Source: Paraburkholderia sp. BL23I1N1 (lineage in GTDB: Bacteria > Pseudomonadota > Gammaproteobacteria > Burkholderiales > Burkholderiaceae). From it: a DNA stretch of 64,000 bases. Below the pieces are notes generated by a model. It made no database searches. It saw nothing but the letters and a program-made list of their open reading frames with translations, and had not been told where the DNA came from. This document shows positions 1 through 64,000 of this stretch, in pieces. Positions within the stretch are counted from its first letter, which is position 1; each line of letters opens with the position of its first letter. The stretch covers positions 2,666,001 to 2,730,000 of the forward strand of contig NZ_RAPV01000001.1 of NCBI RefSeq assembly GCF_003610295.1. The letters run 5' to 3'. A program made the position numbers and the translations under genes.

Positions 1-1888
1 ACTTATTTATGGGTATAGCAGTGCACAATTCGAGCGGGTGGCAAGGGAAACCTCGTGAGTATCTCTTTGAATGCGGCCCATGGAATGGTGCTTTTGGACG
101 ATCTGCTCGATAGCCACTTGCGCCAACAGTGGGCGGCGAAATATCTTAGCCTCCCGATGCGCTTGGCGTTACCGCTGATGCCAAAGTAGGCGTAATGCCC
201 CTTGAGCATCCTGCCGAGCTTCTGATGCTGATCCCTGATCGGCCAGTGCCGCATGGCGCGACACTGCTGGTTGATCTCCTTCAGGGCGCGAGCCAAGCGA
301 TCCTTGGCCGTCAGTTGCCCTGGCATCGGCCCTCCCTTCCTCGATTTCACCCAGACATGCGTGAACCCGAGGAAGTTAAAACTCGTCGCTAGCGCCTTAT
401 CGTCCTCTTCCTTCGCAGACTTCGGCCTGTAGCGGAAATCGACCATGGCGGTCTTGTCCGGGTGAAGCTCCAGCCCGTATTTCCCAAGCCGCTTACCCAG
501 CACCTCCAGCACTCGCTGCGCGTCATCCTTATATGCAAATAGCATGACAAAGTCATCCGCGAAACGCACCAGCGTGCTCGGCCCTCTCAAGCGTGGCTGC
601 ACCTCATTGCTGAACCATTCGTCGAGCACATAGTGCAGGAATACATTGGATAACAATGGGGAAGCAACACCGCCTTGAGGCGCGCCCGTTTCGGAAAAGG
701 ACAACTGTCCACCTTCCATTACACCCGCCTTCAACCACTTATCGATCAGCCTTCTGACTATCCCGTCAGTGACCCGTCGGGCTAAAAACTCCCTCAGTTT
801 TGCGTGCGAGATGCTGTCGAAGAATTTCCGAACATCCACATCTAACACCCATCGCCCACCATTCTTGGTGATCCCGCTTCTGATCGCTTGCAGCGCGTCG
901 TGCGCGCTGCGTCCACGGCGGTAGCCGAAGGAACTGTCGCTAAAGTCGATCTCATAGACCGGCTCCATCAGCAGAACGATGGCACGCTGTGCCACCTTGT
1001 CCTCAAAAGAAGGAATTCCAAGACCGCGTTGACCGCTGCCATCTGCCTTGTCGATGTAATGACGGCGAACCGGCGGCGCACGGTAGCTGCCCGATTTGAG
1101 CCGGTCGATCAGGCTGGTCAGATTCTGCTCCAGATTGGCAGCGTAATCTTCTCCGGTCTGACCGTCGACTCCCACCGCGCCATCCTTGCGCGTGCAGTCG
1201 TATGCATACCTGACCCATTCATAGTCGATGTGATGGGCCAAGGTGGTCAATGTCATCGCCGGGTTGTTTCTCGCCAGCTCGGCTATTCGTTCCTGTTTCG
1301 TTGACACGCTTTCAGGCTTCAATGTTCCTCCGTGTTTCTCATGAACGATTCTGTACAACGACGCCTCCCTTTCCTCGACCGGGTCCGCCCGAGCGGCGTT
1401 CCCCGGCGTCATCAGTACTATGAAGGCGCTAAGACTTCCTGTGCCGAATACGAGGTCGCTTATGGATTCGCTTGCTCGCTCCAATCCTTCCTCTCCTCGT
1501 TTTGCTCCTTGCGGCGGAGAGCCCCGCAAGGTGTGGCCCGGTTTATATCGCCCCGTGCCTCAGGGCCCTACAAGATCGGTCGAACACAGGACCTCCCAGG
1601 TTCCTGGGGAATCCATCCTCGCACCTTTGCCCTGCTCTCGGACCCCGGTCGGTCTGGCGAGCCTCACCATTACGGCTCGCACAGTGCTGTCCCCAGTGTT
1701 CGGAAAGTGAAGACACCAACAGTTGATTATCTCGAGGCTCAATCACATGGCTTCGGTACCTGCTGCCTACGCTTCAAGTAGTGCGTCACCGCACTCGCAT
1801 GCAAGGCTCGCTTCCGGCTGGTGGCTAGCCTTTACCGGGAGGGAGTCGAACCCTCTGGATTCCAATGACTGGTTTCCGCAATACACAC
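1..1888 (-). mobile_element. Group II intron, 5' part plus ORF; 3' end outside window
   Basis: A maturase-type reverse transcriptase gene lies on the minus strand, and several hundred non-coding bases precede it that can form RNA stems, for example a perfect 5-bp stem with 7-nt loop at 1839-1855. Two candidates fit the GUGYG consensus for an intron 5' end: minus-strand GTGTG starting at 1888 and GTGCG starting at 1794. The first lies just inside a CCAGGC/GCCTGG hairpin at 1901-1915, beside an IS630 remnant. The 3' domains V and VI would lie left of position 1 and cannot be checked. Presence of an intron is well supported; its exact boundary and class are not. Confidence 0.7.
3..1412 (-). CDS. 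ltrA: Group II intron reverse transcriptase/maturase
   Basis: This is an LtrA-family reverse transcriptase that would assist splicing and mobility of the host intron. The RT palm is clear: VDVRKFFDSI carries one catalytic Asp, the GAPQGGVASPLLSN block follows, and the catalytic centre reads FADD, a variant of YADD. A maturase-like C-terminal segment (GHYAYFGI) follows, and no HNH endonuclease domain is visible, as in endonuclease-free introns. The frame is open upstream to 1529, but family similarity begins at MTPGNAARA, so the ATG at 1412 is preferred (469 aa). The stop is at the window edge and the protein looks complete. Assignment is secure; intron class is not. Confidence 0.9.
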   Translation of the reverse strand: MTPGNAARADPVEEREASLYRIVHEKHGGTLKPESVSTKQERIAELARNNPAMTLTTLAHHIDYEWVRYAYDCTRKDGAVGVDGQTGEDYAANLEQNLTSLIDRLKSGSYRAPPVRRHYIDKADGSGQRGLGIPSFEDKVAQRAIVLLMEPVYEIDFSDSSFGYRRGRSAHDALQAIRSGITKNGGRWVLDVDVRKFFDSISHAKLREFLARRVTDGIVRRLIDKWLKAGVMEGGQLSFSETGAPQGGVASPLLSNVFLHYVLDEWFSNEVQPRLRGPSTLVRFADDFVMLFAYKDDAQRVLEVLGKRLGKYGLELHPDKTAMVDFRYRPKSAKEEDDKALATSFNFLGFTHVWVKSRKGGPMPGQLTAKDRLARALKEINQQCRAMRHWPIRDQHQKLGRMLKGHYAYFGISGNAKRIGRLRYFAAHCWRKWLSSRSSKSTIPWAAFKEILTRFPLPPARIVHCYTHK

Positions 1889-1916
1889 TTCCTCCAATCC
1901 CAGGCTTCGCCTGGCG

Positions 1917-2065
1917 CTACCGAACTGAATCTCATCGAAATCCTCTGGAAGCACGCCAAGTATCACTGGCGCGGCTTCGTCACCTGGACCAAGGAAACCA
2001 TCGATGCCGAGGTCAAAAAACTGCTCGACGGATTCGGCTCAGATTTTCAAATCAGATTTTCGTGA
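1917..2065 (+). pseudogene. IS630-family transposase, 3' fragment
   Basis: About 49 codons match the extreme C-terminus of IS630-type DDE transposases. The signature ELNLIEILWKHAKYHWR contains the catalytic Glu region, normally written PELNPIE. The frame opens upstream into unrelated DNA with a hairpin, so only the 3' end survives. It lies between the group II intron and the last gene of the SDR operon, and marks a rearranged boundary. It is not a copy of the IS630 element at 17.3-18.8 kb, whose C-terminus differs. Confidence 0.75.
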
Positions 2066-2088
2066 ACACTTATCACATCCGACCCGGT

Positions 2089-2865
2089 TTAGAAAAACGA
2101 CTGTCCGCCATCAACGGTTACAACCTGTCCGGTGATGTGGCGGCCGGTTTCGCCGAGCAGAAACGTGATGGCCGCCGCCTGATCGGCCGCCTGCGCCATG
2201 CGTCCGAGTGGAATACCAAGGCGCCACTGTGCAAGGTTGCCGTTGATCGCGATCTCGTGCCGCACCGGGTCTGTTCCCATCATCGCAGTGGCAGTCGAGC
2301 CTGGACACACGATGTTGACCGTGATGTTCTTGCGGGCCAGTTCAAGCGCCATATAGCGACCCAACTGGATCACCGCGGCTTTCGACGCACCGTAGGCCGC
2401 CGCGGTCAGTTGCGGCTGGCGCGCGCCGATCGAAGCGACCAGAACGATGCGGCCGTTGCCCCGCTCCAGCATGTGATTCGCGACGGTCTGCGAGACCAGA
2501 AACGCACCGGTGGTGTTGACCGCAAACATGCGATCCCAGGTGGCGCGCGAAGTCGTCGTGAAAGACTCCGGCGAATACAGGCCGGCCGCAACGACGAGAC
2601 CGTCGATCGCGCCGTGGTTCTGTACGACCGCCTCGACGACGTGCGCAATCGAGGCCTCGTTCGTGACATCGAGCGCATGGGCCGAATGCCGCTCGCGCCC
2701 CGGCAGATCGGCCGCGAGTTCGTGCACCCGTGCGCCATCGAGATCAGCCAGCGCAACGCGGGCGCCTTGCTCCGCCAGCATCTGCGCGGTTGCAAACCCA
2801 ATGCCCTCGCGCGCACCGCCGCCAACGACAAACATCGACTTGCCTTCGAAAGTGGATAGACTCAC
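2089..2865 (-). CDS. SDR family oxidoreductase
   Basis: A classical short-chain dehydrogenase/reductase of 258 aa, expected to be a cytosolic NAD(P)-dependent enzyme acting on an alcohol or ketone. The N-terminal cofactor motif is GGGAREGIG near residue 15, a variant of TGxxxGIG. The active-site YGASK motif lies near residue 158, and the C-terminus ends in the usual GQVVTVDGG segment. The start is GTG at 2865 with AAGGGG upstream. It is the last gene of the liv-SDR operon, 45 bp after the preceding SDR, so it probably acts on the transported substrate or a metabolite of it. Substrate cannot be read from sequence. Confidence 0.88.
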   Translation of the reverse strand: MSLSTFEGKSMFVVGGGAREGIGFATAQMLAEQGARVALADLDGARVHELAADLPGRERHSAHALDVTNEASIAHVVEAVVQNHGAIDGLVVAAGLYSPESFTTTSRATWDRMFAVNTTGAFLVSQTVANHMLERGNGRIVLVASIGARQPQLTAAAYGASKAAVIQLGRYMALELARKNITVNIVCPGSTATAMMGTDPVRHEIAINGNLAQWRLGIPLGRMAQAADQAAAITFLLGETGRHITGQVVTVDGGQSFF

Positions 2866-2910
2866 AACGAACCCCTTGTGTTGATTGAAATGGTGGGATG
2901 CGTACCGCGC

Positions 2911-3699
<789 letters not shown>

Positions 3700-3765
3700 G
3701 CTGGTTCCTGTGATGAATTCGATGACACTGCGATGCGTTGCGTAGTGGGGTAATGGGTGTAACGG

Positions 3766-4632
3766 CTATGGGTTCGGCATGATCGTCCTGCCGATGAGCG
3801 GCCAACCGATTGGCGCAACCGAAGCATCGCCGGCTGCAGTGGCCGCCTCGGGTGTCCAGGTGGCGGCCAGCACCCGCTTGCCGTTTGGCGCCGCGTTGCC
3901 TTCCGACACTAGCCACGCGAGCGGCGCGATCAGCGCTTGCGGCGGCACCAGCTTCGATCGGTCGAAACCCGCCTCCGGGGGAATCATCGGCGTATCCGCA
4001 GGACCGCCCGGCACGAGTACATTGACGGTAACGCCGGTGCCGGCAAGGTCCTGGGCCATGATGGCCGAATGCGATTCGAGCGCTGCCTTCGAGCCGCCGT
4101 ATGGTGCGAAGCCGCGTCGCATCATCGATTCATGGCTAGTTGTGACATTCACAACACGCCCCCAGTTTTGCGCGCGCATGCGCCGCGCGGCGTGAATCGC
4201 GAGCAGAAACGGCGCGACAGCATTGATCTCGAAGAACAACCGCACCATGTCATCGGATAGATCGACAAACGAAGGTGGATTGTCGAAGTAATTAGGGGTG
4301 ACAAGCGACGGCCCCACACCCGCGTTGTTGACCAGGATGTCGATGCCGCCAAGCGTTTCGTCTGCCCTGAACATTACGTCGGCGACTGCACCGGGTTGCG
4401 TCAGGTCACACTCGAAGCTGAAGGCATTGGCCGCGCCGCGCTGCCCATTTGCCTGAGCGACCGCTTCCGCGACCTGCTGGGCATCACGGTCGATAAACAG
4501 CACGGTGTGGCCAGCGTCGAGCAGCCCATTCGCCATCGCACGGCCAAGCCCACGCGCCGCCCCCGTGACGACTGCGCGACGGCGCATCCCGGAGGAGATG
4601 TCGTCGATCGTGCTATTTCCCACACTTGTCAT
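3766..4632 (-). CDS. SDR family oxidoreductase
   Basis: An SDR of 288 aa with TGAARGLGR near residue 17, NNAG in the middle and YGGSK as the active-site motif. The C-terminal quarter is longer and more divergent than in its two neighbours. The frame extends to 4671, but the ATG at 4632 has a good ribosome binding site (GGAG eight bases upstream), so that start is preferred. It is the first SDR after the permease genes; the 62-bp gap to livM is compatible with co-transcription. Substrate is unknown. Confidence 0.86.
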   Translation of the reverse strand: MTSVGNSTIDDISSGMRRRAVVTGAARGLGRAMANGLLDAGHTVLFIDRDAQQVAEAVAQANGQRGAANAFSFECDLTQPGAVADVMFRADETLGGIDILVNNAGVGPSLVTPNYFDNPPSFVDLSDDMVRLFFEINAVAPFLLAIHAARRMRAQNWGRVVNVTTSHESMMRRGFAPYGGSKAALESHSAIMAQDLAGTGVTVNVLVPGGPADTPMIPPEAGFDRSKLVPPQALIAPLAWLVSEGNAAPNGKRVLAATWTPEAATAAGDASVAPIGWPLIGRTIMPNP

Positions 4633-4694
4633 CTCATCGACTCCATAAAAGGCCAAGGAAACATCAGCCACATCACGAAAGACACAGCGCGCGT

Positions 4695-5645
4695 CTACAA
4701 CGTTTTGGCGACGAGTTCTTCACTCGCCTTCGGCGGTACCGGCGCGCGCCGATTAAACAACCGGGCAGCTTCGCCCACGATCCCGCGCCGGAACACCAGC
4801 ACACAAACCATAAAGATCGCGCCCTGAATAACCGTCACCCACGCGCCCAGCGCCGCCAGGTAGTTCTCCATCGCCGCCGCGATCATCGCGCCCACGATCG
4901 GCCCAGAGAACGTACCCACGCCGCCTAGAATCGCCATCAGGATCGCGAGTCCTGACATCGACCAGTGAACGTTGTTGAGCGACGCCAACTGGAACACCAA
5001 CGAATCGAGCGAACCGGCCACTCCGGCCATCGTCGCTGACAGCACGAACGTGAGCAGCTTGAAGTAATGCGTCTCGTAGCCCAGTGAGATTGCACGCTGC
5101 TCGTTCTCCCGGATGCCTTTCAGCACGTTACCGAACGGCGAATGAATTGCGCGATAGATGACCCACAGCCCACCCACGCAGGTGACGAACACGAAGTAGT
5201 ACAGAGCCGTGGTGTTGCTGAGGTCAATCCTCCCGAACAGCATGCCGCGCGGCACATCCTGGATGCCCTCGTCGGCATGCGTGAACGGCGCCTGCAACGA
5301 AAAGAAGTAGACAAGCTGTGCGAGCGCAAGCGTCACCATCGAGAAATAGATGCCCTGCCGGCGAATCGAGACGAAGCCGAACGCCAGTCCCATCATCGCC
5401 GCGACGGCTGCACCGGCCAGCACGCCGAGCAACGGGTCGAAGCCGTACTCCTTCACGCAATGCGCGGTCACATAGCCGGCGAAGCCGTAGAAAGCCGCAT
5501 GACCGAACGACAACAGGCCGCCGTAGCCAAGCAACAGATTGAATGCGCTGGCAAACAGTGCAAAGCACAGCACCTTCATCAGGAACACCGGATAGATGAG
5601 CGCAGGCGCCACGAGGCCGAGTGCGAGCAGAAGCAGGATCAGCAC
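4695..5645 (-). CDS. livM: Branched-chain amino acid-type ABC transporter permease, LivM family
   Basis: A hydrophobic inner-membrane permease, one of the two transmembrane partners in a LivFGHM-type importer. The family signature LLLGYGGLLSFGHAAFYG lies near residue 35, and GGVGTFSGPIVGA in the C-terminal third is the cytoplasmic coupling region. The first in-frame start is a GTG at 5645 without a convincing ribosome binding site. Family-like sequence (RFFSPATTR) continues upstream of it in the same frame, so the true N-terminus is probably longer or was joined to LivH. The livH frame runs on over 422 bases of this gene, which points to a frameshift in the A6 run at 5665-5670. Confidence 0.85.
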   Translation of the reverse strand: MLILLLLALGLVAPALIYPVFLMKVLCFALFASAFNLLLGYGGLLSFGHAAFYGFAGYVTAHCVKEYGFDPLLGVLAGAAVAAMMGLAFGFVSIRRQGIYFSMVTLALAQLVYFFSLQAPFTHADEGIQDVPRGMLFGRIDLSNTTALYYFVFVTCVGGLWVIYRAIHSPFGNVLKGIRENEQRAISLGYETHYFKLLTFVLSATMAGVAGSLDSLVFQLASLNNVHWSMSGLAILMAILGGVGTFSGPIVGAMIAAAMENYLAALGAWVTVIQGAIFMVCVLVFRRGIVGEAARLFNRRAPVPPKASEELVAKTL

Positions 5646-6606
5646 GCGCGTTGTGGCCGGCGAGAAAAAACGGCCGCGGCGGTTCGCAGTGCACCGCCTG
5701 CCCCTGGCTGGTCAGCAACGCATTGCCGAAGAGTCCTGCCGGTCGCACCAGCAGCACGACGACCATGATGAGGAACACGACCGTCGTTGAGGCCTGGGGG
5801 TAGAAGACCCGCGTCAGGCCTTCGGCCACACCGAGTGCGAATCCCGAGATGATGGCCCCCATGATCGATCCCATGCCACCTATCACGACGATCGCGAATA
5901 CGACGATGATGACGTCCGAGCCCATCTGCGCGTTGGCCTGGTAAATCGGCGCGGCCATCACGCCTGCGAGTGCCGCGAGGCCCACGCCGAACCCATAAGT
6001 CAGCGTGACCAGGCGCGGCACGTTGATGCCGAACGCGCGGGTCAGCCTGGGATTCTCGGTCGCCGCCCGCAGGTGCGCGCCGAGCGATGTACGCTCGATC
6101 ATGTACCAAGTCGCGAGGCAGACCGACAGCGCCGCACCGATCACCCACACGCGGTAAGCGGGAAGAAAGATGAAGCCCAGATCCCACGCCGCGCCAAGCG
6201 AAGGCGGTATCGGATAAGGCACACCCGTCGAGCCGAACCTGTAGCGCACGAGTCCCTCGATCACGAGCGACATGCCGAACGTGAGCAACATGCCGTACAG
6301 GTGATTCAGCCGATACATGCGCTTGAGGAGTGTGCGTTCGAGCACGATGCCGAATGCGCCGACCAGAACGGGAGCGATGATTAGCGTGGGCCAGTAACCG
6401 AGGCCGAATGTATCGAGCAATACATAAGCGCCTAGCGCCCCGAGCATGTACTGCGCGCCATGCGCAAAGTTCACGATCCCGAGCAATCCGAAGATCACCG
6501 CGAGGCCGAGACTAAGCATTGCGTAAAAACCACCGTTGATGAGACCAATCAGCAACTGTCCGAAAAACGCCGCGGGCGGCGGCAAAGCCTGGAGTAACGA
6601 GTCCAT
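5224..6606 (-). CDS. livH: Branched-chain amino acid-type ABC transporter permease, LivH family (abnormal 3' end)
   Basis: The first ~300 residues are a typical LivH inner-membrane permease: GLAVIFGLLGIVNFAHG near residue 35, the GGMGSIMGAIISGF coupling loop near 243, and the usual end LVRPAGLFG. Normal family members stop about there. Here the frame stays open for ~160 more residues, which are an out-of-frame reading of livM and carry no family similarity. Removing one base from the A6 run at 5665-5670 would join LivH to LivM as one protein. The locus is therefore a frameshifted livHM fusion, a recently broken pair or a sequencing error. The ATG at 6606 follows livF by 52 bp. Confidence 0.82.
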   Translation of the reverse strand: MDSLLQALPPPAAFFGQLLIGLINGGFYAMLSLGLAVIFGLLGIVNFAHGAQYMLGALGAYVLLDTFGLGYWPTLIIAPVLVGAFGIVLERTLLKRMYRLNHLYGMLLTFGMSLVIEGLVRYRFGSTGVPYPIPPSLGAAWDLGFIFLPAYRVWVIGAALSVCLATWYMIERTSLGAHLRAATENPRLTRAFGINVPRLVTLTYGFGVGLAALAGVMAAPIYQANAQMGSDVIIVVFAIVVIGGMGSIMGAIISGFALGVAEGLTRVFYPQASTTVVFLIMVVVLLVRPAGLFGNALLTSQGQAVHCEPPRPFFLAGHNARADPASARTRPRGACAHLSGVPDEGAVLCTVCQRIQSVAWLRRPVVVRSCGFLRLRRLCDRALREGVRLRPVARRAGRCSRRGDDGTGVRLRLDSPAGHLFLDGDACARTACLLLFVAGAVHACRRGHPGCAARHAVRED

Positions 6607-6658
6607 CTTCTGCTCCTAGTCCGTATCAAATGTCTTGCGATGCCGGGGCTCGCCGCCC

Positions 6659-7390
6659 TCAAACCGACAGGTATTGATTGACACGCTGGCTACTGCTGTC
6701 GAAAGCGGCACGCGAGATCATGTCGACCACGCGGCCATGCTCGACGATGTAGTGGCGATCGGCGACGCCCGCTGCGAAGTGAGCGTTCTGCTCGACCAGC
6801 AGGATGGTGATACCGCGTTGTTTGAGGGTGCCGATAAGCGTCCCGATCTGCTCGACAATCACGGGTGCGAGACCCTCGGTTGGCTCGTCGAGCAACAACA
6901 ACCGCGCGCCGGTGCGCAGGATGCGGGCGATCGCGAGCATCTGCAGTTCGCCGCCGGACATGCAGGTCCCCTGGCTCTGACGGCGCTCGTACAGGTTCGG
7001 GAAAATCTGGTATATCTCGTCGACGGACATGCCCCCGCCGGCCACCACCGGCGGCAGCAGCAGGTTTTCTCCGACTGTCAGGCTGGCATAGATCCCCCGC
7101 TCCTCCGGACAATAGGCAATGCCCAGCTTCGCAATCCGTTCAGAAGGCAGCAGCGTGCATTCGCGGCCGTCGAACCGGATTTCACCGTCACGACGGTCGA
7201 TGATCCCCATGATGGTCTTGAGCGTCGTCGATTTGCCTGCGCCGTTGCGGCCGAGCAGCGTGACAACCTCGCCACGTCCGATCTCAAAGTTAATGCCATG
7301 CAGCACCTGTGATTCGCCATACCAGGCACGCAGGTTCCGTATTGTCAGCAGAACGTCGTCAGCCTTGATGCGCGTCGTATCGTCAGTCAT
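6659..7390 (-). CDS. livF: ABC transporter ATP-binding protein, LivF family
   Basis: A cytoplasmic ATPase of 243 aa that powers the Liv-type importer together with LivG. Walker A is GRNGAGKST, the ABC signature is LSGGE-like (MSGGELQM), Walker B is LLLLDEP followed by TEGLAP, and the H-loop follows. The frame is open to 7471, but the ATG at 7390 gives the normal family N-terminus. That start overlaps the livG stop codon by 8 bp, the usual translational coupling in these operons. Confidence 0.92.
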   Translation of the reverse strand: MTDDTTRIKADDVLLTIRNLRAWYGESQVLHGINFEIGRGEVVTLLGRNGAGKSTTLKTIMGIIDRRDGEIRFDGRECTLLPSERIAKLGIAYCPEERGIYASLTVGENLLLPPVVAGGGMSVDEIYQIFPNLYERRQSQGTCMSGGELQMLAIARILRTGARLLLLDEPTEGLAPVIVEQIGTLIGTLKQRGITILLVEQNAHFAAGVADRHYIVEHGRVVDMISRAAFDSSSQRVNQYLSV

Positions 7391-8135
7391 GGGCATACCC
7401 CATATAAGCGGCTCGAACGTCGGGATCTTTCGATACCTCAGCGTATGCTCCTTCGGCCAACACCTTGCCACGCGCCATCACGGTGATACGGTTCGACAAT
7501 GCCTGGACTACGGACAGGTTGTGCTCGACCATCAGCACCGTATAGCGTTCACCGACTTTGGCGATCAGGTTCGAGACGGTGCCGATGTCTTCCCGGCCGA
7601 GGCCGGCCATCGGCTCGTCGAGCAATAGCAACTCCGGCTCGATCGACAGCGTTGTGGCGATTTCGAGCGCGCGCCGGCGGCCATACGACAGGTCGGCCGC
7701 TACCGCGTGCATGTAATCGGCAAGGCCCACTGCAGCGATCAATTCTTCGGCGCGTTCGTTGAGTACGTCGAGGCTGCGTTCGTTGCGCCAGAAATGAAAC
7801 GCCGTGCCGAGCTTGCGTTGTAGGGCAAGACGCAGGTTGTCAAGCACCGTCAGGTGCGGAAAGATCGCCGAGATCTGGAACGAACGCACCATACCCATAC
7901 GGGCAACCTCGGCAGACCGCGCATGCGTAATGTCGTTGTCGCGATAGCTGATGGTGCCCGCGGTCGGTTGGAGGAACTTTGTCAGCAGGTTGAATACTGT
8001 CGTCTTTCCGGCCCCATTGGGTCCGATCAGCGCATGAATGTGGCCGCGTTCAATACGCAGATCCACGCCTCCCACCGCAAGGTGGCCGCCGAATTGCTTG
8101 ACGAGCCCCCGTGCTTCGAGAATGTACTGACTCAT
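7383..8135 (-). CDS. livG: ABC transporter ATP-binding protein, LivG family
   Basis: The second ATPase of the importer, 250 aa. Walker A is GPNGAGKTT, the signature region is LSYGRRRALEIA (typical of LivG), and Walker B is LLLLDEPMAGL. The C-terminal AEVSKDPDVRAAYMG segment is characteristic of the LivG/BcaG subgroup. The ATG at 8135 lies 67 bp after the binding-protein gene. Both ATPases are intact; only the permease pair looks damaged. Confidence 0.93.
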   Translation of the reverse strand: MSQYILEARGLVKQFGGHLAVGGVDLRIERGHIHALIGPNGAGKTTVFNLLTKFLQPTAGTISYRDNDITHARSAEVARMGMVRSFQISAIFPHLTVLDNLRLALQRKLGTAFHFWRNERSLDVLNERAEELIAAVGLADYMHAVAADLSYGRRRALEIATTLSIEPELLLLDEPMAGLGREDIGTVSNLIAKVGERYTVLMVEHNLSVVQALSNRITVMARGKVLAEGAYAEVSKDPDVRAAYMGYAHD

Positions 8136-8202
8136 GAAATTACCTCTGTGTCGTAGCGTGCGCCGGATGCGCCAGGAGAAAGCGTTGACGTAAGCCCCGA
8201 GA

Positions 8203-9444
8203 TCACTTTTTCACCAACGGGCATTCGCTACGCGCTAGCGGTGAGTACGCTTCGTCAGGCGGTACGACGGCGAGCAATTCGGCATAGTCGAATACCGATT
8301 TCGATTGCGATGGCGCCTTCACTCTCGCGAGGTACATCGGACGGATCAATTCGGTGTCGGCGCGGATATGACCGTTCTTGACGGCGAAGGAGTTGACCGG
8401 CATGGCTTTCATCTCCGGCACGACAACCGTGGCGTCGTCGCTTTTCGTCTGCTGAACTGCCTTGAGGTAATGAGTGACGGCCTCATACTCGGCGACGTGC
8501 GAAAACGCGGGCACGACGCCCGTTCTCGCCATGAAACGCTTCGACCAGGCAAGTGCATCGGCATTCATCTCCGGATAGAAAGGCGTGGCAAATACAATGC
8601 CTGCCGCCTGGTCGAGTCCCATCGCCTTGATGTCCGTCGCGAACAACCCCCCGTTTGCGACCAGCGTGACGCCGCCCTGTGTCATGCCGAACTGGTGCGC
8701 CGCCTTGACGACGTTGACCATGTCAGTGCCGCCGAAGCCGACCGCAAGACTGGTAGGTCGCAACGCCTGCGCCTGCAACACAAATGACGACACATCGCCG
8801 GCATTAACCGGCACACGCACTTCACCCGCGAGGCGCCCACCGCCGCTCTTGATGCCCTCGATCGCGGCGTTGTAGGCAGGCGTACCGGCGGCGGTGTCCT
8901 GCACCATGACATACCACGCCTTGCCAAGCTTCTGGCTCACATAGCGAGTGGACGGGACACCGAGCGCGTAGAAATCGGGCGACCAGTGAATGCTATTCGG
9001 CAGGCACACCTTGCCGTTCAGATCAGAGGTCTGGGCGATCGTGTAAACCACAGTGCGCGTTGGACGCGTCTTCGCAATCGCCGAGGCAGCCATCGCGACG
9101 GACGAACCCGCGAGACTGAATACGGCGGCAATGTTGTCGCGATCGAACCACTGCGTCAGGATTGCCGAGCCTACGGCAGGTTTCATTTGGTGGTCGGCCG
9201 TCACCAGTTCGATCTTGCGGCCGTTGACCGTGCCGCCGAAATCCTCGATCGCCATCTGGGCGGCTGCCACAGAGTACTTACCGGCCAGGTCGCTATAGGC
9301 CGACGACATGTCGGTCAGCACGCCGATCTTCAGCGGGCCATTCGACTGGGCGGCAGCGGGCCATGCCGCGGTCAAGGCTGCGGACACCATCAGCGGTATC
9401 GCACAAGACCTACCGATGCTCGCAAGGCAAGGGGGAAAGTTCAT
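8203..9444 (-). CDS. ABC transporter periplasmic substrate-binding protein (Leu/Ile/Val-binding family)
   Basis: A periplasmic type-1 binding protein of 413 aa that would deliver the substrate to the LivHM permeases. An N-terminal signal peptide (hydrophobic core near residues 17-30, AAA/AQS cleavage region) precedes LKIGVLTDMSSAYSDLAG, the family's usual first strand. The ATG at 9444 has GGAG nine bases upstream and gives a normal signal peptide; the longer frame to 9489 does not. It is the first gene of the operon. Binding proteins of this family serve amino acids but also aromatic acids and other carboxylates, so the name livK would over-claim. A dyad at 9493-9511 lies in its promoter region. 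Confidence 0.9.
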   Translation of the reverse strand: MNFPPCLASIGRSCAIPLMVSAALTAAWPAAAQSNGPLKIGVLTDMSSAYSDLAGKYSVAAAQMAIEDFGGTVNGRKIELVTADHQMKPAVGSAILTQWFDRDNIAAVFSLAGSSVAMAASAIAKTRPTRTVVYTIAQTSDLNGKVCLPNSIHWSPDFYALGVPSTRYVSQKLGKAWYVMVQDTAAGTPAYNAAIEGIKSGGGRLAGEVRVPVNAGDVSSFVLQAQALRPTSLAVGFGGTDMVNVVKAAHQFGMTQGGVTLVANGGLFATDIKAMGLDQAAGIVFATPFYPEMNADALAWSKRFMARTGVVPAFSHVAEYEAVTHYLKAVQQTKSDDATVVVPEMKAMPVNSFAVKNGHIRADTELIRPMYLARVKAPSQSKSVFDYAELLAVVPPDEAYSPLARSECPLVKK

Positions 9445-9492
9445 GACTGTGTCTCCAGTTGATTTTATGTTTGGTTGTCGTTTATGCAATTA

Positions 9493-9511
9493 TTTCGACA
9501 CTATTGTCAAA
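9493..9511. promoter_or_regulatory. Candidate operator dyad upstream of the transporter operon
   Basis: The sequence TTTCGACACTATTGTCAAA contains a near-perfect inverted repeat (GACA/TGTC, extended by TTT/AAA). It lies about 50 bp upstream of the binding-protein start, in the divergent region with the YciI-like gene. The same TTTGAC/GTCAAA half-site recurs at 11865-11901. Size and spacing suit a TetR- or GntR-type repressor, but no regulator gene is adjacent. This is inference from symmetry and recurrence. Confidence 0.4.
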
Positions 9512-9678
9512 CCGTCAAGCGAGCGATGGTCCGTTTTTACCCTGATACCGGAAGGGTTAACGTCAGGAGTCGGCGTTAAAGGCCAGCTTCAAGGGTTATC
9601 TTGTATGTCTGTTTTTTGACGACATCGTAGAATTCACGCAATGCTTACGTGGTCACCTATCTACAGGAGAAAAGTTTC

Positions 9679-9972
9679 ATGCCCTATGCCATGCTCACTT
9701 TCGACAAACCCGACAGCGGCGCGCTGCGCACTGAACTTCGGCCACAACATGTCGCCTACCTGAGCGAGCGAAAACATCTGATGCTCGCGGGTGGCGCCAT
9801 GCTCGATCCAGAGGGCGTGCCGCACGGTGGCATCATCATCATCGATACTGACGACAAGTCCGTTGCCGAGGCATTCGCCGCCGGTGATCCTTTCAACAAA
9901 GGCGGTCTGTTTCAGGAGGTGAAAGTCGTGCAGTGGCGCAAGTCGTTCTTCAATTTCGAGAACTGCATGTAA
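9679..9972 (+). CDS. YciI-like (YCII-related) protein
   Basis: A 97-aa alpha-beta barrel protein of the YciI/YCII family. The pattern is typical: short N-terminal strand, Arg-rich RTELRPQHVAYL helix, GGAMLD, then SVAEAFAAGDPFNKGGLF, where the invariant His-Asp pair of YciI is represented by the GDPF region. Family members are small enzymes or accessory proteins often found in catabolic operons; the reaction here is unknown. The ATG at 9679 has CAGGAGA upstream. It is transcribed divergently from the transporter operon and ends at a strong bidirectional terminator. Confidence 0.85.
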   Translation: MPYAMLTFDKPDSGALRTELRPQHVAYLSERKHLMLAGGAMLDPEGVPHGGIIIIDTDDKSVAEAFAAGDPFNKGGLFQEVKVVQWRKSFFNFENCM

Positions 9973-10020
9973 GCGCGGTTCGGAGCGGCCTGAAGGCCAC
10001 TACTCCGGCGCCATCGGTGA

Positions 10021-10055
10021 AAAAGGCCGTTTGCGGGGGACGCAAACGGCCTTTT
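10021..10055. terminator. Bidirectional rho-independent terminator
   Basis: A perfect 15-bp stem (AAAAGGCCGTTTGCG and its complement) encloses a 5-base loop, with T-runs on both sides. It separates the convergent YciI-like and flavin dehydrogenase genes and would serve both. Confidence 0.92.
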
Positions 10056-10061
10056 TCTCTG

Positions 10062-11762
10062 TCAGTCGTCGATCCCGGCAAGATGTCGACCGACGATATA
10101 GCCAAACGTCATCGCTGGCCCGAGGGTCGACCCGCCGCCCGGATAGCTGCCGCCGAAGATGCTAGCCATGTCGTTCCCGACGGCGTACAACCCCGCAATC
10201 GGCTCGCGCTGCTCGTCGAGTACACGCCCCTGGGTATCGGTGCGCAGGCCGCCAAACGTGCCGATATCGCCGGGCATCAGCCGGACGGCGTAATACGGCC
10301 CTTTGTCGAGCGGTCCAATGCATGGATTCGGCGTATGCAGTGGATCGCCCTGGAAGCGGTCGTAGGCAGCCTCCCCCTTGTGGAACGCCGGATCGCGACC
10401 GTCGCGCGCGTGCAGATTGAATTGCTGAATCGCCTGCGCGAGGCCACCGGCGTCGATCCCCGCACGTTTCGCCAAAGCCTCGATGGTCGCACCGCGCAAC
10501 AGATAACCGGAGCGCAGGTAAGGACTGAGCGGTACAGGGAACGGTTTGGCAAACCCAAGGCCGTATTTGCGCACCGCCCGGTGAACGGCGACAAGAAAAA
10601 CAGCCTGACGCTGCCCGGGTGCCTCGCCGATCATGGCGGCGCCGAAATCGTGATAGTTGGCGCCTTCATTGGTAAAGCGCCGGCCGTCTGCGCGCACCGC
10701 GATGATGCCGGGTTTGCCGCGATCAAGAATGTGCGTGATAGCGGTTTCCCGGCCATTGCCGAGTGGCACGCGCGACACCGGCATCCACGAGCCGAGGTGC
10801 GGATACGTCATGTTGGTGGCGGCGCCAATCGACTCCGCGAGACGCAGACCGTCGCCGGTGTTGGTTGCCGGCGCCATCGTGATGTGTTCGGCCGAACCGG
10901 GTGCGTGTGGAAACACAGCCTCGCGGCGTGCGAGGTCGCCCGGAAAACCGCCCGTCGCGAGGACGACGCCGCGGGTCGCCCGGACCCGCTTCACCTGCCC
11001 TTCGTGCGTGATCACGGCACCAAAGACACGGCCTCCCTCGTCGAGCAGATCTGTCACGGGCGTACTTAACCATATCGGGATGTCGAGTTGGACCGCCGAC
11101 TTGTACAGGCGCGCGGCCAGTGCGGCACCGTTGAAGAGCTTCATGCTGCGCCCGTGAAGCAGCAGGTCCCGGCCATATTTGACAAGGCGTTTGGCCGTGT
11201 ACCAGGCCGAATTCACCGAATAAAGCGCATTCAGAAAGTGCCGCATGTCCGGCCCGGAGCCAAAGGTGAGGCCGACAAAGGTCATGCCGCGAATCGGCGG
11301 GCTCAGCAATGCTGCGTGAGGGCCCAGTTCATTGGCGTCGTACGGTTCAGCGCAGATCGGTCGGCCGCCGTGCGAAGCGCCGGGCGTCTCCGCGTGGTAG
11401 TCGGGGAAGGCCGCGCCGAGCGTGAACCTGACCGCCGTCTCGCGCTCGAAAAATTCGACCATAGCGGGCGCATTCCTGAGGAACGCATCGACGCGCGGGC
11501 CGTCGAAGTGCTGGCCGGCTTCGCTCTCGACGTAGCCGCGTGCCGCCTCCACCGTGTCTTCAATGCCGGCTCTGCGTGCTAGCGGGTTGTTCGGCACCCA
11601 TAGCCAGCCACCCGATAGCGCTGTGCTGCCACCGAATACGGGCTGTTTTTCGACCACTATGACGTTCAGCCCCTGCTTCTTTGCGGTGATGGCCGTCGCC
11701 AGGCCACCCGCACCGGTGCCGACCACCAGCACGTCGCATGTCACGTTCTCGTTGTCACTCAT
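10062..11762 (-). CDS. FAD-dependent dehydrogenase (3-ketosteroid Δ1-dehydrogenase/fumarate reductase superfamily)
   Basis: A flavoprotein of 566 aa. The FAD-binding Rossmann motif GTGAGGLATAITAKK starts at residue 15, followed by GGSTALSGG near residue 44. GVVLATGGF near residue 267 and GLYAVGNDMASIFGGSYPGGGSTLGPA near the C-terminus are conserved in 3-ketosteroid Δ1-dehydrogenases and related fumarate-reductase flavoproteins. The enzyme probably abstracts hydride next to a carbonyl on a cyclic ketone. The exact substrate is not readable; a steroid is possible but unproven. It is divergent from a SnoaL-like gene and an SDR, with operator-like dyads between them. Confidence 0.85.
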   Translation of the reverse strand: MSDNENVTCDVLVVGTGAGGLATAITAKKQGLNVIVVEKQPVFGGSTALSGGWLWVPNNPLARRAGIEDTVEAARGYVESEAGQHFDGPRVDAFLRNAPAMVEFFERETAVRFTLGAAFPDYHAETPGASHGGRPICAEPYDANELGPHAALLSPPIRGMTFVGLTFGSGPDMRHFLNALYSVNSAWYTAKRLVKYGRDLLLHGRSMKLFNGAALAARLYKSAVQLDIPIWLSTPVTDLLDEGGRVFGAVITHEGQVKRVRATRGVVLATGGFPGDLARREAVFPHAPGSAEHITMAPATNTGDGLRLAESIGAATNMTYPHLGSWMPVSRVPLGNGRETAITHILDRGKPGIIAVRADGRRFTNEGANYHDFGAAMIGEAPGQRQAVFLVAVHRAVRKYGLGFAKPFPVPLSPYLRSGYLLRGATIEALAKRAGIDAGGLAQAIQQFNLHARDGRDPAFHKGEAAYDRFQGDPLHTPNPCIGPLDKGPYYAVRLMPGDIGTFGGLRTDTQGRVLDEQREPIAGLYAVGNDMASIFGGSYPGGGSTLGPAMTFGYIVGRHLAGIDD

Positions 11763-11864
11763 GTCTTCCTCCGTTTGTCTGAATGCGTTGTCGGCGCGCG
11801 CGGAGCATTCGCGGGATCATCCTGACTCAATGATCGCGTGGACTCGCGTGCTGCACTGCTTGTA

Positions 11865-11901
11865 TTTGACATATTAGACAAACCATTGACATTTCAGTCA
11901 A
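11865..11901. promoter_or_regulatory. Tandem operator-like dyads in divergent promoter region
   Basis: Two adjacent inverted repeats occupy the 231-bp gap between the flavin dehydrogenase and the SnoaL-like gene. At 11865-11882 is TTTGACATATTAGACAAA, an imperfect palindrome, and at 11886-11901 is TTGACATTTCAGTCAA, with perfect 5-bp arms. Their half-sites match the dyad at 9493-9511, which suggests one regulator controls both divergent units. The TTGAC boxes could alternatively be read as -35 elements. Confidence 0.4.
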
Positions 11902-11993
11902 CACAAAGTTAAATGAATGTACGCTGGCCATCGCGACCGAACCATGCGTGACGCAGACACGGTTTGTCGCTCCGCTTTGAAAAGACAAGAAGC

Positions 11994-12434
11994 ATGTCCG
12001 CTATAGAAACCACAGTGAAAGAGGCGCCCAGCGCTGCAGGCGAGGCGCTGCGTTCCACGGAAAGCGCATGGAATGCTGCAGCGCTGCATTGGGACGTCGA
12101 CGGCCTGACCGCGCTGTATAGCGACGACGCCACGATGTTCGCGGGTCGGCCCGGCATGGCCACCGGCACGCAAGGTGTGCGCGGATACTTCGCGTCGTAC
12201 ATCGGCATGCTGAGTTCGACGCAGCTCGAACTCGTCGACCAGAGGATCACCGAGCTCGGCCCCGACGCGTTTCTCGCTCAGGGTTACGGCAACTTCCGCT
12301 TTACGCTCGCCAGTGGCAAACCGTCGGTTGCCACCTTACGCACCACGTGGCTTCTTGTGCGGCGCAGCGGACGATGGTTGATTGCTCATCATCATTTTTC
12401 CGCCACCCCTGCGGTGCCACCCGTACCGCAATGA
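11994..12434 (+). CDS. SnoaL-like/DUF4440 nuclear transport factor 2 fold protein
   Basis: A 146-aa protein with the NTF2-like pattern: an N-terminal helix, WNAAALHWDVDGLTALYSDDATMF, a central GVRGYFASY helix, and a C-terminal strand pair ending RRSGRWLIAHHHFS. SgcJ/EcaC and DUF4440 proteins share this shape and act as small hydratases, isomerases or ligand binders. The ATG at 11994 is preferred over the upstream in-frame start at 11964. It is followed after 45 bp by an SDR and is probably co-transcribed with it. Ketosteroid-isomerase-like chemistry would fit the neighbours but is inference. Confidence 0.8.
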   Translation: MSAIETTVKEAPSAAGEALRSTESAWNAAALHWDVDGLTALYSDDATMFAGRPGMATGTQGVRGYFASYIGMLSSTQLELVDQRITELGPDAFLAQGYGNFRFTLASGKPSVATLRTTWLLVRRSGRWLIAHHHFSATPAVPPVPQ

Positions 12435-12479
12435 CGCTTGTTTGTATCCGCCACAGTTAGCGAGAAAAGAGGTTCTGAC

Positions 12480-13235
12480 ATGCTCCGGCTTAACGACAAG
12501 GTAGCGATCATCACGGGCGCCGCAAGCGGCATCGGGCGTAGCGCAGCGGAGTTGTTTGCCCGTGAAGGCGCAAGCGTCGTGGTGGCCGATATCGACGCCG
12601 CTGCGGCGGCGGCCGTCGCGACTAGCATTCGGGAGGACGGCGGCAAGGCGATCGCGATAACAACCGACGTCACGCAAAGCGATAGTATCGCTGCGACGAT
12701 CGAGGCAACCGTGGCTGAGTTTGGCAAACTCGACGTCCTCTATAACAACGCGGGCGGCTCGACGCCGCGCGATAACACGGTAGTCGACGCGGATCTCGGC
12801 GAGTTCTGGCGCGTCGTCAAAGTCGACTTGTGGGGCACCTTCCTTGGCTGCCGCTTCGCGATACCGCATATGCGCAAAAATGGCGGCGGAGCGATCGTCA
12901 ACATGGTATCGAATGTCGCGCTGATGGGCGTTCCCGGCGTGGACTGCTACACGTCGGCCAAGGGCGGTGTCGCCGCGCTGACGCGCTCCCTTGCCGTGAC
13001 CTACGCGGCTGACCGGATTCGTGTCAACGCAATCGCGCCCTCCACCACGCTTTCGCCACGGGTTATCGAGCGCCTGCAGGGAAGTCAGGGCATGCGCGAT
13101 CTTGCCGCGAAGAACCTGCTCGGCGCGGCAGAGCCCATTGATATCGCCTATGCCGCACTGTTTCTGGCCTCGGAAGAGGCGCGTGTCACCACCGGCTTGA
13201 TCTTCCTCGCGGAAAGCGGCACGACCGTCTCGTAA
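12480..13235 (+). CDS. SDR family oxidoreductase
   Basis: A classical SDR of 251 aa. It has TGAASGIGR near residue 13, YNNAGG near 86, catalytic Ser in MVSNVAL near 141 and YTSAKGG near 156. The ATG at 12480 follows AAAAGAGGT; the upstream in-frame codon at 12438 lacks a site. It pairs with the SnoaL-like gene and is the fourth SDR in 11 kb around the liv-type importer. Substrate is unknown. Confidence 0.88.
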   Translation: MLRLNDKVAIITGAASGIGRSAAELFAREGASVVVADIDAAAAAAVATSIREDGGKAIAITTDVTQSDSIAATIEATVAEFGKLDVLYNNAGGSTPRDNTVVDADLGEFWRVVKVDLWGTFLGCRFAIPHMRKNGGGAIVNMVSNVALMGVPGVDCYTSAKGGVAALTRSLAVTYAADRIRVNAIAPSTTLSPRVIERLQGSQGMRDLAAKNLLGAAEPIDIAYAALFLASEEARVTTGLIFLAESGTTVS

Positions 13236-13262
13236 CCCACCGGCGCGACGGTCGGCAATGAC

Positions 13263-13586
13263 CTACTTTGAAACTGACGACTGTGTCGGCGCAGCGCCCG
13301 CTTCCGCCCAGGCGCTCATTGATGTGCGATAGCTCAAGCCTGCGGCGGAAGCCTGGACGGCCGTGTTACGCGCCGCAACCGTGGCTTCAGCAATCTGCAG
13401 ATCCGCAGGGTAACGGGCGTCGTGACTAGCGGCCGGTTCATAACCGGCCTGTTCTAGCTGACGCAATTCCGCGCGGACCTGATCGCGGGTCAAGGCCGGC
13501 GTCGTTTCGGCGAATAATATCGCTGGAACAAGCAGTACAGCGGCGAGGGCAACAGCAACAATTCGATTGGCGGACTTCGTTCTCAC
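13263..13586 (-). CDS. DUF4148 domain-containing exported protein
   Basis: A 107-aa protein with an N-terminal signal peptide (hydrophobic residues 8-26, cleavage near LFAE) followed by the DUF4148 signature TRDQVRAELRQLEQAGYEPA and the conserved YPADLQIAEA. This family is abundant in Burkholderiaceae and has no known function. The start is GTG at 13586 with a strong GGAGGT site. It is convergent with the SDR gene. Confidence 0.9.
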   Translation of the reverse strand: MRTKSANRIVAVALAAVLLVPAILFAETTPALTRDQVRAELRQLEQAGYEPAASHDARYPADLQIAEATVAARNTAVQASAAGLSYRTSMSAWAEAGAAPTQSSVSK

Positions 13587-13683
13587 AACACTTACCTCCG
13601 GATAGCTTGGCGTTCTGCAGGGTCCACGACATGCGGGCGATGAATGACGCCAGTCTAGCTATCGTCCTGTGCCGTAAAAATCG

Positions 13684-14070
13684 TCATTTCGAACACACAC
13701 ACTTCCTGATTTGATAAAAGTCCGGCGGATCGGTAATCCCAACACCTGCGATATCCGGTTGGGCGAGAAGCTGATTCACGCGCCTGGCGAGCTTCAGGAG
13801 GATATCGTTGATGATGTTCTCGCTTCCGGATACATGGACAATCTTGCCCAGCGACGGTACCGATGTGAGGAGGGCGTCAGCCGTGAGTACGCCCGGCTTG
13901 TAGCCCGTCGTTTGCGTCTCACTCCCAGCGCTACCTGCAATCGTGCCACCGGTTGCAAGCACTGCAACGTGCGGTAATGACCCTGAAGTTTGGGACCGCG
14001 CGATGATAGGTGACACTGAGAGCACGCAAACCGTAAGAGCAGCAAAAAGCCGGGCTATCCCTACTTTCAG
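13684..14070 (-). pseudogene. Type II L-asparaginase, truncated N-terminal fragment
   Basis: The frame carries a signal-peptide-like stretch (LFAALTVCVLSVSPIIA) and then the asparaginase core VAVLATGGTIAGS with the first catalytic Thr. The second hallmark, HGTDT, is lost: the sequence reaches the point where it should occur (GVGITD) and then runs into unrelated codons and a stop. A short deletion is also visible around HVSGSENIIND. No ATG is found for the signal peptide. About 110 of ~330 residues remain, so it is non-functional and belongs to a decayed boundary region. Confidence 0.8.
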
Positions 14071-14129
14071 GAGCGCGTTTTCGCTGCACAGGACGTAGCC
14101 GACTCGAGCACGCTTACCCGGTTCTTCCG

Positions 14130-14852
14130 TTGCTTGGTCTCGGTGAAATTCTCGAATCGGGAGTAGTGCCGTATCGAAACACTGTGCGTGCGCTGACGGC
14201 GTTGCCTAGTCAAATCGTCGAAAGCCCGCATGCCATTCCGCTTTTGTCGGGGTCTGCTGCCAATCCATTACTGCACGAATCGGCTCATTTCGTTGCGGAC
14301 AGGTACGGCTTGATGCTCGACGACAGTTTGCCGAGGATGAGCGATGATTGCCGACGTATCGCAGTTGGGCTGGCGTGCGAAGGATATGCGAATGTAGTCG
14401 AACTATTTGCAACGCGACATGTTCGCTCTCGTGTATCCGGCGTATTCCTTTGTATGAACTCCTACCTGCGCGACGATGAAGTTCAACGTGACGAAAATGC
14501 GCAGACTGGTGGCCCTGATCGGCCGTCGGCGCGCCTTTATAGTATGTGGCCTACTTTTCTTTTCAAGGAACGTCGGAGATTTCTGTCCTGTTCCCCGCAC
14601 GTCGCCAGATTGATTGCGCGAAGTGCGCCTTTTCTGCCTATCGACGAAAAAACGGAGGTACAACGGCTGGCCGGTCGTCTCACTTGTATCGACCGGAACT
14701 TCACCGAGATGACAACACCAAACTACCTTGCAATATTTCACGGGCGCAACGCCGCGAGGCATGCACTCTTGACGCTGCGCAAAAGCACACATCTGCATGA
14801 ACCTTACCTGCTAGCATGCTTCGGGCGAGCCGCTGCGCTGACCTTTCAGTAA
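14130..14852 (+). CDS. Hypothetical protein with HESAH motif
   Basis: A 240-aa frame with protein-like composition and no recognised family. It contains HESAHFVADRYG near residue 49, which resembles the HExxH zinc motif with Ser-Ala in the middle, within a helix-compatible context. A second motif-like stretch is NYLAIFHGRNAARHALLTLR near the C-terminus. The listed TTG start is uncertain because the frame is open upstream to 14037 and no good ribosome binding site is seen. It is flanked by two broken genes, so it may be a remnant. A metal-dependent activity is only a guess. Confidence 0.45.
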   Translation: MLGLGEILESGVVPYRNTVRALTALPSQIVESPHAIPLLSGSAANPLLHESAHFVADRYGLMLDDSLPRMSDDCRRIAVGLACEGYANVVELFATRHVRSRVSGVFLCMNSYLRDDEVQRDENAQTGGPDRPSARLYSMWPTFLFKERRRFLSCSPHVARLIARSAPFLPIDEKTEVQRLAGRLTCIDRNFTEMTTPNYLAIFHGRNAARHALLTLRKSTHLHEPYLLACFGRAAALTFQ

Positions 14853-15613
14853 TTGCCGCGGTGCTTCATTAGGCCGGATATCCGCACGGCAAGCTCGCGC
14901 GAACACCTAGTCGCCAGTCGCGCCCTCGCGCGTTGGCTGCGGCATTTATCGCGCCGGACAGTGCGCGCTCTAGTCTTGCAGTCAGGGACCCGCCTCGAAT
15001 GTAGGCTCAACTGACTGGTATTCGACGGGAACGGAAAGGACCCGATTGAAAAGACTACGCGAGAAACAGTGCTGGCGCTCATGGCAGCACAGGGCGACCT
15101 GACTATCGCGACCGGGCCGAGATACAGCGACGCAGAGTAGCGCTCGCGAAAGCGGAGGGCAAGTACACGGGCCGCGTAACCCGGCAACGCATGCAGTTCG
15201 GGAGCTTCGAGCAGGCACAGTGCCGGCGCTGGCTCGAGATGCTTGCGAACCAGATACGGACTTTTCAGACCCAGCGGCCGTACGCATTGCCAGATTTCCT
15301 GTGCCTCCCGAGCCACGGCTGCGTGCCGGGCCAGCTGCCGGGCTTCATCGCGCGCCCGGCGTTTCAGCGGGCCCGGCGGGAGTGCTGTTGCCATCAGTTC
15401 GGGGTAGTGCGTGGGCTTCTGATTAAAACCGTGCTGCCACGTGTAGGTGCTCCGAAACAACCAGAAATCGTCATGCCCTATCGGTAAGGGGTCCCCGTGG
15501 AAACAGAACGCGCACGAACGCTGCCGGCACGTCGCCCCGCCGAAAATTCCACTCTGTACCGGCGAGAGCCGTCCATCGTGTGCGGGCAAACGTGGGGGCA
15601 AAATCCGCTCCAA
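14846..15613 (-). pseudogene. Degenerate mobile-element primase (Toprim-type) remnant
   Basis: Residues about 48-170 of this frame (15103-15472) resemble plasmid or island primases: a GFNQKPTHYPE-like region, a charged ARQLARHAAVAREAQEIW helix, and SPYLVRKHLEPAPAL, which matches the HPYLxRKG motif that precedes the Toprim domain. Beyond it the sequence becomes Arg/Ser-rich and unlike any domain, so only the middle of the gene remains. It supports the view that 13.6-15.7 kb is the relic of an older integrated element. Confidence 0.5.
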
Positions 15614-15619
15614 ACGAAA

Positions 15620-15651
15620 AAGGCCTTATGGACATGCGTCCATAAGGCCTT
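15620..15651. terminator. Rho-independent terminator hairpin
   Basis: A perfect 14-bp stem (AAGGCCTTATGGAC and its complement) with a 4-base loop ATGC; an A-run lies on the left and T-rich sequence on the right. It lies next to the tRNA-Pro 3' fragment at the left island boundary. Confidence 0.8.
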
Positions 15652-15659
15652 GATTTCTT

Positions 15660-15687
15660 TGGTCGGGGCGAAAGGATTTGAACCTCC
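15660..15687 (-). repeat. tRNA-Pro 3'-end fragment, attachment-site remnant
   Basis: Read on the minus strand, 28 bases match the T-arm and acceptor end of bacterial tRNA-Pro: GGAGGTTCAAATCC followed by the acceptor strand CGCCCCGA and CCA. Upstream bases do not continue the tRNA, so the gene is absent. Such 3' fragments are left where islands integrate into tRNA genes. It faces opposite to the 17-bp repeat at 15867 and may belong to a different element. Confidence 0.65.
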
Positions 15688-15866
15688 TATTACCTGCGCC
15701 CGATCCATGTGCCCCTCGTGAAGACTCAAGTCTCGCAAGCGAACGTCTCGTTTTCGCGACGGCCAAACGAGAATTTTCAAGCGTGCTACAACTGAGTACG
15801 TTAATGAGTACATTGGCTCGATAAAAACTTTATACTTTTTTATAAATCATATGGTTATGATTTTTC

Positions 15867-15883
15867 ATTCGAGTCCTCTCCTG
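15867..15883 (+). repeat. Putative left attachment site (17-bp direct repeat)
   Basis: ATTCGAGTCCTCTCCTG is repeated exactly at 32134-32150. It looks like a tRNA T-loop and T-stem 3' side; here it is followed by GGCACCA, completing a tRNA-like 3' end. A P4-type integrase starts 160 bp inside. The upstream half of a tRNA is absent. Confidence 0.7.
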
Positions 15884-15924
15884 GGCACCAACAGTTGTTC
15901 CGGCGTAAGCCGGAGAAGTCCGAG

Positions 15925-15959
15925 AAACCCCGTAAGATCAATGTCTTACGGGGTTTTTT
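15925..15959 (+). terminator. Rho-independent terminator
   Basis: A 13-bp perfect stem (AAACCCCGTAAGA and its complement), loop TCAATG, followed by a T6 run. It is placed just after the tRNA-like repeat, where a tRNA terminator would be, and insulates the integrase gene. Confidence 0.88.
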
Positions 15960-16043
15960 GTTCTCTACAGATCCCTTGCGTTCCACTGACATCGACGTTT
16001 TTTGCGTATACTGTTGCGTATACCAGATTCGGGGGGCAAACCC

Positions 16044-17276
16044 ATGCCCAGACGCGTCGAACCAAAGTCAGAGTTAGTGTTCCGTGCCGCCAAAGCGCGC
16101 GTCCGTTCCTACCTTCTCGCGGATGGAAACGGACTCGCCCTGAGGGTTCAGCCGAACGGCACCAAAACCTGGCTGTTCCGCTATCGACGACCGGGCACAG
16201 GCAAGGAGAACTTCCACAGCCTGGGCCCCTACCCCGATATCACGCTCACGGATGCGCGCCGGTCAGCCGCTACCGCACGTAGTCTTGTACGTGAAGGCAC
16301 AGATCCGGTCGAACATCGCCGGGCCGAATTCGCCGCCCGCAGACGTGTAGCCGAAGGCGCCTTCCATCTCGTGGCCCAGCGCTGGCTCGACTTCAAGCAC
16401 AAGGAATGGGCAGACGAGACCTACCGGAAAGCGGAGTTCGTTGTACGCGAATATCTGACTCCCGCGCTACGCAACAAGCCCATCTCGACACTTGCCACGC
16501 CGGAGGTTAAGCCCGTACTCGAAGCGATTGCCACGCACGCGCCTAACCTCGCAACCAAAGCACGTCAGTTTCTCGGTGGCATCGTGACATACGCAGTCCA
16601 GAACGGACTACGCGAAGATGGCGCTGCCTTGACACTTCGTGGCGTTGCGCCGCGTCACAAGAAAGGCCACATACCAGCGATAACCAAACCGACAGACATC
16701 GCCCCGCTCGTTATTGCTATCGATGCGTACAAGTCACCCCTTACCCGTGCCGCCCTCAAACTCACCATGCTGACTGGCCTTCGGCCCGGCGTCGTTGCCT
16801 CAGTGCCGTGGGACGAAGTGAACTTGGAAACAGGCGAATGGCACGTCGCTGCCGAGCGGATGAAAATGCGGCATGATCACATCGTGCCATTGCCGAAGCA
16901 GGCGATCGCCGTCCTGAACGAGTTGCAGTTACTTACCGGTAAGGGGCACTACGTCTTTCCGTCCCCTGCCCGCCAGAAGACTCCTCATTTACATCGAGAT
17001 GCATTGAGCAAAGCACTGCGAGAGATGGGCTTCCAAGGGAAACACGCGACGCACGGTTTCCGGGGCATGCTTCGTACTGTCGGACGAGAACGACTCGGTA
17101 TGGATATCGATGTTCTGGAAGCGCAACTGGCACACGCCAAGCGTGGCGATGTGCAAAAGGCCTACGATAGAACAACGTTTGACGATGATCGTCGCAGGGT
17201 CATGCAGGAGTGGGCCGATTATATTGACCGCCTAAGCGTGCCAACGACAGAAGTGGGATCAAGCAAGCGAACCTGA
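16044..17276 (+). CDS. int: P4-type tyrosine site-specific integrase
   Basis: A 410-aa integrase with the DUF4102 N-terminal arm-binding domain (LRVQPNGTKTWLFRYRRPG, then LGPYPDITLTDAR). The tyrosine recombinase catalytic domain follows: first Arg in TGLRPG near residue 250, HGFR near 335, and the final LAHAKRGDVQKAYDR with the nucleophilic Tyr near 373. P4-type integrases insert at the 3' ends of tRNA genes, which fits the tRNA-like repeats. The ATG at 16044 gives the usual N-terminus. The gene is intact, so excision may still be possible. Confidence 0.93.
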   Translation: MPRRVEPKSELVFRAAKARVRSYLLADGNGLALRVQPNGTKTWLFRYRRPGTGKENFHSLGPYPDITLTDARRSAATARSLVREGTDPVEHRRAEFAARRRVAEGAFHLVAQRWLDFKHKEWADETYRKAEFVVREYLTPALRNKPISTLATPEVKPVLEAIATHAPNLATKARQFLGGIVTYAVQNGLREDGAALTLRGVAPRHKKGHIPAITKPTDIAPLVIAIDAYKSPLTRAALKLTMLTGLRPGVVASVPWDEVNLETGEWHVAAERMKMRHDHIVPLPKQAIAVLNELQLLTGKGHYVFPSPARQKTPHLHRDALSKALREMGFQGKHATHGFRGMLRTVGRERLGMDIDVLEAQLAHAKRGDVQKAYDRTTFDDDRRRVMQEWADYIDRLSVPTTEVGSSKRT

Positions 17277-17395
17277 GCACCATGCCCACTCGATCGTCAA
17301 TTCAATGGCTGGAGCCTTGTGGGGACGGCGTTTCCACCTAGTACAACATCCCGAAAATAGATTGAATAATAAACTGCCCCGGTTATCATGACCGG

Positions 17396-18478
17396 ATGAG
17401 CCGAGGCCGCCGTGCAACGCCAGTGAAGCTGGCGAATAAAGAACGACAGGAACTGCTATCGCTGATTGAGCGGAAGACGGCTATGCAGCGAGATGTGATG
17501 CGGGCGCGTATCGCGTTGTGGGCCCACGAGGGTCACTCCAATACGGTGATTGCGCGGGAACTGGGTGTCTCGGTGCAAACGGTCTGCCTGTGGCGCAAGC
17601 GCATTGCCCGGCAAGGTGTCCAGGGTATTCGTGAGGGCGAGCGCAGTGGCCGTCCGCCACGCATCACGCACGAAGCGCGACTGCAGTTGATTGCGCTGGC
17701 GTGTGAAGCGCAGGAGCCTGAGGGACGGGTCACGCCGACGCTCGACGAGATTGCGGCGCGTGCCGTGGAGCGCGGCGTCGTCGGGCAGATCAGCCGCAGT
17801 CACGTGCAGCGCATTCTGCAGGCCGGCGACGTACGCCCGCACCGGGTCCGGCAATGGCTGCACAGTCCAGACCCGGCCTTTCGCGAGAAGGTCAACGTGA
17901 TTTGCAAGCTGTAGCGCAAGGCGCCGCGAAACGCGGTAGTGCTCAGCATCGACGAGAAGACTGGCATTCAGGCCATTGAGCGCAAGCACCCGGGACGGGC
18001 ACCCGCGCCAGGACGGCTGCGTCGCCGTGAATTCGAATATATCCGTCACGGCACCCAGGCGTTGATTGCTGCGCTCGATGTGCATACCGGAAAGGTGTTG
18101 GCAGAGTGCCGCGAGCGGCGCACCCAGGACGATCTGGTAGCCTTCATGGAACGCGTGGCAGGCGCGTACCCAGATAAACAGGTGCACGTGGTTTGGGACA
18201 ATCTGAACACGCATCGCGCGCAGGCCGTCTGGCAGGCGTTCAATGCGCGGCATGGCAAGCGGTTTCACTTCCACTTCACGCCGTTGCACGCAAGCTGGGT
18301 CAATCAGATCGAACTCTGGTTTGCCCGTTATACGCGCCGGGTGCTGCGCCATGCCAGCCACACCAGCACCGCGCACCTGCGCGAGCGCACCGGGCAGTTC
18401 GTCGGCGAGCACAATCAGGCCGCACGCCCCTTCAAATGGAGTTTCCGGGGCTATCCGCTGCAAAGCGGTGCATCGTAA
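17396..18478 (+). pseudogene. IS630-family transposase interrupted by a single in-frame TAG
   Basis: The N-terminal half has helix-turn-helix domains (NTVIARELGVSVQTVCLWRKR, and a second HTH ending SRSHVQRIL). The second half has the DDE core: Asp in VLSIDEKTG, Asp in VVWDNLNTH and Glu in NQIELWF. The halves are in the same frame and are separated only by TAG at 17912-17914, where homologues usually have Tyr in the CxLY motif. No other damage is visible. Loss is therefore very recent, or the codon is suppressed; the passive explanation is more likely. Confidence 0.9.
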
Positions 18479-18491
18479 TCGAGGAACGCAG

Positions 18492-18791
18492 ATGCCAGCT
18501 GTACCCGCCAAACACCACGCTGCTGAACTGCAGCGTCAACTGCGCAGCCTGCTCGGTCATGAGCAGATCGTCACGCAAGCCTACGGGCGCCACTTGCTGA
18601 TCAAACGTCTGGATAATGACGAGCCAACCGTCGTGGCGCGCCTCACCGAGCTCGGCCGCAATCGATATGGCGCCGCCTTTCGCAGCCATAGTGGGCGTTG
18701 GGAACCGCTGCCGGGCACGGGTTCGCTCGACGAAATGGCCGATGTGGTCGTCACGCTCCTGCAGCCTTATTTGCAGCCTGATAATTATTAA
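18492..18791 (+). CDS. Small protein encoded within the IS630 element
   Basis: A 99-aa protein with a good ribosome binding site (GAGGAA) before the ATG at 18492, 14 bp after the transposase gene and inside the right terminal repeat. The N-terminal half is helical (KHHAAELQRQLRSLLGHEQIV), the C-terminal half contains NRYGAAFRSHSGRWEPLPGTG. No domain is recognised. Its position implies that it travels with this IS; a regulatory or accessory role in transposition is inference. Confidence 0.7.
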   Translation: MPAVPAKHHAAELQRQLRSLLGHEQIVTQAYGRHLLIKRLDNDEPTVVARLTELGRNRYGAAFRSHSGRWEPLPGTGSLDEMADVVVTLLQPYLQPDNY

Positions 18792-18822
18792 ACGTATTTA
18801 CGGGATGTTGTACTAGTCAGCT

Positions 18823-20586
18823 TCAATCGGGACAGTATTGTTGGCTCGAGGCGGAGCCAAGGCCAACGGCAGGTTCAGGCTTATGGAGGTATTTCAGTAA
18901 TCGAGCAATTTGCTCCTGTGTTACGGGAACCCCTGCCGCCTCTGGCGTCTGGACTCTCCCGTCAAGCAGAATAAAGCTAAATCCAGCCCCAGCTCCCTGG
19001 GCATTGCCGTGGCACCCCATACAGCCACCCATGTTTACCGTACTGCCGTTATAACGCACGTTAGCAAGTGCTTTATAGGGGGGCGATTTATCGAAGTCAC
19101 TAATGGTTAATTTTTTTGGCGTGTCATTAAAACCATCAAACACACCACTAAATTTCTGGAGGTTGTAATCGGTTTCAATTACACTATTGGATTGATAATA
19201 GGTTGAAGCATCCGGTTTGCTATAATCAATACTAGACATCTTGCCTGGAAGAGGAGTAGCCTGCACATTTATGAGTTTGTAATATGACCACACCGAATTT
19301 GGAGCCCATTTCCCGAACTTCTCTTTTGTATATGCAGAAATTGCCTCATGAGCGAGCTTATTGACAGCAATGATATCGTCAGGTATTCGATTAATTCTCT
19401 GATTAACGAAAATTATGCCATCAGCAGGAAGTCCGGTATTCGGCGTGTTCTGGTAGTAAAGTCGTCCACCTGGATTAGTCAAGAACAGACCAAGAGGATA
19501 GAGGTATTGTGTCGCCCCAGGTTTGGCATTTACTGAATGAATGTCCGGCCTTAGCGACGCCTCAAGAGAATAATCATATTTGAATTTCCCGTTCTCGTCC
19601 TCCAAGGCATTCCCATTCGAATCCGTGATGTTATCTGCTTGCTCGAACGTCGCATAAATGAAGTATGGCGCCGAATGCGTCTTCTGAATGATATGCAATC
19701 CGACGAGGCCCAGTTCATCGTCAACGTAACGAATATTCTTACCCGTTCCCATGTAGTACCGCACACGGGTTGTGTAGAAACGTCCAGACCACTTCTCACC
19801 CGATGTCAATTTGCGCCAGGCTGCCTTGATCTCAACAGAACCGTATGGAAAGCTCACGCAGCTCTTGGATCCAGCCGGCGGATCTGCGGATTTTGAATTA
19901 ATATAGTTTTTCGTGGCCTTGAACATTTTAATACGGTTAGCCTCATCCCAAAGGCGCTTGGATGCAATATATTTATATTCTACGCGATTCGCCTTCGCCA
20001 TGAACAAGATCTGACTATCGCTTCCCTTCAATTTCCCCGATACAACGCCGGCATATATTTGGTCAAGGGATATCTGACTATTTTCATCGAGGTTGATCCA
20101 TGGAGCCGGCCCAGCTGGTTTTATCAACCCATTTTCATAAATGTAGGCCGGGCGGACATCGTAGCCATAATCGGTCGCACTATTATTCTCATATCCTGGT
20201 GGATCAACCAAACCACCCGGGAAGATCTCAACCTTTCCGCGAAAGGTATGCCATACCAGCGGATTTGGAGCAGGATCCCCAAACAGCTTCGATGTATCGG
20301 GCGTATCTCTCGGAGAAAGATTATCGGTTTTGGCGACTGCCGGCCAGTTCAACGCGATGAATTCTTCCCACGCGAACTGCGCAGCCTGCTGCGGCGTTGC
20401 GTTCGATGCGCCACCAACTATATCGGAAGGAAAATTCGAACTTATTGAAATTTTAATATTCGGTTCGCCATTATTAGAACTCTCGCAAATTCCCGTTCGA
20501 GGGTGAGCCATGAGGAAAGTTACACTCGCCATCAACATAATGGTGCGCCTCCGGCGGGCGGAGGGCGCAATGGAAAAATCGAACAT
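18823..20586 (-). CDS. Large exported protein with one c-type heme motif
   Basis: A 587-aa protein with a basic N-terminus (RRRR) and hydrophobic stretch consistent with a signal peptide ending near residue 36. A single CMGCHG heme-binding motif lies near residue 525, inside a C-terminal cytochrome-c-like segment (GGCMGCHGNAQ); the ~480 residues before it have no recognised domain. The gene is more AT-rich than its neighbours, which suggests a different origin. The ATG at 20586 has AAGGAAAG upstream. A second, shorter protein of similar design is encoded at 23856-25157. A role as electron acceptor for the nearby GMC dehydrogenase is inference. Confidence 0.75.
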   Translation of the reverse strand: MFDFSIAPSARRRRTIMLMASVTFLMAHPRTGICESSNNGEPNIKISISSNFPSDIVGGASNATPQQAAQFAWEEFIALNWPAVAKTDNLSPRDTPDTSKLFGDPAPNPLVWHTFRGKVEIFPGGLVDPPGYENNSATDYGYDVRPAYIYENGLIKPAGPAPWINLDENSQISLDQIYAGVVSGKLKGSDSQILFMAKANRVEYKYIASKRLWDEANRIKMFKATKNYINSKSADPPAGSKSCVSFPYGSVEIKAAWRKLTSGEKWSGRFYTTRVRYYMGTGKNIRYVDDELGLVGLHIIQKTHSAPYFIYATFEQADNITDSNGNALEDENGKFKYDYSLEASLRPDIHSVNAKPGATQYLYPLGLFLTNPGGRLYYQNTPNTGLPADGIIFVNQRINRIPDDIIAVNKLAHEAISAYTKEKFGKWAPNSVWSYYKLINVQATPLPGKMSSIDYSKPDASTYYQSNSVIETDYNLQKFSGVFDGFNDTPKKLTISDFDKSPPYKALANVRYNGSTVNMGGCMGCHGNAQGAGAGFSFILLDGRVQTPEAAGVPVTQEQIARLLKYLHKPEPAVGLGSASSQQYCPD

Positions 20587-21371
20587 GGCCGTCTTTCCTT
20601 TTCAGATATTCGTGACAACTTGCCACTATGATATGAAGAATAAAATACTGTGTGCCTCGACTGTTGTCAAGGTAATCGACGTGTCACTTCATGCCGACCG
20701 TTTTGGCTGCAATATAAATATGCCTGATGAATCGATTTCGAATAAATCCCGGCTAAGTGTTATGAAAAGCATCCGATGTGACGCAACGTAATGCGTAGCT
20801 AGTTCGGTCGATTCGCGATATTGAAGATGCCAATTGCATGCAGAAGGTGGAAAAAGAAACAGATGAAAGGCAGCGTGTGTTGCTCAGAGCATCTGTACGT
20901 CACCGGTTCGCGCAATTTCCCCCTCAAACCGTTCTTTGGCGCGGTCTCCGGGAAGCATCATAAACTGCCGCCGACCATCCCATTCGGATGTGTGTCGCGG
21001 GATGCGGCTAGCATCCGTAGATTGCCGTAGATTGCCGTAGATCGCCGGGTTGCCGACCCTATCGACTTCGGCCTCGTCAAGCGCACGCTATCCGCTTGAT
21101 AAATCGGTAGGACAATACGCCGATAGCTGAGTCGCCGCCAAGTTTAGGGCTCTCCAAGCAGAGATATTCCCTACTCCGCTGATTCACCTAAATGTGAATT
21201 CTCAGCCAAATCATGAAATTTCGCCACTCGAGCCGGAGAAGCGTAGAAAGCGGAGACCGCGCCAAAGCGGGGGGCTGCAATCGGGTTTGCGACTAAGTGT
21301 TCACGAAAAAACTACTTGCAATTTCGAACCATATCCGGTGAGTAGAATTTCCGGTTTTGATAATCATATAG
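20587..21371. other. AT-rich stretch without convincing gene
   Basis: About 785 bases hold only short frames without family similarity. The left 200 bases contain the promoter region of the heme-motif gene. A 10-bp tandem repeat is at 21017-21046. The right part leads into an IS110 end. Confidence 0.6.
21017..21046 (+). repeat. Three tandem copies of GTAGATTGCC
   Basis: Units at 21017-21026 and 21027-21036 are identical; the third, 21037-21046, has one change (GTAGATCGCC). It lies in non-coding DNA and no function is evident. Confidence 0.8.
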
Positions 21372-21617
21372 CCGGCCTCCCTCCGTTGAGGTAGAACGGC
21401 GAGCGTAGAGTCGAGGTGCGAACAGCGACGTGACGCACAGGAGGCCGGCATGAACAAGTTTAGTGGAATTGACCTGCACTCGAACAACAGTGTGGTCGTA
21501 GTCTGCGATGAAGCGGACCGGGTTGTCTACCAGCGGCGGTTACCGAACGATCCGGTGCAGATCCGGGCAGCGCTGGCACCGCATCGCGAAGATCTGGTTG
21601 GAGTGGTTATCGAAGCA
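21372..21617 (+). mobile_element. IS110-family left-end fragment with transposase N-terminus
   Basis: A non-coding lead with GCCGGCCTCC...GGAGGCCGGC inverted segments precedes the ATG at 21450. The frame then reads NKFSGIDLHSNNSVVVV, the start of IS110 DEDD transposases, with the first Asp, and continues to VGVVIEA with the next acidic residue. It stops where the IS6 terminal repeat begins at 21618. Only ~56 of ~340 codons remain. Confidence 0.85.
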
Positions 21618-22302
21618 GGTTCTGTCGCGGCAAGGCGATTTGGGCGAACGATATCGATATGATAAGGATTGCTTACATCGCCAACGAGTAGAATTGCCGG
21701 GCGGCCGATGGCTTGAGTTTGCGTGCGTCTTTCATCTGCCCTTTGGCGATCATATGCATGAGTTCGATGCCACTCAACAAGATGCGGGCACAACGAAAAT
21801 CATGGAATCCCAACATGGGCCGGGTACGGCGCTTGATCGCCCGATGGTCTTGTTCCACGATATTGTTCAGATACTTGGCCTGGCGGATCTTGATGGGCGT
21901 CTCACGCTCAGTATTCACGGCATGTAACCCGGCCAGATTGGCACCGCTCCTGTCGATGGTTACGGTTTCAGGGGCGCCATTCTGATCGATGGCCTTCTCG
22001 AAGTACCGTCGGGCCGCCTGCTTGTCCCGCTTGGCTCGCAGCAGGAAGTCAACTGTGTTGCCGGCCTTGTCGACGGCGCGGTAGAGATACTTCCATGTGC
22101 CACGGACCTTCACATAGGTTTCGTCCATCCGCCAGCTCTTACCGACCGGGCGCTTGCAGCGACGGAACGCCTTTTCAAGCACCGGCAGAAGCTTGATGGA
22201 CCAGCGGTGCACGGTCGAATGATCGACCGCGATCCCCCGTTCGGCCATCATTTCCTCAAGAAGGTCCCGCAGCATACCAGCCTCCGCTATTGCAACAGAA
22301 CC
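21618..22302 (-). mobile_element. IS6-family element, internally deleted
   Basis: Terminal repeats GGTTCTGTCGC (starting 21618) and, on the minus strand, GGTTCTGTTGCAATA (starting 22302) delimit 685 bp. An intact relative at 30703-31521 is 819 bp, so about 134 bp near the transposase 5' end are missing. The flanks differ (IS110 on one side, IS3 on the other) and no 8-bp target duplication is present. It therefore marks an IS6-mediated rearrangement rather than a simple insertion. Confidence 0.8.
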
Positions 22303-22944
22303 GCCTGCGGTGCCCATCGATGGCTGCACACCTGCCTCGCGGCAGCGGCGTCCGAAGGCAATCGACGCATATTGGCACCCCTGATCCGAATGATGAATCA
22401 CGCTCACGGGCCGCCGCTGCGACAATGCCATGTCCAGTGCACGTAGCATCAGTTCGGTGTACAGATGGTTCGACATTGCCCAGCCCACGATACGGCGGCT
22501 GAATACATCAAGCACTACGGCCAGATACAGGAACCCTTCGCCTGTCGGAATGTAGGTGGCGTCAGCCACCCACAGCACGTTCGGCGCGGCGGCGCTGAAG
22601 TGGCGGCGCACCAGATCGGGCGCGCGCCGCGCTCCCGCACGCTGGTGTGTGGTGAGCTTCCAGCGCCGGCGACTGGCCCCGCACAGACCAGCCAGATGCA
22701 TCAGACGCGCCACCCGTTTGCGTCCCACGTGCACTCCCTCACGCGCGAGCTGCGCGTGAATACGGGGTGCGCCGTATGTGCCGCGCGAGCTCGCATGCAG
22801 GGTGCGGATGCGCCCCAGCAGCTGCGCGTCACTGCATGCATGCGCCGATGGCTCCCTTGCCAGCCACCCGTAATAGCCGCTCGTGGAGACCCTGAGCAGC
22901 CGCGCCATCGTGGCGATGGGCCAGCGGGCCCGGTTCGCTCTCAT
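21673..22944 (-). CDS. Chimeric transposase: IS3 OrfB N-part fused in frame to IS6 DDE domain
   Basis: Residues 1 to ~213 are IS3-family OrfB: HTH-like start, TYGAPRIHAQL, then the rve core with Asp in VADATYIP and Asp in HHSDQGCQY. The frame crosses the IS6 terminal repeat and continues from about residue 227 as an IS6 transposase (ERGIAVDHSTVHRW, Asp in RMDETYVKV, Asp in TIDRSGAN, Glu in IVEQDHR) to the normal IS6 C-terminus. The IS3 half lacks its final catalytic Glu; the IS6 half lacks its N-terminal DNA-binding region. It is almost surely an accidental product, though uninterrupted over 423 aa. Confidence 0.85.
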   Translation of the reverse strand: MRANRARWPIATMARLLRVSTSGYYGWLAREPSAHACSDAQLLGRIRTLHASSRGTYGAPRIHAQLAREGVHVGRKRVARLMHLAGLCGASRRRWKLTTHQRAGARRAPDLVRRHFSAAAPNVLWVADATYIPTGEGFLYLAVVLDVFSRRIVGWAMSNHLYTELMLRALDMALSQRRPVSVIHHSDQGCQYASIAFGRRCREAGVQPSMGTAGGSVAIAEAGMLRDLLEEMMAERGIAVDHSTVHRWSIKLLPVLEKAFRRCKRPVGKSWRMDETYVKVRGTWKYLYRAVDKAGNTVDFLLRAKRDKQAARRYFEKAIDQNGAPETVTIDRSGANLAGLHAVNTERETPIKIRQAKYLNNIVEQDHRAIKRRTRPMLGFHDFRCARILLSGIELMHMIAKGQMKDARKLKPSAARQFYSLAM

Positions 22945-23302
22945 GAATCCGTATCCTTCGGCGATACGGCTCCCGTCTCCCGGGCAAACCAGGCCGCTGC
23001 GTGAGAGAGGATGTCTCTTTCCATCTTCAGTTGCCGGTTCTCGCGACGCAGCCGCGAAAGCTCCTGCCGCTCGGCGGTGGTCAGCCCGTCATGGCGCGTG
23101 CCCGCGTCACGCCCGGCCTGCGCCACCCAGTTATAGATGCTCTGCGCGGTCGGCTCGAACTCCTTTTCCAGTTCCTCCGGCGTGCGCCCGGCCTTCACCA
23201 GCTCAACCATTTGCGCCCGGAATTCCGCCGGGTACGGGGTACGATGCTTGCCCATTTCGGCACCTCCTCTTCAAAAGGATAGGCGTCCGTTTTTGCGGGT
23301 CA
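22303..23302 (-). mobile_element. IS3-family element, 3' part lost
   Basis: The outer end at 23302 reads TGACCCGCAAAAACGGACGCC on the minus strand, a typical IS3 terminus. OrfA and most of OrfB follow with the usual overlap, then the element is cut by the IS6 repeat at 22302. The right terminal repeat is missing. Confidence 0.85.
22941..23255 (-). CDS. IS3-family transposase OrfA
   Basis: A 104-aa protein with the IS3 OrfA helix-turn-helix (YPAEFRAQMVELVKAGRTPEELEKEFEP, SIYNWV) followed by a leucine-zipper-like coiled coil (ELSRLRRENRQLKMERDIL) and the frameshift region AAWFARE. Its end overlaps the OrfB start, as expected for -1 programmed frameshifting that makes OrfAB. The partner OrfB is truncated and fused, so the element is not active alone. 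Confidence 0.92.
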   Translation of the reverse strand: MGKHRTPYPAEFRAQMVELVKAGRTPEELEKEFEPTAQSIYNWVAQAGRDAGTRHDGLTTAERQELSRLRRENRQLKMERDILSHAAAWFARETGAVSPKDTDS

Positions 23303-23391
23303 ACTTCAGTCTCTGGGCAAGGGAGATGTTTACGATACAGCATCTTCAGTCGAGGCTTCGTCCCTCGAACCCCGTCCACTCGCATCGAAAT

Positions 23392-23820
23392 TCAACCGCC
23401 TGCCGAGCAAGGGTCTGGGATAAACAAGTCCTTGGCACCCGGCTTCAGTACGACATAGGCCCGTTTCCAGGGTTGATCGCCTATCATGCGCCACTCGTGA
23501 CCGCTGCCGGCAGTATCCTCGGCGATAAGCACATCGCCGGTTTGCAACAGAAAAGTTTCACCATCTCGGGTTTTGAATTGCAGTGTCCCCGATAGGGTAA
23601 TAACGAACTGTGCCTCGGGAGCGTTGTGCCAGGCGAATGATCCGTATGCGGGCGTCTCCTTGAAGTGCACGGCCACGACTTCGGTACGGAAATTCTCACT
23701 TACCGTTCCCTTAAGCACGTGCGATGCATTATCTCGACCCATATAGAGTTTGTATGCCCGAATCGCGGATCGCTGATTTGTAGCTGCATCCGACGCATCG
23801 TTCTCTGTTGCTTCGCTCAT
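23392..23820 (-). CDS. Cupin-domain protein
   Basis: A 142-aa single-domain cupin. The core shows the two cupin motifs: motif 1 around GSFAWHNAPEAQFVITLSG (His and Glu metal ligands) and motif 2 around LLQTGDVLIAEDTAGSGHEWR (final His). No signal peptide is present, so it is cytosolic. A perfect GGAGGT precedes the ATG at 23820, 35 bp after the heme-motif gene, so the two are probably co-transcribed. It could be a small dioxygenase, isomerase or sensor; function is not determined. Confidence 0.85.
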   Translation of the reverse strand: MSEATENDASDAATNQRSAIRAYKLYMGRDNASHVLKGTVSENFRTEVVAVHFKETPAYGSFAWHNAPEAQFVITLSGTLQFKTRDGETFLLQTGDVLIAEDTAGSGHEWRMIGDQPWKRAYVVLKPGAKDLFIPDPCSAGG

Positions 23821-23855
23821 TTTTTACCTCCGGGAAAAAGAATGGTGGCCGGACG

Positions 23856-25157
23856 TCACTGAACGCCCGCGCGCGACAATGGTTTGTTCTTGTCGTTGTG
23901 TACCTGCTTGACTTGTGCCGCCGGCATCGACGTCGGGAAAATATTAGGGTGTGTCTGCAGGAAATTGACCAACCCCACTTCGAGCTGCAGCGAGTAGTCA
24001 AGCGGCTTACGGCCGGAATCGAACGGCTCCCCCGATGGAATGTTGCGGAACCATCGTGCGACATTGTCGCTGCCTGAAGGCACCATCTGGCCTTGCGGCA
24101 GCTCAGCCGTCGAGTGGCACGACATGCAGGACGAATTCGGGTTGTCGACGGGGCCGTTCAGTCGCCCCTGGTATCCGACGTGCGACATGTGGACGTCCGG
24201 GTTCAACCAGGTCTGCTTCAACTGACCGGTGTTCGGGTATTCAGGATCGTTGCCCCACATCACACCCACGGGAAAGACATTGCGCCAGCCAGTAACAGCC
24301 GGATCCGATGCGTGTCCCGGACCGCCGCCATAGATGAACGTGCCGAATATCCAGCCAGTTTCTTTCGCACGGCTGTCTTTCACGGCAATATCAATCTGAA
24401 GCAGACGCACCTTCTGGATCGAGCGTATGTTCAGCGGATGCAAGCGTGAGTCACCCACCCCGGTGTAGACGTAGGCCTGCCATTCAGGCGAACCTGCCAG
24501 ATACGGAACCTGATCAACGGGTGCCGTCGTAAACAGCAGCTTGGCCGCCACCGTTCCCTCTGGCATATCGGCGAGATCGGGGTTGGGATCGCCATGCTTC
24601 GCCCAGACCTTGCCGATCGTTACACCGCCCGGCGCATTGTAAAAGCCGACGGCATAGTTGCTCCATTGCAGTGTCTGCTTCGGATCCAGCTCCTGGCTGA
24701 GCGACGTCCGCTCGCGCGTCAGTCCGTGGACGAATTCCCGGCCGTTCACGCCATGGTCCTGCCATGGCGCGTTATACCAGCCGCGCACGGAATTCAGCGC
24801 TGGATCGAAGCTGTCTTCGACGCTGGAGCGGATGTTCCCTTCATAGAAGTACCCGAGCACGGATTGAAGATATTGCCCGGGTTCAGTGTAGGGGTTGAGC
24901 TTCAGCCAGGGCTGCGCATCGGTCGGCGCAGTCGACGGATAGTTTTGCGCCAACCTGAAGATATGCCCGCTCCAGCCGGCGATGGGCTTCATGAGCGCAT
25001 CGCAAAACGGGGTCGTCGGCGTATCGCAGTTTTTTTCCGTCGGCTGCGCAATGGTCTGCCCGTGCGCAGTCAGCACGATCGCGGCGGTCGCTGTCGCCAC
25101 GCCGAGTGAAATCATCGTTTTCGATGCAGGCAAGATACGCACGGATGCAAATAACAT
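23856..25157 (-). CDS. Exported protein with one c-type heme motif
   Basis: A 433-aa protein with a signal peptide (hydrophobic residues 15-32, ending near AHGQ) and a single CMSCHS motif near residue 345. The N-terminal ~340 residues include many Trp/Tyr/Pro and contain no domain that can be named. Overall design parallels the 587-aa protein at 18823-20586: long unknown region, late CxxCH, then a short tail with FLQTHPN. The ATG at 25157 follows GGGGGAT. It is divergent from the dehydrogenase genes that start at 25440. Electron transfer from the GMC flavoprotein is a reasonable but untested role. Confidence 0.75.
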   Translation of the reverse strand: MLFASVRILPASKTMISLGVATATAAIVLTAHGQTIAQPTEKNCDTPTTPFCDALMKPIAGWSGHIFRLAQNYPSTAPTDAQPWLKLNPYTEPGQYLQSVLGYFYEGNIRSSVEDSFDPALNSVRGWYNAPWQDHGVNGREFVHGLTRERTSLSQELDPKQTLQWSNYAVGFYNAPGGVTIGKVWAKHGDPNPDLADMPEGTVAAKLLFTTAPVDQVPYLAGSPEWQAYVYTGVGDSRLHPLNIRSIQKVRLLQIDIAVKDSRAKETGWIFGTFIYGGGPGHASDPAVTGWRNVFPVGVMWGNDPEYPNTGQLKQTWLNPDVHMSHVGYQGRLNGPVDNPNSSCMSCHSTAELPQGQMVPSGSDNVARWFRNIPSGEPFDSGRKPLDYSLQLEVGLVNFLQTHPNIFPTSMPAAQVKQVHNDKNKPLSRAGVQ

Positions 25158-25439
25158 AAAATCCCCCTATTTTTATAGCGTTTATCTTTTTTCAGAAGAT
25201 CGAAAATGAACAACATTAACGGCTGCGAAGCCGCTTGCAATACCTGTCAACCTTGGCAGGTACCAATCTGCTCCTAGCCTCAATACATTATTGCAAGCAA
25301 TGCTAATGAAAAAGAGAAAAAATGTTTTTTGCATAAAAATTAGCATCCGGCGAGAAATATCGGATTCGTTTTTCTAAAAAATCCAATGGAAACGTGAAGT
25401 GTTGGTTTCCGTTCCATTTCAATTCGTGGCGGGCAAAAC

Positions 25440-25907
25440 ATGGATTCCCACAATACCGACTCCGTCGATGAAAACGCGCAGCGCCTTTCGATATTTCTGA
25501 GAGGCAGCGCCAGAATTCTCGAGTTCTCGTCGATCACACTGCTGGGCACGGGCATCGGGTCGACGCTCTGCGACTTTTTCATCGAGCAGCTTGGGCAAGA
25601 GCGATTCGACGCATGGAGCGAGCGTCTCGCGGCGCTGCCGCCCGGCGGCCCGGACAAGGCGCAAAAAGTCGAAGCGCTGCTCGCCGACCCCGCGGACGGC
25701 CCGCCAACCAGGAACCTGATGTACGCGTGGTACACCGGCACATGGAACGCGATCCCCGGCGTGCCCAACGACGCGACCCGCGTGATTTCGTCGCGCGCGT
25801 ACCAGGAGGCGCTCGTGTGGCCGCTCATCGGCGCTCATCCGGGCGGCGCGAAGCAACAGGGCTGGGATGCATGGTCCCGGCCGCCTTCCATGTCGCCGTT
25901 GCGCTGA
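25440..25907 (+). CDS. Putative small subunit of a GMC-type dehydrogenase
   Basis: A 155-aa protein. The N-terminal region (FSSITLLGTGIGSTLCDFF) and the pattern RNLMYAWYTGTWN ... SSRAYQEALVWPLIGAHPGG resemble the gamma subunits of bacterial FAD-dependent glucose/sorbitol/gluconate dehydrogenases, which chaperone or export the flavoprotein. No twin-Arg signal is evident here, unlike many relatives. It directly precedes the GMC gene (118 bp). Assignment rests on pattern plus context. Confidence 0.6.
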   Translation: MDSHNTDSVDENAQRLSIFLRGSARILEFSSITLLGTGIGSTLCDFFIEQLGQERFDAWSERLAALPPGGPDKAQKVEALLADPADGPPTRNLMYAWYTGTWNAIPGVPNDATRVISSRAYQEALVWPLIGAHPGGAKQQGWDAWSRPPSMSPLR

Positions 25908-26025
25908 CGCAAAGCCGCTACGCGCGTCACTGCGTACGTCGCGGCGCACATCACAGCGCATGTCATTGCGGACGCCTCCGGGCGTCTACCGCCAGGCACC
26001 ACCTGGCTCCAAACCGGGGATTCAG

Positions 26026-27873
26026 ATGAAAATCGAAGCGGCTCAAACTGCGCTCGCGCGCCATTACGATGTCGTGATCGTCGGCGCGGGCATTTCGGGG
26101 GCGATCCTCGCGCGGCGTCTGGCCGAGCGCCGGCGCCGTGTGCTCCTGCTCGAAGCGGGCACGGGTTCGGGCCTGAACTTCACGCATTACACCCAGTTTC
26201 TGGAGACTTTCTATCAGGAGCAGATCAAGATTCCGCAGGCGCCCTATCCGAACAACCCGAACGCGCCGCAGCCGAACGAACTGCAAACCGCCATCACTGG
26301 AGAGAACGAGGAGCCCGGCGACGGCTATTTCGTTCAGCGCGGCCCGCATCCCTACCGCAGTTCTTATACGCGCTATACAGGCGGCACGACGCTGCACTGG
26401 TTGGGCACGTCGTTGCGGATGCTGCCCGACGATTTTCGGATGCGCTCGCTGTACAACGTCGCGCAGGACTGGCCGCTGCAATACGAGACGTTTTCTCGCT
26501 ACTACGAAGAGGCCGAGCGCGAGATCGGTGTGTCGGCGAATGTCGAGGAGCAGGCATATCACGGCCAGTTTTTCCCGCATGGCTATGTGTACCCGATGCA
26601 CGGTCTGCCGCAGAGTGTCGTCGACCAGACTATGGCCGAATCGCTGAACGGCCGCACCTATGAGATCGACGGCGATGTGCATCCGCTCGGCGTGATATCC
26701 ACGCCGGCCGGGCGCAATGGCGTGCCGAATGCAGCCTACGACGGCGGCAAAGGCTACCAGCCGGTCGGTTCGGTCAGCTCCCGGGCAGTCGGCCATCGCT
26801 GCATGGGCAATACGAGTTGCGTGCCGATCTGCCCGATACAGGCAAAGTACAACGCGATGAAGACGCTCGTTGCGAGCCAGGGCGATCTGGTTACGCTCGT
26901 CACCCAATGCGTCGCGAGCGAGTTGCTGATCGATCCGGACACCGGCCGCATCACCGGTGTGCGTGTGAAGAGCTATGCGAAGCCCGGCGAACCCGAGCAT
27001 CAGACCTACGTTGCGCACGGCGACGCGGTCGCGCTGTGCGCGGCACCCGTCGAGAATGCGAAGCTGCTGCTCGCATCGGGCGCCGCGCGCACCAGCGGCC
27101 TCGTCGGCGTCGGGCTGATGGACCACCCGGTGTTTCTGACGTGGGGGTTATTGCCGCGCCAGGTCTGGCCGTTCCGCGGACCGCTCGCGACCTCCGGCAT
27201 CGAGGGGCTGCGCTGGGGCCGCTTTCGTGGTCGGCACTCGTCGTTTCGCATCGAGATCGGCAACGACGGATGGGCATGGCCGACCGGCGCCCCCGCGCAA
27301 GACGTGCAGGACTGCCTCGATGCAAAGCTGTGGGGACGAGAGATGCAGCGCGCACTGGTCGATCGCGTGACGCGACAGGTGCATCTGTCGTTCCTTGTCG
27401 AGCAACTGCCCGAAGCGGGCAACAAGGTCACGCTCGACGACCGCTATCGCGACGCGCTCGGCAACTACAGGCCGGTGATCCACTACAACATCAGCGACTA
27501 CACGCGCGGCGGTTTCGCGCTGGCAAGCAAGGTGGTCGAGCGGATTTTCCACCATTGCCGAATAGCGAACCATACGAAATATAACGATCAGTACCCCCAT
27601 TTCGACTATGGCGGTACACCTTTTAACTATCAGGGCGCCGGTCATTTCATGGGTGGTCACCGAATGGGTAATCATCCCAACGAGTCGGTCGTCAACGCCG
27701 ATCTGCGCAGCTGGGATCACAAAAACCTCTACCTGGTAGGCTGCGGCAGCATGACCACCAGCGGCACGTCCAACCCCACGCTGACCGCCGCCGCGTTGAG
27801 CTGCCTCGCGGCGGACCGGATCGACGCGGCACTGGGCCGCCACGCACAGCTAGTTACGGGAGAGACCGCATGA
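26026..27873 (+). CDS. GMC family oxidoreductase with cysteine cluster (FAD-dependent dehydrogenase type)
   Basis: A 615-aa flavoprotein. FAD-binding VIVGAGISGAILARRLAE is at residues ~17-34. The GMC signature region (TRYTGGTTLHWLGTSLRM) is near 115. A cysteine cluster, C259, C265 and C269 in CMGNTSCVPICPIQAKYN, matches the iron-sulfur-binding segment of bacterial FAD glucose/gluconate/sorbitol dehydrogenases. The C-terminal GGHRMG and SGTSNPTLTAAAL carry the catalytic His/Asn region. The ATG at 26026 is preceded by CGGGGA; the frame is open further upstream without similarity. With the small subunit and the secreted heme proteins it suggests a periplasmic substrate oxidase feeding a cytochrome. 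The substrate is unknown. Confidence 0.88.
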   Translation: MKIEAAQTALARHYDVVIVGAGISGAILARRLAERRRRVLLLEAGTGSGLNFTHYTQFLETFYQEQIKIPQAPYPNNPNAPQPNELQTAITGENEEPGDGYFVQRGPHPYRSSYTRYTGGTTLHWLGTSLRMLPDDFRMRSLYNVAQDWPLQYETFSRYYEEAEREIGVSANVEEQAYHGQFFPHGYVYPMHGLPQSVVDQTMAESLNGRTYEIDGDVHPLGVISTPAGRNGVPNAAYDGGKGYQPVGSVSSRAVGHRCMGNTSCVPICPIQAKYNAMKTLVASQGDLVTLVTQCVASELLIDPDTGRITGVRVKSYAKPGEPEHQTYVAHGDAVALCAAPVENAKLLLASGAARTSGLVGVGLMDHPVFLTWGLLPRQVWPFRGPLATSGIEGLRWGRFRGRHSSFRIEIGNDGWAWPTGAPAQDVQDCLDAKLWGREMQRALVDRVTRQVHLSFLVEQLPEAGNKVTLDDRYRDALGNYRPVIHYNISDYTRGGFALASKVVERIFHHCRIANHTKYNDQYPHFDYGGTPFNYQGAGHFMGGHRMGNHPNESVVNADLRSWDHKNLYLVGCGSMTTSGTSNPTLTAAALSCLAADRIDAALGRHAQLVTGETA

Positions 27874-29097
27874 AACTGATCGAACAAGTCCGCCTGCTGG
27901 ACGGCTACAAGGAATCGAAGGCGCGCAGCGCCTACGACCCTGAGCATTCGGATCTGCCGCCCACACTGCCGCAGCCCCGGTCTCGATGCAACCATTCCGA
28001 CGCTCGACCGGAGCTTCCGCGAACTGGCCGATGCGATCGGTTCGACCAGCTTCGAAGCCGACCGTGCGGATCTGCTGAACGATTTGCAGCATGCACTGAA
28101 GCTCGAGCACGCGACGATTCCGCCCTACCTGACTGCCCTCTACACGCTTGCGCCGAAGAGCAGCTGGCAGGCAATCGAGGTGCTGCGCTCGGTTGCCGTC
28201 GAAGAAATGCTGCACCTGACGCTGGTCGCGAACCTGATCAATGCGTTGGGCGGTACGCCGCGCACCGGCGAACCCTCGTTCATGCCGGACTATCCGTCAC
28301 CATTACCGCTCGACATCGACGGAATCGTTGTCAACCTGTACGGTTTTTCACGTGAAGCGGTCGAGCAAGGCTGCGCGATCGAACGGCCGAGTACGATCCG
28401 CCCCGAGGTGCTGTTCTCGGCAGAACCTGCCGACGGCGACATGACGATCGGCGAGTTCTATCTGCGCATCGAAGCGAAACTGCGCGCGCTCGTCGAACGC
28501 TACGGCGAAGCGCTCGTGTTCAGCGGGCATCCGTCGCGCCAGGTCACCGCGGACTACTACTATGACGGCGCCGGTGGGGCGTTTCCTGTTACCGATATTG
28601 TGTCGGCGCTGCTCGCGCTACAGACCATACGCAACCAGGGCGAAGGCGTCACCGACAAAATCTGGACAGGCAACCGCGAACAGTTCAAGGGCTTTCCTGA
28701 AGTCGCGCATTACTTCCGCTTCAGCGAGCTGCTCGCGGGACGCCAGTATCAATGGAACGACACGGTCGAGACCGGCCCGCGCGGCGCGCCCTTCGAAGTC
28801 GACTGGTCGGCCGCGATTCCGGTCAAGCCGAATTGCAAGCTGGCCGATTTCCGGCACGCGTCGGAGCTTCACGAGAGCGCCGCGGCGTTCAACGTCGCGT
28901 ACTGGGATTTCCTGCGCATGATTCAACGCGCGTTCGACGGCGAGCCGGGGCTGCTGCAGCAAGGCATCGGCGGCATGTTCAGGCTGAAGGACCTGTTCCA
29001 GCGGCTCATCAACACCCCGCTGCCCGGCGACCCGCAAGGTCGTCATGCCGCACCGACCTTCGAATATGCGCCGCCATCGGTGTCCCCAGCGCGCTGA
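27870..29097 (+). pseudogene. Ferritin-like protein (iminophenylpyruvate dimer synthase type), one frameshift
   Basis: The start ATG at 27870 overlaps the GMC stop. The first ~36 codons read in one frame and the rest in another. Removing one C from the CCCC run near 27976-27979 joins them as LPQPGLDATIPTLDRSFREL. The main body has the di-iron ferritin-like pattern KLEHATIPPYLTALY and VEEMLHLTLVANLINALGG, as in the VioB/RebD C-terminal domain that couples imines of aromatic amino acids. The longest uninterrupted frame starts at 28084 and keeps the metal-binding helices, so it might still yield protein. Frameshift versus sequencing error cannot be decided here. Confidence 0.75.
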
Positions 29098-29131
29098 CGT
29101 CCACTCCCCTCGCTCCAAACAGGAGATCGCA

Positions 29132-30004
29132 ATGCCGACCACCCTTCCTTCAGTACCTGCGCCGCTTGCGTTGCCGTTCTACTATGCGTCGCTCGTCAAC
29201 TGCGTTGTGCACTATCTGGTAGACGCGCGGCACGTCGAGCCGTTCCTGGTGAAGACGCCACTCAGGGCCGCGCTGTTCGGTGGCCGCGCGTCGGTCGCGT
29301 TCAACTTCCAGGCGTATTCGGCGCAGTTTTCCGGTGGCCGCGGCGTGCCAGCCGCGCAGTGGCCGGCCAGTTGCATCGGCGTCACGCAGGAGCTCGAGTT
29401 GAATATCGTCGCCTATCCAGCCGCGCAGGCTGCGCTCTTGCCCGAAGTGAGCTTTGAGCAATGGGTAATGGGAGACGAGCAGAGCAAGCTGATGGGCAAT
29501 CATCGCGTGTTCGTGCCGTGCGACAGCGACAACGCGATTCAGGCCGGCATCGAGCTGTTCGGCGAGCCGAAGTTCAAGACCACGTTCGGTGTGAATCTGC
29601 CGTCGTTCAATCCGGTACGCAAAGCCGGCGTGTCTGTTTTCGAACCCGACTGGGTCGACGCGTGGAGCTTCAGGGTCAACGACCCGGAAACGCCGGCCAA
29701 CGATATCTTCACTTGCGTGGCGGATCTCGCGGGGCTCAGGCCGGCACCTGGCAATCTGTCGTCAATAGTTGAGTACGGTGCGCACGACAACCGCGCGATC
29801 GCATGCCGCTGGAACATCCTGCAGCCGCTCGATACGTATTGGCTGACTGCCGACGACGCGCGTCGCGTGACGCTCAGCTACGGCCGCAGCGGCCACCCGA
29901 TGCAAAAGGCGATGAAGGAGCTGCTCGACGGCGCGCACGCGCAAGCGGTGCAGACTTTCCTGTCGGCGCCGGCCGCGATTCAGAGCCGCGCGGTGTTCAT
30001 CTGA
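29132..30004 (+). CDS. Conserved protein, possibly acetoacetate decarboxylase-like fold
   Basis: A 290-aa soluble protein with no signal peptide. GIELFGEPKFKTTFG in the middle resembles the EIWGFPK active-site segment of acetoacetate decarboxylases, with a Lys two residues after the Pro, but the rest is divergent. AGG-rich AGGAGA precedes the ATG at 29132. It follows the ferritin-like gene by 34 bp and is probably in the same operon. Decarboxylase, lyase or structural homologue without that activity are all possible. Confidence 0.5.
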   Translation: MPTTLPSVPAPLALPFYYASLVNCVVHYLVDARHVEPFLVKTPLRAALFGGRASVAFNFQAYSAQFSGGRGVPAAQWPASCIGVTQELELNIVAYPAAQAALLPEVSFEQWVMGDEQSKLMGNHRVFVPCDSDNAIQAGIELFGEPKFKTTFGVNLPSFNPVRKAGVSVFEPDWVDAWSFRVNDPETPANDIFTCVADLAGLRPAPGNLSSIVEYGAHDNRAIACRWNILQPLDTYWLTADDARRVTLSYGRSGHPMQKAMKELLDGAHAQAVQTFLSAPAAIQSRAVFI

Positions 30005-30098
30005 TTCGAAGGGATTCTTGCCGCGGTACTTCTGCCGCGGCGGTCTCGTCGCCTGAACGCCGCTTTGTCACAGGCTTTCAGGCTTTTTTTGCTGGCGC

Positions 30099-30500
30099 TC
30101 ACCGCTGCGCGTTGGTAGCGGTGATAAACGGATCAAAGCCCTGTACGATTTTGTTGTTCAGTTTCAGATACATCCGGTACTCGACTTTGTTGCCCGCGCA
30201 ATTTATTTTCCCACCCCAGGTGTCGCTATCCGTTTGCGGATACGGAGCCGGATTGATCATGCCCGTCGTCTTGATGTCGCCCTCGAAGTGATCGATTGAA
30301 ACATGCTGATCCGGATCGATCGAGTCGACTCTCCACACGATCTTATCGCCGTTCTCGCAGACCGTGCTCAGCTCATCGCCACCCTCACCGGCCGACTGCC
30401 CCGTCAGAGAGTCGTCCATCATATAGACATAGTTCCCCAGCTCCCCGGTCGCAATTGCCTGAGCTACGTTGACCGCTACCAGAATATTGACTTGTGACAT
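30099..30500 (-). CDS. AidA/PixA-like protein
   Basis: A 133-aa cytosolic protein. The N-terminus SQVNILVAVNVAQAIA, internal NYVYMMDDS and C-terminal KVEYRMYLKLNN...DPFI match the AidA/PixA inclusion-body family, which is common in Burkholderia and Xenorhabdus and often under quorum-sensing or stationary-phase control. Molecular function is unknown in the family. The ATG at 30500 has GGAG ten bases upstream. It is convergent with the preceding operon. Confidence 0.75.
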   Translation of the reverse strand: MSQVNILVAVNVAQAIATGELGNYVYMMDDSLTGQSAGEGGDELSTVCENGDKIVWRVDSIDPDQHVSIDHFEGDIKTTGMINPAPYPQTDSDTWGGKINCAGNKVEYRMYLKLNNKIVQGFDPFITATNAQR

Positions 30501-30702
30501 GACACGCTCCATTTGAAGGTGAAGTGAACTCCCGGCTTGCATCACAAAAACGGCATTCGAAACTGAAAATCACAACAGAAGCGCAGCAATCAGGGACGTC
30601 TTAAATACCTTGCAAAGCGGGCGAATGTCTTGTCGTTCAGTGATTTGCTGTCCCATTCCGGTGCCTCGACCGGCGCATCGAACAGGATGAAGCTGAAATC
30701 TC

Positions 30703-31521
30703 GGATCTGTCGCAATAAGGCCGTCTGCTATGCTGATGGGCCTTGAATGCGTGACGTGATTGATGAACCAGAAGCTGAGTCCGGCGGCGGCAAAAGTGCT
30801 CAATCGGTTGCATTATCCCCTGGACGTGATGTTGCTCTGCGTTCGGTGGTACGTGGCATATCCTCTGAGCCTGCGTCATCTCGAACAGATGACGGCCGAG
30901 CGCGGGATTGCGGTCGATCATTCGACGGTTCATCGTTGGGCAATCAAACTGTTGCCGGTCCTGGAAAAGGCCTTTCGACGGTGCAAACGGGCGGGCGGCA
31001 AGAGCTGGAGGATGGATGAGACCTACATTCGAATCAGGGGGTGAGTGGCGGTATCTCTACCGAGCTGTCGACAAGGCAGGCAACACCGTTGATTTTCTGC
31101 TGCGAGCCCGACGGGACAAGGCTGCGGCCCGGGCTTATTTCGAAAAGGCAATCGACCAGAATGGTGAGCCCCAGACCGTGACGATCGATAAGAGCGGATC
31201 GAATCTGGCTGCCTTGCAAGCGATCAACGCCAAGCGGGAAGCGCCGATCAAGGTCCGCCAGAAAAAGTATCTGAACAACATTGTCGAACAGGATCACCGG
31301 GCCATCAAGCGTCGAACCCGTCCAATGATGGGCTTCAAGAATTTTCGTTGCGCACGCATCATTCTGGGCGGAATCGAGACCATGCATATGATTCGCAAAA
31401 GTCAGATGAACGACAGCGGTAAGGCACTCTCTCCCGCCCAGCAATTCTATTCGCTATTTGCATAAGCATTCCTCTGTATTTCGGTGCACTTGCCGGCCTG
31501 CTTCCTTATTGCGACAGAACC
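30703..31521 (+). mobile_element. IS6-family insertion sequence, full length, frameshifted
   Basis: Ends are GG(A/T)TCTGTCGCAATAAG at 30703 and its complement ending at 31521, giving 819 bp, the normal IS6 size. No 8-bp target duplication is seen (flanks GAAATCTC and GTTTATCG). It is closely related to the deleted copy at 21618-22302. Confidence 0.9.
30760..31465 (+). pseudogene. IS6-family transposase with one frameshift
   Basis: The first frame (30760-31044) gives the N-terminal HTH region through SWRMDETYIRIRG, including the first catalytic Asp. The second frame continues EWRYLYRAVDKAGNTVDF with Asp in TIDKSGSN and Glu in IVEQDHR, to the normal end. One extra G in the G5 run at ~31036-31040 separates them. 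Confidence 0.9.
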
Positions 31522-31634
31522 GTTTATCGCTGCCTGGTGTGAACTGGATTGCGCGTTTCGCGCGATTGGGATGGACAACATTGCGAGCGCGGAAATTGAT
31601 GTCGACCGCTACCGTCGGAACGGACGTCAGCTCG

Positions 31635-31964
31635 TCAAAGAGTAGCGCACACCGGAGGAGCGACGGTGCAAACGACGAGGTGTCGTTTGCTGACGACATC
31701 CAGTAAGAGACTCGTCATCGCAGAAGCGCCCGGAAGCTCAGGCGTCCGCCTGACCACCCACGGCACGAAAACACTTCGCAGCGACGCCCTGTCGGCAATC
31801 CGCTTCTGCAAGCGGGCAATCAGTGTCTCAGCATCCCTCCTGTCAACCGCCGACGGTTCACGGCCGACATAGATCAACAGTACTTCGTCTTCGGGAGTCG
31901 GTGGAGAGCCCCACCACTTGCCGGTAGCGGAGTTCCAACACGTTTTTCCAAGGAACTGATCCAT
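31635..31964 (-). CDS. Hypothetical protein
   Basis: A 109-aa frame with a possible GGAAG site before the ATG at 31964. The middle (TPEDEVLLIYVGREPSAVDRRDAETLIARLQKRIADRAS) looks like a folded alpha-beta segment; the end is irregular and Val/Thr-rich, suggesting truncation near the IS6 element. No family is recognised. Confidence 0.4.
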   Translation of the reverse strand: MDQFLGKTCWNSATGKWWGSPPTPEDEVLLIYVGREPSAVDRRDAETLIARLQKRIADRASLRSVFVPWVVRRTPELPGASAMTSLLLDVVSKRHLVVCTVAPPVCATL

Positions 31965-32133
31965 CGCCAGTGCTTCCAGCCGGTTCCAGCAACTTGCGGT
32001 GTTCGTCGAAACGCAGCTTTGGCACATAGAAGCGGGCTCTTACCGGGCTGAGCCAACTCGATCCGCTTCGTTTGCGTATACTCGCGACTTGACATGAATT
32101 AAACCATCTTAAATTCAATAACTTATACGCTTT

Positions 32134-32150
32134 ATTCGAGTCCTCTCCTG
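32134..32150 (+). repeat. Putative right attachment site (17-bp direct repeat)
   Basis: An exact copy of ATTCGAGTCCTCTCCTG at 15867-15883, followed by CACCA, so again close to a tRNA 3' terminus. It lies 16,267 bp from the left copy and closes the island. Confidence 0.7.
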
Positions 32151-32235
32151 CACCACAAACCCTTATGGGGTAAGGCTTTGAAGGCGATTGGTACGAATTA
32201 GGTACACACGCATAGAAGCCAAGCAGGGAAAATAC

Positions 32236-32264
32236 AAACCGGCCACCGTTGCCGGTTTTATTTT
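32236..32264 (+). terminator. Rho-independent terminator
   Basis: An 8-bp stem AAACCGGC/GCCGGTTT with a 7-base loop and a following T-rich tract. It lies just outside the right repeat and insulates the toxin-antitoxin operon. Confidence 0.7.
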
Positions 32265-32406
32265 ATCCTGAGCTTTGTCACTTCGGCCAATTCTCCCCTC
32301 CCGCTTCCCGACCGACGCCCGGTCCTCGCGCTGCACCAAGCACCCCAGCCAAGCCCTGTACCAAGCGACTGTACCAACGCATCGGGAAAATCATGACGCC
32401 CATCGC

Positions 32407-32423
32407 TTGCCGCTTATCGGCAA
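32407..32423. promoter_or_regulatory. higBA operator/promoter dyad
   Basis: TTGCCG-CTTAT-CGGCAA is a perfect 6-bp inverted repeat ending 19 bp before the toxin start. The left arm can serve as a -35 box, with TATACA at 32429-32434 as -10. HigA-type antitoxins bind such dyads over their own promoter, so autorepression is likely. Confidence 0.6.
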
Positions 32424-32442
32424 ACGATATACAATGCGTTAC

Positions 32443-32721
32443 ATGATCCAGTCATTCAAAAGCGCCGACACACAAGCCCTCTTCGAGGGACGTACCGTCC
32501 GCCGATTCGTCAACTTCCGCGCCGTCGCCGAACGCAAATTGCTGATGCTGGATACTGCGGCGTCTATCAACTCGCTGCGCTCCCCGCCCGGAAATCGGCT
32601 CGAAGCGCTGCACGGCGATCGCGAGGGACAGTACAGCATTCGCATCAACGATCAATGGCGAGTGTGTTTTGTATGGACGCCCGACGGCCCCGAAGCCGTC
32701 GAGATTATCGATTACCACTGA
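32443..32721 (+). CDS. higB: HigB-family toxin (RelE/ParE fold)
   Basis: A 92-aa mRNA interferase-type toxin. The family pattern is clear: IQSFKSADTQALFEGR at the N-terminus, RKLLMLDTAASINSL, LEALHGDREGQYSIRINDQWRVCF with the conserved Arg residues, and the end VEIIDYH. Two ATGs, 32434 and 32443, are possible; the second is chosen. The antitoxin follows after 12 bp, the toxin-first order typical of HigBA. Confidence 0.92.
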   Translation: MIQSFKSADTQALFEGRTVRRFVNFRAVAERKLLMLDTAASINSLRSPPGNRLEALHGDREGQYSIRINDQWRVCFVWTPDGPEAVEIIDYH

Positions 32722-32733
32722 GAGGATTTAGAC

Positions 32734-33048
32734 ATGGCACGCTTTCACAATGGGATGCGCCCCATCCATCCCGGGGAAATTCTCCGGGAAGAATATCTAG
32801 CACCGCTCGGCATGACGCCGAATGCGCTCGCGAACGCGCTGCATGTAACCCCGACCCGTATCAATGACGTGGTAAGGGAACGACGCGGAGTTACCCCGGA
32901 CACGGCGATCCGCCTCGCCCGGTATTTCGGAGGGGATGCCGAGTCATGGCTCAACCTGCAACAAACCTATGATCTGCAAGTGACATTGCAGCAGCACGGG
33001 CGCGAAATCGAAACTGAAGTATTGCCACGCGAAGCGGCGATAGCCTGA
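32734..33048 (+). CDS. higA: HigA-family antitoxin
   Basis: A 104-aa antitoxin and autorepressor. It begins with the family hallmark MRPIHPGEILREEYLAPLGMT and an XRE-type HTH (ANALHVTPTRINDVVRERRGVTPDTAIRLARYFG), then WLNLQQTYDLQ. GAGAGG precedes the ATG. It neutralises HigB and probably binds the dyad at 32407-32423. The pair sits just outside the island. Confidence 0.93.
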   Translation: MARFHNGMRPIHPGEILREEYLAPLGMTPNALANALHVTPTRINDVVRERRGVTPDTAIRLARYFGGDAESWLNLQQTYDLQVTLQQHGREIETEVLPREAAIA

Positions 33049-33070
33049 TTCCATGACCCCAAACGACAAA

Positions 33071-33105
33071 AAGGCCGGTAGCCCCGCGAAGGGACTACCG
33101 GCCTT
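33071..33105. terminator. Rho-independent terminator after higBA
   Basis: An 11-bp stem AAGGCCGGTAG/CTACCGGCCTT with a 13-base GC-rich loop and flanking A- and T-rich sequence. It ends the higBA operon and can act on both strands. Confidence 0.85.
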
Positions 33106-33107
33106 AA

Positions 33108-33252
33108 TCATTTCGTTGACGAAGTCGCCGCCGCTTCGCTCGCGGCCCAATCCTGCCACTGCTCGACCGTTACTTCGAGGTGTTTAGTGTACTCGGATTC
33201 GCGGTCGTGTTGTGCTGCAACGTCAGAGAGGACAGCATCGTTATGTCTCGGA
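33108..33252 (-). pseudogene. C-terminal fragment of an unidentified protein
   Basis: On the minus strand about 47 codons read DAVLSDVAAQHDRES, then TKHLEVTVEQWQDWAAS and a Thr/Ser-rich end, with protein-like composition. An in-frame TAA near 33253 cuts the frame upstream and no start with a ribosome binding site is seen. It looks like the last part of a larger gene; the family is not recognised. Confidence 0.4.
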
Positions 33253-33471
33253 GGTGGATGTTATCGAGAAGGCTGCCCGGCGGGCGCTTCGCCTAATCGG
33301 TCGCTGTGGGTAATCGCAACTGTCCGAAGCTTCAAATATTCACGAATCCCGGCCGAATCTCATATCCTCTGGTGTCCGATGCAAAAATGGGCTTACACTC
33401 AAATTCGTATTTGCGTCATGATGCTGATTTTCGCATCCAGGGCGAAATTACCGGGAATAGAGAGCTTGCCA
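33253..33471. other. Intergenic stretch, no gene seen
   Basis: No frame with convincing composition on either strand; it joins the gene fragment to the end of the sigma-factor gene. Confidence 0.5.
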
Positions 33472-33990
33472 TCAAGCGAGCAGATACTCGCGTGCCAGCG
33501 TACGCGCCCTATGAAGCCGGCTTTTCGTAGCCGAGGCGGATAAGCCGATGCTCTCGGCGATCTCGCCGATGGAGAGTTCTTCGAAGTCGCGCAGCAGGAG
33601 TACGTCGCGGTAATGGGACGGTAGCGATTCCAGTGCGTCGACGAGTTCGCGACGCAGCGAGTCGGTATCGTGCCTCTCCAGCCACCGGTCAACCTCTTCT
33701 TCGTTGTAGGGATCGAAGTTGAAGGCCTTGCGGCCAAGTCGCCGACACTCGTGGCGTACGATGCTGAAGAGCCAGCCGGAAAATGCTGCAACGGCGCGGA
33801 CGGACTCGAACTTGCGCGCCACGATCAGCAGTACCTCCTGGACCGCATCGTCAATGTCTGAAATAAAGCAATTGCGCTGCGCATAGCGGCGTATGTCGGG
33901 TTGACAGAGGCGCAGCAGACGCTCGAGCGCAACCGGGTCGCCCGAGCGCGCGGCCTCAATGGCCGCTTGTCTTTGTTCATCGATAGGCAT
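33472..33990 (-). CDS. ECF-type RNA polymerase sigma factor
   Basis: A 172-aa sigma-70 family protein. Region 2 (CFISDIDDAVQEVLLIVARKFESVRAVAAFSGWLFSIVRHECRR) recognises -10 and core; region 4 (ALESLPSHYRDVLLLRDFEELSIGEIAESIGLSASATKSRLHRARTLARE) recognises -35. The ATG at 33990 is one base after the stop of the small membrane protein gene, so the two are translationally linked. No classical anti-sigma gene follows. The upstream membrane protein may be the partner, which is inference. Confidence 0.92.
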   Translation of the reverse strand: MPIDEQRQAAIEAARSGDPVALERLLRLCQPDIRRYAQRNCFISDIDDAVQEVLLIVARKFESVRAVAAFSGWLFSIVRHECRRLGRKAFNFDPYNEEEVDRWLERHDTDSLRRELVDALESLPSHYRDVLLLRDFEELSIGEIAESIGLSASATKSRLHRARTLAREYLLA

Positions 33991-33991
33991 A

Positions 33992-34204
33992 TTACCGTTT
34001 CTGTGGTTTGGCGAGGCGCCGCCCCACCATCGCACAGGCAGGGCAGAACCCGACCAGGCCGGAAATGACAATACCGGCAGCGGCCAGTGCTACAAATATT
34101 CCAACGATGCCTTTCAAGAACAAGATCGAAAGCACCGTGCCGACGACACCGAGAATGATACGGATAACGCGTTCCCATCCGGGAACATTCTTTATGTAAA
34201 ACAT
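33992..34204 (-). CDS. Small inner-membrane protein, DUF2892 (YgaP-like) family
   Basis: A 70-aa protein with two membrane segments (IIRIILGVVGTVLSILFL and IFVALAAAGIVISGLVGF) followed by CPACAMVGRR, the DUF2892 layout. GGAAGG precedes the ATG at 34204. It is the first gene of a two-gene unit with the ECF sigma factor. A paired cysteine near the membrane could sense redox or metal state, which is speculation. Confidence 0.85.
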   Translation of the reverse strand: MFYIKNVPGWERVIRIILGVVGTVLSILFLKGIVGIFVALAAAGIVISGLVGFCPACAMVGRRLAKPQKR

Positions 34205-34708
34205 GTTTCCTTCCTTTATCAAGTTGAGAGAGGGCCTCTCTGAAAGCTAAGAGGCGTTGAAAGGGCCTCCCGGTTCGTTCCCCAATTAATTTTTTTGCAT
34301 ATTCGGAGCGGCGGTCGGCCGGATAAACTTCCCGCCGCTGGCGCGAACGTCCCGGACAGTCGCATACGGCGGGTCGTGATGATGGAGGAAGCGCCGAGAG
34401 CCGCGCTCTGGGCGGACGAGCAGATCCTGCGTGCCGGACGTGCCGTGCCCTGCCTCGGCTCGCTGGCGTCGGCACGAAGCCGGTTCCAGACTCACGCTCA
34501 TGTTCGGACGGAAGCTCGCCGGAACGCGTGAAGATCTGCTGCTTTCGCGCCTGTCATGGCGAAGCTGGTTGCAGCCGCAAGGAAGAATTTCCCGAAATGC
34601 ATCCAGTCCCTCAATGACAGACACCAAGTTTTTTGTAGTGCCACAAGGCATTAGCTGATCGACCCGGTGTTCGCAACAGTCGGATAGCACACGGGCTCCC
34701 CTTCAACG
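34205..34708. other. Intergenic stretch, no convincing gene
   Basis: A 134-codon minus-strand frame spans 34286-34690 but is Arg/Ser-rich in low-complexity fashion and has no usable ribosome binding site. Nothing else is supported. Confidence 0.5.
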
Positions 34709-34855
34709 TCACGCCTTATGCCGCCAACAGGTAGTTTCGGCGAGTGACCAATCGATACTGAATTTTTGACGACGCTCGGACCACTTGTCGATTCCAACCA
34801 GGATCGTCAGTACCAGCGCCATAAATACTGCGAAATATTCCATGAAAGTTGTCAT
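34709..34855 (-). CDS. Small membrane protein, 48 aa
   Basis: A short frame with a good start: GAGG lies 6-7 bases before the ATG at 34855. Residues 5-22 (MEYFAVFMALVLTILVGI) form one membrane segment, followed by a charged tail (DKWSERRQKF) and a C-terminal Cys-Trp. No family is recognised. It stands alone in a gene-poor stretch; expression is unproven. Confidence 0.45.
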   Translation of the reverse strand: MTTFMEYFAVFMALVLTILVGIDKWSERRQKFSIDWSLAETTCWRHKA

Positions 34856-34856
34856 A

Positions 34857-36136
34857 CTGACCTCACTGAACACACTCATGCCGCGCTACGAAAGTCGACC
34901 GACGGCGGCAACATCACACGATATGAAAGGAGGGCTACCTTTCCCTATCATGGTCATTTCGAAAAATGCGTGATGCGATTCAAGCGTCATGCGGTAGTTG
35001 CATGGCACACCCGCCCCGTCGAAAGTTGCAGGAGATGCCCGCATTGAATGCAGGACTTTACATCGGGACAAACGACGGTCACGGGTCATTCGTTGGCGAC
35101 GGAGCCTCTGCACGTCAAGCTCGAATGTCCATGCGCAATATCGACCAAGCACGCTGAAGCCATAAAACAGTCGCTGTTGGTCAAGGGCAGATGGACCGTC
35201 CGCGCAGAAAATCACGTGATCGAACGGTGTCACACGGGTATGGCCGATATCTCAGAAACAAGAATCATCCAGTTGTGATTGGCTGGAATAGATGTCGGGC
35301 TTACGCGAGGCCTAAACACTGGATCACCGCGACAAATTGGCATTCCCGTTAGTACGCAAAAAGAGTCAACGCGTGCAAGTCCGAATCTCCATACCGGATT
35401 ACCATATTTTCCTGAACATGGATCGCTCCATGACACGATCAGTGATTTCGACGACAAACGCTCCAGGACGGAAACATTTAGCGGCTGCGGTACAACATCG
35501 ACGGGTTTGAATAAGTCATTTGGTAGCCGCTTCGTCAAACGAAGTCTTTCCGTTCGGACCTGACGCGTTTTAATTGTGGCTTGAAGACTATTGGACTCCG
35601 GCATCAGTACGCCGACTAACGCGCGTCGAACGATGTCGTCTTCAGCGTGACTGGTCATCTATCCCGCTCCGTTGCAGAGTCTGGCGCGGCCGAGCGGTGC
35701 CACAGTGCGATCCGTGATCTGCACTCCCGGTCGCCGCTCGCATTCGCACTGGTTTCCACTATTACAACTTCTGACCGAAGCAAAGTCATTGTCGTCGCTC
35801 GTCCCAACCGACCACCGATGTCAATAGATGCAGACTCATCCCTAACCCCGTCGGCGCGGCGCGATGTACTGATTGCGCTTCCAAAGACCGCTCTATCGTA
35901 TGTGACTAAGTTCAGTTTGATACCGGCACACCGTTCTTTTTGAATATCCAATTCTTGATCCTCAAATAATCCGAGCGAAGACCGCTACGGTGCATGTACG
36001 GCGACGCGCACGATCTCGGCGTATCCCGACCGCAGTGCCTGCAGCCAGGCGATGCGGCAGTTGCGCTGACTTAACGGGAAGAATCCCCTATTGGACAGGA
36101 ATACAATGCGAGCACCCATTGCCGGAGCAGCGGGAT
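34857..36136. other. Gene-poor stretch of about 1.3 kb
   Basis: Several frames of 60-140 codons exist on both strands (for example 35048-35278 plus, 35230-35658 minus) but none shows a recognisable motif, and they overlap each other. Base composition is more AT-rich around 35.3-36.0 kb. I see no tRNA, IS end or array. Confidence 0.5.
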
Positions 36137-36937
36137 TCATTTCATGGTCCCAACGCGGGCGGCGAGTTTGCCAACCAGCGCATTCGCAACGAGTTCGTCT
36201 GCGATCAGCACGGTGGTTGCACCAGCGCTCTCGAGCAGGTCTTTTCTCAACGCGTTCTCCCCGGGCACCGCGATGGCGAGTGAGGCGTTGATTCTGTGTG
36301 CAATCAGGGTGATAGCGAGATTGTTGTTGGAGTCAGGGGTCGTCACGACAAGCGCCCTGGCGCGATCCAACCGCGCATGCCTGAGCACATCGTCGAATAC
36401 CCCAGGCAACCCGAGCACGACCATGTAGCCACGATCCGCTGCTCGGTCCGCTTGAGTCTGATCAGCGACAAGGACGAGCACCGCCTCCTCCGCCTCTCGC
36501 AGGTGCTTTGCGACAAGCTCGCCGAGTGAGTGGAATCCGACGACCACAACATGGTTGGAGAGATGTTCGAGCTTGTATTCCATTGCCCTGTTTTCCCTGT
36601 AGATCATCACGTCGTCGCCAGACAGCATTCCTGTGAGCCTTGACAACGCAAACCCGCCGATCAGCAACGTGGCGAACATAGCCAGCAGCATGAATACTTT
36701 CTGATGCTCGTCAAGTTCGGAGAAATTGCCGAGTGTAGTCACGAGGTTCAGTCCATCCCACAAGGCCGTGAAGCTTTTCTTCGCGAATGGAGTATTCGAT
36801 TGGTCCAGCAGGAGAAGTCCAAGTGTTGTGCCTCCCAATAGCAGGGCAAGCATGCCGACCGTGTGCCGCGCGCGCCGCCGCCACTCGCGAATCCGGATGG
36901 CGCCAAGACGCGGCTCGTCAATACGAAAGATCCACAT
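36137..36937 (-). CDS. RCK/TrkA-N domain ion channel-like protein
   Basis: A 266-aa membrane protein. Two membrane helices (TVGMLALLLGGTTLGLLLL and VFMLLAMFATLLIGGFAL) flank a re-entrant pore region containing LVTTLGNFSE. A cytoplasmic RCK/TrkA-N Rossmann domain follows: VVVVGFHSLGELVAKHL near residue 128, and LVVTTPDSNNNLAIT. The usual K+ selectivity filter TVGYGD is replaced by TTLGNFSE, so ion selectivity cannot be assumed. The ATG at 36937 has GAGGAAAG upstream; the longer frame to 37048 is less likely. Confidence 0.85.
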   Translation of the reverse strand: MWIFRIDEPRLGAIRIREWRRRARHTVGMLALLLGGTTLGLLLLDQSNTPFAKKSFTALWDGLNLVTTLGNFSELDEHQKVFMLLAMFATLLIGGFALSRLTGMLSGDDVMIYRENRAMEYKLEHLSNHVVVVGFHSLGELVAKHLREAEEAVLVLVADQTQADRAADRGYMVVLGLPGVFDDVLRHARLDRARALVVTTPDSNNNLAITLIAHRINASLAIAVPGENALRKDLLESAGATTVLIADELVANALVGKLAARVGTMK

Positions 36938-37078
36938 GCTTTCCTCGAACAATCGGACCGGAAACTTTGCCGATGGAGCGTCACGATGCGCGAACACACA
37001 CCGCGTTCGATCGTGAATCGACCTAACATCGACGCTCGGGTGACGCAAAAAGCGCTGCCCCGCGTGGCGGCAATCGGA

Positions 37079-37873
37079 TTAGCGTGTCGGGCTCGCGTAC
37101 CATGACGCTGCCTCGGCGATCTCCGTAGACGTCATGTTCCGTGCGACATTGCGCATTTGGCCAGAAATATCATTACGTCGCGAACCCTCCGCAAACGCTT
37201 GCAACTGTGCTTTCGTGTATGCGGCCGGCAAACCGTCGAGCCACGGGCTGCCCACCTTGCTGTCGATACCGCCATGGCAGGTGGCACACGCCGGAATATT
37301 GCGTAGCGGCGCCCCATGTGCCACGACATCCGGCGCCTGAGAACTGCCCACATGCTGCTTCGGCTCCCAGCGCGGCAGAGACGCGTAGTAAGCAGCCAGA
37401 TCACGCATGTCCTGATCGCTCAGAGAGTGAACCATTGGTGACATCACTGCGTTTTGCCGCGCGCCATTCGCAAAGTCACGCAACTGCTTGTAGGTGACGA
37501 CAACGTACTGGCCGGCCAGGTTTGGTGAGTTTGCCTGGCTTATTCCGCGCTCACCATGGCACATCGTGCAGCGCAGCGCCAACGTCGCGCCGCGCCCGAC
37601 CGACAACGGCGTTTCGTCCGACAGCAACTGCGGTGTCACCGGTACCGTGCTGACCTGCCACGTGGGTTCGACAGGCTCATCGACCAGCCACTTGCGCGGC
37701 ACGCCGGCGGCACTGCAGATCGCGTTCCAGATACCCTGAAACTGCGTGTCGCGCTGCACGGACGGCAACCACACAAAACCCACCACGAAGGCGAACGCGA
37801 AGAGCCCCGCCGTTACGCCGACGCTCACCGTGAACCAACGGTTGCGCAACGAGAACAGGCGTTCGTCGCTCAT
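37079..37873 (-). CDS. Membrane-anchored diheme cytochrome c
   Basis: A 264-aa protein anchored by one N-terminal membrane segment (WFTVSVGVTAGLFAFAFVVGFVWL). Two cytochrome c domains follow: CTMCHG near residue 99 and CATCHG near residue 194, each with a later Met ligand candidate (NAVMSPM, SGQMRN). The ATG at 37873 overlaps the subunit I stop by 4 bp. It is the last gene of the oxidase operon and likely passes electrons to the CuA subunit. Confidence 0.9.
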   Translation of the reverse strand: MSDERLFSLRNRWFTVSVGVTAGLFAFAFVVGFVWLPSVQRDTQFQGIWNAICSAAGVPRKWLVDEPVEPTWQVSTVPVTPQLLSDETPLSVGRGATLALRCTMCHGERGISQANSPNLAGQYVVVTYKQLRDFANGARQNAVMSPMVHSLSDQDMRDLAAYYASLPRWEPKQHVGSSQAPDVVAHGAPLRNIPACATCHGGIDSKVGSPWLDGLPAAYTKAQLQAFAEGSRRNDISGQMRNVARNMTSTEIAEAASWYASPTR

Positions 37874-39495
37874 CGCGGCGCTCCAATCGGAATAGCCGGC
37901 ACCGAGGTATCGCCCCGGGACATCAACTGGACGATCGGGTAGCCATAGTTGGCCACCGTAAGCCCTATCATCAGCACGAGCCAAAGCGCGAAACCGTTGA
38001 GCGCCACGGGCACCGTACGCGGTTCATGGACCGCCGTGCTGAAACGGTACGCTTGCGGTGCAACCGGTTCGCCACGATGCCCCTGGATCAGGATGAGGAA
38101 GAACAGAAGCGCCGAGGTCACCAGAATCAACGCGCCGACCACCGACATCACCACCCAGATTGCCTGCGCCGCAATCTGCGGATCGGTGTAGTCGTAGTAC
38201 GCCATGCGGCGCGGCATACCGAGAATGCCGACCCAGTGCCACGGAAAGGTCAGCACAATCATGCCGACGAACCACAGCGTGAGCTGCCAGCGCATCAGGC
38301 GCCAGTTCGTCAACGCGCGTCCTGTCAGTTGCGGCCACAGGTCGTACGCAATCGCGAAGTACATGATCACGATCGCGCCCGCGAAAATCAGATGGAAATG
38401 CCCCGTGATCCACTGCGTGTTGTGGATTGTCTCGTCGAGCTGGTAGCTCATGTTGATGAGGCCGCCCGCACCACCGAATCCGAGCATGACGAACGAGTAC
38501 GCGAGCGCGAGCATCTGCGGGTTGTCCCATGGCAGCGCGCGAATCCAGCCGAAGGCGCCCTTGCCGCCGCGCAGGCGCGCCGCAATCTCGACCGATGCGC
38601 AGATCGTGAATACGGTCAGCAGCGTCGGCACCGCGACCATCGCCGTGAACACCGACTGCACGTACTTGAAGCCGGCACCCACCTGCGGATCGGCGAACAG
38701 ATGGTGAAGGCCGATCGGCATCGCCAGCACGAGAAACAGAGCGAACGAAATGCGCGCCATCGTGTCGCTGTAGAGCCGTCCGCCGATCGCGCGCGGCACG
38801 ATCGTGTAGAACGCGATATAGGCCGGCATCAACCAGAAATAGACAATCGCGTGCAGTGTCCACGAGAAGAACACACGTGCAAGACCGGCGTCGATCGTCG
38901 TCCTGAAGCCGAGCGCTACCGGCAGGATCTGGAAAATGATTTCGAGCGCCGCGCCCACTGCGGTCCAACCCCACAGATAAGCGCCCGCGACAGTCGCGAA
39001 CATCGGAAGCGGCACGGCGTTGCCAGGATGCGCACGCTTCCATGCCGCAAGATTGATCGACATCAGCGCCACCCAGATCCACGAGCCCACCACGACCAGC
39101 ACCACACCGATGTAATAGAACGCGTTGCCGATCATCGGCGGATAGAACGTGTACAGCACCGATGCGCGCCCCATCGCCACCGGCACGCTGGCCGTGACGG
39201 CGCCGAGCGCGAGCAGCACGAATCCCGTCCACGCCCAGCGCGCGCCGACGAGCGCCTGCTTGAGCGACAGTTCAGTGACCGCATAACCAAAGCCCATCGC
39301 AACGAGCGTTGGAAACACGTAGCCCATCACGGTGCCGTGTTCCGTTACCGAGCGGTAATAGATCCCGGGGTTATGCAACCATGCATGGAGCGGGCTGCGA
39401 ATATACATCTGCCACGCGCCCAGCACGAGCGCGATGCCAAACACAATGAACGCCAGCCAGAAATGCGCGAGCACAAGTCGCCTGTTATTTAACAC
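37870..39495 (-). CDS. Heme-copper terminal oxidase subunit I (B-type, ba3-like)
   Basis: A 541-aa integral membrane protein with about 13 segments. It shows the heme-copper ligands: low-spin heme His in EHGTVMG, CuB region HAIVYFWLMPAYIAFY, GLHHLF, and QWITGHFHLIFAG for the heme His pair. The short, B-type character follows from overall length and from the context of a small CuA subunit and no subunit III. The GTG start overlaps the subunit II stop by 11 bp. It reduces oxygen at the inner membrane, using electrons from the cluster's cytochromes c. Confidence 0.9.
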   Translation of the reverse strand: MLNNRRLVLAHFWLAFIVFGIALVLGAWQMYIRSPLHAWLHNPGIYYRSVTEHGTVMGYVFPTLVAMGFGYAVTELSLKQALVGARWAWTGFVLLALGAVTASVPVAMGRASVLYTFYPPMIGNAFYYIGVVLVVVGSWIWVALMSINLAAWKRAHPGNAVPLPMFATVAGAYLWGWTAVGAALEIIFQILPVALGFRTTIDAGLARVFFSWTLHAIVYFWLMPAYIAFYTIVPRAIGGRLYSDTMARISFALFLVLAMPIGLHHLFADPQVGAGFKYVQSVFTAMVAVPTLLTVFTICASVEIAARLRGGKGAFGWIRALPWDNPQMLALAYSFVMLGFGGAGGLINMSYQLDETIHNTQWITGHFHLIFAGAIVIMYFAIAYDLWPQLTGRALTNWRLMRWQLTLWFVGMIVLTFPWHWVGILGMPRRMAYYDYTDPQIAAQAIWVVMSVVGALILVTSALLFFLILIQGHRGEPVAPQAYRFSTAVHEPRTVPVALNGFALWLVLMIGLTVANYGYPIVQLMSRGDTSVPAIPIGAPR

Positions 39496-40054
39496 AACTG
39501 AGTCTCCGCGAATGAGTGGACATCTGCATGAATGCGGCCCTGTCGATGACTTTCACATGCGCCCACATTCCCTGATGGCCCGTGCCACAGTATTCGTGGC
39601 ACGGCATCAGGTGATCGGCGGGCTTCGGGAAGGTGGTTCTGAATGTCGAGACATAGCCAGGCTCCACCATCGAATTGATGTTGGTGCCGGTCACGAGAAA
39701 TCCGTGCACGACATCCGCGCTGGTCGCACGAAAAGTAATCGGCGTATCGGCGGGAACCAGCAGGCACTGCGGCGTGAAAGAGTACTGCTGCGCCACGATA
39801 CGTACGGTTACGGAACCGTCAGATTCCACCGCGCTGCCCAGATTGCTTTCGACGAACTCGCCCGACACGTTGAGCGTCTCCGGTCGCACGGTCTCGACCC
39901 GCGACGGCGGCATCGCCGCCCAATGCAGTCCGCTAAAGATCACCATGGCGACGAGCACCGCGATCAGCCCGACCGCCAGCATCGCCCAGCGTCGTTCGAT
40001 GCGCGCGGCGATTTCGGCCGAACCGCGATTGCCCGAGGTGGAAGGATTGGTCAT
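39485..40054 (-). CDS. Cytochrome c oxidase subunit II (CuA)
   Basis: A 189-aa protein with one N-terminal membrane helix (WAMLAVGLIAVLVAMVIFSGL) and a periplasmic cupredoxin domain. CuA ligands are present: His in VVHGFLV and the CHEYCGTGHQGM loop with two Cys, His and Met. A single helix and short length fit ba3-type subunit II. The ATG at 40054 is chosen over the upstream frame. Confidence 0.93.
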   Translation of the reverse strand: MTNPSTSGNRGSAEIAARIERRWAMLAVGLIAVLVAMVIFSGLHWAAMPPSRVETVRPETLNVSGEFVESNLGSAVESDGSVTVRIVAQQYSFTPQCLLVPADTPITFRATSADVVHGFLVTGTNINSMVEPGYVSTFRTTFPKPADHLMPCHEYCGTGHQGMWAHVKVIDRAAFMQMSTHSRRLSCVK

Positions 40055-40068
40055 GAAGTTTGCCTGCC

Positions 40069-40257
40069 TTAATGAATGACGCCGCGAGGCAGGAAAACCA
40101 GGAAATAAAACGCGAACCATAACGCGAACACGATGGCCGTTGCCGTGCCCGCCAGCGCGATGGCACCACCCGGGCCGCGGCGGACGATTTCATCGATGCG
40201 TTCTTCGGGCGCCTGCGTAGCCGCTTCGCTGTCGTCCGGTACCGGTGAGTTGATCAT
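40069..40257 (-). CDS. Small membrane subunit of the terminal oxidase
   Basis: A 62-aa protein with a charged N-terminal half (EERIDEIVRR) and one C-terminal membrane helix (AIVFALWFAFYFLVFL). Small one-helix proteins are usual in ba3/cbb3-type oxidase operons (IIa or CcoQ-like). It lies between the pentaheme cytochrome and the CuA gene with 7- and 14-bp gaps, so it belongs to the complex. No closer identification. Confidence 0.75.
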   Translation of the reverse strand: MINSPVPDDSEAATQAPEERIDEIVRRGPGGAIALAGTATAIVFALWFAFYFLVFLPRGVIH

Positions 40258-40264
40258 CGTTGCC

Positions 40265-42223
40265 TCAGAAGATGCGCGCCGAGCGCAGAGTGTTCACTTC
40301 CTTCACGCTCACCGGCGCGCAACGATTGCCCCACGCGGTGCGGATATACGTAACCACGGCGGCCACTTCGACATCCGAGAGCGACTGCGCGAACGGCGGC
40401 ATGCCATACGGCGCCGGGTTCTTGCGCGTGCCGGGCACATAGCCGCCGTTGAGCACCATGCGAATCGGATTGACAGCCGAACTCATTTCTATCGACTGGT
40501 TTTGGGCAAGCGGCGGGAAATTCGGCGGCTTGCCCTGCCCTTCGCTCGCATGACAGAGCACGCATTGCGCTTCGTAGATCTTGCGGCCGAGCGGCACGAG
40601 GCTCGTCAACTGGTCGGTCTGCGCGACGCTCGGCGGCGCTGTCTGTGCTTCGCCAGAGTGCGAAGGCAACGCTTTCAGATAGACCGCGACCGCGCGCACA
40701 TCGTCTTCGTTCAGATACTGGAAGCTGTCGTAGACGACTTCGGCCATCGGCCCGTACACCGCACCCCGGTTCGACACGCCCGCGTGGAGCAGGCCCACGA
40801 TGTCGTCAATGCTCCAGTCGCCGAGCCCGGCTTCGCGATTCGACGTGAGCGACGGCGCATACCAGTTCTGCATTGGAATCAATCCTCCCTGGAACTGCTT
40901 TGACGTGGTGTTGCCGCCCAGTGCGTTGATCTGCGTATGACACATCGCGCAGTGGCCGAGCCCCTCGACAAGATACGCACCGCGATTCCATTCGACCGAC
41001 TGTGTCCGGTCCGGCCGAAACTCACCCTGCCGGAAAAATAGTGTGCGCCAGCCGACCAGCAGTTGGCGCCGGTTGAATGGAAATTTGAGCTCGTGCGGAC
41101 GGTTCGGTTGACGGACAGGCGGTACCGACTGCAGGTACGCGTAGATCGCATCGGAGTCAGCGCGCGTGACTTTCGTATATGACGCGAATGGCATGACCGG
41201 ATACAGCAGCGAGCCATCGCGCGACTTGCCTTCGTGGAGCATCGTGTAGAACTGGTCTGCCGTCCAGTTGCCGATACCCGTTTCCTTGTCCGACGAGATG
41301 TTCGGCGAGTACAGCGTGCCGAACGGCGTATCCATCGGCCGGCCACCACCGAACAGCTTGCTGTCCGGCACCGTGTGGCATGCGATGCAGTCGCCAGCAC
41401 GCGCAAGATATTCACCACGTGCAATGAGCCCGGTGCCACCCGTAATCTGTTGTGTCATCTGCTTCGCCGGTTGCGGTTCGTCTGTGCCCGTCGACACGCT
41501 GCCGCACCTGAGCGGCAACGTCGACGTCCCCGCCGCCGCGGGCGATACGCTCGCAGGCGCGGGCAGCGACGCGAGCCACGCGGAGATAGCGGTAATGTCG
41601 TGATCGGAAAGACGCGCAGCGATCTCCTGCATGCAGTCGGGTTGCGCCGCGTGGCGCGTACCGTAGCGCCAGGCGCCGAGCTGTGCGCTGATGTAGTTCG
41701 AATGAAGCCCAAGCAGGCCCGGTATGGCGGGCTCCATGCCCGTGAGCGACGCACCGTGGCATTGCACACATGCGGGGATACCGCGCGTATGATCGCCGCC
41801 CGTCACCAACGCTTTGCCGAGCGCGAGCGATTGCGCATTGGTGGTCGGCGCCGAAGGCGCCGGAAACGGCGGGCGTTGAACAGCGAAATATTCGGCGATC
41901 TGGTGCAGATAGGTATCGGGCAAATACGCGAGCAGATAATTCATCGGCGGATATTTGCGCCGGCCGTCACGAAACGCTTGCAACTGGTTGTACAGGTAGC
42001 CGGCAGGCTTGCCGGCGAGGCGCGGGAAGTAGTCGTTGTCGGTCCCCTCGCCATGGGCGCCGTGGCACGCGGCGCAACCGAGCACGCGCGCATGCATGGT
42101 GTCGGGCGCAGGTTCTATTGTCGGCTCGGCTGCAAACGCGCACACGCTCGACAGAAGCACGGACACGCTTATCAGGGAGAGCCCGAGCACCACGACAATG
42201 AACAATGTGATGCGATGCGTCAC
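40265..42223 (-). CDS. Exported pentaheme cytochrome c
   Basis: A 652-aa protein with a signal peptide (hydrophobic residues 6-30, AFAAEP cleavage) and five CxxCH motifs: CAACHG, CVQCHG, CIACHT, CAMCHT and CVLCHA. The first two form a diheme cytochrome c4-like part; the last three resemble the three-heme subunit of membrane alcohol/aldehyde dehydrogenases (YLARAGDCIACHT, YLVEGLGHCAMCHT). It is thus an apparent fusion of two cytochrome types. The GTG start follows GAGGTAGCTA. As first gene of the oxidase operon it probably collects electrons from periplasmic dehydrogenases. Confidence 0.92.
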   Translation of the reverse strand: MTHRITLFIVVVLGLSLISVSVLLSSVCAFAAEPTIEPAPDTMHARVLGCAACHGAHGEGTDNDYFPRLAGKPAGYLYNQLQAFRDGRRKYPPMNYLLAYLPDTYLHQIAEYFAVQRPPFPAPSAPTTNAQSLALGKALVTGGDHTRGIPACVQCHGASLTGMEPAIPGLLGLHSNYISAQLGAWRYGTRHAAQPDCMQEIAARLSDHDITAISAWLASLPAPASVSPAAAGTSTLPLRCGSVSTGTDEPQPAKQMTQQITGGTGLIARGEYLARAGDCIACHTVPDSKLFGGGRPMDTPFGTLYSPNISSDKETGIGNWTADQFYTMLHEGKSRDGSLLYPVMPFASYTKVTRADSDAIYAYLQSVPPVRQPNRPHELKFPFNRRQLLVGWRTLFFRQGEFRPDRTQSVEWNRGAYLVEGLGHCAMCHTQINALGGNTTSKQFQGGLIPMQNWYAPSLTSNREAGLGDWSIDDIVGLLHAGVSNRGAVYGPMAEVVYDSFQYLNEDDVRAVAVYLKALPSHSGEAQTAPPSVAQTDQLTSLVPLGRKIYEAQCVLCHASEGQGKPPNFPPLAQNQSIEMSSAVNPIRMVLNGGYVPGTRKNPAPYGMPPFAQSLSDVEVAAVVTYIRTAWGNRCAPVSVKEVNTLRSARIF

Positions 42224-42548
42224 TAGCTACCTCGTAGGGGTTATCGCGGCAAATACAAAACATCACTCTCGAATGAAAGATCGTCGATGGCGACGTCGCT
42301 CATGCGAAGAAGTGTCGCCGTGGTTCGCGAAACGCTGGTCGACGATTCATTGCACCTGCCTGGTTGGTTCAACCGTATGACGTCGAATTTATATGGCCAC
42401 GAGGCGCTATGGAACTGTTGAAACCCCCAACAATATTCTTGAATTTCTCCAATGCTTTAAGGGCACGGTCTGGATAAATTGAATCGATACGACTGGCGAA
42501 CCCTGCCAGTCTCCCTAACGAAGTGACAGCTCAAGGAGGCACCGTACA
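42224..42548. promoter_or_regulatory. Divergent promoter region
   Basis: The 325-bp gap between the oxidase operon (leftward) and the CoA transferase operon (rightward) must hold both promoters. I see no FNR-type TTGAT-N4-ATCAA site or clear dyad. Confidence 0.4.
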
Positions 42549-43775
42549 GTGCAGCAAGGCAATATCTTTTCCGACCTCAAGGTCCTCGACCTTGCCAGCT
42601 ACATCGCGGGACCAGCGGCAACCACAATTCTTTCGGACTACGGCGCAGACGTCATCAAGGTCGAGCCGCCCGGCAAGGGTGACCCATACCGCTACTTTTA
42701 CGCGACGCCTCCAAATCCCGTCTGCGAGCGTAATTACTCCTGGCAGCTCACCAACCGCAACAAGCGTGGCGTGGCCCTGGACCTCAAGCATCCCGCCGCT
42801 CGAGACGTACTCGCACGTCTCGTCAAATGGGCCGACGTACTCGTTACGAACTTTCCGCCAAAGGTGAAACAGAGCCTCGGGCTCACCTATGAGCAGGTTG
42901 GACCGCTCAATCCTCGCCTCATCTATGCCGACATAACGGGTTACGGTGCCGAAGGACCAGAAGCGGACCGGCCGGGCTTCGACATCACCGCCTACTGGGC
43001 ACGCACCGGCCTGATGGAAGTGACGCACGACGCGGACAGTCCACCCACGCTGCCCATTCCCGGCATCGGCGATCACGCGACGGCGAGCACGCTGTACTCC
43101 GCAATCGTGACGGGCCTCTATCGCCGGGAGAAGACCGGCAAGGGCTCACACGTGAGCACGTCCCTGATCGCGGAAGGTGCATGGGCCGCCGCGACGTGGA
43201 TCGAAGGCGGCCTCAATGGCGCTCGCTTCTTTCCTCAGCACGACCGCAAAACGCCTCCCAACGCGCTCCTCAATCCGTATCGCACTGCGGACAGGCGCTG
43301 GCTGCTGCTCGTGGCCGCTCAGGAGAAGGACTGGACTGGGTTCGCGAACGCGATGCACATGCCTGGGCTGCTTGATGATCCGCGCTTCGCGGACGCCCGG
43401 CTGCGCGCACAACACGCCGCGGATCTCGTCGAAATCCTTGATCCGGTCTTTGCAAGCAAAAACCTGGCGGCCTGGAAGGAAACGTTCGACGCAGCGCGCG
43501 TCATCTACGGGGTCGTCCAGGTAGCGAGCGAGATCATCAACGATCCCCAGATGCATGCAAACCGCGTCTTCCTGCCTGTCGACGATCCGGAGGTCGGCGC
43601 CCGATACACGGTCGCCAGCCCGCTGCAGGTGGCCGACGCATTGAAGGAATCGCCGCGCCGTGCGCCGCGTCTCGGCGAACACAGCGAGGTCGTGCTGGCG
43701 TCGCTCGGCTATTCGGCCGACGAGGTCGGAGATCTTATGAGGTTGGGCGTCGTCGCGAAAGATGCCACATCCTGA
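42549..43775 (+). CDS. CaiB/BaiF family (class III) CoA transferase
   Basis: A 408-aa class III CoA transferase, transferring CoA between carboxylates. Hallmarks are LKVLDLASYIAGPAATTILSDYGADVIKVEPP at the N-terminus, TNRNKRGVALDLKHP, and the catalytic Asp in RPGFDITAYWARTGLM. The start is GTG at 42549 with AAGGAGG upstream. It begins a rightward series with a decarboxylase, an acyl-CoA dehydrogenase and a hydroxyacyl-CoA dehydrogenase, consistent with activation of a carboxylic acid for beta-oxidation-like breakdown. Specific acid unknown. Confidence 0.9.
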   Translation: MQQGNIFSDLKVLDLASYIAGPAATTILSDYGADVIKVEPPGKGDPYRYFYATPPNPVCERNYSWQLTNRNKRGVALDLKHPAARDVLARLVKWADVLVTNFPPKVKQSLGLTYEQVGPLNPRLIYADITGYGAEGPEADRPGFDITAYWARTGLMEVTHDADSPPTLPIPGIGDHATASTLYSAIVTGLYRREKTGKGSHVSTSLIAEGAWAAATWIEGGLNGARFFPQHDRKTPPNALLNPYRTADRRWLLLVAAQEKDWTGFANAMHMPGLLDDPRFADARLRAQHAADLVEILDPVFASKNLAAWKETFDAARVIYGVVQVASEIINDPQMHANRVFLPVDDPEVGARYTVASPLQVADALKESPRRAPRLGEHSEVVLASLGYSADEVGDLMRLGVVAKDATS

Positions 43776-43868
43776 AATGTAACGCTCATCTCGCGGATCT
43801 ATTCCACGGCGCGCAAGCGTCGGGCATTGCCCCCACATCCACCCTGCCCCATGAATAAAGGGTTCACG

Positions 43869-44615
43869 ATGACACAAGACGAAGTACTCGCATCCGCGTT
43901 CGCCATGCCGCTGACCAGTCCGGCCTACCCCAGGCCGCCGTTCCGGTTCGTGGACAGGGAGTTCATCATCATCACCTACCGCACGGACCCTGCCGCGCTG
44001 GAACGCGTTGTGCCAGCGCCGCTGAAGGTCGCGGAGCCCATCGTCAAATACGAGTTCATCCGGATGCCGGACTCGACCGGACTAGGTTCCTACACAGAAT
44101 CCGGCCAGGTCATTCCGGTTACGTTCAACGGTGAAGCGGGCAGCTATACGCACGCCATGTACCTCGACAATCTGCCGGGGATCGCGGCAGGACGCGAGAT
44201 CCTGGGCTTTCCAAAGGTGCTCGCGTCCCCCAGGCTTGAGGTCCGCAACGACAGCCTCGTCGGCACGCTCGACTACAACGGCGTGCGCGTGGCCACCGCG
44301 ACCATGGCCTACAAGTACCACGCGCTTGATGAAGCCGCGGTCAGGAAGTCGCTCGAAAGCCCGGGCTACCTGCTGAAGATCATTCCGCACGTGGACGGTT
44401 CGGCGCGCCTGTGCGAGCTGGTCCGCTATCGCGCCTTCGATCTGACCGTCAAGGGCGCGTGGGCAGGACCGGCATCGCTCGAACTGCATCCGCACTGCCT
44501 TGCGCGTGTCTCGCAGCTTCCCGTGCTCGAAGTGCTCTCCGCCGTGCACGTGCTGGCCGACCTCTCGCTCGGCAACGGCGAGGTCGTTCACGACTATCTG
44601 CACGCCACGGCCTGA
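43869..44615 (+). CDS. Acetoacetate decarboxylase family protein
   Basis: A 248-aa decarboxylase of the ADC family. The Schiff-base Lys lies in REILGFPK at residue 116, matching Lys115 of the clostridial enzyme, and the N-terminal [19 protein letters not shown] and acidic EFIRMPDS regions are typical. It converts beta-keto acids to ketones plus CO2, or a related reaction. The ATG at 43869 is preferred. It is placed between the CoA transferase and the acyl-CoA dehydrogenase. Confidence 0.88.
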
Positions 44616-44670
44616 ATTATCGCCTCACTCACCCCTCGGCGGTATCCGCCTACCCATTGCCAGGACTGTC

Positions 44671-45873
44671 ATGACCACTTCTTCTAAAGCACCGCACGCC
44701 CTTCCGGAACCGAATGGTGATTTCTATCAGCTGTCAAGGTCACTCTCCGCTGAAGATAACCAGCTCCGGCTCAAGGTGAGAAAGTTCATGGAGCAGGAGG
44801 TCCAGCCGATCATCAATGAATTCTGGAGCCGCGACGAGTTTCCGTTCGAACTGTTGCCGAAATTCAAGACGTTGGGAATTTCCGGGTTGCCAATCAAGGG
44901 CTACGGTTGCCCGGGGAAAAGCACCATGTTGATGGGCTTCATCATGATGGAGCTTGCGAGAGTGGATGCGTCGATCTCGACGTTCTTTGGCGTCCACACC
45001 GGCCTTGCGATGGGGTCCATTGCGATCTGCGGCTCGGAGGAGCAGAAGCGCGAGTGGCTGCCTGAGATGGCCGCGATGAACAAGATCGGATCGTTCGGCT
45101 TGACAGAACCAGACGTCGGTTCGGGCGCGGCGGGCGGCCTGGCGACAACGGCTCGCCGTGAAGGCAACAAGTGGATCCTGAACGGCCAGAAGAAGTGGAT
45201 CGGCAACGCAACCTGGGGCGACCTCACGATCATCTGGGCGCGCGACGTCGCGGACAATCAGGTTAAGGGCTTTATCGTGGAAAACAAGTCGCCTGGTTTC
45301 CACGTCGACAAGATCCAGCACAAGATGGCGTTGCGCGTCGTGCAGAACGGCCTGATCACGCTGACCGACTGTCAGGTCAGCGAAGCCAATCGCCTGCAAA
45401 ACGCGAACTCCTTCAAGGACACGGCACAGGTGCTAAAGATGACGCGCGCCGCGGTGGCCTGGGAATCGGTCGGCTGCGCGACAGGCGCCTACGAGCATGC
45501 GCTGCGCTATGCGCAACAACGCGAACAGTTCGGCCGCCCCATCGCGCAGTTCCAGCTCGTTCAGGACTTGCTGTTTCGCATGCTCGGCAATATCACCTCC
45601 ACTCAGGCGCTGTGCTACCGGCTCTCGCAGATGCAGGACGAAGGCATCATGCAGGACGAGCATGCCTCCATGGCCAAGGGCGTATGTACGGTGCGCATGC
45701 GAGAGACGGTAGGCTGGGCGCGCGAACTGCTCGGCGCCAACGGCATCCTGCTCGACCATCACGTCGGCCGCTTCGTCGCCGACGCCGAAGCGCTCTATTC
45801 CTACGAGGGCACGCGTGAGATGAATTCGCTGATCGTAGGGCGCGCAATTACGGGTTTCAGCGCGTTCGTGTAA
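44671..45873 (+). CDS. Acyl-CoA dehydrogenase (glutaryl-CoA dehydrogenase-like)
   Basis: A 400-aa flavoenzyme. FAD/substrate motifs are SFGLTEPDVGSGA near 148 and KKWIGNA near 178. The catalytic Glu lies in YSYEGTREMNSLIVGRAITG near the C-terminus, the pattern of glutaryl-CoA dehydrogenases, and REQFGRPIAQFQLVQ is conserved in the whole family. The ATG at 44671 gives the normal N-terminus. It probably oxidises the acyl-CoA formed by the upstream transferase; oxidative decarboxylation of a dicarboxylyl-CoA is possible. Confidence 0.9.
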   Translation: MTTSSKAPHALPEPNGDFYQLSRSLSAEDNQLRLKVRKFMEQEVQPIINEFWSRDEFPFELLPKFKTLGISGLPIKGYGCPGKSTMLMGFIMMELARVDASISTFFGVHTGLAMGSIAICGSEEQKREWLPEMAAMNKIGSFGLTEPDVGSGAAGGLATTARREGNKWILNGQKKWIGNATWGDLTIIWARDVADNQVKGFIVENKSPGFHVDKIQHKMALRVVQNGLITLTDCQVSEANRLQNANSFKDTAQVLKMTRAAVAWESVGCATGAYEHALRYAQQREQFGRPIAQFQLVQDLLFRMLGNITSTQALCYRLSQMQDEGIMQDEHASMAKGVCTVRMRETVGWARELLGANGILLDHHVGRFVADAEALYSYEGTREMNSLIVGRAITGFSAFV

Positions 45874-45911
45874 CCGCGGGTGCGCACTTGACTACAAGAG
45901 GTGTTTCCATC

Positions 45912-46868
45912 ATGACTCAAATTGATCGTGTTGCGGTAATCGGCACAGGCGTCATCGGCGCAAGCTGGACCGCACTGTTTCTTGCGAAGGGACTCGACGT
46001 TATCACCACGGACGTCGCACCCGACGCCGAGAGACAATTACGGCAATATATCGATGCCGCGTGGCCGGCGCTTGAAGCACTGGGCCTGGCTCCGCACGCA
46101 TCGCGCTCACGTCTCACGTTCACGCGCGACTTGCAGCAGGCCGTGACGGGCGTCAGGTTCGTCCAGGAGAACGGTCCCGAACGGATAGACTTCAAGCGCA
46201 CGCTGTACGAACAGCTCGACACCCTCCTTCCCGCCGACGTCCCCATTGCCTCCAGCTCGTCGGGCCTCACGATGAGCGAAATCCAGACGAGCTGCAAATC
46301 GCATCCGGAACGCTGTGTAATCGGACATCCTTTCAACCCGCCGCATCTCATCCCGCTCGTCGAGATCGTCTCCGGCGAGAGGACGTCAGAGGACACGGTG
46401 AACAAGGTCACCGCTTTCTACACGTCGCTCGGCAAGCGCACGATCCGCCTGCGCAAGGAAGTGCCCGGCCACGTCGCGAACCGGCTGCAGGCGGCGTTGT
46501 GGCGCGAGGTAGTCCATCTTGTGTCCGAAGGCGTCGTGAGCGTGGCCGACGCCGACGCCGCGGTATGCTGGGGCCCGGGCCTTCGCTGGGGGTTGATGGG
46601 GCCGACATTGCTGTTTCATCTCGGCGGAGGCCAGGGTGGTATCGAGCACTTCCTCGATCAGTTCACCGGACCGATGACCGCATGGTGGAAGGTGCTGGGG
46701 TCGCCTGAACTGACGCCCAGCGTGCAGCAGATGATCGTCGAGGGCGCGCGTCTCGAAGCATCGGGCCAGTCAGTGGACGAGCTTGCGGCGCAACGCGACC
46801 AGATGCTGCTCCGCCTGCTGAAGTTGCGTCAAAGCGGCGACCAGCCGGAAGCTGGTGGTCACGTATAA
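45912..46868 (+). CDS. 3-hydroxyacyl-CoA dehydrogenase NAD-binding family protein
   Basis: A 318-aa NAD-dependent dehydrogenase. GTGVIGASWTALFLAKG is the Rossmann motif, ENGPERIDFKRTLYEQL and IASSSSGLTMSEI follow the family pattern, HPFNPPHLIPLVEIV carries the catalytic His, and EVPGHVANRLQAALWREVVHLV links to the C-terminal domain. Its size and layout resemble L-carnitine dehydrogenase and short 3-hydroxyacyl-CoA dehydrogenases. AAGAGGTG precedes the ATG at 45912. It completes the CoA-ester oxidation set. Confidence 0.88.
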   Translation: MTQIDRVAVIGTGVIGASWTALFLAKGLDVITTDVAPDAERQLRQYIDAAWPALEALGLAPHASRSRLTFTRDLQQAVTGVRFVQENGPERIDFKRTLYEQLDTLLPADVPIASSSSGLTMSEIQTSCKSHPERCVIGHPFNPPHLIPLVEIVSGERTSEDTVNKVTAFYTSLGKRTIRLRKEVPGHVANRLQAALWREVVHLVSEGVVSVADADAAVCWGPGLRWGLMGPTLLFHLGGGQGGIEHFLDQFTGPMTAWWKVLGSPELTPSVQQMIVEGARLEASGQSVDELAAQRDQMLLRLLKLRQSGDQPEAGGHV

Positions 46869-46999
46869 GCATATCCAATGCTATACATTAAGGAACCGCG
46901 TGACGAATGTTGGTCTGCGCGGACCGCCCTGGTCGTCCTGGCAACTGTGCGGCTGCACGTGCCAGTTTGCGTCCTGTCGATGGCGTAGCGTTTATCATC

Positions 47000-48310
47000 A
47001 TGAAAAAACATCGCACCCAAGGATTCGGACCGTCTGCGCAAGCGCGACCGCTCAGCGGTCGTGCCGTCAGCAATATCATGCGCATAGCAACAGCGGCTAT
47101 TGCAATTGCATTGGGTACCGCCAATGCACACGCCCAACAGCCGCCTGAGTGGGGCCCGTCCTTGTTTGCACCATCGCTGGAGGCAGGCCGGGCAATCGAC
47201 GCAGGCCGGAAGTTGCCTGTCACGCCGTTCTACACCAAACCGGCAGCAGAATCACCCGCCCCGCCAGGCACACTGGTTCGCGCGGAGCCAGCCACCGATT
47301 TCGCGTTGCCTCAGGGAGTCACGGCCACCCGCATCATGTACCACAGCCGTACCGCGGACAATACCGACACGCTGACCACGGGCGTCGTACTTGTTCCTTA
47401 TGGCCATCCACCTCCCGGCGGATGGCCGTTGCTCGCATGGTCGCACGGCACAAGCGGTGTGGCGATGACTTGTGCGCCCTCACTCATGAAGTCCCTGTTC
47501 TATGACTGGCAGGGTCTCTACGAGTACGTGACGTTGGGGTATGCCGTCGTAGCAACCGACTATACAGGGCTGGGTACGACAAGCCGTCATGCGTACCTCG
47601 ACATCCTGAGCAATGCCTCCGACGTCGTGCATTCGGTGTCAGCGGCCCATGCGGCCGTGCCGAACCTGAGCCGCAACTGGATTGTCGTCGGCCATTCGCA
47701 AGGAGGCCTGTCCGCCCTTGGTGTCGCAGAACTGGAAGCCCGCCTCAAGGATCCCGGTTTTCTCGGCACTGTCGCGCTTGCGGGAGCGAGCGATCTCGGT
47801 GATGCCATCGACAGTATCCTCAAAGTCAACCTGCCGGTACTGAACGGACTCGTCGCCTTCTGGATCTATGGTGTCGAGACCGTATATCCGGAATTTCAGC
47901 CGAAGGACGTACTGACACCGGCGGCGTACTCGACTTACACCAAGTCGGTCGACGACGGGTGCAGTGCAGCAAGCGGCGCATTTGCAGCCTTGCCGACCCG
48001 GAGCATGCTTGTCCCCGGTTGGCGCGAAAACCGCTACGTCAAGCAGTTCACGGAACGCAACCGGCCAGGATCGCTGCCGACTTACGGGCCAATGCTTCTG
48101 GTCACTGGCGGTGACGACGTGCTATTCACGGAAACCGCCGGACGCAAGACTGTCGATCGCATCTGTGCAGCCGGCGGACAGTTGCAGTGGAAGGTGTATC
48201 CAGGGCTCGGACACGATGCAGTTGTCTATGGTTCTCTGAAAGACCAGATGCGCTGGATCGCAGAGAGATTTGACGGAAAGTCGACGCCGAACGACTGCTT
48301 GTCCCGGTGA
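47000..48310 (+). CDS. Secreted lipase/esterase (alpha/beta hydrolase)
   Basis: A 436-aa exported hydrolase. A signal peptide (IATAAIAIALGTANAHA) follows an unusually long polar N-terminus, so the true start may be the Met just before it (about 47078). The nucleophile elbow is GHSQGG near residue 226. An Asp in TGGDDVLF and His in GLGHDAVV complete a triad. The arrangement matches secretory lipases of the PF03583 type. It hydrolyses esters outside the cytosol. It is convergent with a PucR regulator. Confidence 0.85.
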   Translation: MKKHRTQGFGPSAQARPLSGRAVSNIMRIATAAIAIALGTANAHAQQPPEWGPSLFAPSLEAGRAIDAGRKLPVTPFYTKPAAESPAPPGTLVRAEPATDFALPQGVTATRIMYHSRTADNTDTLTTGVVLVPYGHPPPGGWPLLAWSHGTSGVAMTCAPSLMKSLFYDWQGLYEYVTLGYAVVATDYTGLGTTSRHAYLDILSNASDVVHSVSAAHAAVPNLSRNWIVVGHSQGGLSALGVAELEARLKDPGFLGTVALAGASDLGDAIDSILKVNLPVLNGLVAFWIYGVETVYPEFQPKDVLTPAAYSTYTKSVDDGCSAASGAFAALPTRSMLVPGWRENRYVKQFTERNRPGSLPTYGPMLLVTGGDDVLFTETAGRKTVDRICAAGGQLQWKVYPGLGHDAVVYGSLKDQMRWIAERFDGKSTPNDCLSR

Positions 48311-48536
48311 GATGGCATGACGCTCGGGTCATCGTGGCAAACGCCATTGCTTCAGGCTTCGGCGACAGATTCGACGCACCGAATGCGCCTTGCTCGTTGT
48401 TCAGATAGAAGAATGTACCGTAGCCCGATCTGCGGAAATGCCGCACGTTTCAGCCCGCGTAGTCGCGCCGGTATAGCCCCACCAGCTTGACCACTTCATC
48501 AACTGGCGCACGCCGATGCGGGACCTGATCGAGCCT

Positions 48537-49787
48537 TCAACATCCGTTCGGCGCCGTGTGGCGCAGCTTGAGCGCAACGTTGAGCTTCGCGACCCAGGAT
48601 ACGTCGTCGAGGCTCGCGCCCAGCAGTGCCTCAATGCGTTCGATGCGGTAGTTCAAGGTATTGGGATGGATGTTTAGTGCGTCGGCCGTCTTGCCGCGGC
48701 GCTGCCCTTTCGCGAAATAGGTTTCGAGCGTGGAGAGAAGACCCGACTCGTTCGACAGTTGATCCAGCAGTGAGGCGAGATAGCGCCGCACGTTGTCTGC
48801 CCGGCGCACGCCTTCTTCGATGACGATGGATGACCACGAGTGCACGCGATCGCGAGCGCCTTCATTTTTCGCGAAATCGAGCGCCCTGATCGCCTCCTCC
48901 ACCGACGCTGCCCAGCCGGCCGGACCTTCGTTCATCAAGCCAACGCCCACGTGGCGGACCTGCGGCAACGCGCTCGCGAGCGATATCGCGCCCTGCGTGA
49001 CCAGCCGGTCGCTGCGGCTCACCGAGTCACCCAGCAGGCACGGCACCCAGAGAATCAGTCGCTGGCGATGCCAGGCGCGCACCAGATTGTCCGGCGTCGT
49101 GCTTAGGTGCCGCGCTGCGGCCAGCACGATGCGGTCAAGTGCGTCTTCCCTGGAGACGAGTCCGTGCTCCTCGACGTCGGTGTCGATGGCAAGCGCGATA
49201 CGGGGCGCCGCGAAGTCCATGCCCAGCGCCTCCGCCGTCGCCCGAAAGCCGTCCACGTCGCCGGGCGAATGAAAAACGATGCTGTAGAGCTGATGTAGAA
49301 GCGATTCGCGCCAGCCCGCCTGCTCATACTGCTCGGCAAGGTAAGCCTGAACAATGGCCTGCGCGACGAGATCGAAATAATCAAACAGGAACGGTGAGAC
49401 TTTGAACAGCAGCTCGCCGGCGAGCACTTCATCCGCCTCGCCCAGCGCGACATACGTGTGCCAGATTTCGCGCAGGCCGATACGCACCGCGTGAAGCGTG
49501 AAAGGCAGTGGAACCCGTTGATGCACACGCCTGCGGCCGATCTGTCGAAAAGCGTCGGCGTCGTGCGCAGACAGGGGCTCACCGGTTAGCAGAGCTTCGA
49601 ACCATACGCGGGCAGCCAGGCCGACCGACTCGGACACGTCACGTCTTACTGCAGGCGCGAGCGAGCGATACCCGTCGATCGAGGTCAATATTGCAAATGT
49701 GCGATCGACGATTGGCGACAGGTCCGCCGCTAGCGCTCCTGTCTTTTCACGTAAGCGGCTGCTGATTTCAGGGGTATTCGTAAGCAT
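48537..49787 (-). CDS. PucR/CdaR-type transcriptional regulator
   Basis: A 416-aa regulator. The C-terminus carries the PucR helix-turn-helix (LETYFAKGQRRGKTADALNIHPNTLNYRIERIEALLG). A central GGDEF-like CdaR region includes ISLASALPQVRHVGVG, and the long N-terminal helical domain is a probable sensor. Such regulators control purine, sugar-acid and aromatic catabolism. It is convergent with the lipase, and the FAD monooxygenase gene lies 231 bp upstream on the same strand; its target is not evident. Confidence 0.88.
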   Translation of the reverse strand: MLTNTPEISSRLREKTGALAADLSPIVDRTFAILTSIDGYRSLAPAVRRDVSESVGLAARVWFEALLTGEPLSAHDADAFRQIGRRRVHQRVPLPFTLHAVRIGLREIWHTYVALGEADEVLAGELLFKVSPFLFDYFDLVAQAIVQAYLAEQYEQAGWRESLLHQLYSIVFHSPGDVDGFRATAEALGMDFAAPRIALAIDTDVEEHGLVSREDALDRIVLAAARHLSTTPDNLVRAWHRQRLILWVPCLLGDSVSRSDRLVTQGAISLASALPQVRHVGVGLMNEGPAGWAASVEEAIRALDFAKNEGARDRVHSWSSIVIEEGVRRADNVRRYLASLLDQLSNESGLLSTLETYFAKGQRRGKTADALNIHPNTLNYRIERIEALLGASLDDVSWVAKLNVALKLRHTAPNGC

Positions 49788-50018
49788 GGCTACTTGTCCA
49801 TCAAATTCACGACTCTTCTTGCGAGGCGGTTGGTGGCATCATCGCCCGACCTCCGCCTTGGCCGACAAGGTGCCAGCAAAGCGACGCGCCGCAGCATCCC
49901 CTTATAAGGGACGCACGGCGGTGCGATTAAAAGGCAGCAGTCAGGCTTGATCCAGATGCCGTACCGCGTGCCGGCGTACACCGGTCGCAGCGATCAGTTT
50001 TCACCTTGCCCGACAGTC
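49788..50018. other. Promoter-side intergenic region
   Basis: The 231 bp between the monooxygenase stop and the PucR start contain no gene and no clear dyad. Confidence 0.4.
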
Positions 50019-51227
50019 TCAATTGACTTGCTCGGCACGGCGAATCGAACTGATCATCGAAGTCTCCATCAAATACTCTCGGCTCTTCTCGGTATCCAGT
50101 GAGATGTCGCGCAGTGCTTTCTGATTGCGGCGGCGCACTTCCGGGTCGCGTTCTTCCATCAGGTTTTTGTTGCGAATGCTGTTCTTCTGTACAACTTCCA
50201 GGGCAACCGTACGCCGCTGACGCGAATACAGTTCCAGCAGTTCCGGTCCGGCCTTACCTTGCCACACGTCCGCCAGCCTGTTCGCCAGGTTGAACGCATC
50301 GTGAACGCCACCGTTGAGACCGAAACCGCCGATCGGATTGTTAATGTGAGCGGCATCGCCGGCAAGCAGGATGGGCCCCTTGACGAACGTGTCGGCAACA
50401 CGTTGATGCACCCGGTACGTACCCGAGTAGACAAGCGAAAACGACTTGTCTGTGCCGAGCACTTCCTTTAGGCGCTCCTGTACGTTTTCTGGGGTGAGCA
50501 GCGCGTCGTCGTCCGTGTCTGGATCGGCTGGCATGGCGACGCGCCAGAGATCGTCACATGATTCGTCATAGAGCTTGAGCACGACGGCCCATGCGTCGGG
50601 ATCCGAAACATATGCCGTCCCGGTGTAACCCAGGTCCTCAAGGCAACCGCGTACGTTCGTGACGAGAAACTTCTCGCGCCAGGTAAAACCGTCGAACGTG
50701 AATCCACCCGTCTTGCGGACAGTGCTTCGCGCCCCATCTGCGCCCACCACCCACGGCGCGTGCGTCTCACTTTGACCTGCCGCAGTTGAAAGGACGAGAC
50801 GCGCCGAATTGCCATCCGTCTCGACCGATTGGAGCGTTTCGCCGAACCGCAACTCCACATCGGGCTGGCGGCGTAGCTCGTCGAGGAGCACATTCGACAG
50901 GTAGTACTGTGGCAAGTGGTAGCGAAACGGGAAATCGGTGACGTCAGCGAGCAAGCCAAGGTCGAACTCGGCATACACGCCGTCGACACGATCGCGCATC
51001 TGCCACACCGGAATGCGCAGCCCCATCCCCATTAAAGCCGATTCGACGCCGAGCGAACGAAGCATCTCGAGCGTCGGCGGGTGAAACGCCGCGCCGCGTT
51101 GTTCGCGGGCGATCGTTTCGCCAGCCTCGTACACGACACAGGGCACTCCGCGCCGGGCGAGGCCAAGGGCTGTGGTCAAGCCGACCGGGCCCGCGCCTAT
51201 GATGGCGATTCTTTCTTCGTAGGGCAT
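50019..51227 (-). CDS. FAD-dependent aromatic monooxygenase
   Basis: A 402-aa class A flavoprotein hydroxylase of the PHBH/PheA fold. It has IIGAGPVGLTTALG at residue ~9 for FAD, VVGADGARSTVRK as the DG motif near 160, and GPILLAGDAAHINNPIGGFGLNGGVHDAFNLA as the second FAD motif. It hydroxylates an aromatic ring with NAD(P)H and O2. It is divergent from a LysR regulator and a hydroquinone dioxygenase, so production of a hydroquinone is a plausible role. The ATG at 51227 has GGAAG upstream. Confidence 0.9.
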   Translation of the reverse strand: MPYEERIAIIGAGPVGLTTALGLARRGVPCVVYEAGETIAREQRGAAFHPPTLEMLRSLGVESALMGMGLRIPVWQMRDRVDGVYAEFDLGLLADVTDFPFRYHLPQYYLSNVLLDELRRQPDVELRFGETLQSVETDGNSARLVLSTAAGQSETHAPWVVGADGARSTVRKTGGFTFDGFTWREKFLVTNVRGCLEDLGYTGTAYVSDPDAWAVVLKLYDESCDDLWRVAMPADPDTDDDALLTPENVQERLKEVLGTDKSFSLVYSGTYRVHQRVADTFVKGPILLAGDAAHINNPIGGFGLNGGVHDAFNLANRLADVWQGKAGPELLELYSRQRRTVALEVVQKNSIRNKNLMEERDPEVRRRNQKALRDISLDTEKSREYLMETSMISSIRRAEQVN

Positions 51228-51548
51228 CTTCCCTTCCTGGGTTATACGTTGGCTTGTTCCGCCGAGCTATGTCGGCGCGTTTAAAAATCAGGTCGTAAGA
51301 CGAAGGGCACGCTTGCCTGCTTCGGAGCAGGCGTAAGACCCAGCTCGGCCAACGGCAATAGCGCGTGGCTATCGTTTGCTGCCCGTGTAAAGTAGCGACT
51401 GGCTTGCGCAATGTCCACGCCAGAAACCGCATTCCGGCCATTCCGAATCTGCATGAAACGGTGCATGCAAGCATGTTCGCCTATGGCCGCTCCCGATTGA
51501 CGCGGGCGAGTGCGCGCACGATCATCCTTTCTATGCCAGGAGTGAGGA
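51228..51548. promoter_or_regulatory. Divergent control region of the monooxygenase and LysR genes
   Basis: The 321-bp gap holds an ATTC...GAAT inverted element, ATTCCGGCCATTCCGAAT at 51431-51448, the sort of T-N-A dyad LysR proteins bind. TGCATG repeats lie just downstream. Assignment as the LysR site is inference. Confidence 0.35.
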
Positions 51549-52526
51549 ATGAAACCTGTGGTGGTGCAAAATGGTATCGGCGCGCCGCTCGACTTGCGGT
51601 TGCTTGCGGTGTTCGACGCTGTCATGCGGAAAAATAGCGTGACAGTGGCGGGCGATAGCCTCGGCATGAGCCAGCCGCTCATGAGCCAGTCGCTTGCAAA
51701 GCTGCGGCAATATTTCGGGGATCCGCTATTCGTGCGAACTTCCGGCGGCATGTCGCCGACGCCGCGCGCACACGAACTCGCTCCGAAGATCTCCGCAATG
51801 ATTCAACTGATGCAGGAAGCGCTCGAAGGCCCTGGCGAGTTCGATCCGGCCACGTCCGCGCGCACCTTCAGCTTCGCGGCGACAGATTTCGGCGCAGCGT
51901 TCCTGCTACCCAAGCTCCTGCAATATTTGGCGAAGCATGCACCCGGTATTCGCGTGAGGGCGACCCACGCCCCACGGCACGGTGTTGAGGAAATGATGGA
52001 GGAAGGCGAAGTCGATCTCGCCATAGGCAGCTTCGCGATCAACAGGCTGCCGTTCTACCAGCGGCGTCTGTTCGACGAGAACTATGTTTGTCTTGTGCGC
52101 GCCGGGCATCCGACCATACGAAGTCCGCTGACGCAAGATGCTTATCTGTCCGCGGCGCACGCGCTCGTCGCCCCGCTGCCCAGCGGATACGAGGCACTGG
52201 AACGCTTTCTTCTGGACAACGTTCCCGCTGCCAACTTCACCGTAACCGTCCCGAACTTTCTCGCCGTGCTCACGACGCTGCCGAGTTCCGATGCGCTTTT
52301 CACTCTCCCGCGGCGCGCCGGCGAACAGATGGCTGAGTTGGTGAAGGCACAGATCCTCGAACTACCGGTCTCGATCCCCGGTTTCGTCGCACGTCAGTTT
52401 TGGCATGAACGGTTTCAAAAAGATCCGGCCAACAAGTGGTTTCGCGATCTGATCTATTCTCTACTGGCGCATGACGGCGAGGCGCCGACCGAGGGAACCC
52501 TCGAGGCCGATTCTTCGGGACAGTAA
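51549..52526 (+). CDS. LysR family transcriptional regulator (LinR/PcpR/NodD-like)
   Basis: A 325-aa activator. The N-terminal HTH is LDLRLLAVFDAVMRKNSVTVAGDSLGMSQPLMSQSLAKLRQYFGDPLFVRTSGG, of the branch that includes LinR and PcpR; the rest is a periplasmic-binding-protein-like effector domain. AGGAGTGAGGA precedes the ATG. It is divergent from the monooxygenase and lies 162 bp before the hydroquinone dioxygenase, so it likely activates these genes in response to a hydroquinone-type inducer. Confidence 0.9.
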   Translation: MKPVVVQNGIGAPLDLRLLAVFDAVMRKNSVTVAGDSLGMSQPLMSQSLAKLRQYFGDPLFVRTSGGMSPTPRAHELAPKISAMIQLMQEALEGPGEFDPATSARTFSFAATDFGAAFLLPKLLQYLAKHAPGIRVRATHAPRHGVEEMMEEGEVDLAIGSFAINRLPFYQRRLFDENYVCLVRAGHPTIRSPLTQDAYLSAAHALVAPLPSGYEALERFLLDNVPAANFTVTVPNFLAVLTTLPSSDALFTLPRRAGEQMAELVKAQILELPVSIPGFVARQFWHERFQKDPANKWFRDLIYSLLAHDGEAPTEGTLEADSSGQ

Positions 52527-52688
52527 TGCGCTGGTGGCGCACCTGCCAGCGCTATATGCCGATTCTGCATTCGTTCAATTACCGGGTGACGATGGTTATT
52601 CGCACCCCCGCCCTCCATACTGCCTCCAACCCCGCCGGCAAACACCGTGACTGCCGCCGACCGGGCTTTTCACTGATCAGGAGACACA

Positions 52689-53645
52689 ATGGAAACCGGG
52701 CTGATTCATGGGCTCCACCACATCACGCTGTGCACATCGACTGCGCAAGGAGACGTGGATTTTTTCGTCAAGGTGATTGGCCAGCGATTTATTAAGCGTA
52801 CGTTGTTCTATGACGGACGCATTCCCATCTACCACCTCTATTTCAGCGATGCCGACGGCACGCCTGGCACGGTCATGACGACGTTCCCGATGCGCCGCAC
52901 CGGCCTCGCGGGCCGCAAGGGTTCGGGTCAGTTTACCGCGATTGCCTATTCGATCCCGACAGGTTCGATCGACTTCTGGCGCGAGCATTTTGGTAAAAGC
53001 GGCGTCAAAATTGTCGAGGAATCGGAGCGCTTCGGGGAAAAGTATCTGCGCGTCGTACATGCCGGCATCGACTTCGAAGTCGTCGAGGATCCGAGCGACA
53101 CCCGCAAACCGTGGAAATCGGAGTATGTGCCCGAGCAATACGCTGTCCGTGGCTTTCACAACTGGACGGCGACAGTCCGCGAGTTCGAGGACATGGACAT
53201 CTTCTTGAAGAACGCGTGGTATTTCCGCCCGACGATGAGCGACGGCAAGTTCACGCGTTATGAAGCGGGTGTGGGCGGTGCCGGACGCCGCATCGACATT
53301 CTGCATGAGCCCGACATGCGGCAAGGAATGTGGACGCTGGCGGAAGGCATCATCCACCACGGCGCGTTCGATGTGCCGGACTACGACGCGCAAGCTCGCG
53401 TCAAATTCGACACGGAAGGCATGGGCTTCACCGATTTCTCCGACCGTAAAAATCGCGGGTACTTCGAGTCGGTTTACGTGCGCACGCCGGGCGGCGTGAT
53501 GTTCGAGGCGACCAAATCGCTCGGCTTCAAGATGGACGAAGAGGAATCCAGACTCGGTAGCGAGTTGAAGATTGCACCGCAATTCGACGTTTCGCACGAA
53601 GAACTGCGCGCTCTGATGCAAGTGGAGGACCCCATCCATGTATGA
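52689..53645 (+). CDS. Hydroquinone 1,2-dioxygenase, PcpA/LinE family (VOC superfamily)
   Basis: A 318-aa Fe(II) ring-cleaving dioxygenase. The sequence follows PcpA/LinE throughout: LHHITLCTSTAQGDVDFFVKVIGQRF, IPIYHLYF, TVMTTFPMRRTG, LHEPDMRQGMWTLAEGIIHH and NRGYFESVYVRTPGGVMFEATKSLGF. The metal ligands appear as His11, His224 and Glu273, equivalent to His11, His227 and Glu276 of PcpA with a three-residue shift. Known relatives cleave (chloro)hydroquinones between adjacent hydroxyl-bearing and substituted carbons. A GGAGACACA site precedes the ATG. Whether the substrate is chlorinated cannot be told. Confidence 0.93.
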   Translation: METGLIHGLHHITLCTSTAQGDVDFFVKVIGQRFIKRTLFYDGRIPIYHLYFSDADGTPGTVMTTFPMRRTGLAGRKGSGQFTAIAYSIPTGSIDFWREHFGKSGVKIVEESERFGEKYLRVVHAGIDFEVVEDPSDTRKPWKSEYVPEQYAVRGFHNWTATVREFEDMDIFLKNAWYFRPTMSDGKFTRYEAGVGGAGRRIDILHEPDMRQGMWTLAEGIIHHGAFDVPDYDAQARVKFDTEGMGFTDFSDRKNRGYFESVYVRTPGGVMFEATKSLGFKMDEEESRLGSELKIAPQFDVSHEELRALMQVEDPIHV

Positions 53646-53690
53646 TCGGCACAACCTCGTAAGTGAAGTCAACGTGGCGAGGAGGACACT

Positions 53691-54485
53691 GTGAAATCTT
53701 TCAAGCTCTTTGGCCGTGGGCCGCGCAAGGTGCTGTTGTTCCCCGGCTTGATCGGTACACGAGATTCGTTTGACGACATGCTGCGCTATGCCGATCTCGA
53801 CGCATTTCAGTACGCAGTGGCCGAATATCGCGGCTACGGCAATGCGCGAGCCGAGCCGGGCCTGCTGACGCTGCGCGAGGTGGTGATCGACGCAGTGAGA
53901 CTCGTCGAGTTTCTCGGCTGGGGCAAATTCGCCGTGGCCGGTCATTCGCTTGGTGCGCTTTCTGCGCAAATGCTCGCGGTTGCCTTGCCCAACCGCGTCG
54001 AAGCTATCGTTTCGATCGCGGGATTGAGTGCGAAAGGCGCGAGCGACGATCCCCAACGGGTCGCCTTCATGCAGGCACTAGCGGCGTCGCGCGAGAAGCG
54101 CGAAGCGCTCGTGGCCGCTGGTACTGGGAACCGTTACGGATCTGGAATGGCGCGTGCACTCGTCGCACAGACGTGGGAAGAGATCGACGGTCACGCGCTC
54201 GCGAGCTACGCGCTCGACGCCAGTCGCACGGACGTCCACGCCGAAGTGCAGCAGCTCGACACGCCTATCCTGGTACTGGTGGGTGAAAACGATCCCAACT
54301 GCACGGAAGCGGCCGCTCGCGAGACGACGCTGCAATGGTATCGGCATGCGACGCTGCAGGTGCTGCGTGGCGCCGGGCATTACCCGATGATCGAAACACC
54401 GGCGGCGACACTATCCGAGCTCGAGCGATACGTCGGCGCGGTCAGTGGGAAAGCGTCAGCTCCGGCGGCCCAGGAGCACGCGTAA
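53691..54485 (+). CDS. Alpha/beta hydrolase
   Basis: A 264-aa cytosolic hydrolase. The nucleophile elbow is GHSLGA near residue 84, the acid is probably Asp in VGENDPN near 199, and His lies in GAGHYPMIE near 226. The oxyanion region is LFPGLIGTRDSF. It lies 45 bp after the dioxygenase gene and 156 bp before the maleylacetate reductase, in the same direction. It could hydrolyse a ring-cleavage product or an upstream ester. Confidence 0.88.
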   Translation: MKSFKLFGRGPRKVLLFPGLIGTRDSFDDMLRYADLDAFQYAVAEYRGYGNARAEPGLLTLREVVIDAVRLVEFLGWGKFAVAGHSLGALSAQMLAVALPNRVEAIVSIAGLSAKGASDDPQRVAFMQALAASREKREALVAAGTGNRYGSGMARALVAQTWEEIDGHALASYALDASRTDVHAEVQQLDTPILVLVGENDPNCTEAAARETTLQWYRHATLQVLRGAGHYPMIETPAATLSELERYVGAVSGKASAPAAQEHA

Positions 54486-54641
54486 CGGCATTGCGTACAA
54501 CAGCGCCTCCGCCCAGCCGCAGTCATGCGGCTGGGCGCGGCACGGCCGTATGCAGGCTATGCGGTTCGAAGTGGCTGCCTCTCCGCCATCACAGGCGAAC
54601 AAGTCCCCAAAGATCGCCGCTACGATTCACATGGATCTCCG

Positions 54642-55724
54642 ATGTTCCAACCATCATTTACTTACTCGCCGCTTCCCGCGCGCGTTGTTTTCGGTGCCGG
54701 CAGCCTCGACCAGCTTTCCAGCGAATTTCGTGAGCTGCAAGTCAGCCGCGCGCTATTGATCTCCACACCCGAGCAGTCAGGTCTGACAGAAGAACTCGCC
54801 TTGCGTCTCTCCGACCAATGCGCAGGCGTGTTTCCGAAAGCTGTGATGCATGTGCCCATAGAGGTGGCCCGCGAAGCTCGCGCATACGCAAAGCAGGTCG
54901 GCGCAGACTGCATCGTAGCGATCGGAGGCGGCTCGACGATCGGCGTGGGAAAGGCGATCGCGCTGGAGTCCAGCATCCCGATTATCGCCATTCCGACGAC
55001 CTACGCGGGCTCTGAAATGACGCCTATCTACGGCATCACAGAGAACGGCGAGAAAAAAACGGGACGTTCTCTCAAGGTCTTGCCGCGCGCTGTTATCTAT
55101 GATCCCTTCCTGACACTCACTTTGCCCGTCAGGATGAGCGCGACAAGCGGTATCAATGCAATCGCGCATTGCGTCGAAGCGCTCTATGCGGACAACGCGA
55201 ACCCGATCACTTCGATGATGGCCGAAGAAGGGATTCGGAGTCTCGCGCGAGGCTTGCCACGCGTTGCCGATCATCCCGAAAACCTTGATGCGCGCACCGA
55301 ATGCCTCTATGGTGCATGGCTCGCTGGCTCGGTGCTTGCTGCTACCTCAGTCGCGCTACATCACAAGCTGTGCCATACGTTGGGCGGCATGTTGAATCTT
55401 CCCCATGCCGAGACACACACGATCATCCTGCCCCATGCGGCGGCGTACAACGCCCCCGCCACTCCTCTGGCGATGGCGCGCGTAGCGATGGCTCTGGCAG
55501 TCGACGATGCACCACAGGGGTTGTTCGATCTCGCTGTGCGTCTAGATACGCCGACGTCGCTCGAAGCCTTGGGCATGCAAGCCGCCGATCTTGACCGCGT
55601 AGCCGATGCCGCCCTTGCCGCACCGTACCCGAATCCGCGCCCGCTGCAACGCGATGCAATTCGCGCACTGCTAGAGGATGCATATTACGGCCGTCGGCCG
55701 CGCGCCTCGACAGTCATGAACTAG
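54642..55724 (+). CDS. Maleylacetate reductase (iron-containing alcohol dehydrogenase family)
   Basis: A 360-aa NAD(P)H-dependent enzyme reducing maleylacetate to 3-oxoadipate. Cofactor motif IVAIGGGSTIGVGKAIAL is near residue 90, TTYAGSEMTPIYGITE follows, and the metal/active-site His residues lie in AIAHCVEALY, LHHKLCHTLGG and LPHAETH. PcpE/LinF/MacA share this pattern. The ATG at 54642 matches the family N-terminus (FTYSPLPARVVFGAGSL). With the PcpA/LinE enzyme it makes a two-step route from (chloro)hydroquinone to 3-oxoadipate. The 3' third is duplicated at 57.2-57.5 kb. Confidence 0.92.
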   Translation: MFQPSFTYSPLPARVVFGAGSLDQLSSEFRELQVSRALLISTPEQSGLTEELALRLSDQCAGVFPKAVMHVPIEVAREARAYAKQVGADCIVAIGGGSTIGVGKAIALESSIPIIAIPTTYAGSEMTPIYGITENGEKKTGRSLKVLPRAVIYDPFLTLTLPVRMSATSGINAIAHCVEALYADNANPITSMMAEEGIRSLARGLPRVADHPENLDARTECLYGAWLAGSVLAATSVALHHKLCHTLGGMLNLPHAETHTIILPHAAAYNAPATPLAMARVAMALAVDDAPQGLFDLAVRLDTPTSLEALGMQAADLDRVADAALAAPYPNPRPLQRDAIRALLEDAYYGRRPRASTVMN

Positions 55725-56075
55725 CCACGGGATGAGCCGGACGCGGTGCGTGGATCTGAAGCCAGATATGCGCACAAGCGACTAACTCAGTACACCGACA
55801 CGCCCGGAACGGGATGGTGGGTATTTGTGCCGCCTATGACGGGACGCCCATGCGCTTCTGTCAGGATATGTCGAAGTTCAGTTGTGCGTCAGTTGTACAC
55901 AAATGCGGCCAGTGCCGAACGACCTATATGCGGATTCGGCATGTAGTCTATTAGTCGCTGGTCCTGTTGTATCGGACCTGCGCATTTCATACTTCGAAGC
56001 ACGCCCGTAAGCGCCGATTCTTCGGCAGCGCATGAGAACGGGCTCGATATGGAAAGGGACGGTTAGAAATGGAAG
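55402..56075 (+). repeat. Copy 1 of a diverged direct duplication (reductase 3' end plus intergenic)
   Basis: From the reductase codons for PHAETH through its stop and ~350 bp of following DNA, the sequence is recognisably repeated at 57152-57730. Coding parts differ by scattered substitutions and small indels; this copy has roughly 90 extra bases around 55780-55870. It ends shortly before the SnoaL-like gene. Confidence 0.8.
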
Positions 56076-56126
56076 CGGCCACATTTCTATCGATTTATAG
56101 TTGACCGGTGTTCAGAGGACGTTACT
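55725..56126. other. Intergenic region with repeated promoter-like segment
   Basis: No gene is present. The right two thirds match 57540-57730 upstream of the MFS gene, including the dyad at 55913-55941. Confidence 0.6.
55913..55941. promoter_or_regulatory. Conserved dyad TGCCGAA-N15-TTCGGCA, copy 1
   Basis: Perfect 7-bp arms are separated by 15 bases, about 190 bp upstream of the SnoaL-like start. The same arms and spacing occur at 57578-57606, while the spacer has substitutions. Preservation of the arms suggests a protein-binding site. Confidence 0.5.
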
Positions 56127-56570
56127 ATGACGCAAAACCATTACGAACTTGCCGTCGAGTGGACGCAGTTGCTGGCGTCGCCCGATTCCGATGCCTTTGT
56201 AGCGATTTTTGAAGAGGATGGGGCCTATATCGATCCCATCATCGGTATCGAAAGGCTGGGGAAGGCGCAAGTCCGCCTGCATCATCAACGGTGGCATGCA
56301 GCGGTGAGCAACTGCAAAATAACGGTTGAGAATGTCGTCGTCGGGGATACCAGCGCGGCTGCTCAATATTTGTGCGTAGGGGTTTTTGATGGAGAGCCGT
56401 TAGGACCAGCTGAGAATCCGGTCCGACCGACCGGTAAGCCCTTCTCCGGTCGCTGCGCGGTGATCTTGGAAATTAGCCCAGCGGGGAAGATAAAGTCCTG
56501 CACGGAATATTATGACCTGTTGCAGATACCTTGCGGCAATCCTCCCCCGTTTCGAAAGGAGCGCTTTTGA
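56127..56570 (+). CDS. SnoaL-like/NTF2-fold protein
   Basis: A 147-aa protein with the SnoaL-like layout: N-terminal helix (YELAVEWTQLLASPDSDAFVAIFEEDGAYIDP), Trp-rich middle, and C-terminal strands ending SPAGKIKSCTEYYDLLQIP. Family members act as cyclases, isomerases or hydrolases on small molecules. GAGGACG precedes the ATG. It lies between the two duplicated segments and is not related closely to the SnoaL-like protein at 12.0 kb. Reaction unknown. Confidence 0.8.
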   Translation: MTQNHYELAVEWTQLLASPDSDAFVAIFEEDGAYIDPIIGIERLGKAQVRLHHQRWHAAVSNCKITVENVVVGDTSAAAQYLCVGVFDGEPLGPAENPVRPTGKPFSGRCAVILEISPAGKIKSCTEYYDLLQIPCGNPPPFRKERF

Positions 56571-56639
56571 TGCCCCTGTCGGCCTCCAGTCAGAATCGGC
56601 GGTCAGTTCCGCGCGCGGCTTGAACAGGTTCATCAATCT

Positions 56640-57140
56640 AAAGCACGAACTGGTGCAGCTAGCGCCGTGGCAATGGTTTCGCGCCAGTCCATGCCCACGT
56701 TGAACTTGCCTGATGCACAGTGCTCGACACAACTACCGCGCCAAGCACGTCGAGTGCGCCTCGATGCACATGCCCGGTGACATTCACCATCTCGTCCGGC
56801 GCGAGGGCAAGTTGCCGGACCACCGCAAGCAATGCGTCGGCGGCCGGGCGCGTGTGACGGCACGAGGCGGAGTACCTGAACGACGTCTCCGCGGTCGCCC
56901 AGCGTGTGCCGAGACCATCGGTGAGACGCGCCGGATCGCCGTCGGTCGAGATGCCGGCGGCCATCCCCTTCCCCTTCGAGAATCCGCGTCGCGCCCTCCA
57001 AGCCGTCGGCGGCAAGTTGCGCGGTCATCAGCCCGTTCGCAGCAATGCCACTGCTTCGAATCGGCCGCGTCGCGCAAGAACTCCCATAGACCGCTCGCCT
57101 GCGTAGCAACGCACTGCCGCGCATCATCAGATACCTTTCT
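56640..57140 (-). pseudogene. MmgE/PrpD family fragment, frameshifted
   Basis: On the minus strand two frames give consecutive parts of an MmgE/PrpD-type protein (2-methylcitrate dehydratase relatives). One reads GIAANGLMTAQLAADGLEGATRILEG, the next continues GMAAGISTDGDPARLTDGLGTRWATAETSF with ASCRHTRPAADALLAVVR and VTGHVHRGALDVLG. The N- and C-terminal thirds are absent. It is wedged between the duplicated segments, probably brought in with the rearrangement. Confidence 0.8.
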
Positions 57141-57151
57141 GGGGATTTCGC

Positions 57152-57475
57152 CGCATGCCGAGACACACGCGATCATCCTGCCCCGCGCGGCTGCGTACTA
57201 CGCTCCCGCGACTCCTCTGGCGATGGCGCGCGTAGCGAGTGCTCTGGCAGTCGACGATGCACCACAGGGACTGTTCGATCTCGCTGTGCGCCGCGACACG
57301 CCCATCGTCGCGCGAGGCCGCGGGCATGCAAACCGCCGATCTTGAGCGCGTAGCCGATGCCGCCCATGCCGCGCGCTACCCGAATCCGCGCCCCGCTGCA
57401 ACGCGAAGCAATTCGTGCACTGCTGGAGGACGCATATTTCGGTCGTCGTCCGCGCGCCTCGACAGTCGCGAATTA
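57152..57475 (+). pseudogene. Maleylacetate reductase C-terminal duplicate, degraded
   Basis: Starts at the codons for PHAETHAIILPRAAAY and follows the functional gene to its end, RRPRASTV, with a frameshift near the RDTPI segment and another in the CCCC run near 57393. There is no start codon or N-terminal two thirds. It belongs to the duplication that also copied the following intergenic DNA. Confidence 0.88.
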
Positions 57476-57577
57476 GCCGCAAGATAACCCGATTCGGTGC
57501 GCGGATCCGACGCCCGATATGCGCACGTGCGACCAACGCAGCTGCTCAAAGTCCAGTTGTGCAACAAATATGGCCAG

Positions 57578-57606
57578 TGCCGAATGACCCATATGCGGAT
57601 TCGGCA
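57578..57606. promoter_or_regulatory. Conserved dyad TGCCGAA-N15-TTCGGCA, copy 2
   Basis: Same arms and 15-base spacing as at 55913-55941, here about 210 bp upstream of the MFS gene. The shared module could place the SnoaL-like gene and the transporter under one regulator. Confidence 0.5.
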
Positions 57607-57817
57607 TGTAGTCTATTACTCGCTCATCGTGGTGTATCTGACCTGCGACTCTCATACTTCGAACCAAACCCCCAAGTGCTGATTCTTCGACAGCGCATGA
57701 GAACGGGCTCGGTACGGAAAAGGATAGTCGGCGCCCGTGCGGCGCCAAAAGACGTCAAGTTACATATCGAAATCCACGCGTCAACGACAAGGCCGTGCAT
57801 CAGGAGAAAGTAAAAAA

Positions 57818-59227
57818 ATGACGTCAATCGACGCTTCGTTACCCACTGGGCGGGAAACAACAGCACAGTTGCAAGAGAATGATGCACTCGCCTTTCGCCC
57901 AGGGCGCGCCTGGTCCATGGTGGCGATCCTTGCATTGATGATTCTGCTCTCGTTCATCGATCGCTATGCGCTGACCGTGCTCGTTGGACCGATCAAGCAT
58001 GACCTGCAGTTGACCGACACACAAATCGGTCTCCTGCTCGGCACGGCATTCGGCGTCTTTTACAGCTGCGTCGGCCTGCCGCTCGGTTACCTGGTCGACA
58101 ACTACAACCGCCGCAACCTGCTGATAGCCGGCGTTGCGATCTGGTCGTCCATGACGGTACTCAGCGGGATCGCACACAACTTCACTGTCCTGTTCATCGG
58201 TCGCATGGGCGTCGGTTTCGGCGAGGCCGTGCTTACGCCAGCTGCCTATTCGCTGATCAAAGACGCATTTCCCGAGAATCTCCGCAGCCGTGCGTACGGT
58301 GTCTATGTTTTTGGATCTTCGGTCGGGATTGGCGCCTCGCTCGTCGTCGCAGGAGGGCTTGCGCATCTGTTCGACGGAGCGAATTCAAGTCATTTCTCCG
58401 TGCTTTCGGGTCTTTCGACCTGGCAATATGTTCTCCTTGTCATCGGAGCGGCCGGCTTTCCGATTGCTGCGCTTGGCTTGCTTATCCGGGAACCGATTCG
58501 GCGCGACTCCGAAGCGGGCGAATCGCCACGAATCGCCGATGTGCTCAGACACGTGCGCCTGAATCGGCGCATCTACTTTCCGCTCCTTGCCGTCTACGCG
58601 ATTTGGGGGATATGTGTGTACTCCTACGGAGCATGGCTGCCAACCGCGATTGGACGCACATGGCAAGTGCCCGCGACTGTCGTCGGTCCGAAATACGGCT
58701 TTGTCACCATGTGCCTGGCCCCGCTCGCCGCGGTGCTATTTTCCCTGTTTTTCGATAGGCTAGTGCAGGCTCGCCGTGCCAGTCGAATCCCAATGTATGC
58801 TGGCGTCGCGTGCCTCGTGGTCGCCGTGCCGACCGCGATCGGGCCACTTGCGCTCTGGCCTGCACCGACCTGGATTTGCCTCGGCATCTCCACCTTCTTT
58901 TCCATGGGAGTGCAACTCGCGCTCATCGTCGTTCTGGCCCAGATCGCGCCGGGGCGAATGATCGGAAAGATGTCGGCGGCGTGTTTCCTTTGCCTGAACC
59001 TTGTTGGTCTCGGGCTTGGTCCTTCGTTGGTCGCATCGATTGCTGGAATCATTGGCGATAAGGCAAGCGCAATTGGGCAGGCATTGTCTATGACTGTCGG
59101 AGCTGGTTGGTTTTCAGTAGGTATCCTGTTTGTTTGGGTTTGGTTAGGCTTACGGCGACAGCGATCGCCACGAGCAGGCGATGCCTATACGCCATGTGCA
59201 CATGAGCGGGACGCGGCCCACAGCTAG
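57818..59227 (+). CDS. MFS transporter
   Basis: A 469-aa inner-membrane transporter with 12 predicted helices. Helix 1 holds LSFIDRYALTVLVGPIKHDLQLTDTQIGLLLGTAFGVFY, the motif A loop is GYLVDNYNRRNLL, and GFGEAVLTPAAYSLIKDAFPENLRSRAYG lies between helices 4 and 5. The pattern is that of the spinster-like/aromatic acid MFS branch. CAGGAGAAAG precedes the ATG at 57818. Its place beside the hydroquinone genes suggests import or export of an aromatic compound or product; substrate unknown. Confidence 0.9.
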   Translation: MTSIDASLPTGRETTAQLQENDALAFRPGRAWSMVAILALMILLSFIDRYALTVLVGPIKHDLQLTDTQIGLLLGTAFGVFYSCVGLPLGYLVDNYNRRNLLIAGVAIWSSMTVLSGIAHNFTVLFIGRMGVGFGEAVLTPAAYSLIKDAFPENLRSRAYGVYVFGSSVGIGASLVVAGGLAHLFDGANSSHFSVLSGLSTWQYVLLVIGAAGFPIAALGLLIREPIRRDSEAGESPRIADVLRHVRLNRRIYFPLLAVYAIWGICVYSYGAWLPTAIGRTWQVPATVVGPKYGFVTMCLAPLAAVLFSLFFDRLVQARRASRIPMYAGVACLVVAVPTAIGPLALWPAPTWICLGISTFFSMGVQLALIVVLAQIAPGRMIGKMSAACFLCLNLVGLGLGPSLVASIAGIIGDKASAIGQALSMTVGAGWFSVGILFVWVWLGLRRQRSPRAGDAYTPCAHERDAAHS

Positions 59228-59733
59228 CCCCTACCTGATCGGAACCTCACTCTCCAAAGAGCCTTGCCCAGTGGGGCGGCAGCGTGCTGGCTGCCAGGGC
59301 GTCGTGTGAATTGCAGCAACTTGGCATCCCATGCGTAGATCCAGCAATTCCCGATGATGTGCAGATTGACTCGAAGATGGACAGCGACGGAGCGGCCGGA
59401 TGCGCCTTTCAGAGAGCCTCTAATGTCGTGCAAAGACCGACCCACGGCATCGGCCCGACTGATCGCGGGCTTGCCGTGTCTGTAGCACGCGTTTGAACAG
59501 CCCGAAGACCGCTTTTGATAAAGGCTGCGGAACCCGTACTGGGTGCATCGGTCCGCCGGCAGCGTGTAGGTGGTGAGAATCCGTGACGATCCTGGCGAAA
59601 ACGCCGACCGGCTAACCGCCCCGTCTAGCTTCGTCAACATCACTTGCGAACGAAATGAAAATCGCGGTCGAGCGCGGAGACTGGCCTTCTGCGCGCTGGC
59701 TGGGAGAGTGATGTCGTCTGGATAATGCCTTGC
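59228..59733. other. Intergenic stretch without convincing gene
   Basis: About 500 bp separate the convergent MFS and LysR genes. A 139-codon minus frame lacks motif and start signals. I see no terminator hairpin with a T-run. Confidence 0.5.
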
Positions 59734-60684
59734 CTAGACAGCAACAGGCGAAACCTCACGCAGTTCGATTCCGGTCCAAACGCCGCTCGAGCAAAGCTCC
59801 GCGATCAGTTCGCAGATGGTCTGACGTACCGCAAGCGATGCGGAACTGACAGAAAGCGCATTTGGCCAGCAGAGGCTGGCCGGCCGACGGATAAGCGGGT
59901 CGACCAGGCGACGCCTCCTGGGCCGATCTGCCGGCCCACGCAGCGCAAGCGCCGAAGCAGGCAGAATTGTGGAGGCCGCCCCGGACTGCGCAATCGACAG
60001 CAACATAGGGAGCGAATCCACGTCCGCGATGATGTTCAGCGGCACCTGCTCGCGAGCGAAGGTGCGTTCGATCAGAAGTCGCAATCCGTTCGACACGCCA
60101 GGCGCCACAAGTGGTACGTCGGCCAATTCCGACAGCGCGCAGGTGCGCAAGCGTCCCGTCACCGCACCACCGGGCTCGCCCATCAAATACAGCTCCTCGT
60201 CGAGCACTGGCAGGGCACTGATGCCCGGGGTGTTCGTATCACGGAACAGTATCGCAAGATCGAGGCGGCCATTGGCGAGCAACTCGTTCAGGTAGCCGCT
60301 CATGCTTTCAAAAAACTGCAACCGGATGCCCGGGTAACGCTGCCTGACACGCTCAAATACCGGCATCGCCAGGATTGACGCCATCGTGGTGGGAAGCCCA
60401 ATAGCAACCGTTCCCGATTCCGCCCCGACACCTTCCCGAACCTCCTGCCGCAGTTGCTCCATCTGATGCAGCACGAGACGCGCATGCCGATACATGGCCT
60501 GCCCCGCGGCGGTCGGCCTCACACCCTGCGAACTGCGGATGAGCAGTGGCACACCAACGTCGTCCTCCAGCTTCGCGATCTGCTGACTGAGTGACGGCTG
60601 CGCGACGTACAGCTTTTCCGCGGCCTTGCCGAGGCTCCCGTAATCGACGATGTTCACGAAGTAACGGAGCTGGCGTATGTCCAT
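59734..60684 (-). CDS. LysR family transcriptional regulator
   Basis: A 316-aa regulator with the HTH MDIRQLRYFVNIVDYGSLGKAAEKLYVAQPSLSQQIAKLEDDVGVPLLIRSSQGVRPT, of the Nac/CbbR-like branch, and an effector domain that includes GLPTTMASILAMPVFERVRQRYPGIRLQFFE. The ATG at 60684 is preferred over 60714. It is divergent from the broken dehydratase/acyl-CoA dehydrogenase segment and the CoA transferase, which it probably once regulated. Confidence 0.9.
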   Translation of the reverse strand: MDIRQLRYFVNIVDYGSLGKAAEKLYVAQPSLSQQIAKLEDDVGVPLLIRSSQGVRPTAAGQAMYRHARLVLHQMEQLRQEVREGVGAESGTVAIGLPTTMASILAMPVFERVRQRYPGIRLQFFESMSGYLNELLANGRLDLAILFRDTNTPGISALPVLDEELYLMGEPGGAVTGRLRTCALSELADVPLVAPGVSNGLRLLIERTFAREQVPLNIIADVDSLPMLLSIAQSGAASTILPASALALRGPADRPRRRRLVDPLIRRPASLCWPNALSVSSASLAVRQTICELIAELCSSGVWTGIELREVSPVAV

Positions 60685-60826
60685 GATCGAAGGCTGCAGA
60701 AAGCGAAGAGCCATAGGATACGCCTATGCCCCGCAGATTCAATCGATATTTCCAGAGTACGGACTATTCACATAGAGTCGTCTCATTCCAATTCGAAAAT
60801 GCTGCCCCTCGGTAGAGACGCCCCCA

Positions 60827-61096
60827 ATGAATACTCCTCTGCCGGCCCCCGATTCGCAGCCGGTTCAGACGGTCACTGTCATCATTTCCCCTGCGCCGGC
60901 TGCCATGCTCAGCGCCACACTCGACTGTCGTGACGTTTCCCGTAGCGGCGACCCGATGCCTCCCATCTGGCATTGGCTCTATTTTTGGGCACCCTCACCG
61001 CAAGCGAAACTGGGAAGCAAGGGGCATCCGCAGAAAGGCGGGTTCCTCCCCGATCTCAGGCTGCCGCGGCGCATGGCCGCGGACGGCCGGATCACC
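60827..61096 (+). pseudogene. FAS1-like dehydratase (mesaconyl-CoA hydratase type), 5' fragment
   Basis: About 90 codons match the N-terminus of FAS1-like dehydratases: VTVIISPAPAAMLSATLD, then PMPPIWHWLYFWAPSPQAKLG, GHPQKGGFLPDLRLPRRM and DGRIT. Similarity ends abruptly at ~61096, where acyl-CoA dehydrogenase sequence begins in another frame. The rest of the gene is deleted. Confidence 0.8.
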
Positions 61097-61097
61097 T

Positions 61098-61460
61098 TAC
61101 GTACAGGATCGTGTCGTGTTCGGACATCCGATTGGACAAAATCAGGGTGTCCAGTTCCCGATCGCGCGCTCGGTCATCAATGTCGGAGCGGCAAGCCTGA
61201 TGCGTTTTGAGGCTGCGCGCTTCCATGCACACGAGCCGTGTGGCGCACGGACGGACATGGCGAAGCTGCTCGCCGCTGACGCATCGTGGGAAGTCGCGAA
61301 CGCCTGTCTGCAGTTCCATGGCGGCTTTGGCTTCGCATCTGAGTACGACGTCGAACGCAAGTTCCGCGAGATGCGGCTCTATCAGGTTGCGCCGATCTTG
61401 ACAAATCTGATTCTCTCCTATGTCGCCGAGCACATCCTCGGTCTGCCCCGCCCGTTTTAA
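61098..61460 (+). pseudogene. Acyl-CoA dehydrogenase, 3' fragment
   Basis: The C-terminal ~120 residues of an acyl-CoA dehydrogenase: VFGHPIGQNQGVQFPIARSV, TDMAKLLAADASWEVANACLQFHGGFGFASEYDVERKFREMRLYQVAPILTNLI. The active-site Glu region and FAD domain are lost. It is joined out of frame to the dehydratase fragment by an internal deletion and ends 16 bp before the CoA transferase start. Confidence 0.88.
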
Positions 61461-61476
61461 CAAGGAGTCTCCGACC

Positions 61477-62655
61477 ATGCGCCCTCTCGAAGGAATCAAG
61501 GTCATCACGTTCGAGCACGCGATTGCGGCGCCGTTCTGTACACGCCAACTCGCAGACCTCGGAGCCCGCGTCATCAAGGTCGAACGCCCCGGCACCGGCG
61601 ACTTCGCACGTAACTACGACGAGCGCGTCCACGGGCTCGCGTCGCACTTCGTGTGGACAAACCGCTCGAAGGAAAGCATCACCCTGGACGTCAAGCGACC
61701 GGAAGCCATGGAAGTCGTCCATGGCCTGCTGGCCAACGCCGATGTGTTCGTGCAGAATCTCGCGCCTGGCGCCACGCAGCGCCTCGGGCTCGACTACAAG
61801 GCCCTGCAGGCACGCTACCCGAAACTGATTGTCTGCGACATCTCCGGCTATGGGCTCGACGGCCCCTACCGCGACAAGAAGGCCTACGACCTGCTTATTC
61901 AGAGTGAGTCGGGCTTTCTCAGCATCACTGGCTCAGAAGGTGAGCCAGCGAAGGCGGGCTGTTCAATCGCCGACATCGCGGCAGGCATGCATGCGTACAC
62001 CAACATTCTTGCGGCGCTCATCGAACGCGGGAAGACCGGGCGCAGCCGGCGCATTGATGTATCGATGCTGGAAAGCATGGTCGAGTGGATGAGCTACCCG
62101 TTGTACTACACGATGGACGGCCAGACGCCTCCCGAACGCACTGGCGCCTCGCATGCGACGATTTATCCGTACGGTTCGTTCAAGGCCGGCGACGGCAAAA
62201 CGGTGATGCTCGGCCTCCAGAACGAACGGGAATGGAAGAGCTTCTGCGAAACGGTGATCCAGAAGCCGGGCCTCGCGGTCGACGCCCGTTTCTGCTCAAA
62301 CAGCCGCCGCGTCGCGAACCGCGCCGAACTCGGCCATCTCATCAAGGAAGCGTTCACCAGCCTGACAGCGCGACAGGTCATTGAACGTCTCGAGGAGGCC
62401 AGGATTGCAAACGCCCATATGAACGACATGCAGGCGGTCTGGGCGCACGAGCAACTCGTCGCGAGAAAACGCTGGACCCGGGTCGCTACGCCGGCCGGTG
62501 AAATCCCCGCCCTGTATCCCCCCGGCCTCACGCAGGAAGACGGCCCCCGCATGGACCCGGTACCCGCGCTTGGCCAACACACCGACATGATTTTGCAGGA
62601 GCTTGGGTACGCCGAGGACCGCATTCAGGAGTTGCACCGGACCGGCACAGTCTGA
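61477..62655 (+). CDS. CaiB/BaiF family (class III) CoA transferase
   Basis: A 392-aa class III CoA transferase. It has GIKVITFEHAIAAPFCTRQLADLGARVIKVERPGTGD, TNRSKESITLDVKRPEA and ISGYGLDGPYRDKKAYDLLIQSESGF with the catalytic Asp. Relatives move CoA among C4-C5 dicarboxylates such as succinate, mesaconate, itaconate or citramalate. AAGGAGTC precedes the ATG at 61477. Together with the broken dehydratase it recalls a mesaconyl-CoA or methylaspartate-like module. It is distinct from the transferase at 42.5 kb. Confidence 0.9.
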   Translation: MRPLEGIKVITFEHAIAAPFCTRQLADLGARVIKVERPGTGDFARNYDERVHGLASHFVWTNRSKESITLDVKRPEAMEVVHGLLANADVFVQNLAPGATQRLGLDYKALQARYPKLIVCDISGYGLDGPYRDKKAYDLLIQSESGFLSITGSEGEPAKAGCSIADIAAGMHAYTNILAALIERGKTGRSRRIDVSMLESMVEWMSYPLYYTMDGQTPPERTGASHATIYPYGSFKAGDGKTVMLGLQNEREWKSFCETVIQKPGLAVDARFCSNSRRVANRAELGHLIKEAFTSLTARQVIERLEEARIANAHMNDMQAVWAHEQLVARKRWTRVATPAGEIPALYPPGLTQEDGPRMDPVPALGQHTDMILQELGYAEDRIQELHRTGTV

Positions 62656-62832
62656 GCTGGTCGCCGGTCGTCCCCGATTGCGCTTTCGATGGGCGGGATA
62701 ACCGGCACGAACAGGAACGATTGCGGCGAGAAAGCAGCATTGCTCAAGTCGTCGCGTTGATGCGGAACGGGCTGCGCCCGCTTCGCTGCCAACAACGTAA
62801 CAGCCCCCTCTCCGCCGGGGATGGCGATGTGC

Positions 62833-63570
62833 CTATTCCGACGGCTGATTCGCGGCTGCGGTCCACGCCGCGATGAACGTATCGGCAATCGTGATTGCCA
62901 GTTTCTCCCCGGACGACCATTTCCTGGTCTCCAGGTGCATCGGAACGGCTACCGCGCCGTGAATCGCCACAACAAAGCTGTCGGTGGCTAACTTTAGCGG
63001 CATCGGGTAGCACGGCAGCGTATCGAAGAAATCACGGACAGCGGCTCGATACTGCTCGTACGCACGAATGGCCACTTCGGATTGTCCAAATGGGGCGCCA
63101 TCGCCAGACTTCGACATCTCGCCGGTTCGGGGCGAACCAGAGAGCAGGATCTCGTATTGCTCGAAGTGCGCGCGCCAATGACGCAGCATGGTGACTAACA
63201 ATTTGCGAAGGCGCGCGGCAGGGTCCGTCCCGCGCTGTGCCACCGCGGCAATCTCGGCGATTGCGTCCGCCAGATCCGTTTCCCTGCTAGCGACAAACAG
63301 CGCTTGCCGGTCGGCGAAGTAGTGATAGACGATAGTTGGGGCGTAACCAGCATCAGCGGCAATGCCTCGCAACGACACCTTGGCGTAGTCCCGCGTCGCA
63401 AAAACGCGTCGGCCGGCCTCGATCAGCGCCTGGCGCACCGCTGCTTTTTCTGTGGGCGAGCGTGCACGCTTCTTCGATATCCGCGTGATCCCTTCCCCGC
63501 GCTGGCCTGCCTCCTCCTGCACAACCACGTCTGCTGGCAACTTTTTCGTTGTACCTCTCATGTATCGCAT
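62833..63570 (-). CDS. TetR family transcriptional regulator
   Basis: A 245-aa repressor-type protein. The N-terminal HTH is RQALIEAGRRVFATRDYAKVSLRGIAADAGYAPTIVYHYFADRQALFVAS; the C-terminal helical ligand domain is variable. A Lys/Arg-rich lead precedes the HTH, and a start at 63561 is also possible. It is divergent from the Rieske oxygenase fragment and convergent with the CoA transferase. Its ligand and targets are unknown. Confidence 0.88.
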   Translation of the reverse strand: MRYMRGTTKKLPADVVVQEEAGQRGEGITRISKKRARSPTEKAAVRQALIEAGRRVFATRDYAKVSLRGIAADAGYAPTIVYHYFADRQALFVASRETDLADAIAEIAAVAQRGTDPAARLRKLLVTMLRHWRAHFEQYEILLSGSPRTGEMSKSGDGAPFGQSEVAIRAYEQYRAAVRDFFDTLPCYPMPLKLATDSFVVAIHGAVAVPMHLETRKWSSGEKLAITIADTFIAAWTAAANQPSE

Positions 63571-63604
63571 ACGCCTGTTTCACCGATAACCCCTGAGGCT
63601 TCAG

Positions 63605-63934
63605 ATGACCTTTGAGCCCGTCGGCAACACCGATCCTGCGCAGGTTCGGCATTTGCGAGTGGTCGGTCCTTGCACGCCAGAAACCGATACAACGCACCTG
63701 AAATTCTCCGCCATGAATCGCGACTTTCCACTCGACAACGCATCCTTGACCGAAACCATTGCTGAGGAGTTTCAAAGGCCGATTCTGGAGGATAAGGTGC
63801 TGATGGAAGACCAGCAGCGCAACTGGCACGGCGATGGCGAGGGCGTCAAGATGATCGATCTGGCTGTTTTTGATCGGGCTCCGCGTGCGGCGAGGCGGAT
63901 GCTGGAGCGCCTGGTCCAGGCCGAGCAGCAGTAA
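63605..63934 (+). pseudogene. Rieske non-heme iron oxygenase, C-terminal fragment
   Basis: About 100 codons match the C-terminus of VanA-like aromatic oxygenase alpha subunits: HLRVVGPCTPETDTTHLKFSAMNRDFPLD, LTETIAEEFQRPILEDKVLMEDQQRN, ending in VFDRAPRAARRMLERLVQAEQQ. The Rieske Cys-His cluster and mononuclear iron ligands are absent, because the 5' part is missing at the TetR boundary. It is therefore non-functional. Confidence 0.82.
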
Positions 63935-64000
63935 GGCTGCTCAGCATTTTATTCTTCCATAGGAAGACGTCTGGCGTTGCACGAACTTTTTTTCGTGGCA
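63935..64000. other. Window end, nothing recognised
   Basis: Sixty-six bases after the oxygenase fragment; no feature is supported. Confidence 0.4.

Follow-up and report, generated by a model that had tools for sequence, protein, structure and literature searches.

A rare, recurrent four-gene oxidation cassette, probably cytoplasmic, carried on an integrase island in Paraburkholderia

Which of the redox genes that lie together between two att-like repeats in this Paraburkholderia genome belong to one system, and what might that system do? A sequence-only reading of the window, the whole stretch of 64,000 nucleotides analysed here, had named a GMC flavoprotein and its small subunit, a ferritin-like protein, an acetoacetate decarboxylase (ADC)-like protein, a cupin, two exported heme proteins and an AidA-like protein as a possible system, and all of these genes were found in the window (Table 1). 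The real unit is smaller: a genuine, rare and recurrent four-gene oxidation cassette composed of the small subunit, the GMC flavoprotein, the PF12902 ferritin-like protein and the ADC-like protein.

Table 1. Positions of the island boundaries and of the genes discussed, numbered from the first letter of the window
Feature	Position	Strand	Basis
Left att-like direct repeat	15864-15883	.	20 nt, 95% identical to right copy
Island integrase (tyrosine recombinase)	16002-17276	+	Pfam PF13356, PF22022, PF00589
Heme protein A, 587 aa, exported-looking, one CxxCH at 522; passenger	18823-20586	-	Motif; N-terminus by eye
Small cupin protein; accessory or passenger	23392-23820	-	Pfam Cupin_2, E 5.1e-07
Heme protein B, 433 aa, exported-looking, one CxxCH at 344, P460-like; accessory or passenger	23856-25157	-	
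Small subunit of GMC dehydrogenase, 155 aa, no Tat motif	25440-25907	+	Weak profile matches
GMC flavoprotein, 615 aa, FAD and [3Fe-4S] type	26026-27873	+	Motif; PDB match; catalytic-type His/Asn pair
Ferritin-like PF12902 gene, frame-shifted	27870-29097 (open part 28084-29097)	+	Pfam E 4.2e-55
ADC-like protein, 290 aa, invariant Lys147	29132-30004	+	Acetoacetate-decarboxylase fold
AidA/MakCD-like protein; accessory or passenger	30099-30545	-	NCBIfam NF049870
Right att-like direct repeat	32131-32150	.	20 nt, 95% identical to left copy

The host, a soil bacterium, is a near relative of P. aspalathi with a genome of 9.1 Mb in 4 contigs. The repeats reported around the redox cluster are real and have an integrase gene adjacent to them, and the cassette here forms part of the cargo of an integrase island some 16 kb long. 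Positions 23355-30702 align with P. aspalathi LMG 27731 at 93.8% DNA identity over 7,369 columns, and in that species the genes for the cupin, heme protein B, small subunit, GMC, ferritin-like, ADC-like and AidA-like proteins form one unbroken block of 7.4 kb. The association of the redox genes is thus real and IS elements are not its source, since the block is unbroken in P. aspalathi and its core recurs more widely; the cassette appears to be transferred from one genome to another.

Recurrence was examined by searching fetched loci with eight window proteins (tblastn). The 19 related loci, with P. aspalathi counted once, comprise ten from a GMC scan, four from a DNA search (those examined of 20 listed places in 109 records), three further ones from an ADC plasmid search, and the genomes G872 and G1484. 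Of these, 13 carry the four core genes together on a single strand, inside 4,195-6,577 bases, and they come from bacteria that are only distantly related. These full loci belong to P. aspalathi, Burkholderia Bp8963 and Cupriavidus P-10 among the Burkholderiaceae, and otherwise to four Ruegeria, two Shimia, two Defluviimonas, the gammaproteobacterium G872, and G1484. In the stretches examined at other loci, the ADC-like gene is absent from R. etli and the ferritin-like gene from Streptomyces, T136 has the small subunit and GMC only, Azospirillum (L033) has these two with a relative of heme protein A only, and Nocardia has the ADC-like gene only; L026, at a contig edge, has only a GMC gene. The order is small subunit-GMC-ferritin-ADC in the Burkholderiaceae and G872, and ADC-small subunit-GMC-ferritin in the Rhodobacterales and G1484, and the persistence of one gene set in differing orders argues for functional linkage. 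Bp8963, Cupriavidus and G872 have an extra GMC-type gene after the ADC-like gene, scanned against Pfam in G872 only. A gene for a protein of about 1,100 residues precedes the core in eight Rhodobacterales loci and not in G1484; zinc-ribbon, guanylate-cyclase and AAA domains were found in the one copy scanned (L029), and BLAST or annotation shows the others to be similar. The comparison sets the four core genes apart from passengers: the cupin and AidA-like genes were shared, among the compared loci, with P. aspalathi only, and relatives of the heme proteins occur mostly elsewhere.

Because most loci were reached through GMC or core DNA, a start from the ADC-like protein alone is the fairer test. 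This gave seven loci (four plasmid matches and the genomes G433, G872 and G1484), five of which hold all four core genes and six the GMC with its small subunit, Nocardia having neither; G433 and the Cupriavidus plasmid were also reached by other queries, so that two of the five full loci are not new. The ADC-like gene is rare in genome searches, and the same query gave a weak partial match in G106 (E 3.4e-4). The ferritin family is not rare, with matches in 19 of the 299 genomes of Burkholderiaceae, and it is wider than the cassette: at 11 further PF12902 loci examined in 10 of those 19, GMC, small-subunit and ADC-like queries gave no match. A literature search found no paper on this gene set.

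The best PDB match of the GMC flavoprotein is the FAD-glucose dehydrogenase 6a2u (E 1.1e-66), and the cysteines 259, 265 and 269 listed by the sequence-only reading are exactly right with the start at 26026. An alignment that covers 16 of the 19 loci (L026, L033 and L043 were left out) shows these three cluster cysteines and a His/Asn pair in every one of its 27 rows; the Cupriavidus GMC, which reads in two frames, stands outside the alignment, and its motif was checked separately. Position 213 distinguishes the cassette proteins from their relatives. It is Met, Glu, Gln or Val in all 18 motif-bearing GMCs of cassette-type loci (the window, L021-L025, L027-L032, L034, L042, L044, two in L049, and L099) and Gly in Azospirillum L033, versus Cys in 20/20 other same-genus GMC relatives (L002-L020 and L086), for three of which (L007, L012 and L086) the full triheme operon was confirmed; the GMC of L026 also has Cys at this position. 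The operon L086 lies elsewhere in the host's own genome and has an RR-type small subunit, a GMC with a CC motif and a cytochrome with three CxxCH motifs.

Bacterial FAD-glucose dehydrogenases are described in PMC9727119 as having a Tat-type small subunit that acts as a hitch-hiker protein, an intersubunit disulfide between Cys213 and Cys152, and a triheme cytochrome c. The window's small subunit matches the FAD-SLDH family of Pfam (E 0.026) and, in a profile search, a fructose dehydrogenase small subunit (E 0.065), both weakly. By motif and by eye, RR is absent from the first 40 residues of all 17 small subunits compared (the window and Azospirillum included) versus present in 3/3 canonical ones, and a C-terminal Cys is likewise found in 0/17 versus 3/3. 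In five of the genes (L024, L028, L030, L032 and L042) an in-frame upstream stretch does contain RR, with no clear hydrophobic stretch following it by eye. Both intersubunit disulfide cysteines, at GMC position 213 and at the small-subunit C terminus, are thus missing, and no linked triheme cytochrome c was seen, each of the two CxxCH proteins in the block carrying a single motif. As judged from these sequence features, the core is probably cytoplasmic rather than an exported oxidase with heme partners, because it shows neither the Tat motif nor the disulfide cysteines, and no triheme cytochrome was seen beside it.

The ferritin-like protein retains the diiron-type ligand residues. The 4-bp overlap reported between its gene and that of the GMC is real: the GMC stop codon and the next ATG overlap at 27870-27873, but the frame opened by this ATG misses the ferritin domain. 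Compared with P. aspalathi (L021), where the gene is a single frame of 408 residues, the window's gene has a frame shift near 27,976. Barring a sequencing error at this point, the cassette copy here is probably decaying; with this gene frame-shifted relative to intact relatives, it may be dead. The label 'VioB-type' fits in part, in that a portion of VioB was matched, but the match spans only 670-833 of 1003 positions (E 0.0059) and scores 14.4 bits where the cut-off is 1250. NCBIfam scans of eight window proteins gave a TIGR04492 (VioB) match for the ferritin-like protein alone, and for none of them a match to the N-terminal region of VioB, which has about 1000 residues in all. Elsewhere, at six Burkholderiaceae loci (L075-L078, L080 and L081), PF12902 adjoins a separate gene of 638-675 residues, and two of the three such neighbors scanned gave weak VioB matches outside the ferritin part; at L079 the neighbor has 309 residues. 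We also considered whether the GMC-linked ferritins form one clade, and rejected this: they fall on one side of a branch with support 76/67 and long branches. That tree excludes L083, which had too few filled columns, and its group linked to VioB-N-like genes has six rows, without L079.

In its predicted model the ADC-like protein adopts the acetoacetate-decarboxylase fold; the protein scores under the Pfam ADC cut-off. K147 is invariant in 47/47 ADC-like sequences and may correspond to Lys115 of ADC, judged by a motif and not by a residue alignment. One search of PDB sequences with the ADC profile returned a single antibody match (E 0.005), taken as spurious, and a second returned none.

The explanation that we favor, with little more than even confidence, is a cytoplasmic cassette of four genes in which GMC, ADC-like and ferritin-like proteins provide successive oxidation-linked steps. 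By homology, the GMC, held by the small subunit, would use FAD to oxidize a hydroxyl, probably on a sugar, a sugar-like compound or a secondary alcohol, and the electrons would pass from FAD to the [3Fe-4S] cluster. The invariant lysine of the ADC-like protein may then form a Schiff base with the carbonyl made by the GMC, followed by a decarboxylation, aldol or cyclization step. The diiron ferritin-like protein is predicted to use O2, or H2O2 from the flavin, either as the sink for the electrons or as a further oxidant that attacks the product. The cassette probably makes or alters a small molecule inside the cell, and a biosynthetic role for the gene set is plausible. A bolder version, which we consider quite unlikely, has the diiron protein replace the cytochrome c, so that electrons would run from FAD through [3Fe-4S] and the diiron site to O2 and drive an oxygenase without NAD(P)H or ferredoxin, the ADC-like enzyme then rearranging the doubly oxidized product to give a metabolite of a new type.

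The proposal of the sequence-only reading, that an exported GMC oxidase feeds electrons to two exported heme proteins and so makes a secondary metabolite, now appears very improbable. Both CxxCH proteins are indeed present, with N-termini that look signal-like by eye, and heme protein B belongs to the P. aspalathi block, but the missing Tat motif, intersubunit cysteines and triheme cytochrome all argue against export of the GMC and small subunit. Heme protein B scores against Pfam P460 (PF16694) with E 0.0053 and 17.6 bits, under the cut-off of 27, and a Variovorax relative is annotated as cytochrome P460 family. The two are scarce in the 59 related genomes: heme protein A occurs in one (its own), and heme protein B in two (its own and one other, at 69%, where no core gene is nearby). 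A relative of heme protein A in P. aspalathi is 47% identical and lies at the opposite end of the block. Core genes are absent at five of the six neighborhoods of heme-protein relatives examined outside P. aspalathi (L045-L048 and L095), four of these being plasmid relatives, out of 42 places, that stand beside peptidases, an amidohydrolase and others, with no GMC; the sixth, in Azospirillum L033, has a heme-protein-A relative (21% identity), the small subunit and the GMC in a row, the one result in favor of a link. Neither heme protein had a match in the stretches of L022-L032, L034, L049 and L099. As their relatives in the neighborhoods examined mostly stand in other contexts without core genes, the heme proteins look like separate cargo, and, with Azospirillum as the exception, we rejected them as partners of the core. 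The AidA-like gene, 77% identical in P. aspalathi, encodes a protein related to NF049870 (E 1.8e-25, 89.3 bits, under the cut-off of 110).

Two further readings concern the ferritin-like protein. RebD and VioB have catalase activity. A weak Mn-catalase match in Pfam (E 0.029) would fit a protein that removes peroxide for an H2O2-producing GMC oxidase instead of serving biosynthesis, as would the variety of systems beside which PF12902 is found, among them VioB-N-like genes, the GMC genes here and, in PMC4417212, fungal LodA/LodB quinoprotein oxidase genes. We hold this catalase-like role to be unlikely: the predicted fold resembles Mn catalase weakly (Foldseek E 0.2, TM 0.17), and the fusion of some PF12902 relatives to Fer4_19 and CDGSH iron-sulfur domains points to an electron-fed oxygenase. 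The oxidative dimerization of an imine or keto acid suggested earlier drew on the likeness to VioB, and the common PF12902 domain speaks for it. That likeness is confined to the ferritin-like match and leaves the VioB N-terminal part without a counterpart among the scanned window proteins; the separate, partly VioB-like genes beside other PF12902 genes, and a GMC partner related to sugar dehydrogenases and not to an amino-acid oxidase, also weigh against dimerization, to which we give very little credence. A quorum-sensing link was likewise considered, luxI/luxR adjoining GMC genes in two rhizobial loci, and was not counted as part of the system. LuxI-type matches occur in 11/13 records, by coordinates far from the cassette in the window's own genome and on another contig than the cassette in Ruegeria profundi (G1353); G872 and the Cupriavidus plasmid gave no luxI-type match.

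Taken with the favored four-gene explanation, these results suggest that the FAD-glucose-dehydrogenase family has a cytoplasmic branch, tied to PF12902 and ADC-superfamily proteins and recognizable by the signature C-x-GN..C.P.CP, in which x is not Cys, together with a small subunit that lacks a Tat motif. If the coupling is true, it offers a direct way to learn the role of stand-alone PF12902 proteins beside oxidases, and singles out a few genomes as places to seek a new product.

The ADC-like protein is 11-15% identical to members of its superfamily (MppR 4jmc, Swit_4259 5upb, Sbi 4zbt and ADC 3bh2), and its lysine is followed by an invariant Phe, whereas in true ADC a second Lys follows. 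The PF12902 domain is common to the cassette and VioB, as seen against the ferritin-like part of VioB/RebD/StaD and 3hl1 (CC_0557), but unlike VioB, RebD and StaD (IPD or CPA synthase) the cassette has a stand-alone ferritin gene, no match to the VioB N-terminal part, and a GMC partner. The fungal lodA/lodB loci resemble it in having a PF12902 gene beside an oxidase; there, according to PMC4417212, the oxidase is a quinoprotein amino-acid oxidase with its modifier, and not a GMC. With the three-subunit FAD-dependent glucose and fructose dehydrogenases (6a2u and 7w2j), the nearest relatives of solved structure, the cassette shares the GMC family, the three [3Fe-4S]-type cysteines, the His/Asn pair and a linked small subunit; it differs from them in lacking the Tat motif, disulfide cysteines and triheme cytochrome c, and in the linkage of its GMC to ferritin-like and ADC-like genes.

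In eight Rhodobacterales loci (L023–L025, L027–L030 and L044), all of which carry the order ADC-like, small subunit, GMC flavoenzyme and ferritin-like gene, a gene whose product is about 1,100 aa long lies upstream of the cassette. The L029 protein, the only one of the eight scanned, contains zinc ribbon, guanylate cyclase and AAA domains, and a gene of similar appearance is found near the PF12902 (ferritin-like) gene of the Burkholderiaceae locus L078. On two Rhizobium plasmids (L032 and L034), the GMC genes are preceded by luxI/luxR and also by a glycoside-hydrolase-15 gene. In the cassette of Cupriavidus P-10 (L031), the GMC gene at 11692–13522 falls into two reading frames. Domain fusions are observed in two of the cassette families: Fer4_19 and CDGSH iron-sulfur domains are joined to PF12902 in P0214, P0215, P0218, P0219, P0233 and P0239, and the SnoaL-like domain PF12680 to the ADC-like protein in P0106, P0109 and P0117.

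Intron-related match in the window
Feature	Position	Evidence
Group II intron domain match	1633-1848	Rfam RF02005, 136 bits

Stand-alone PF12902 genes in six Burkholderiaceae loci (L075–L078, L080 and L081) are immediately adjoined by a gene encoding 638–675 aa, and two of the three such neighbors scanned gave weak matches to the VioB profile TIGR04492, with the resemblance being to the VioB N-terminal part. A 3-dehydroquinate-synthase-like gene is also positioned near this pair in L075. Further genes in this context resemble an ebo/EDB cluster. The arrangement looks like a VioB divided between neighboring genes, in surroundings of the ebo type.
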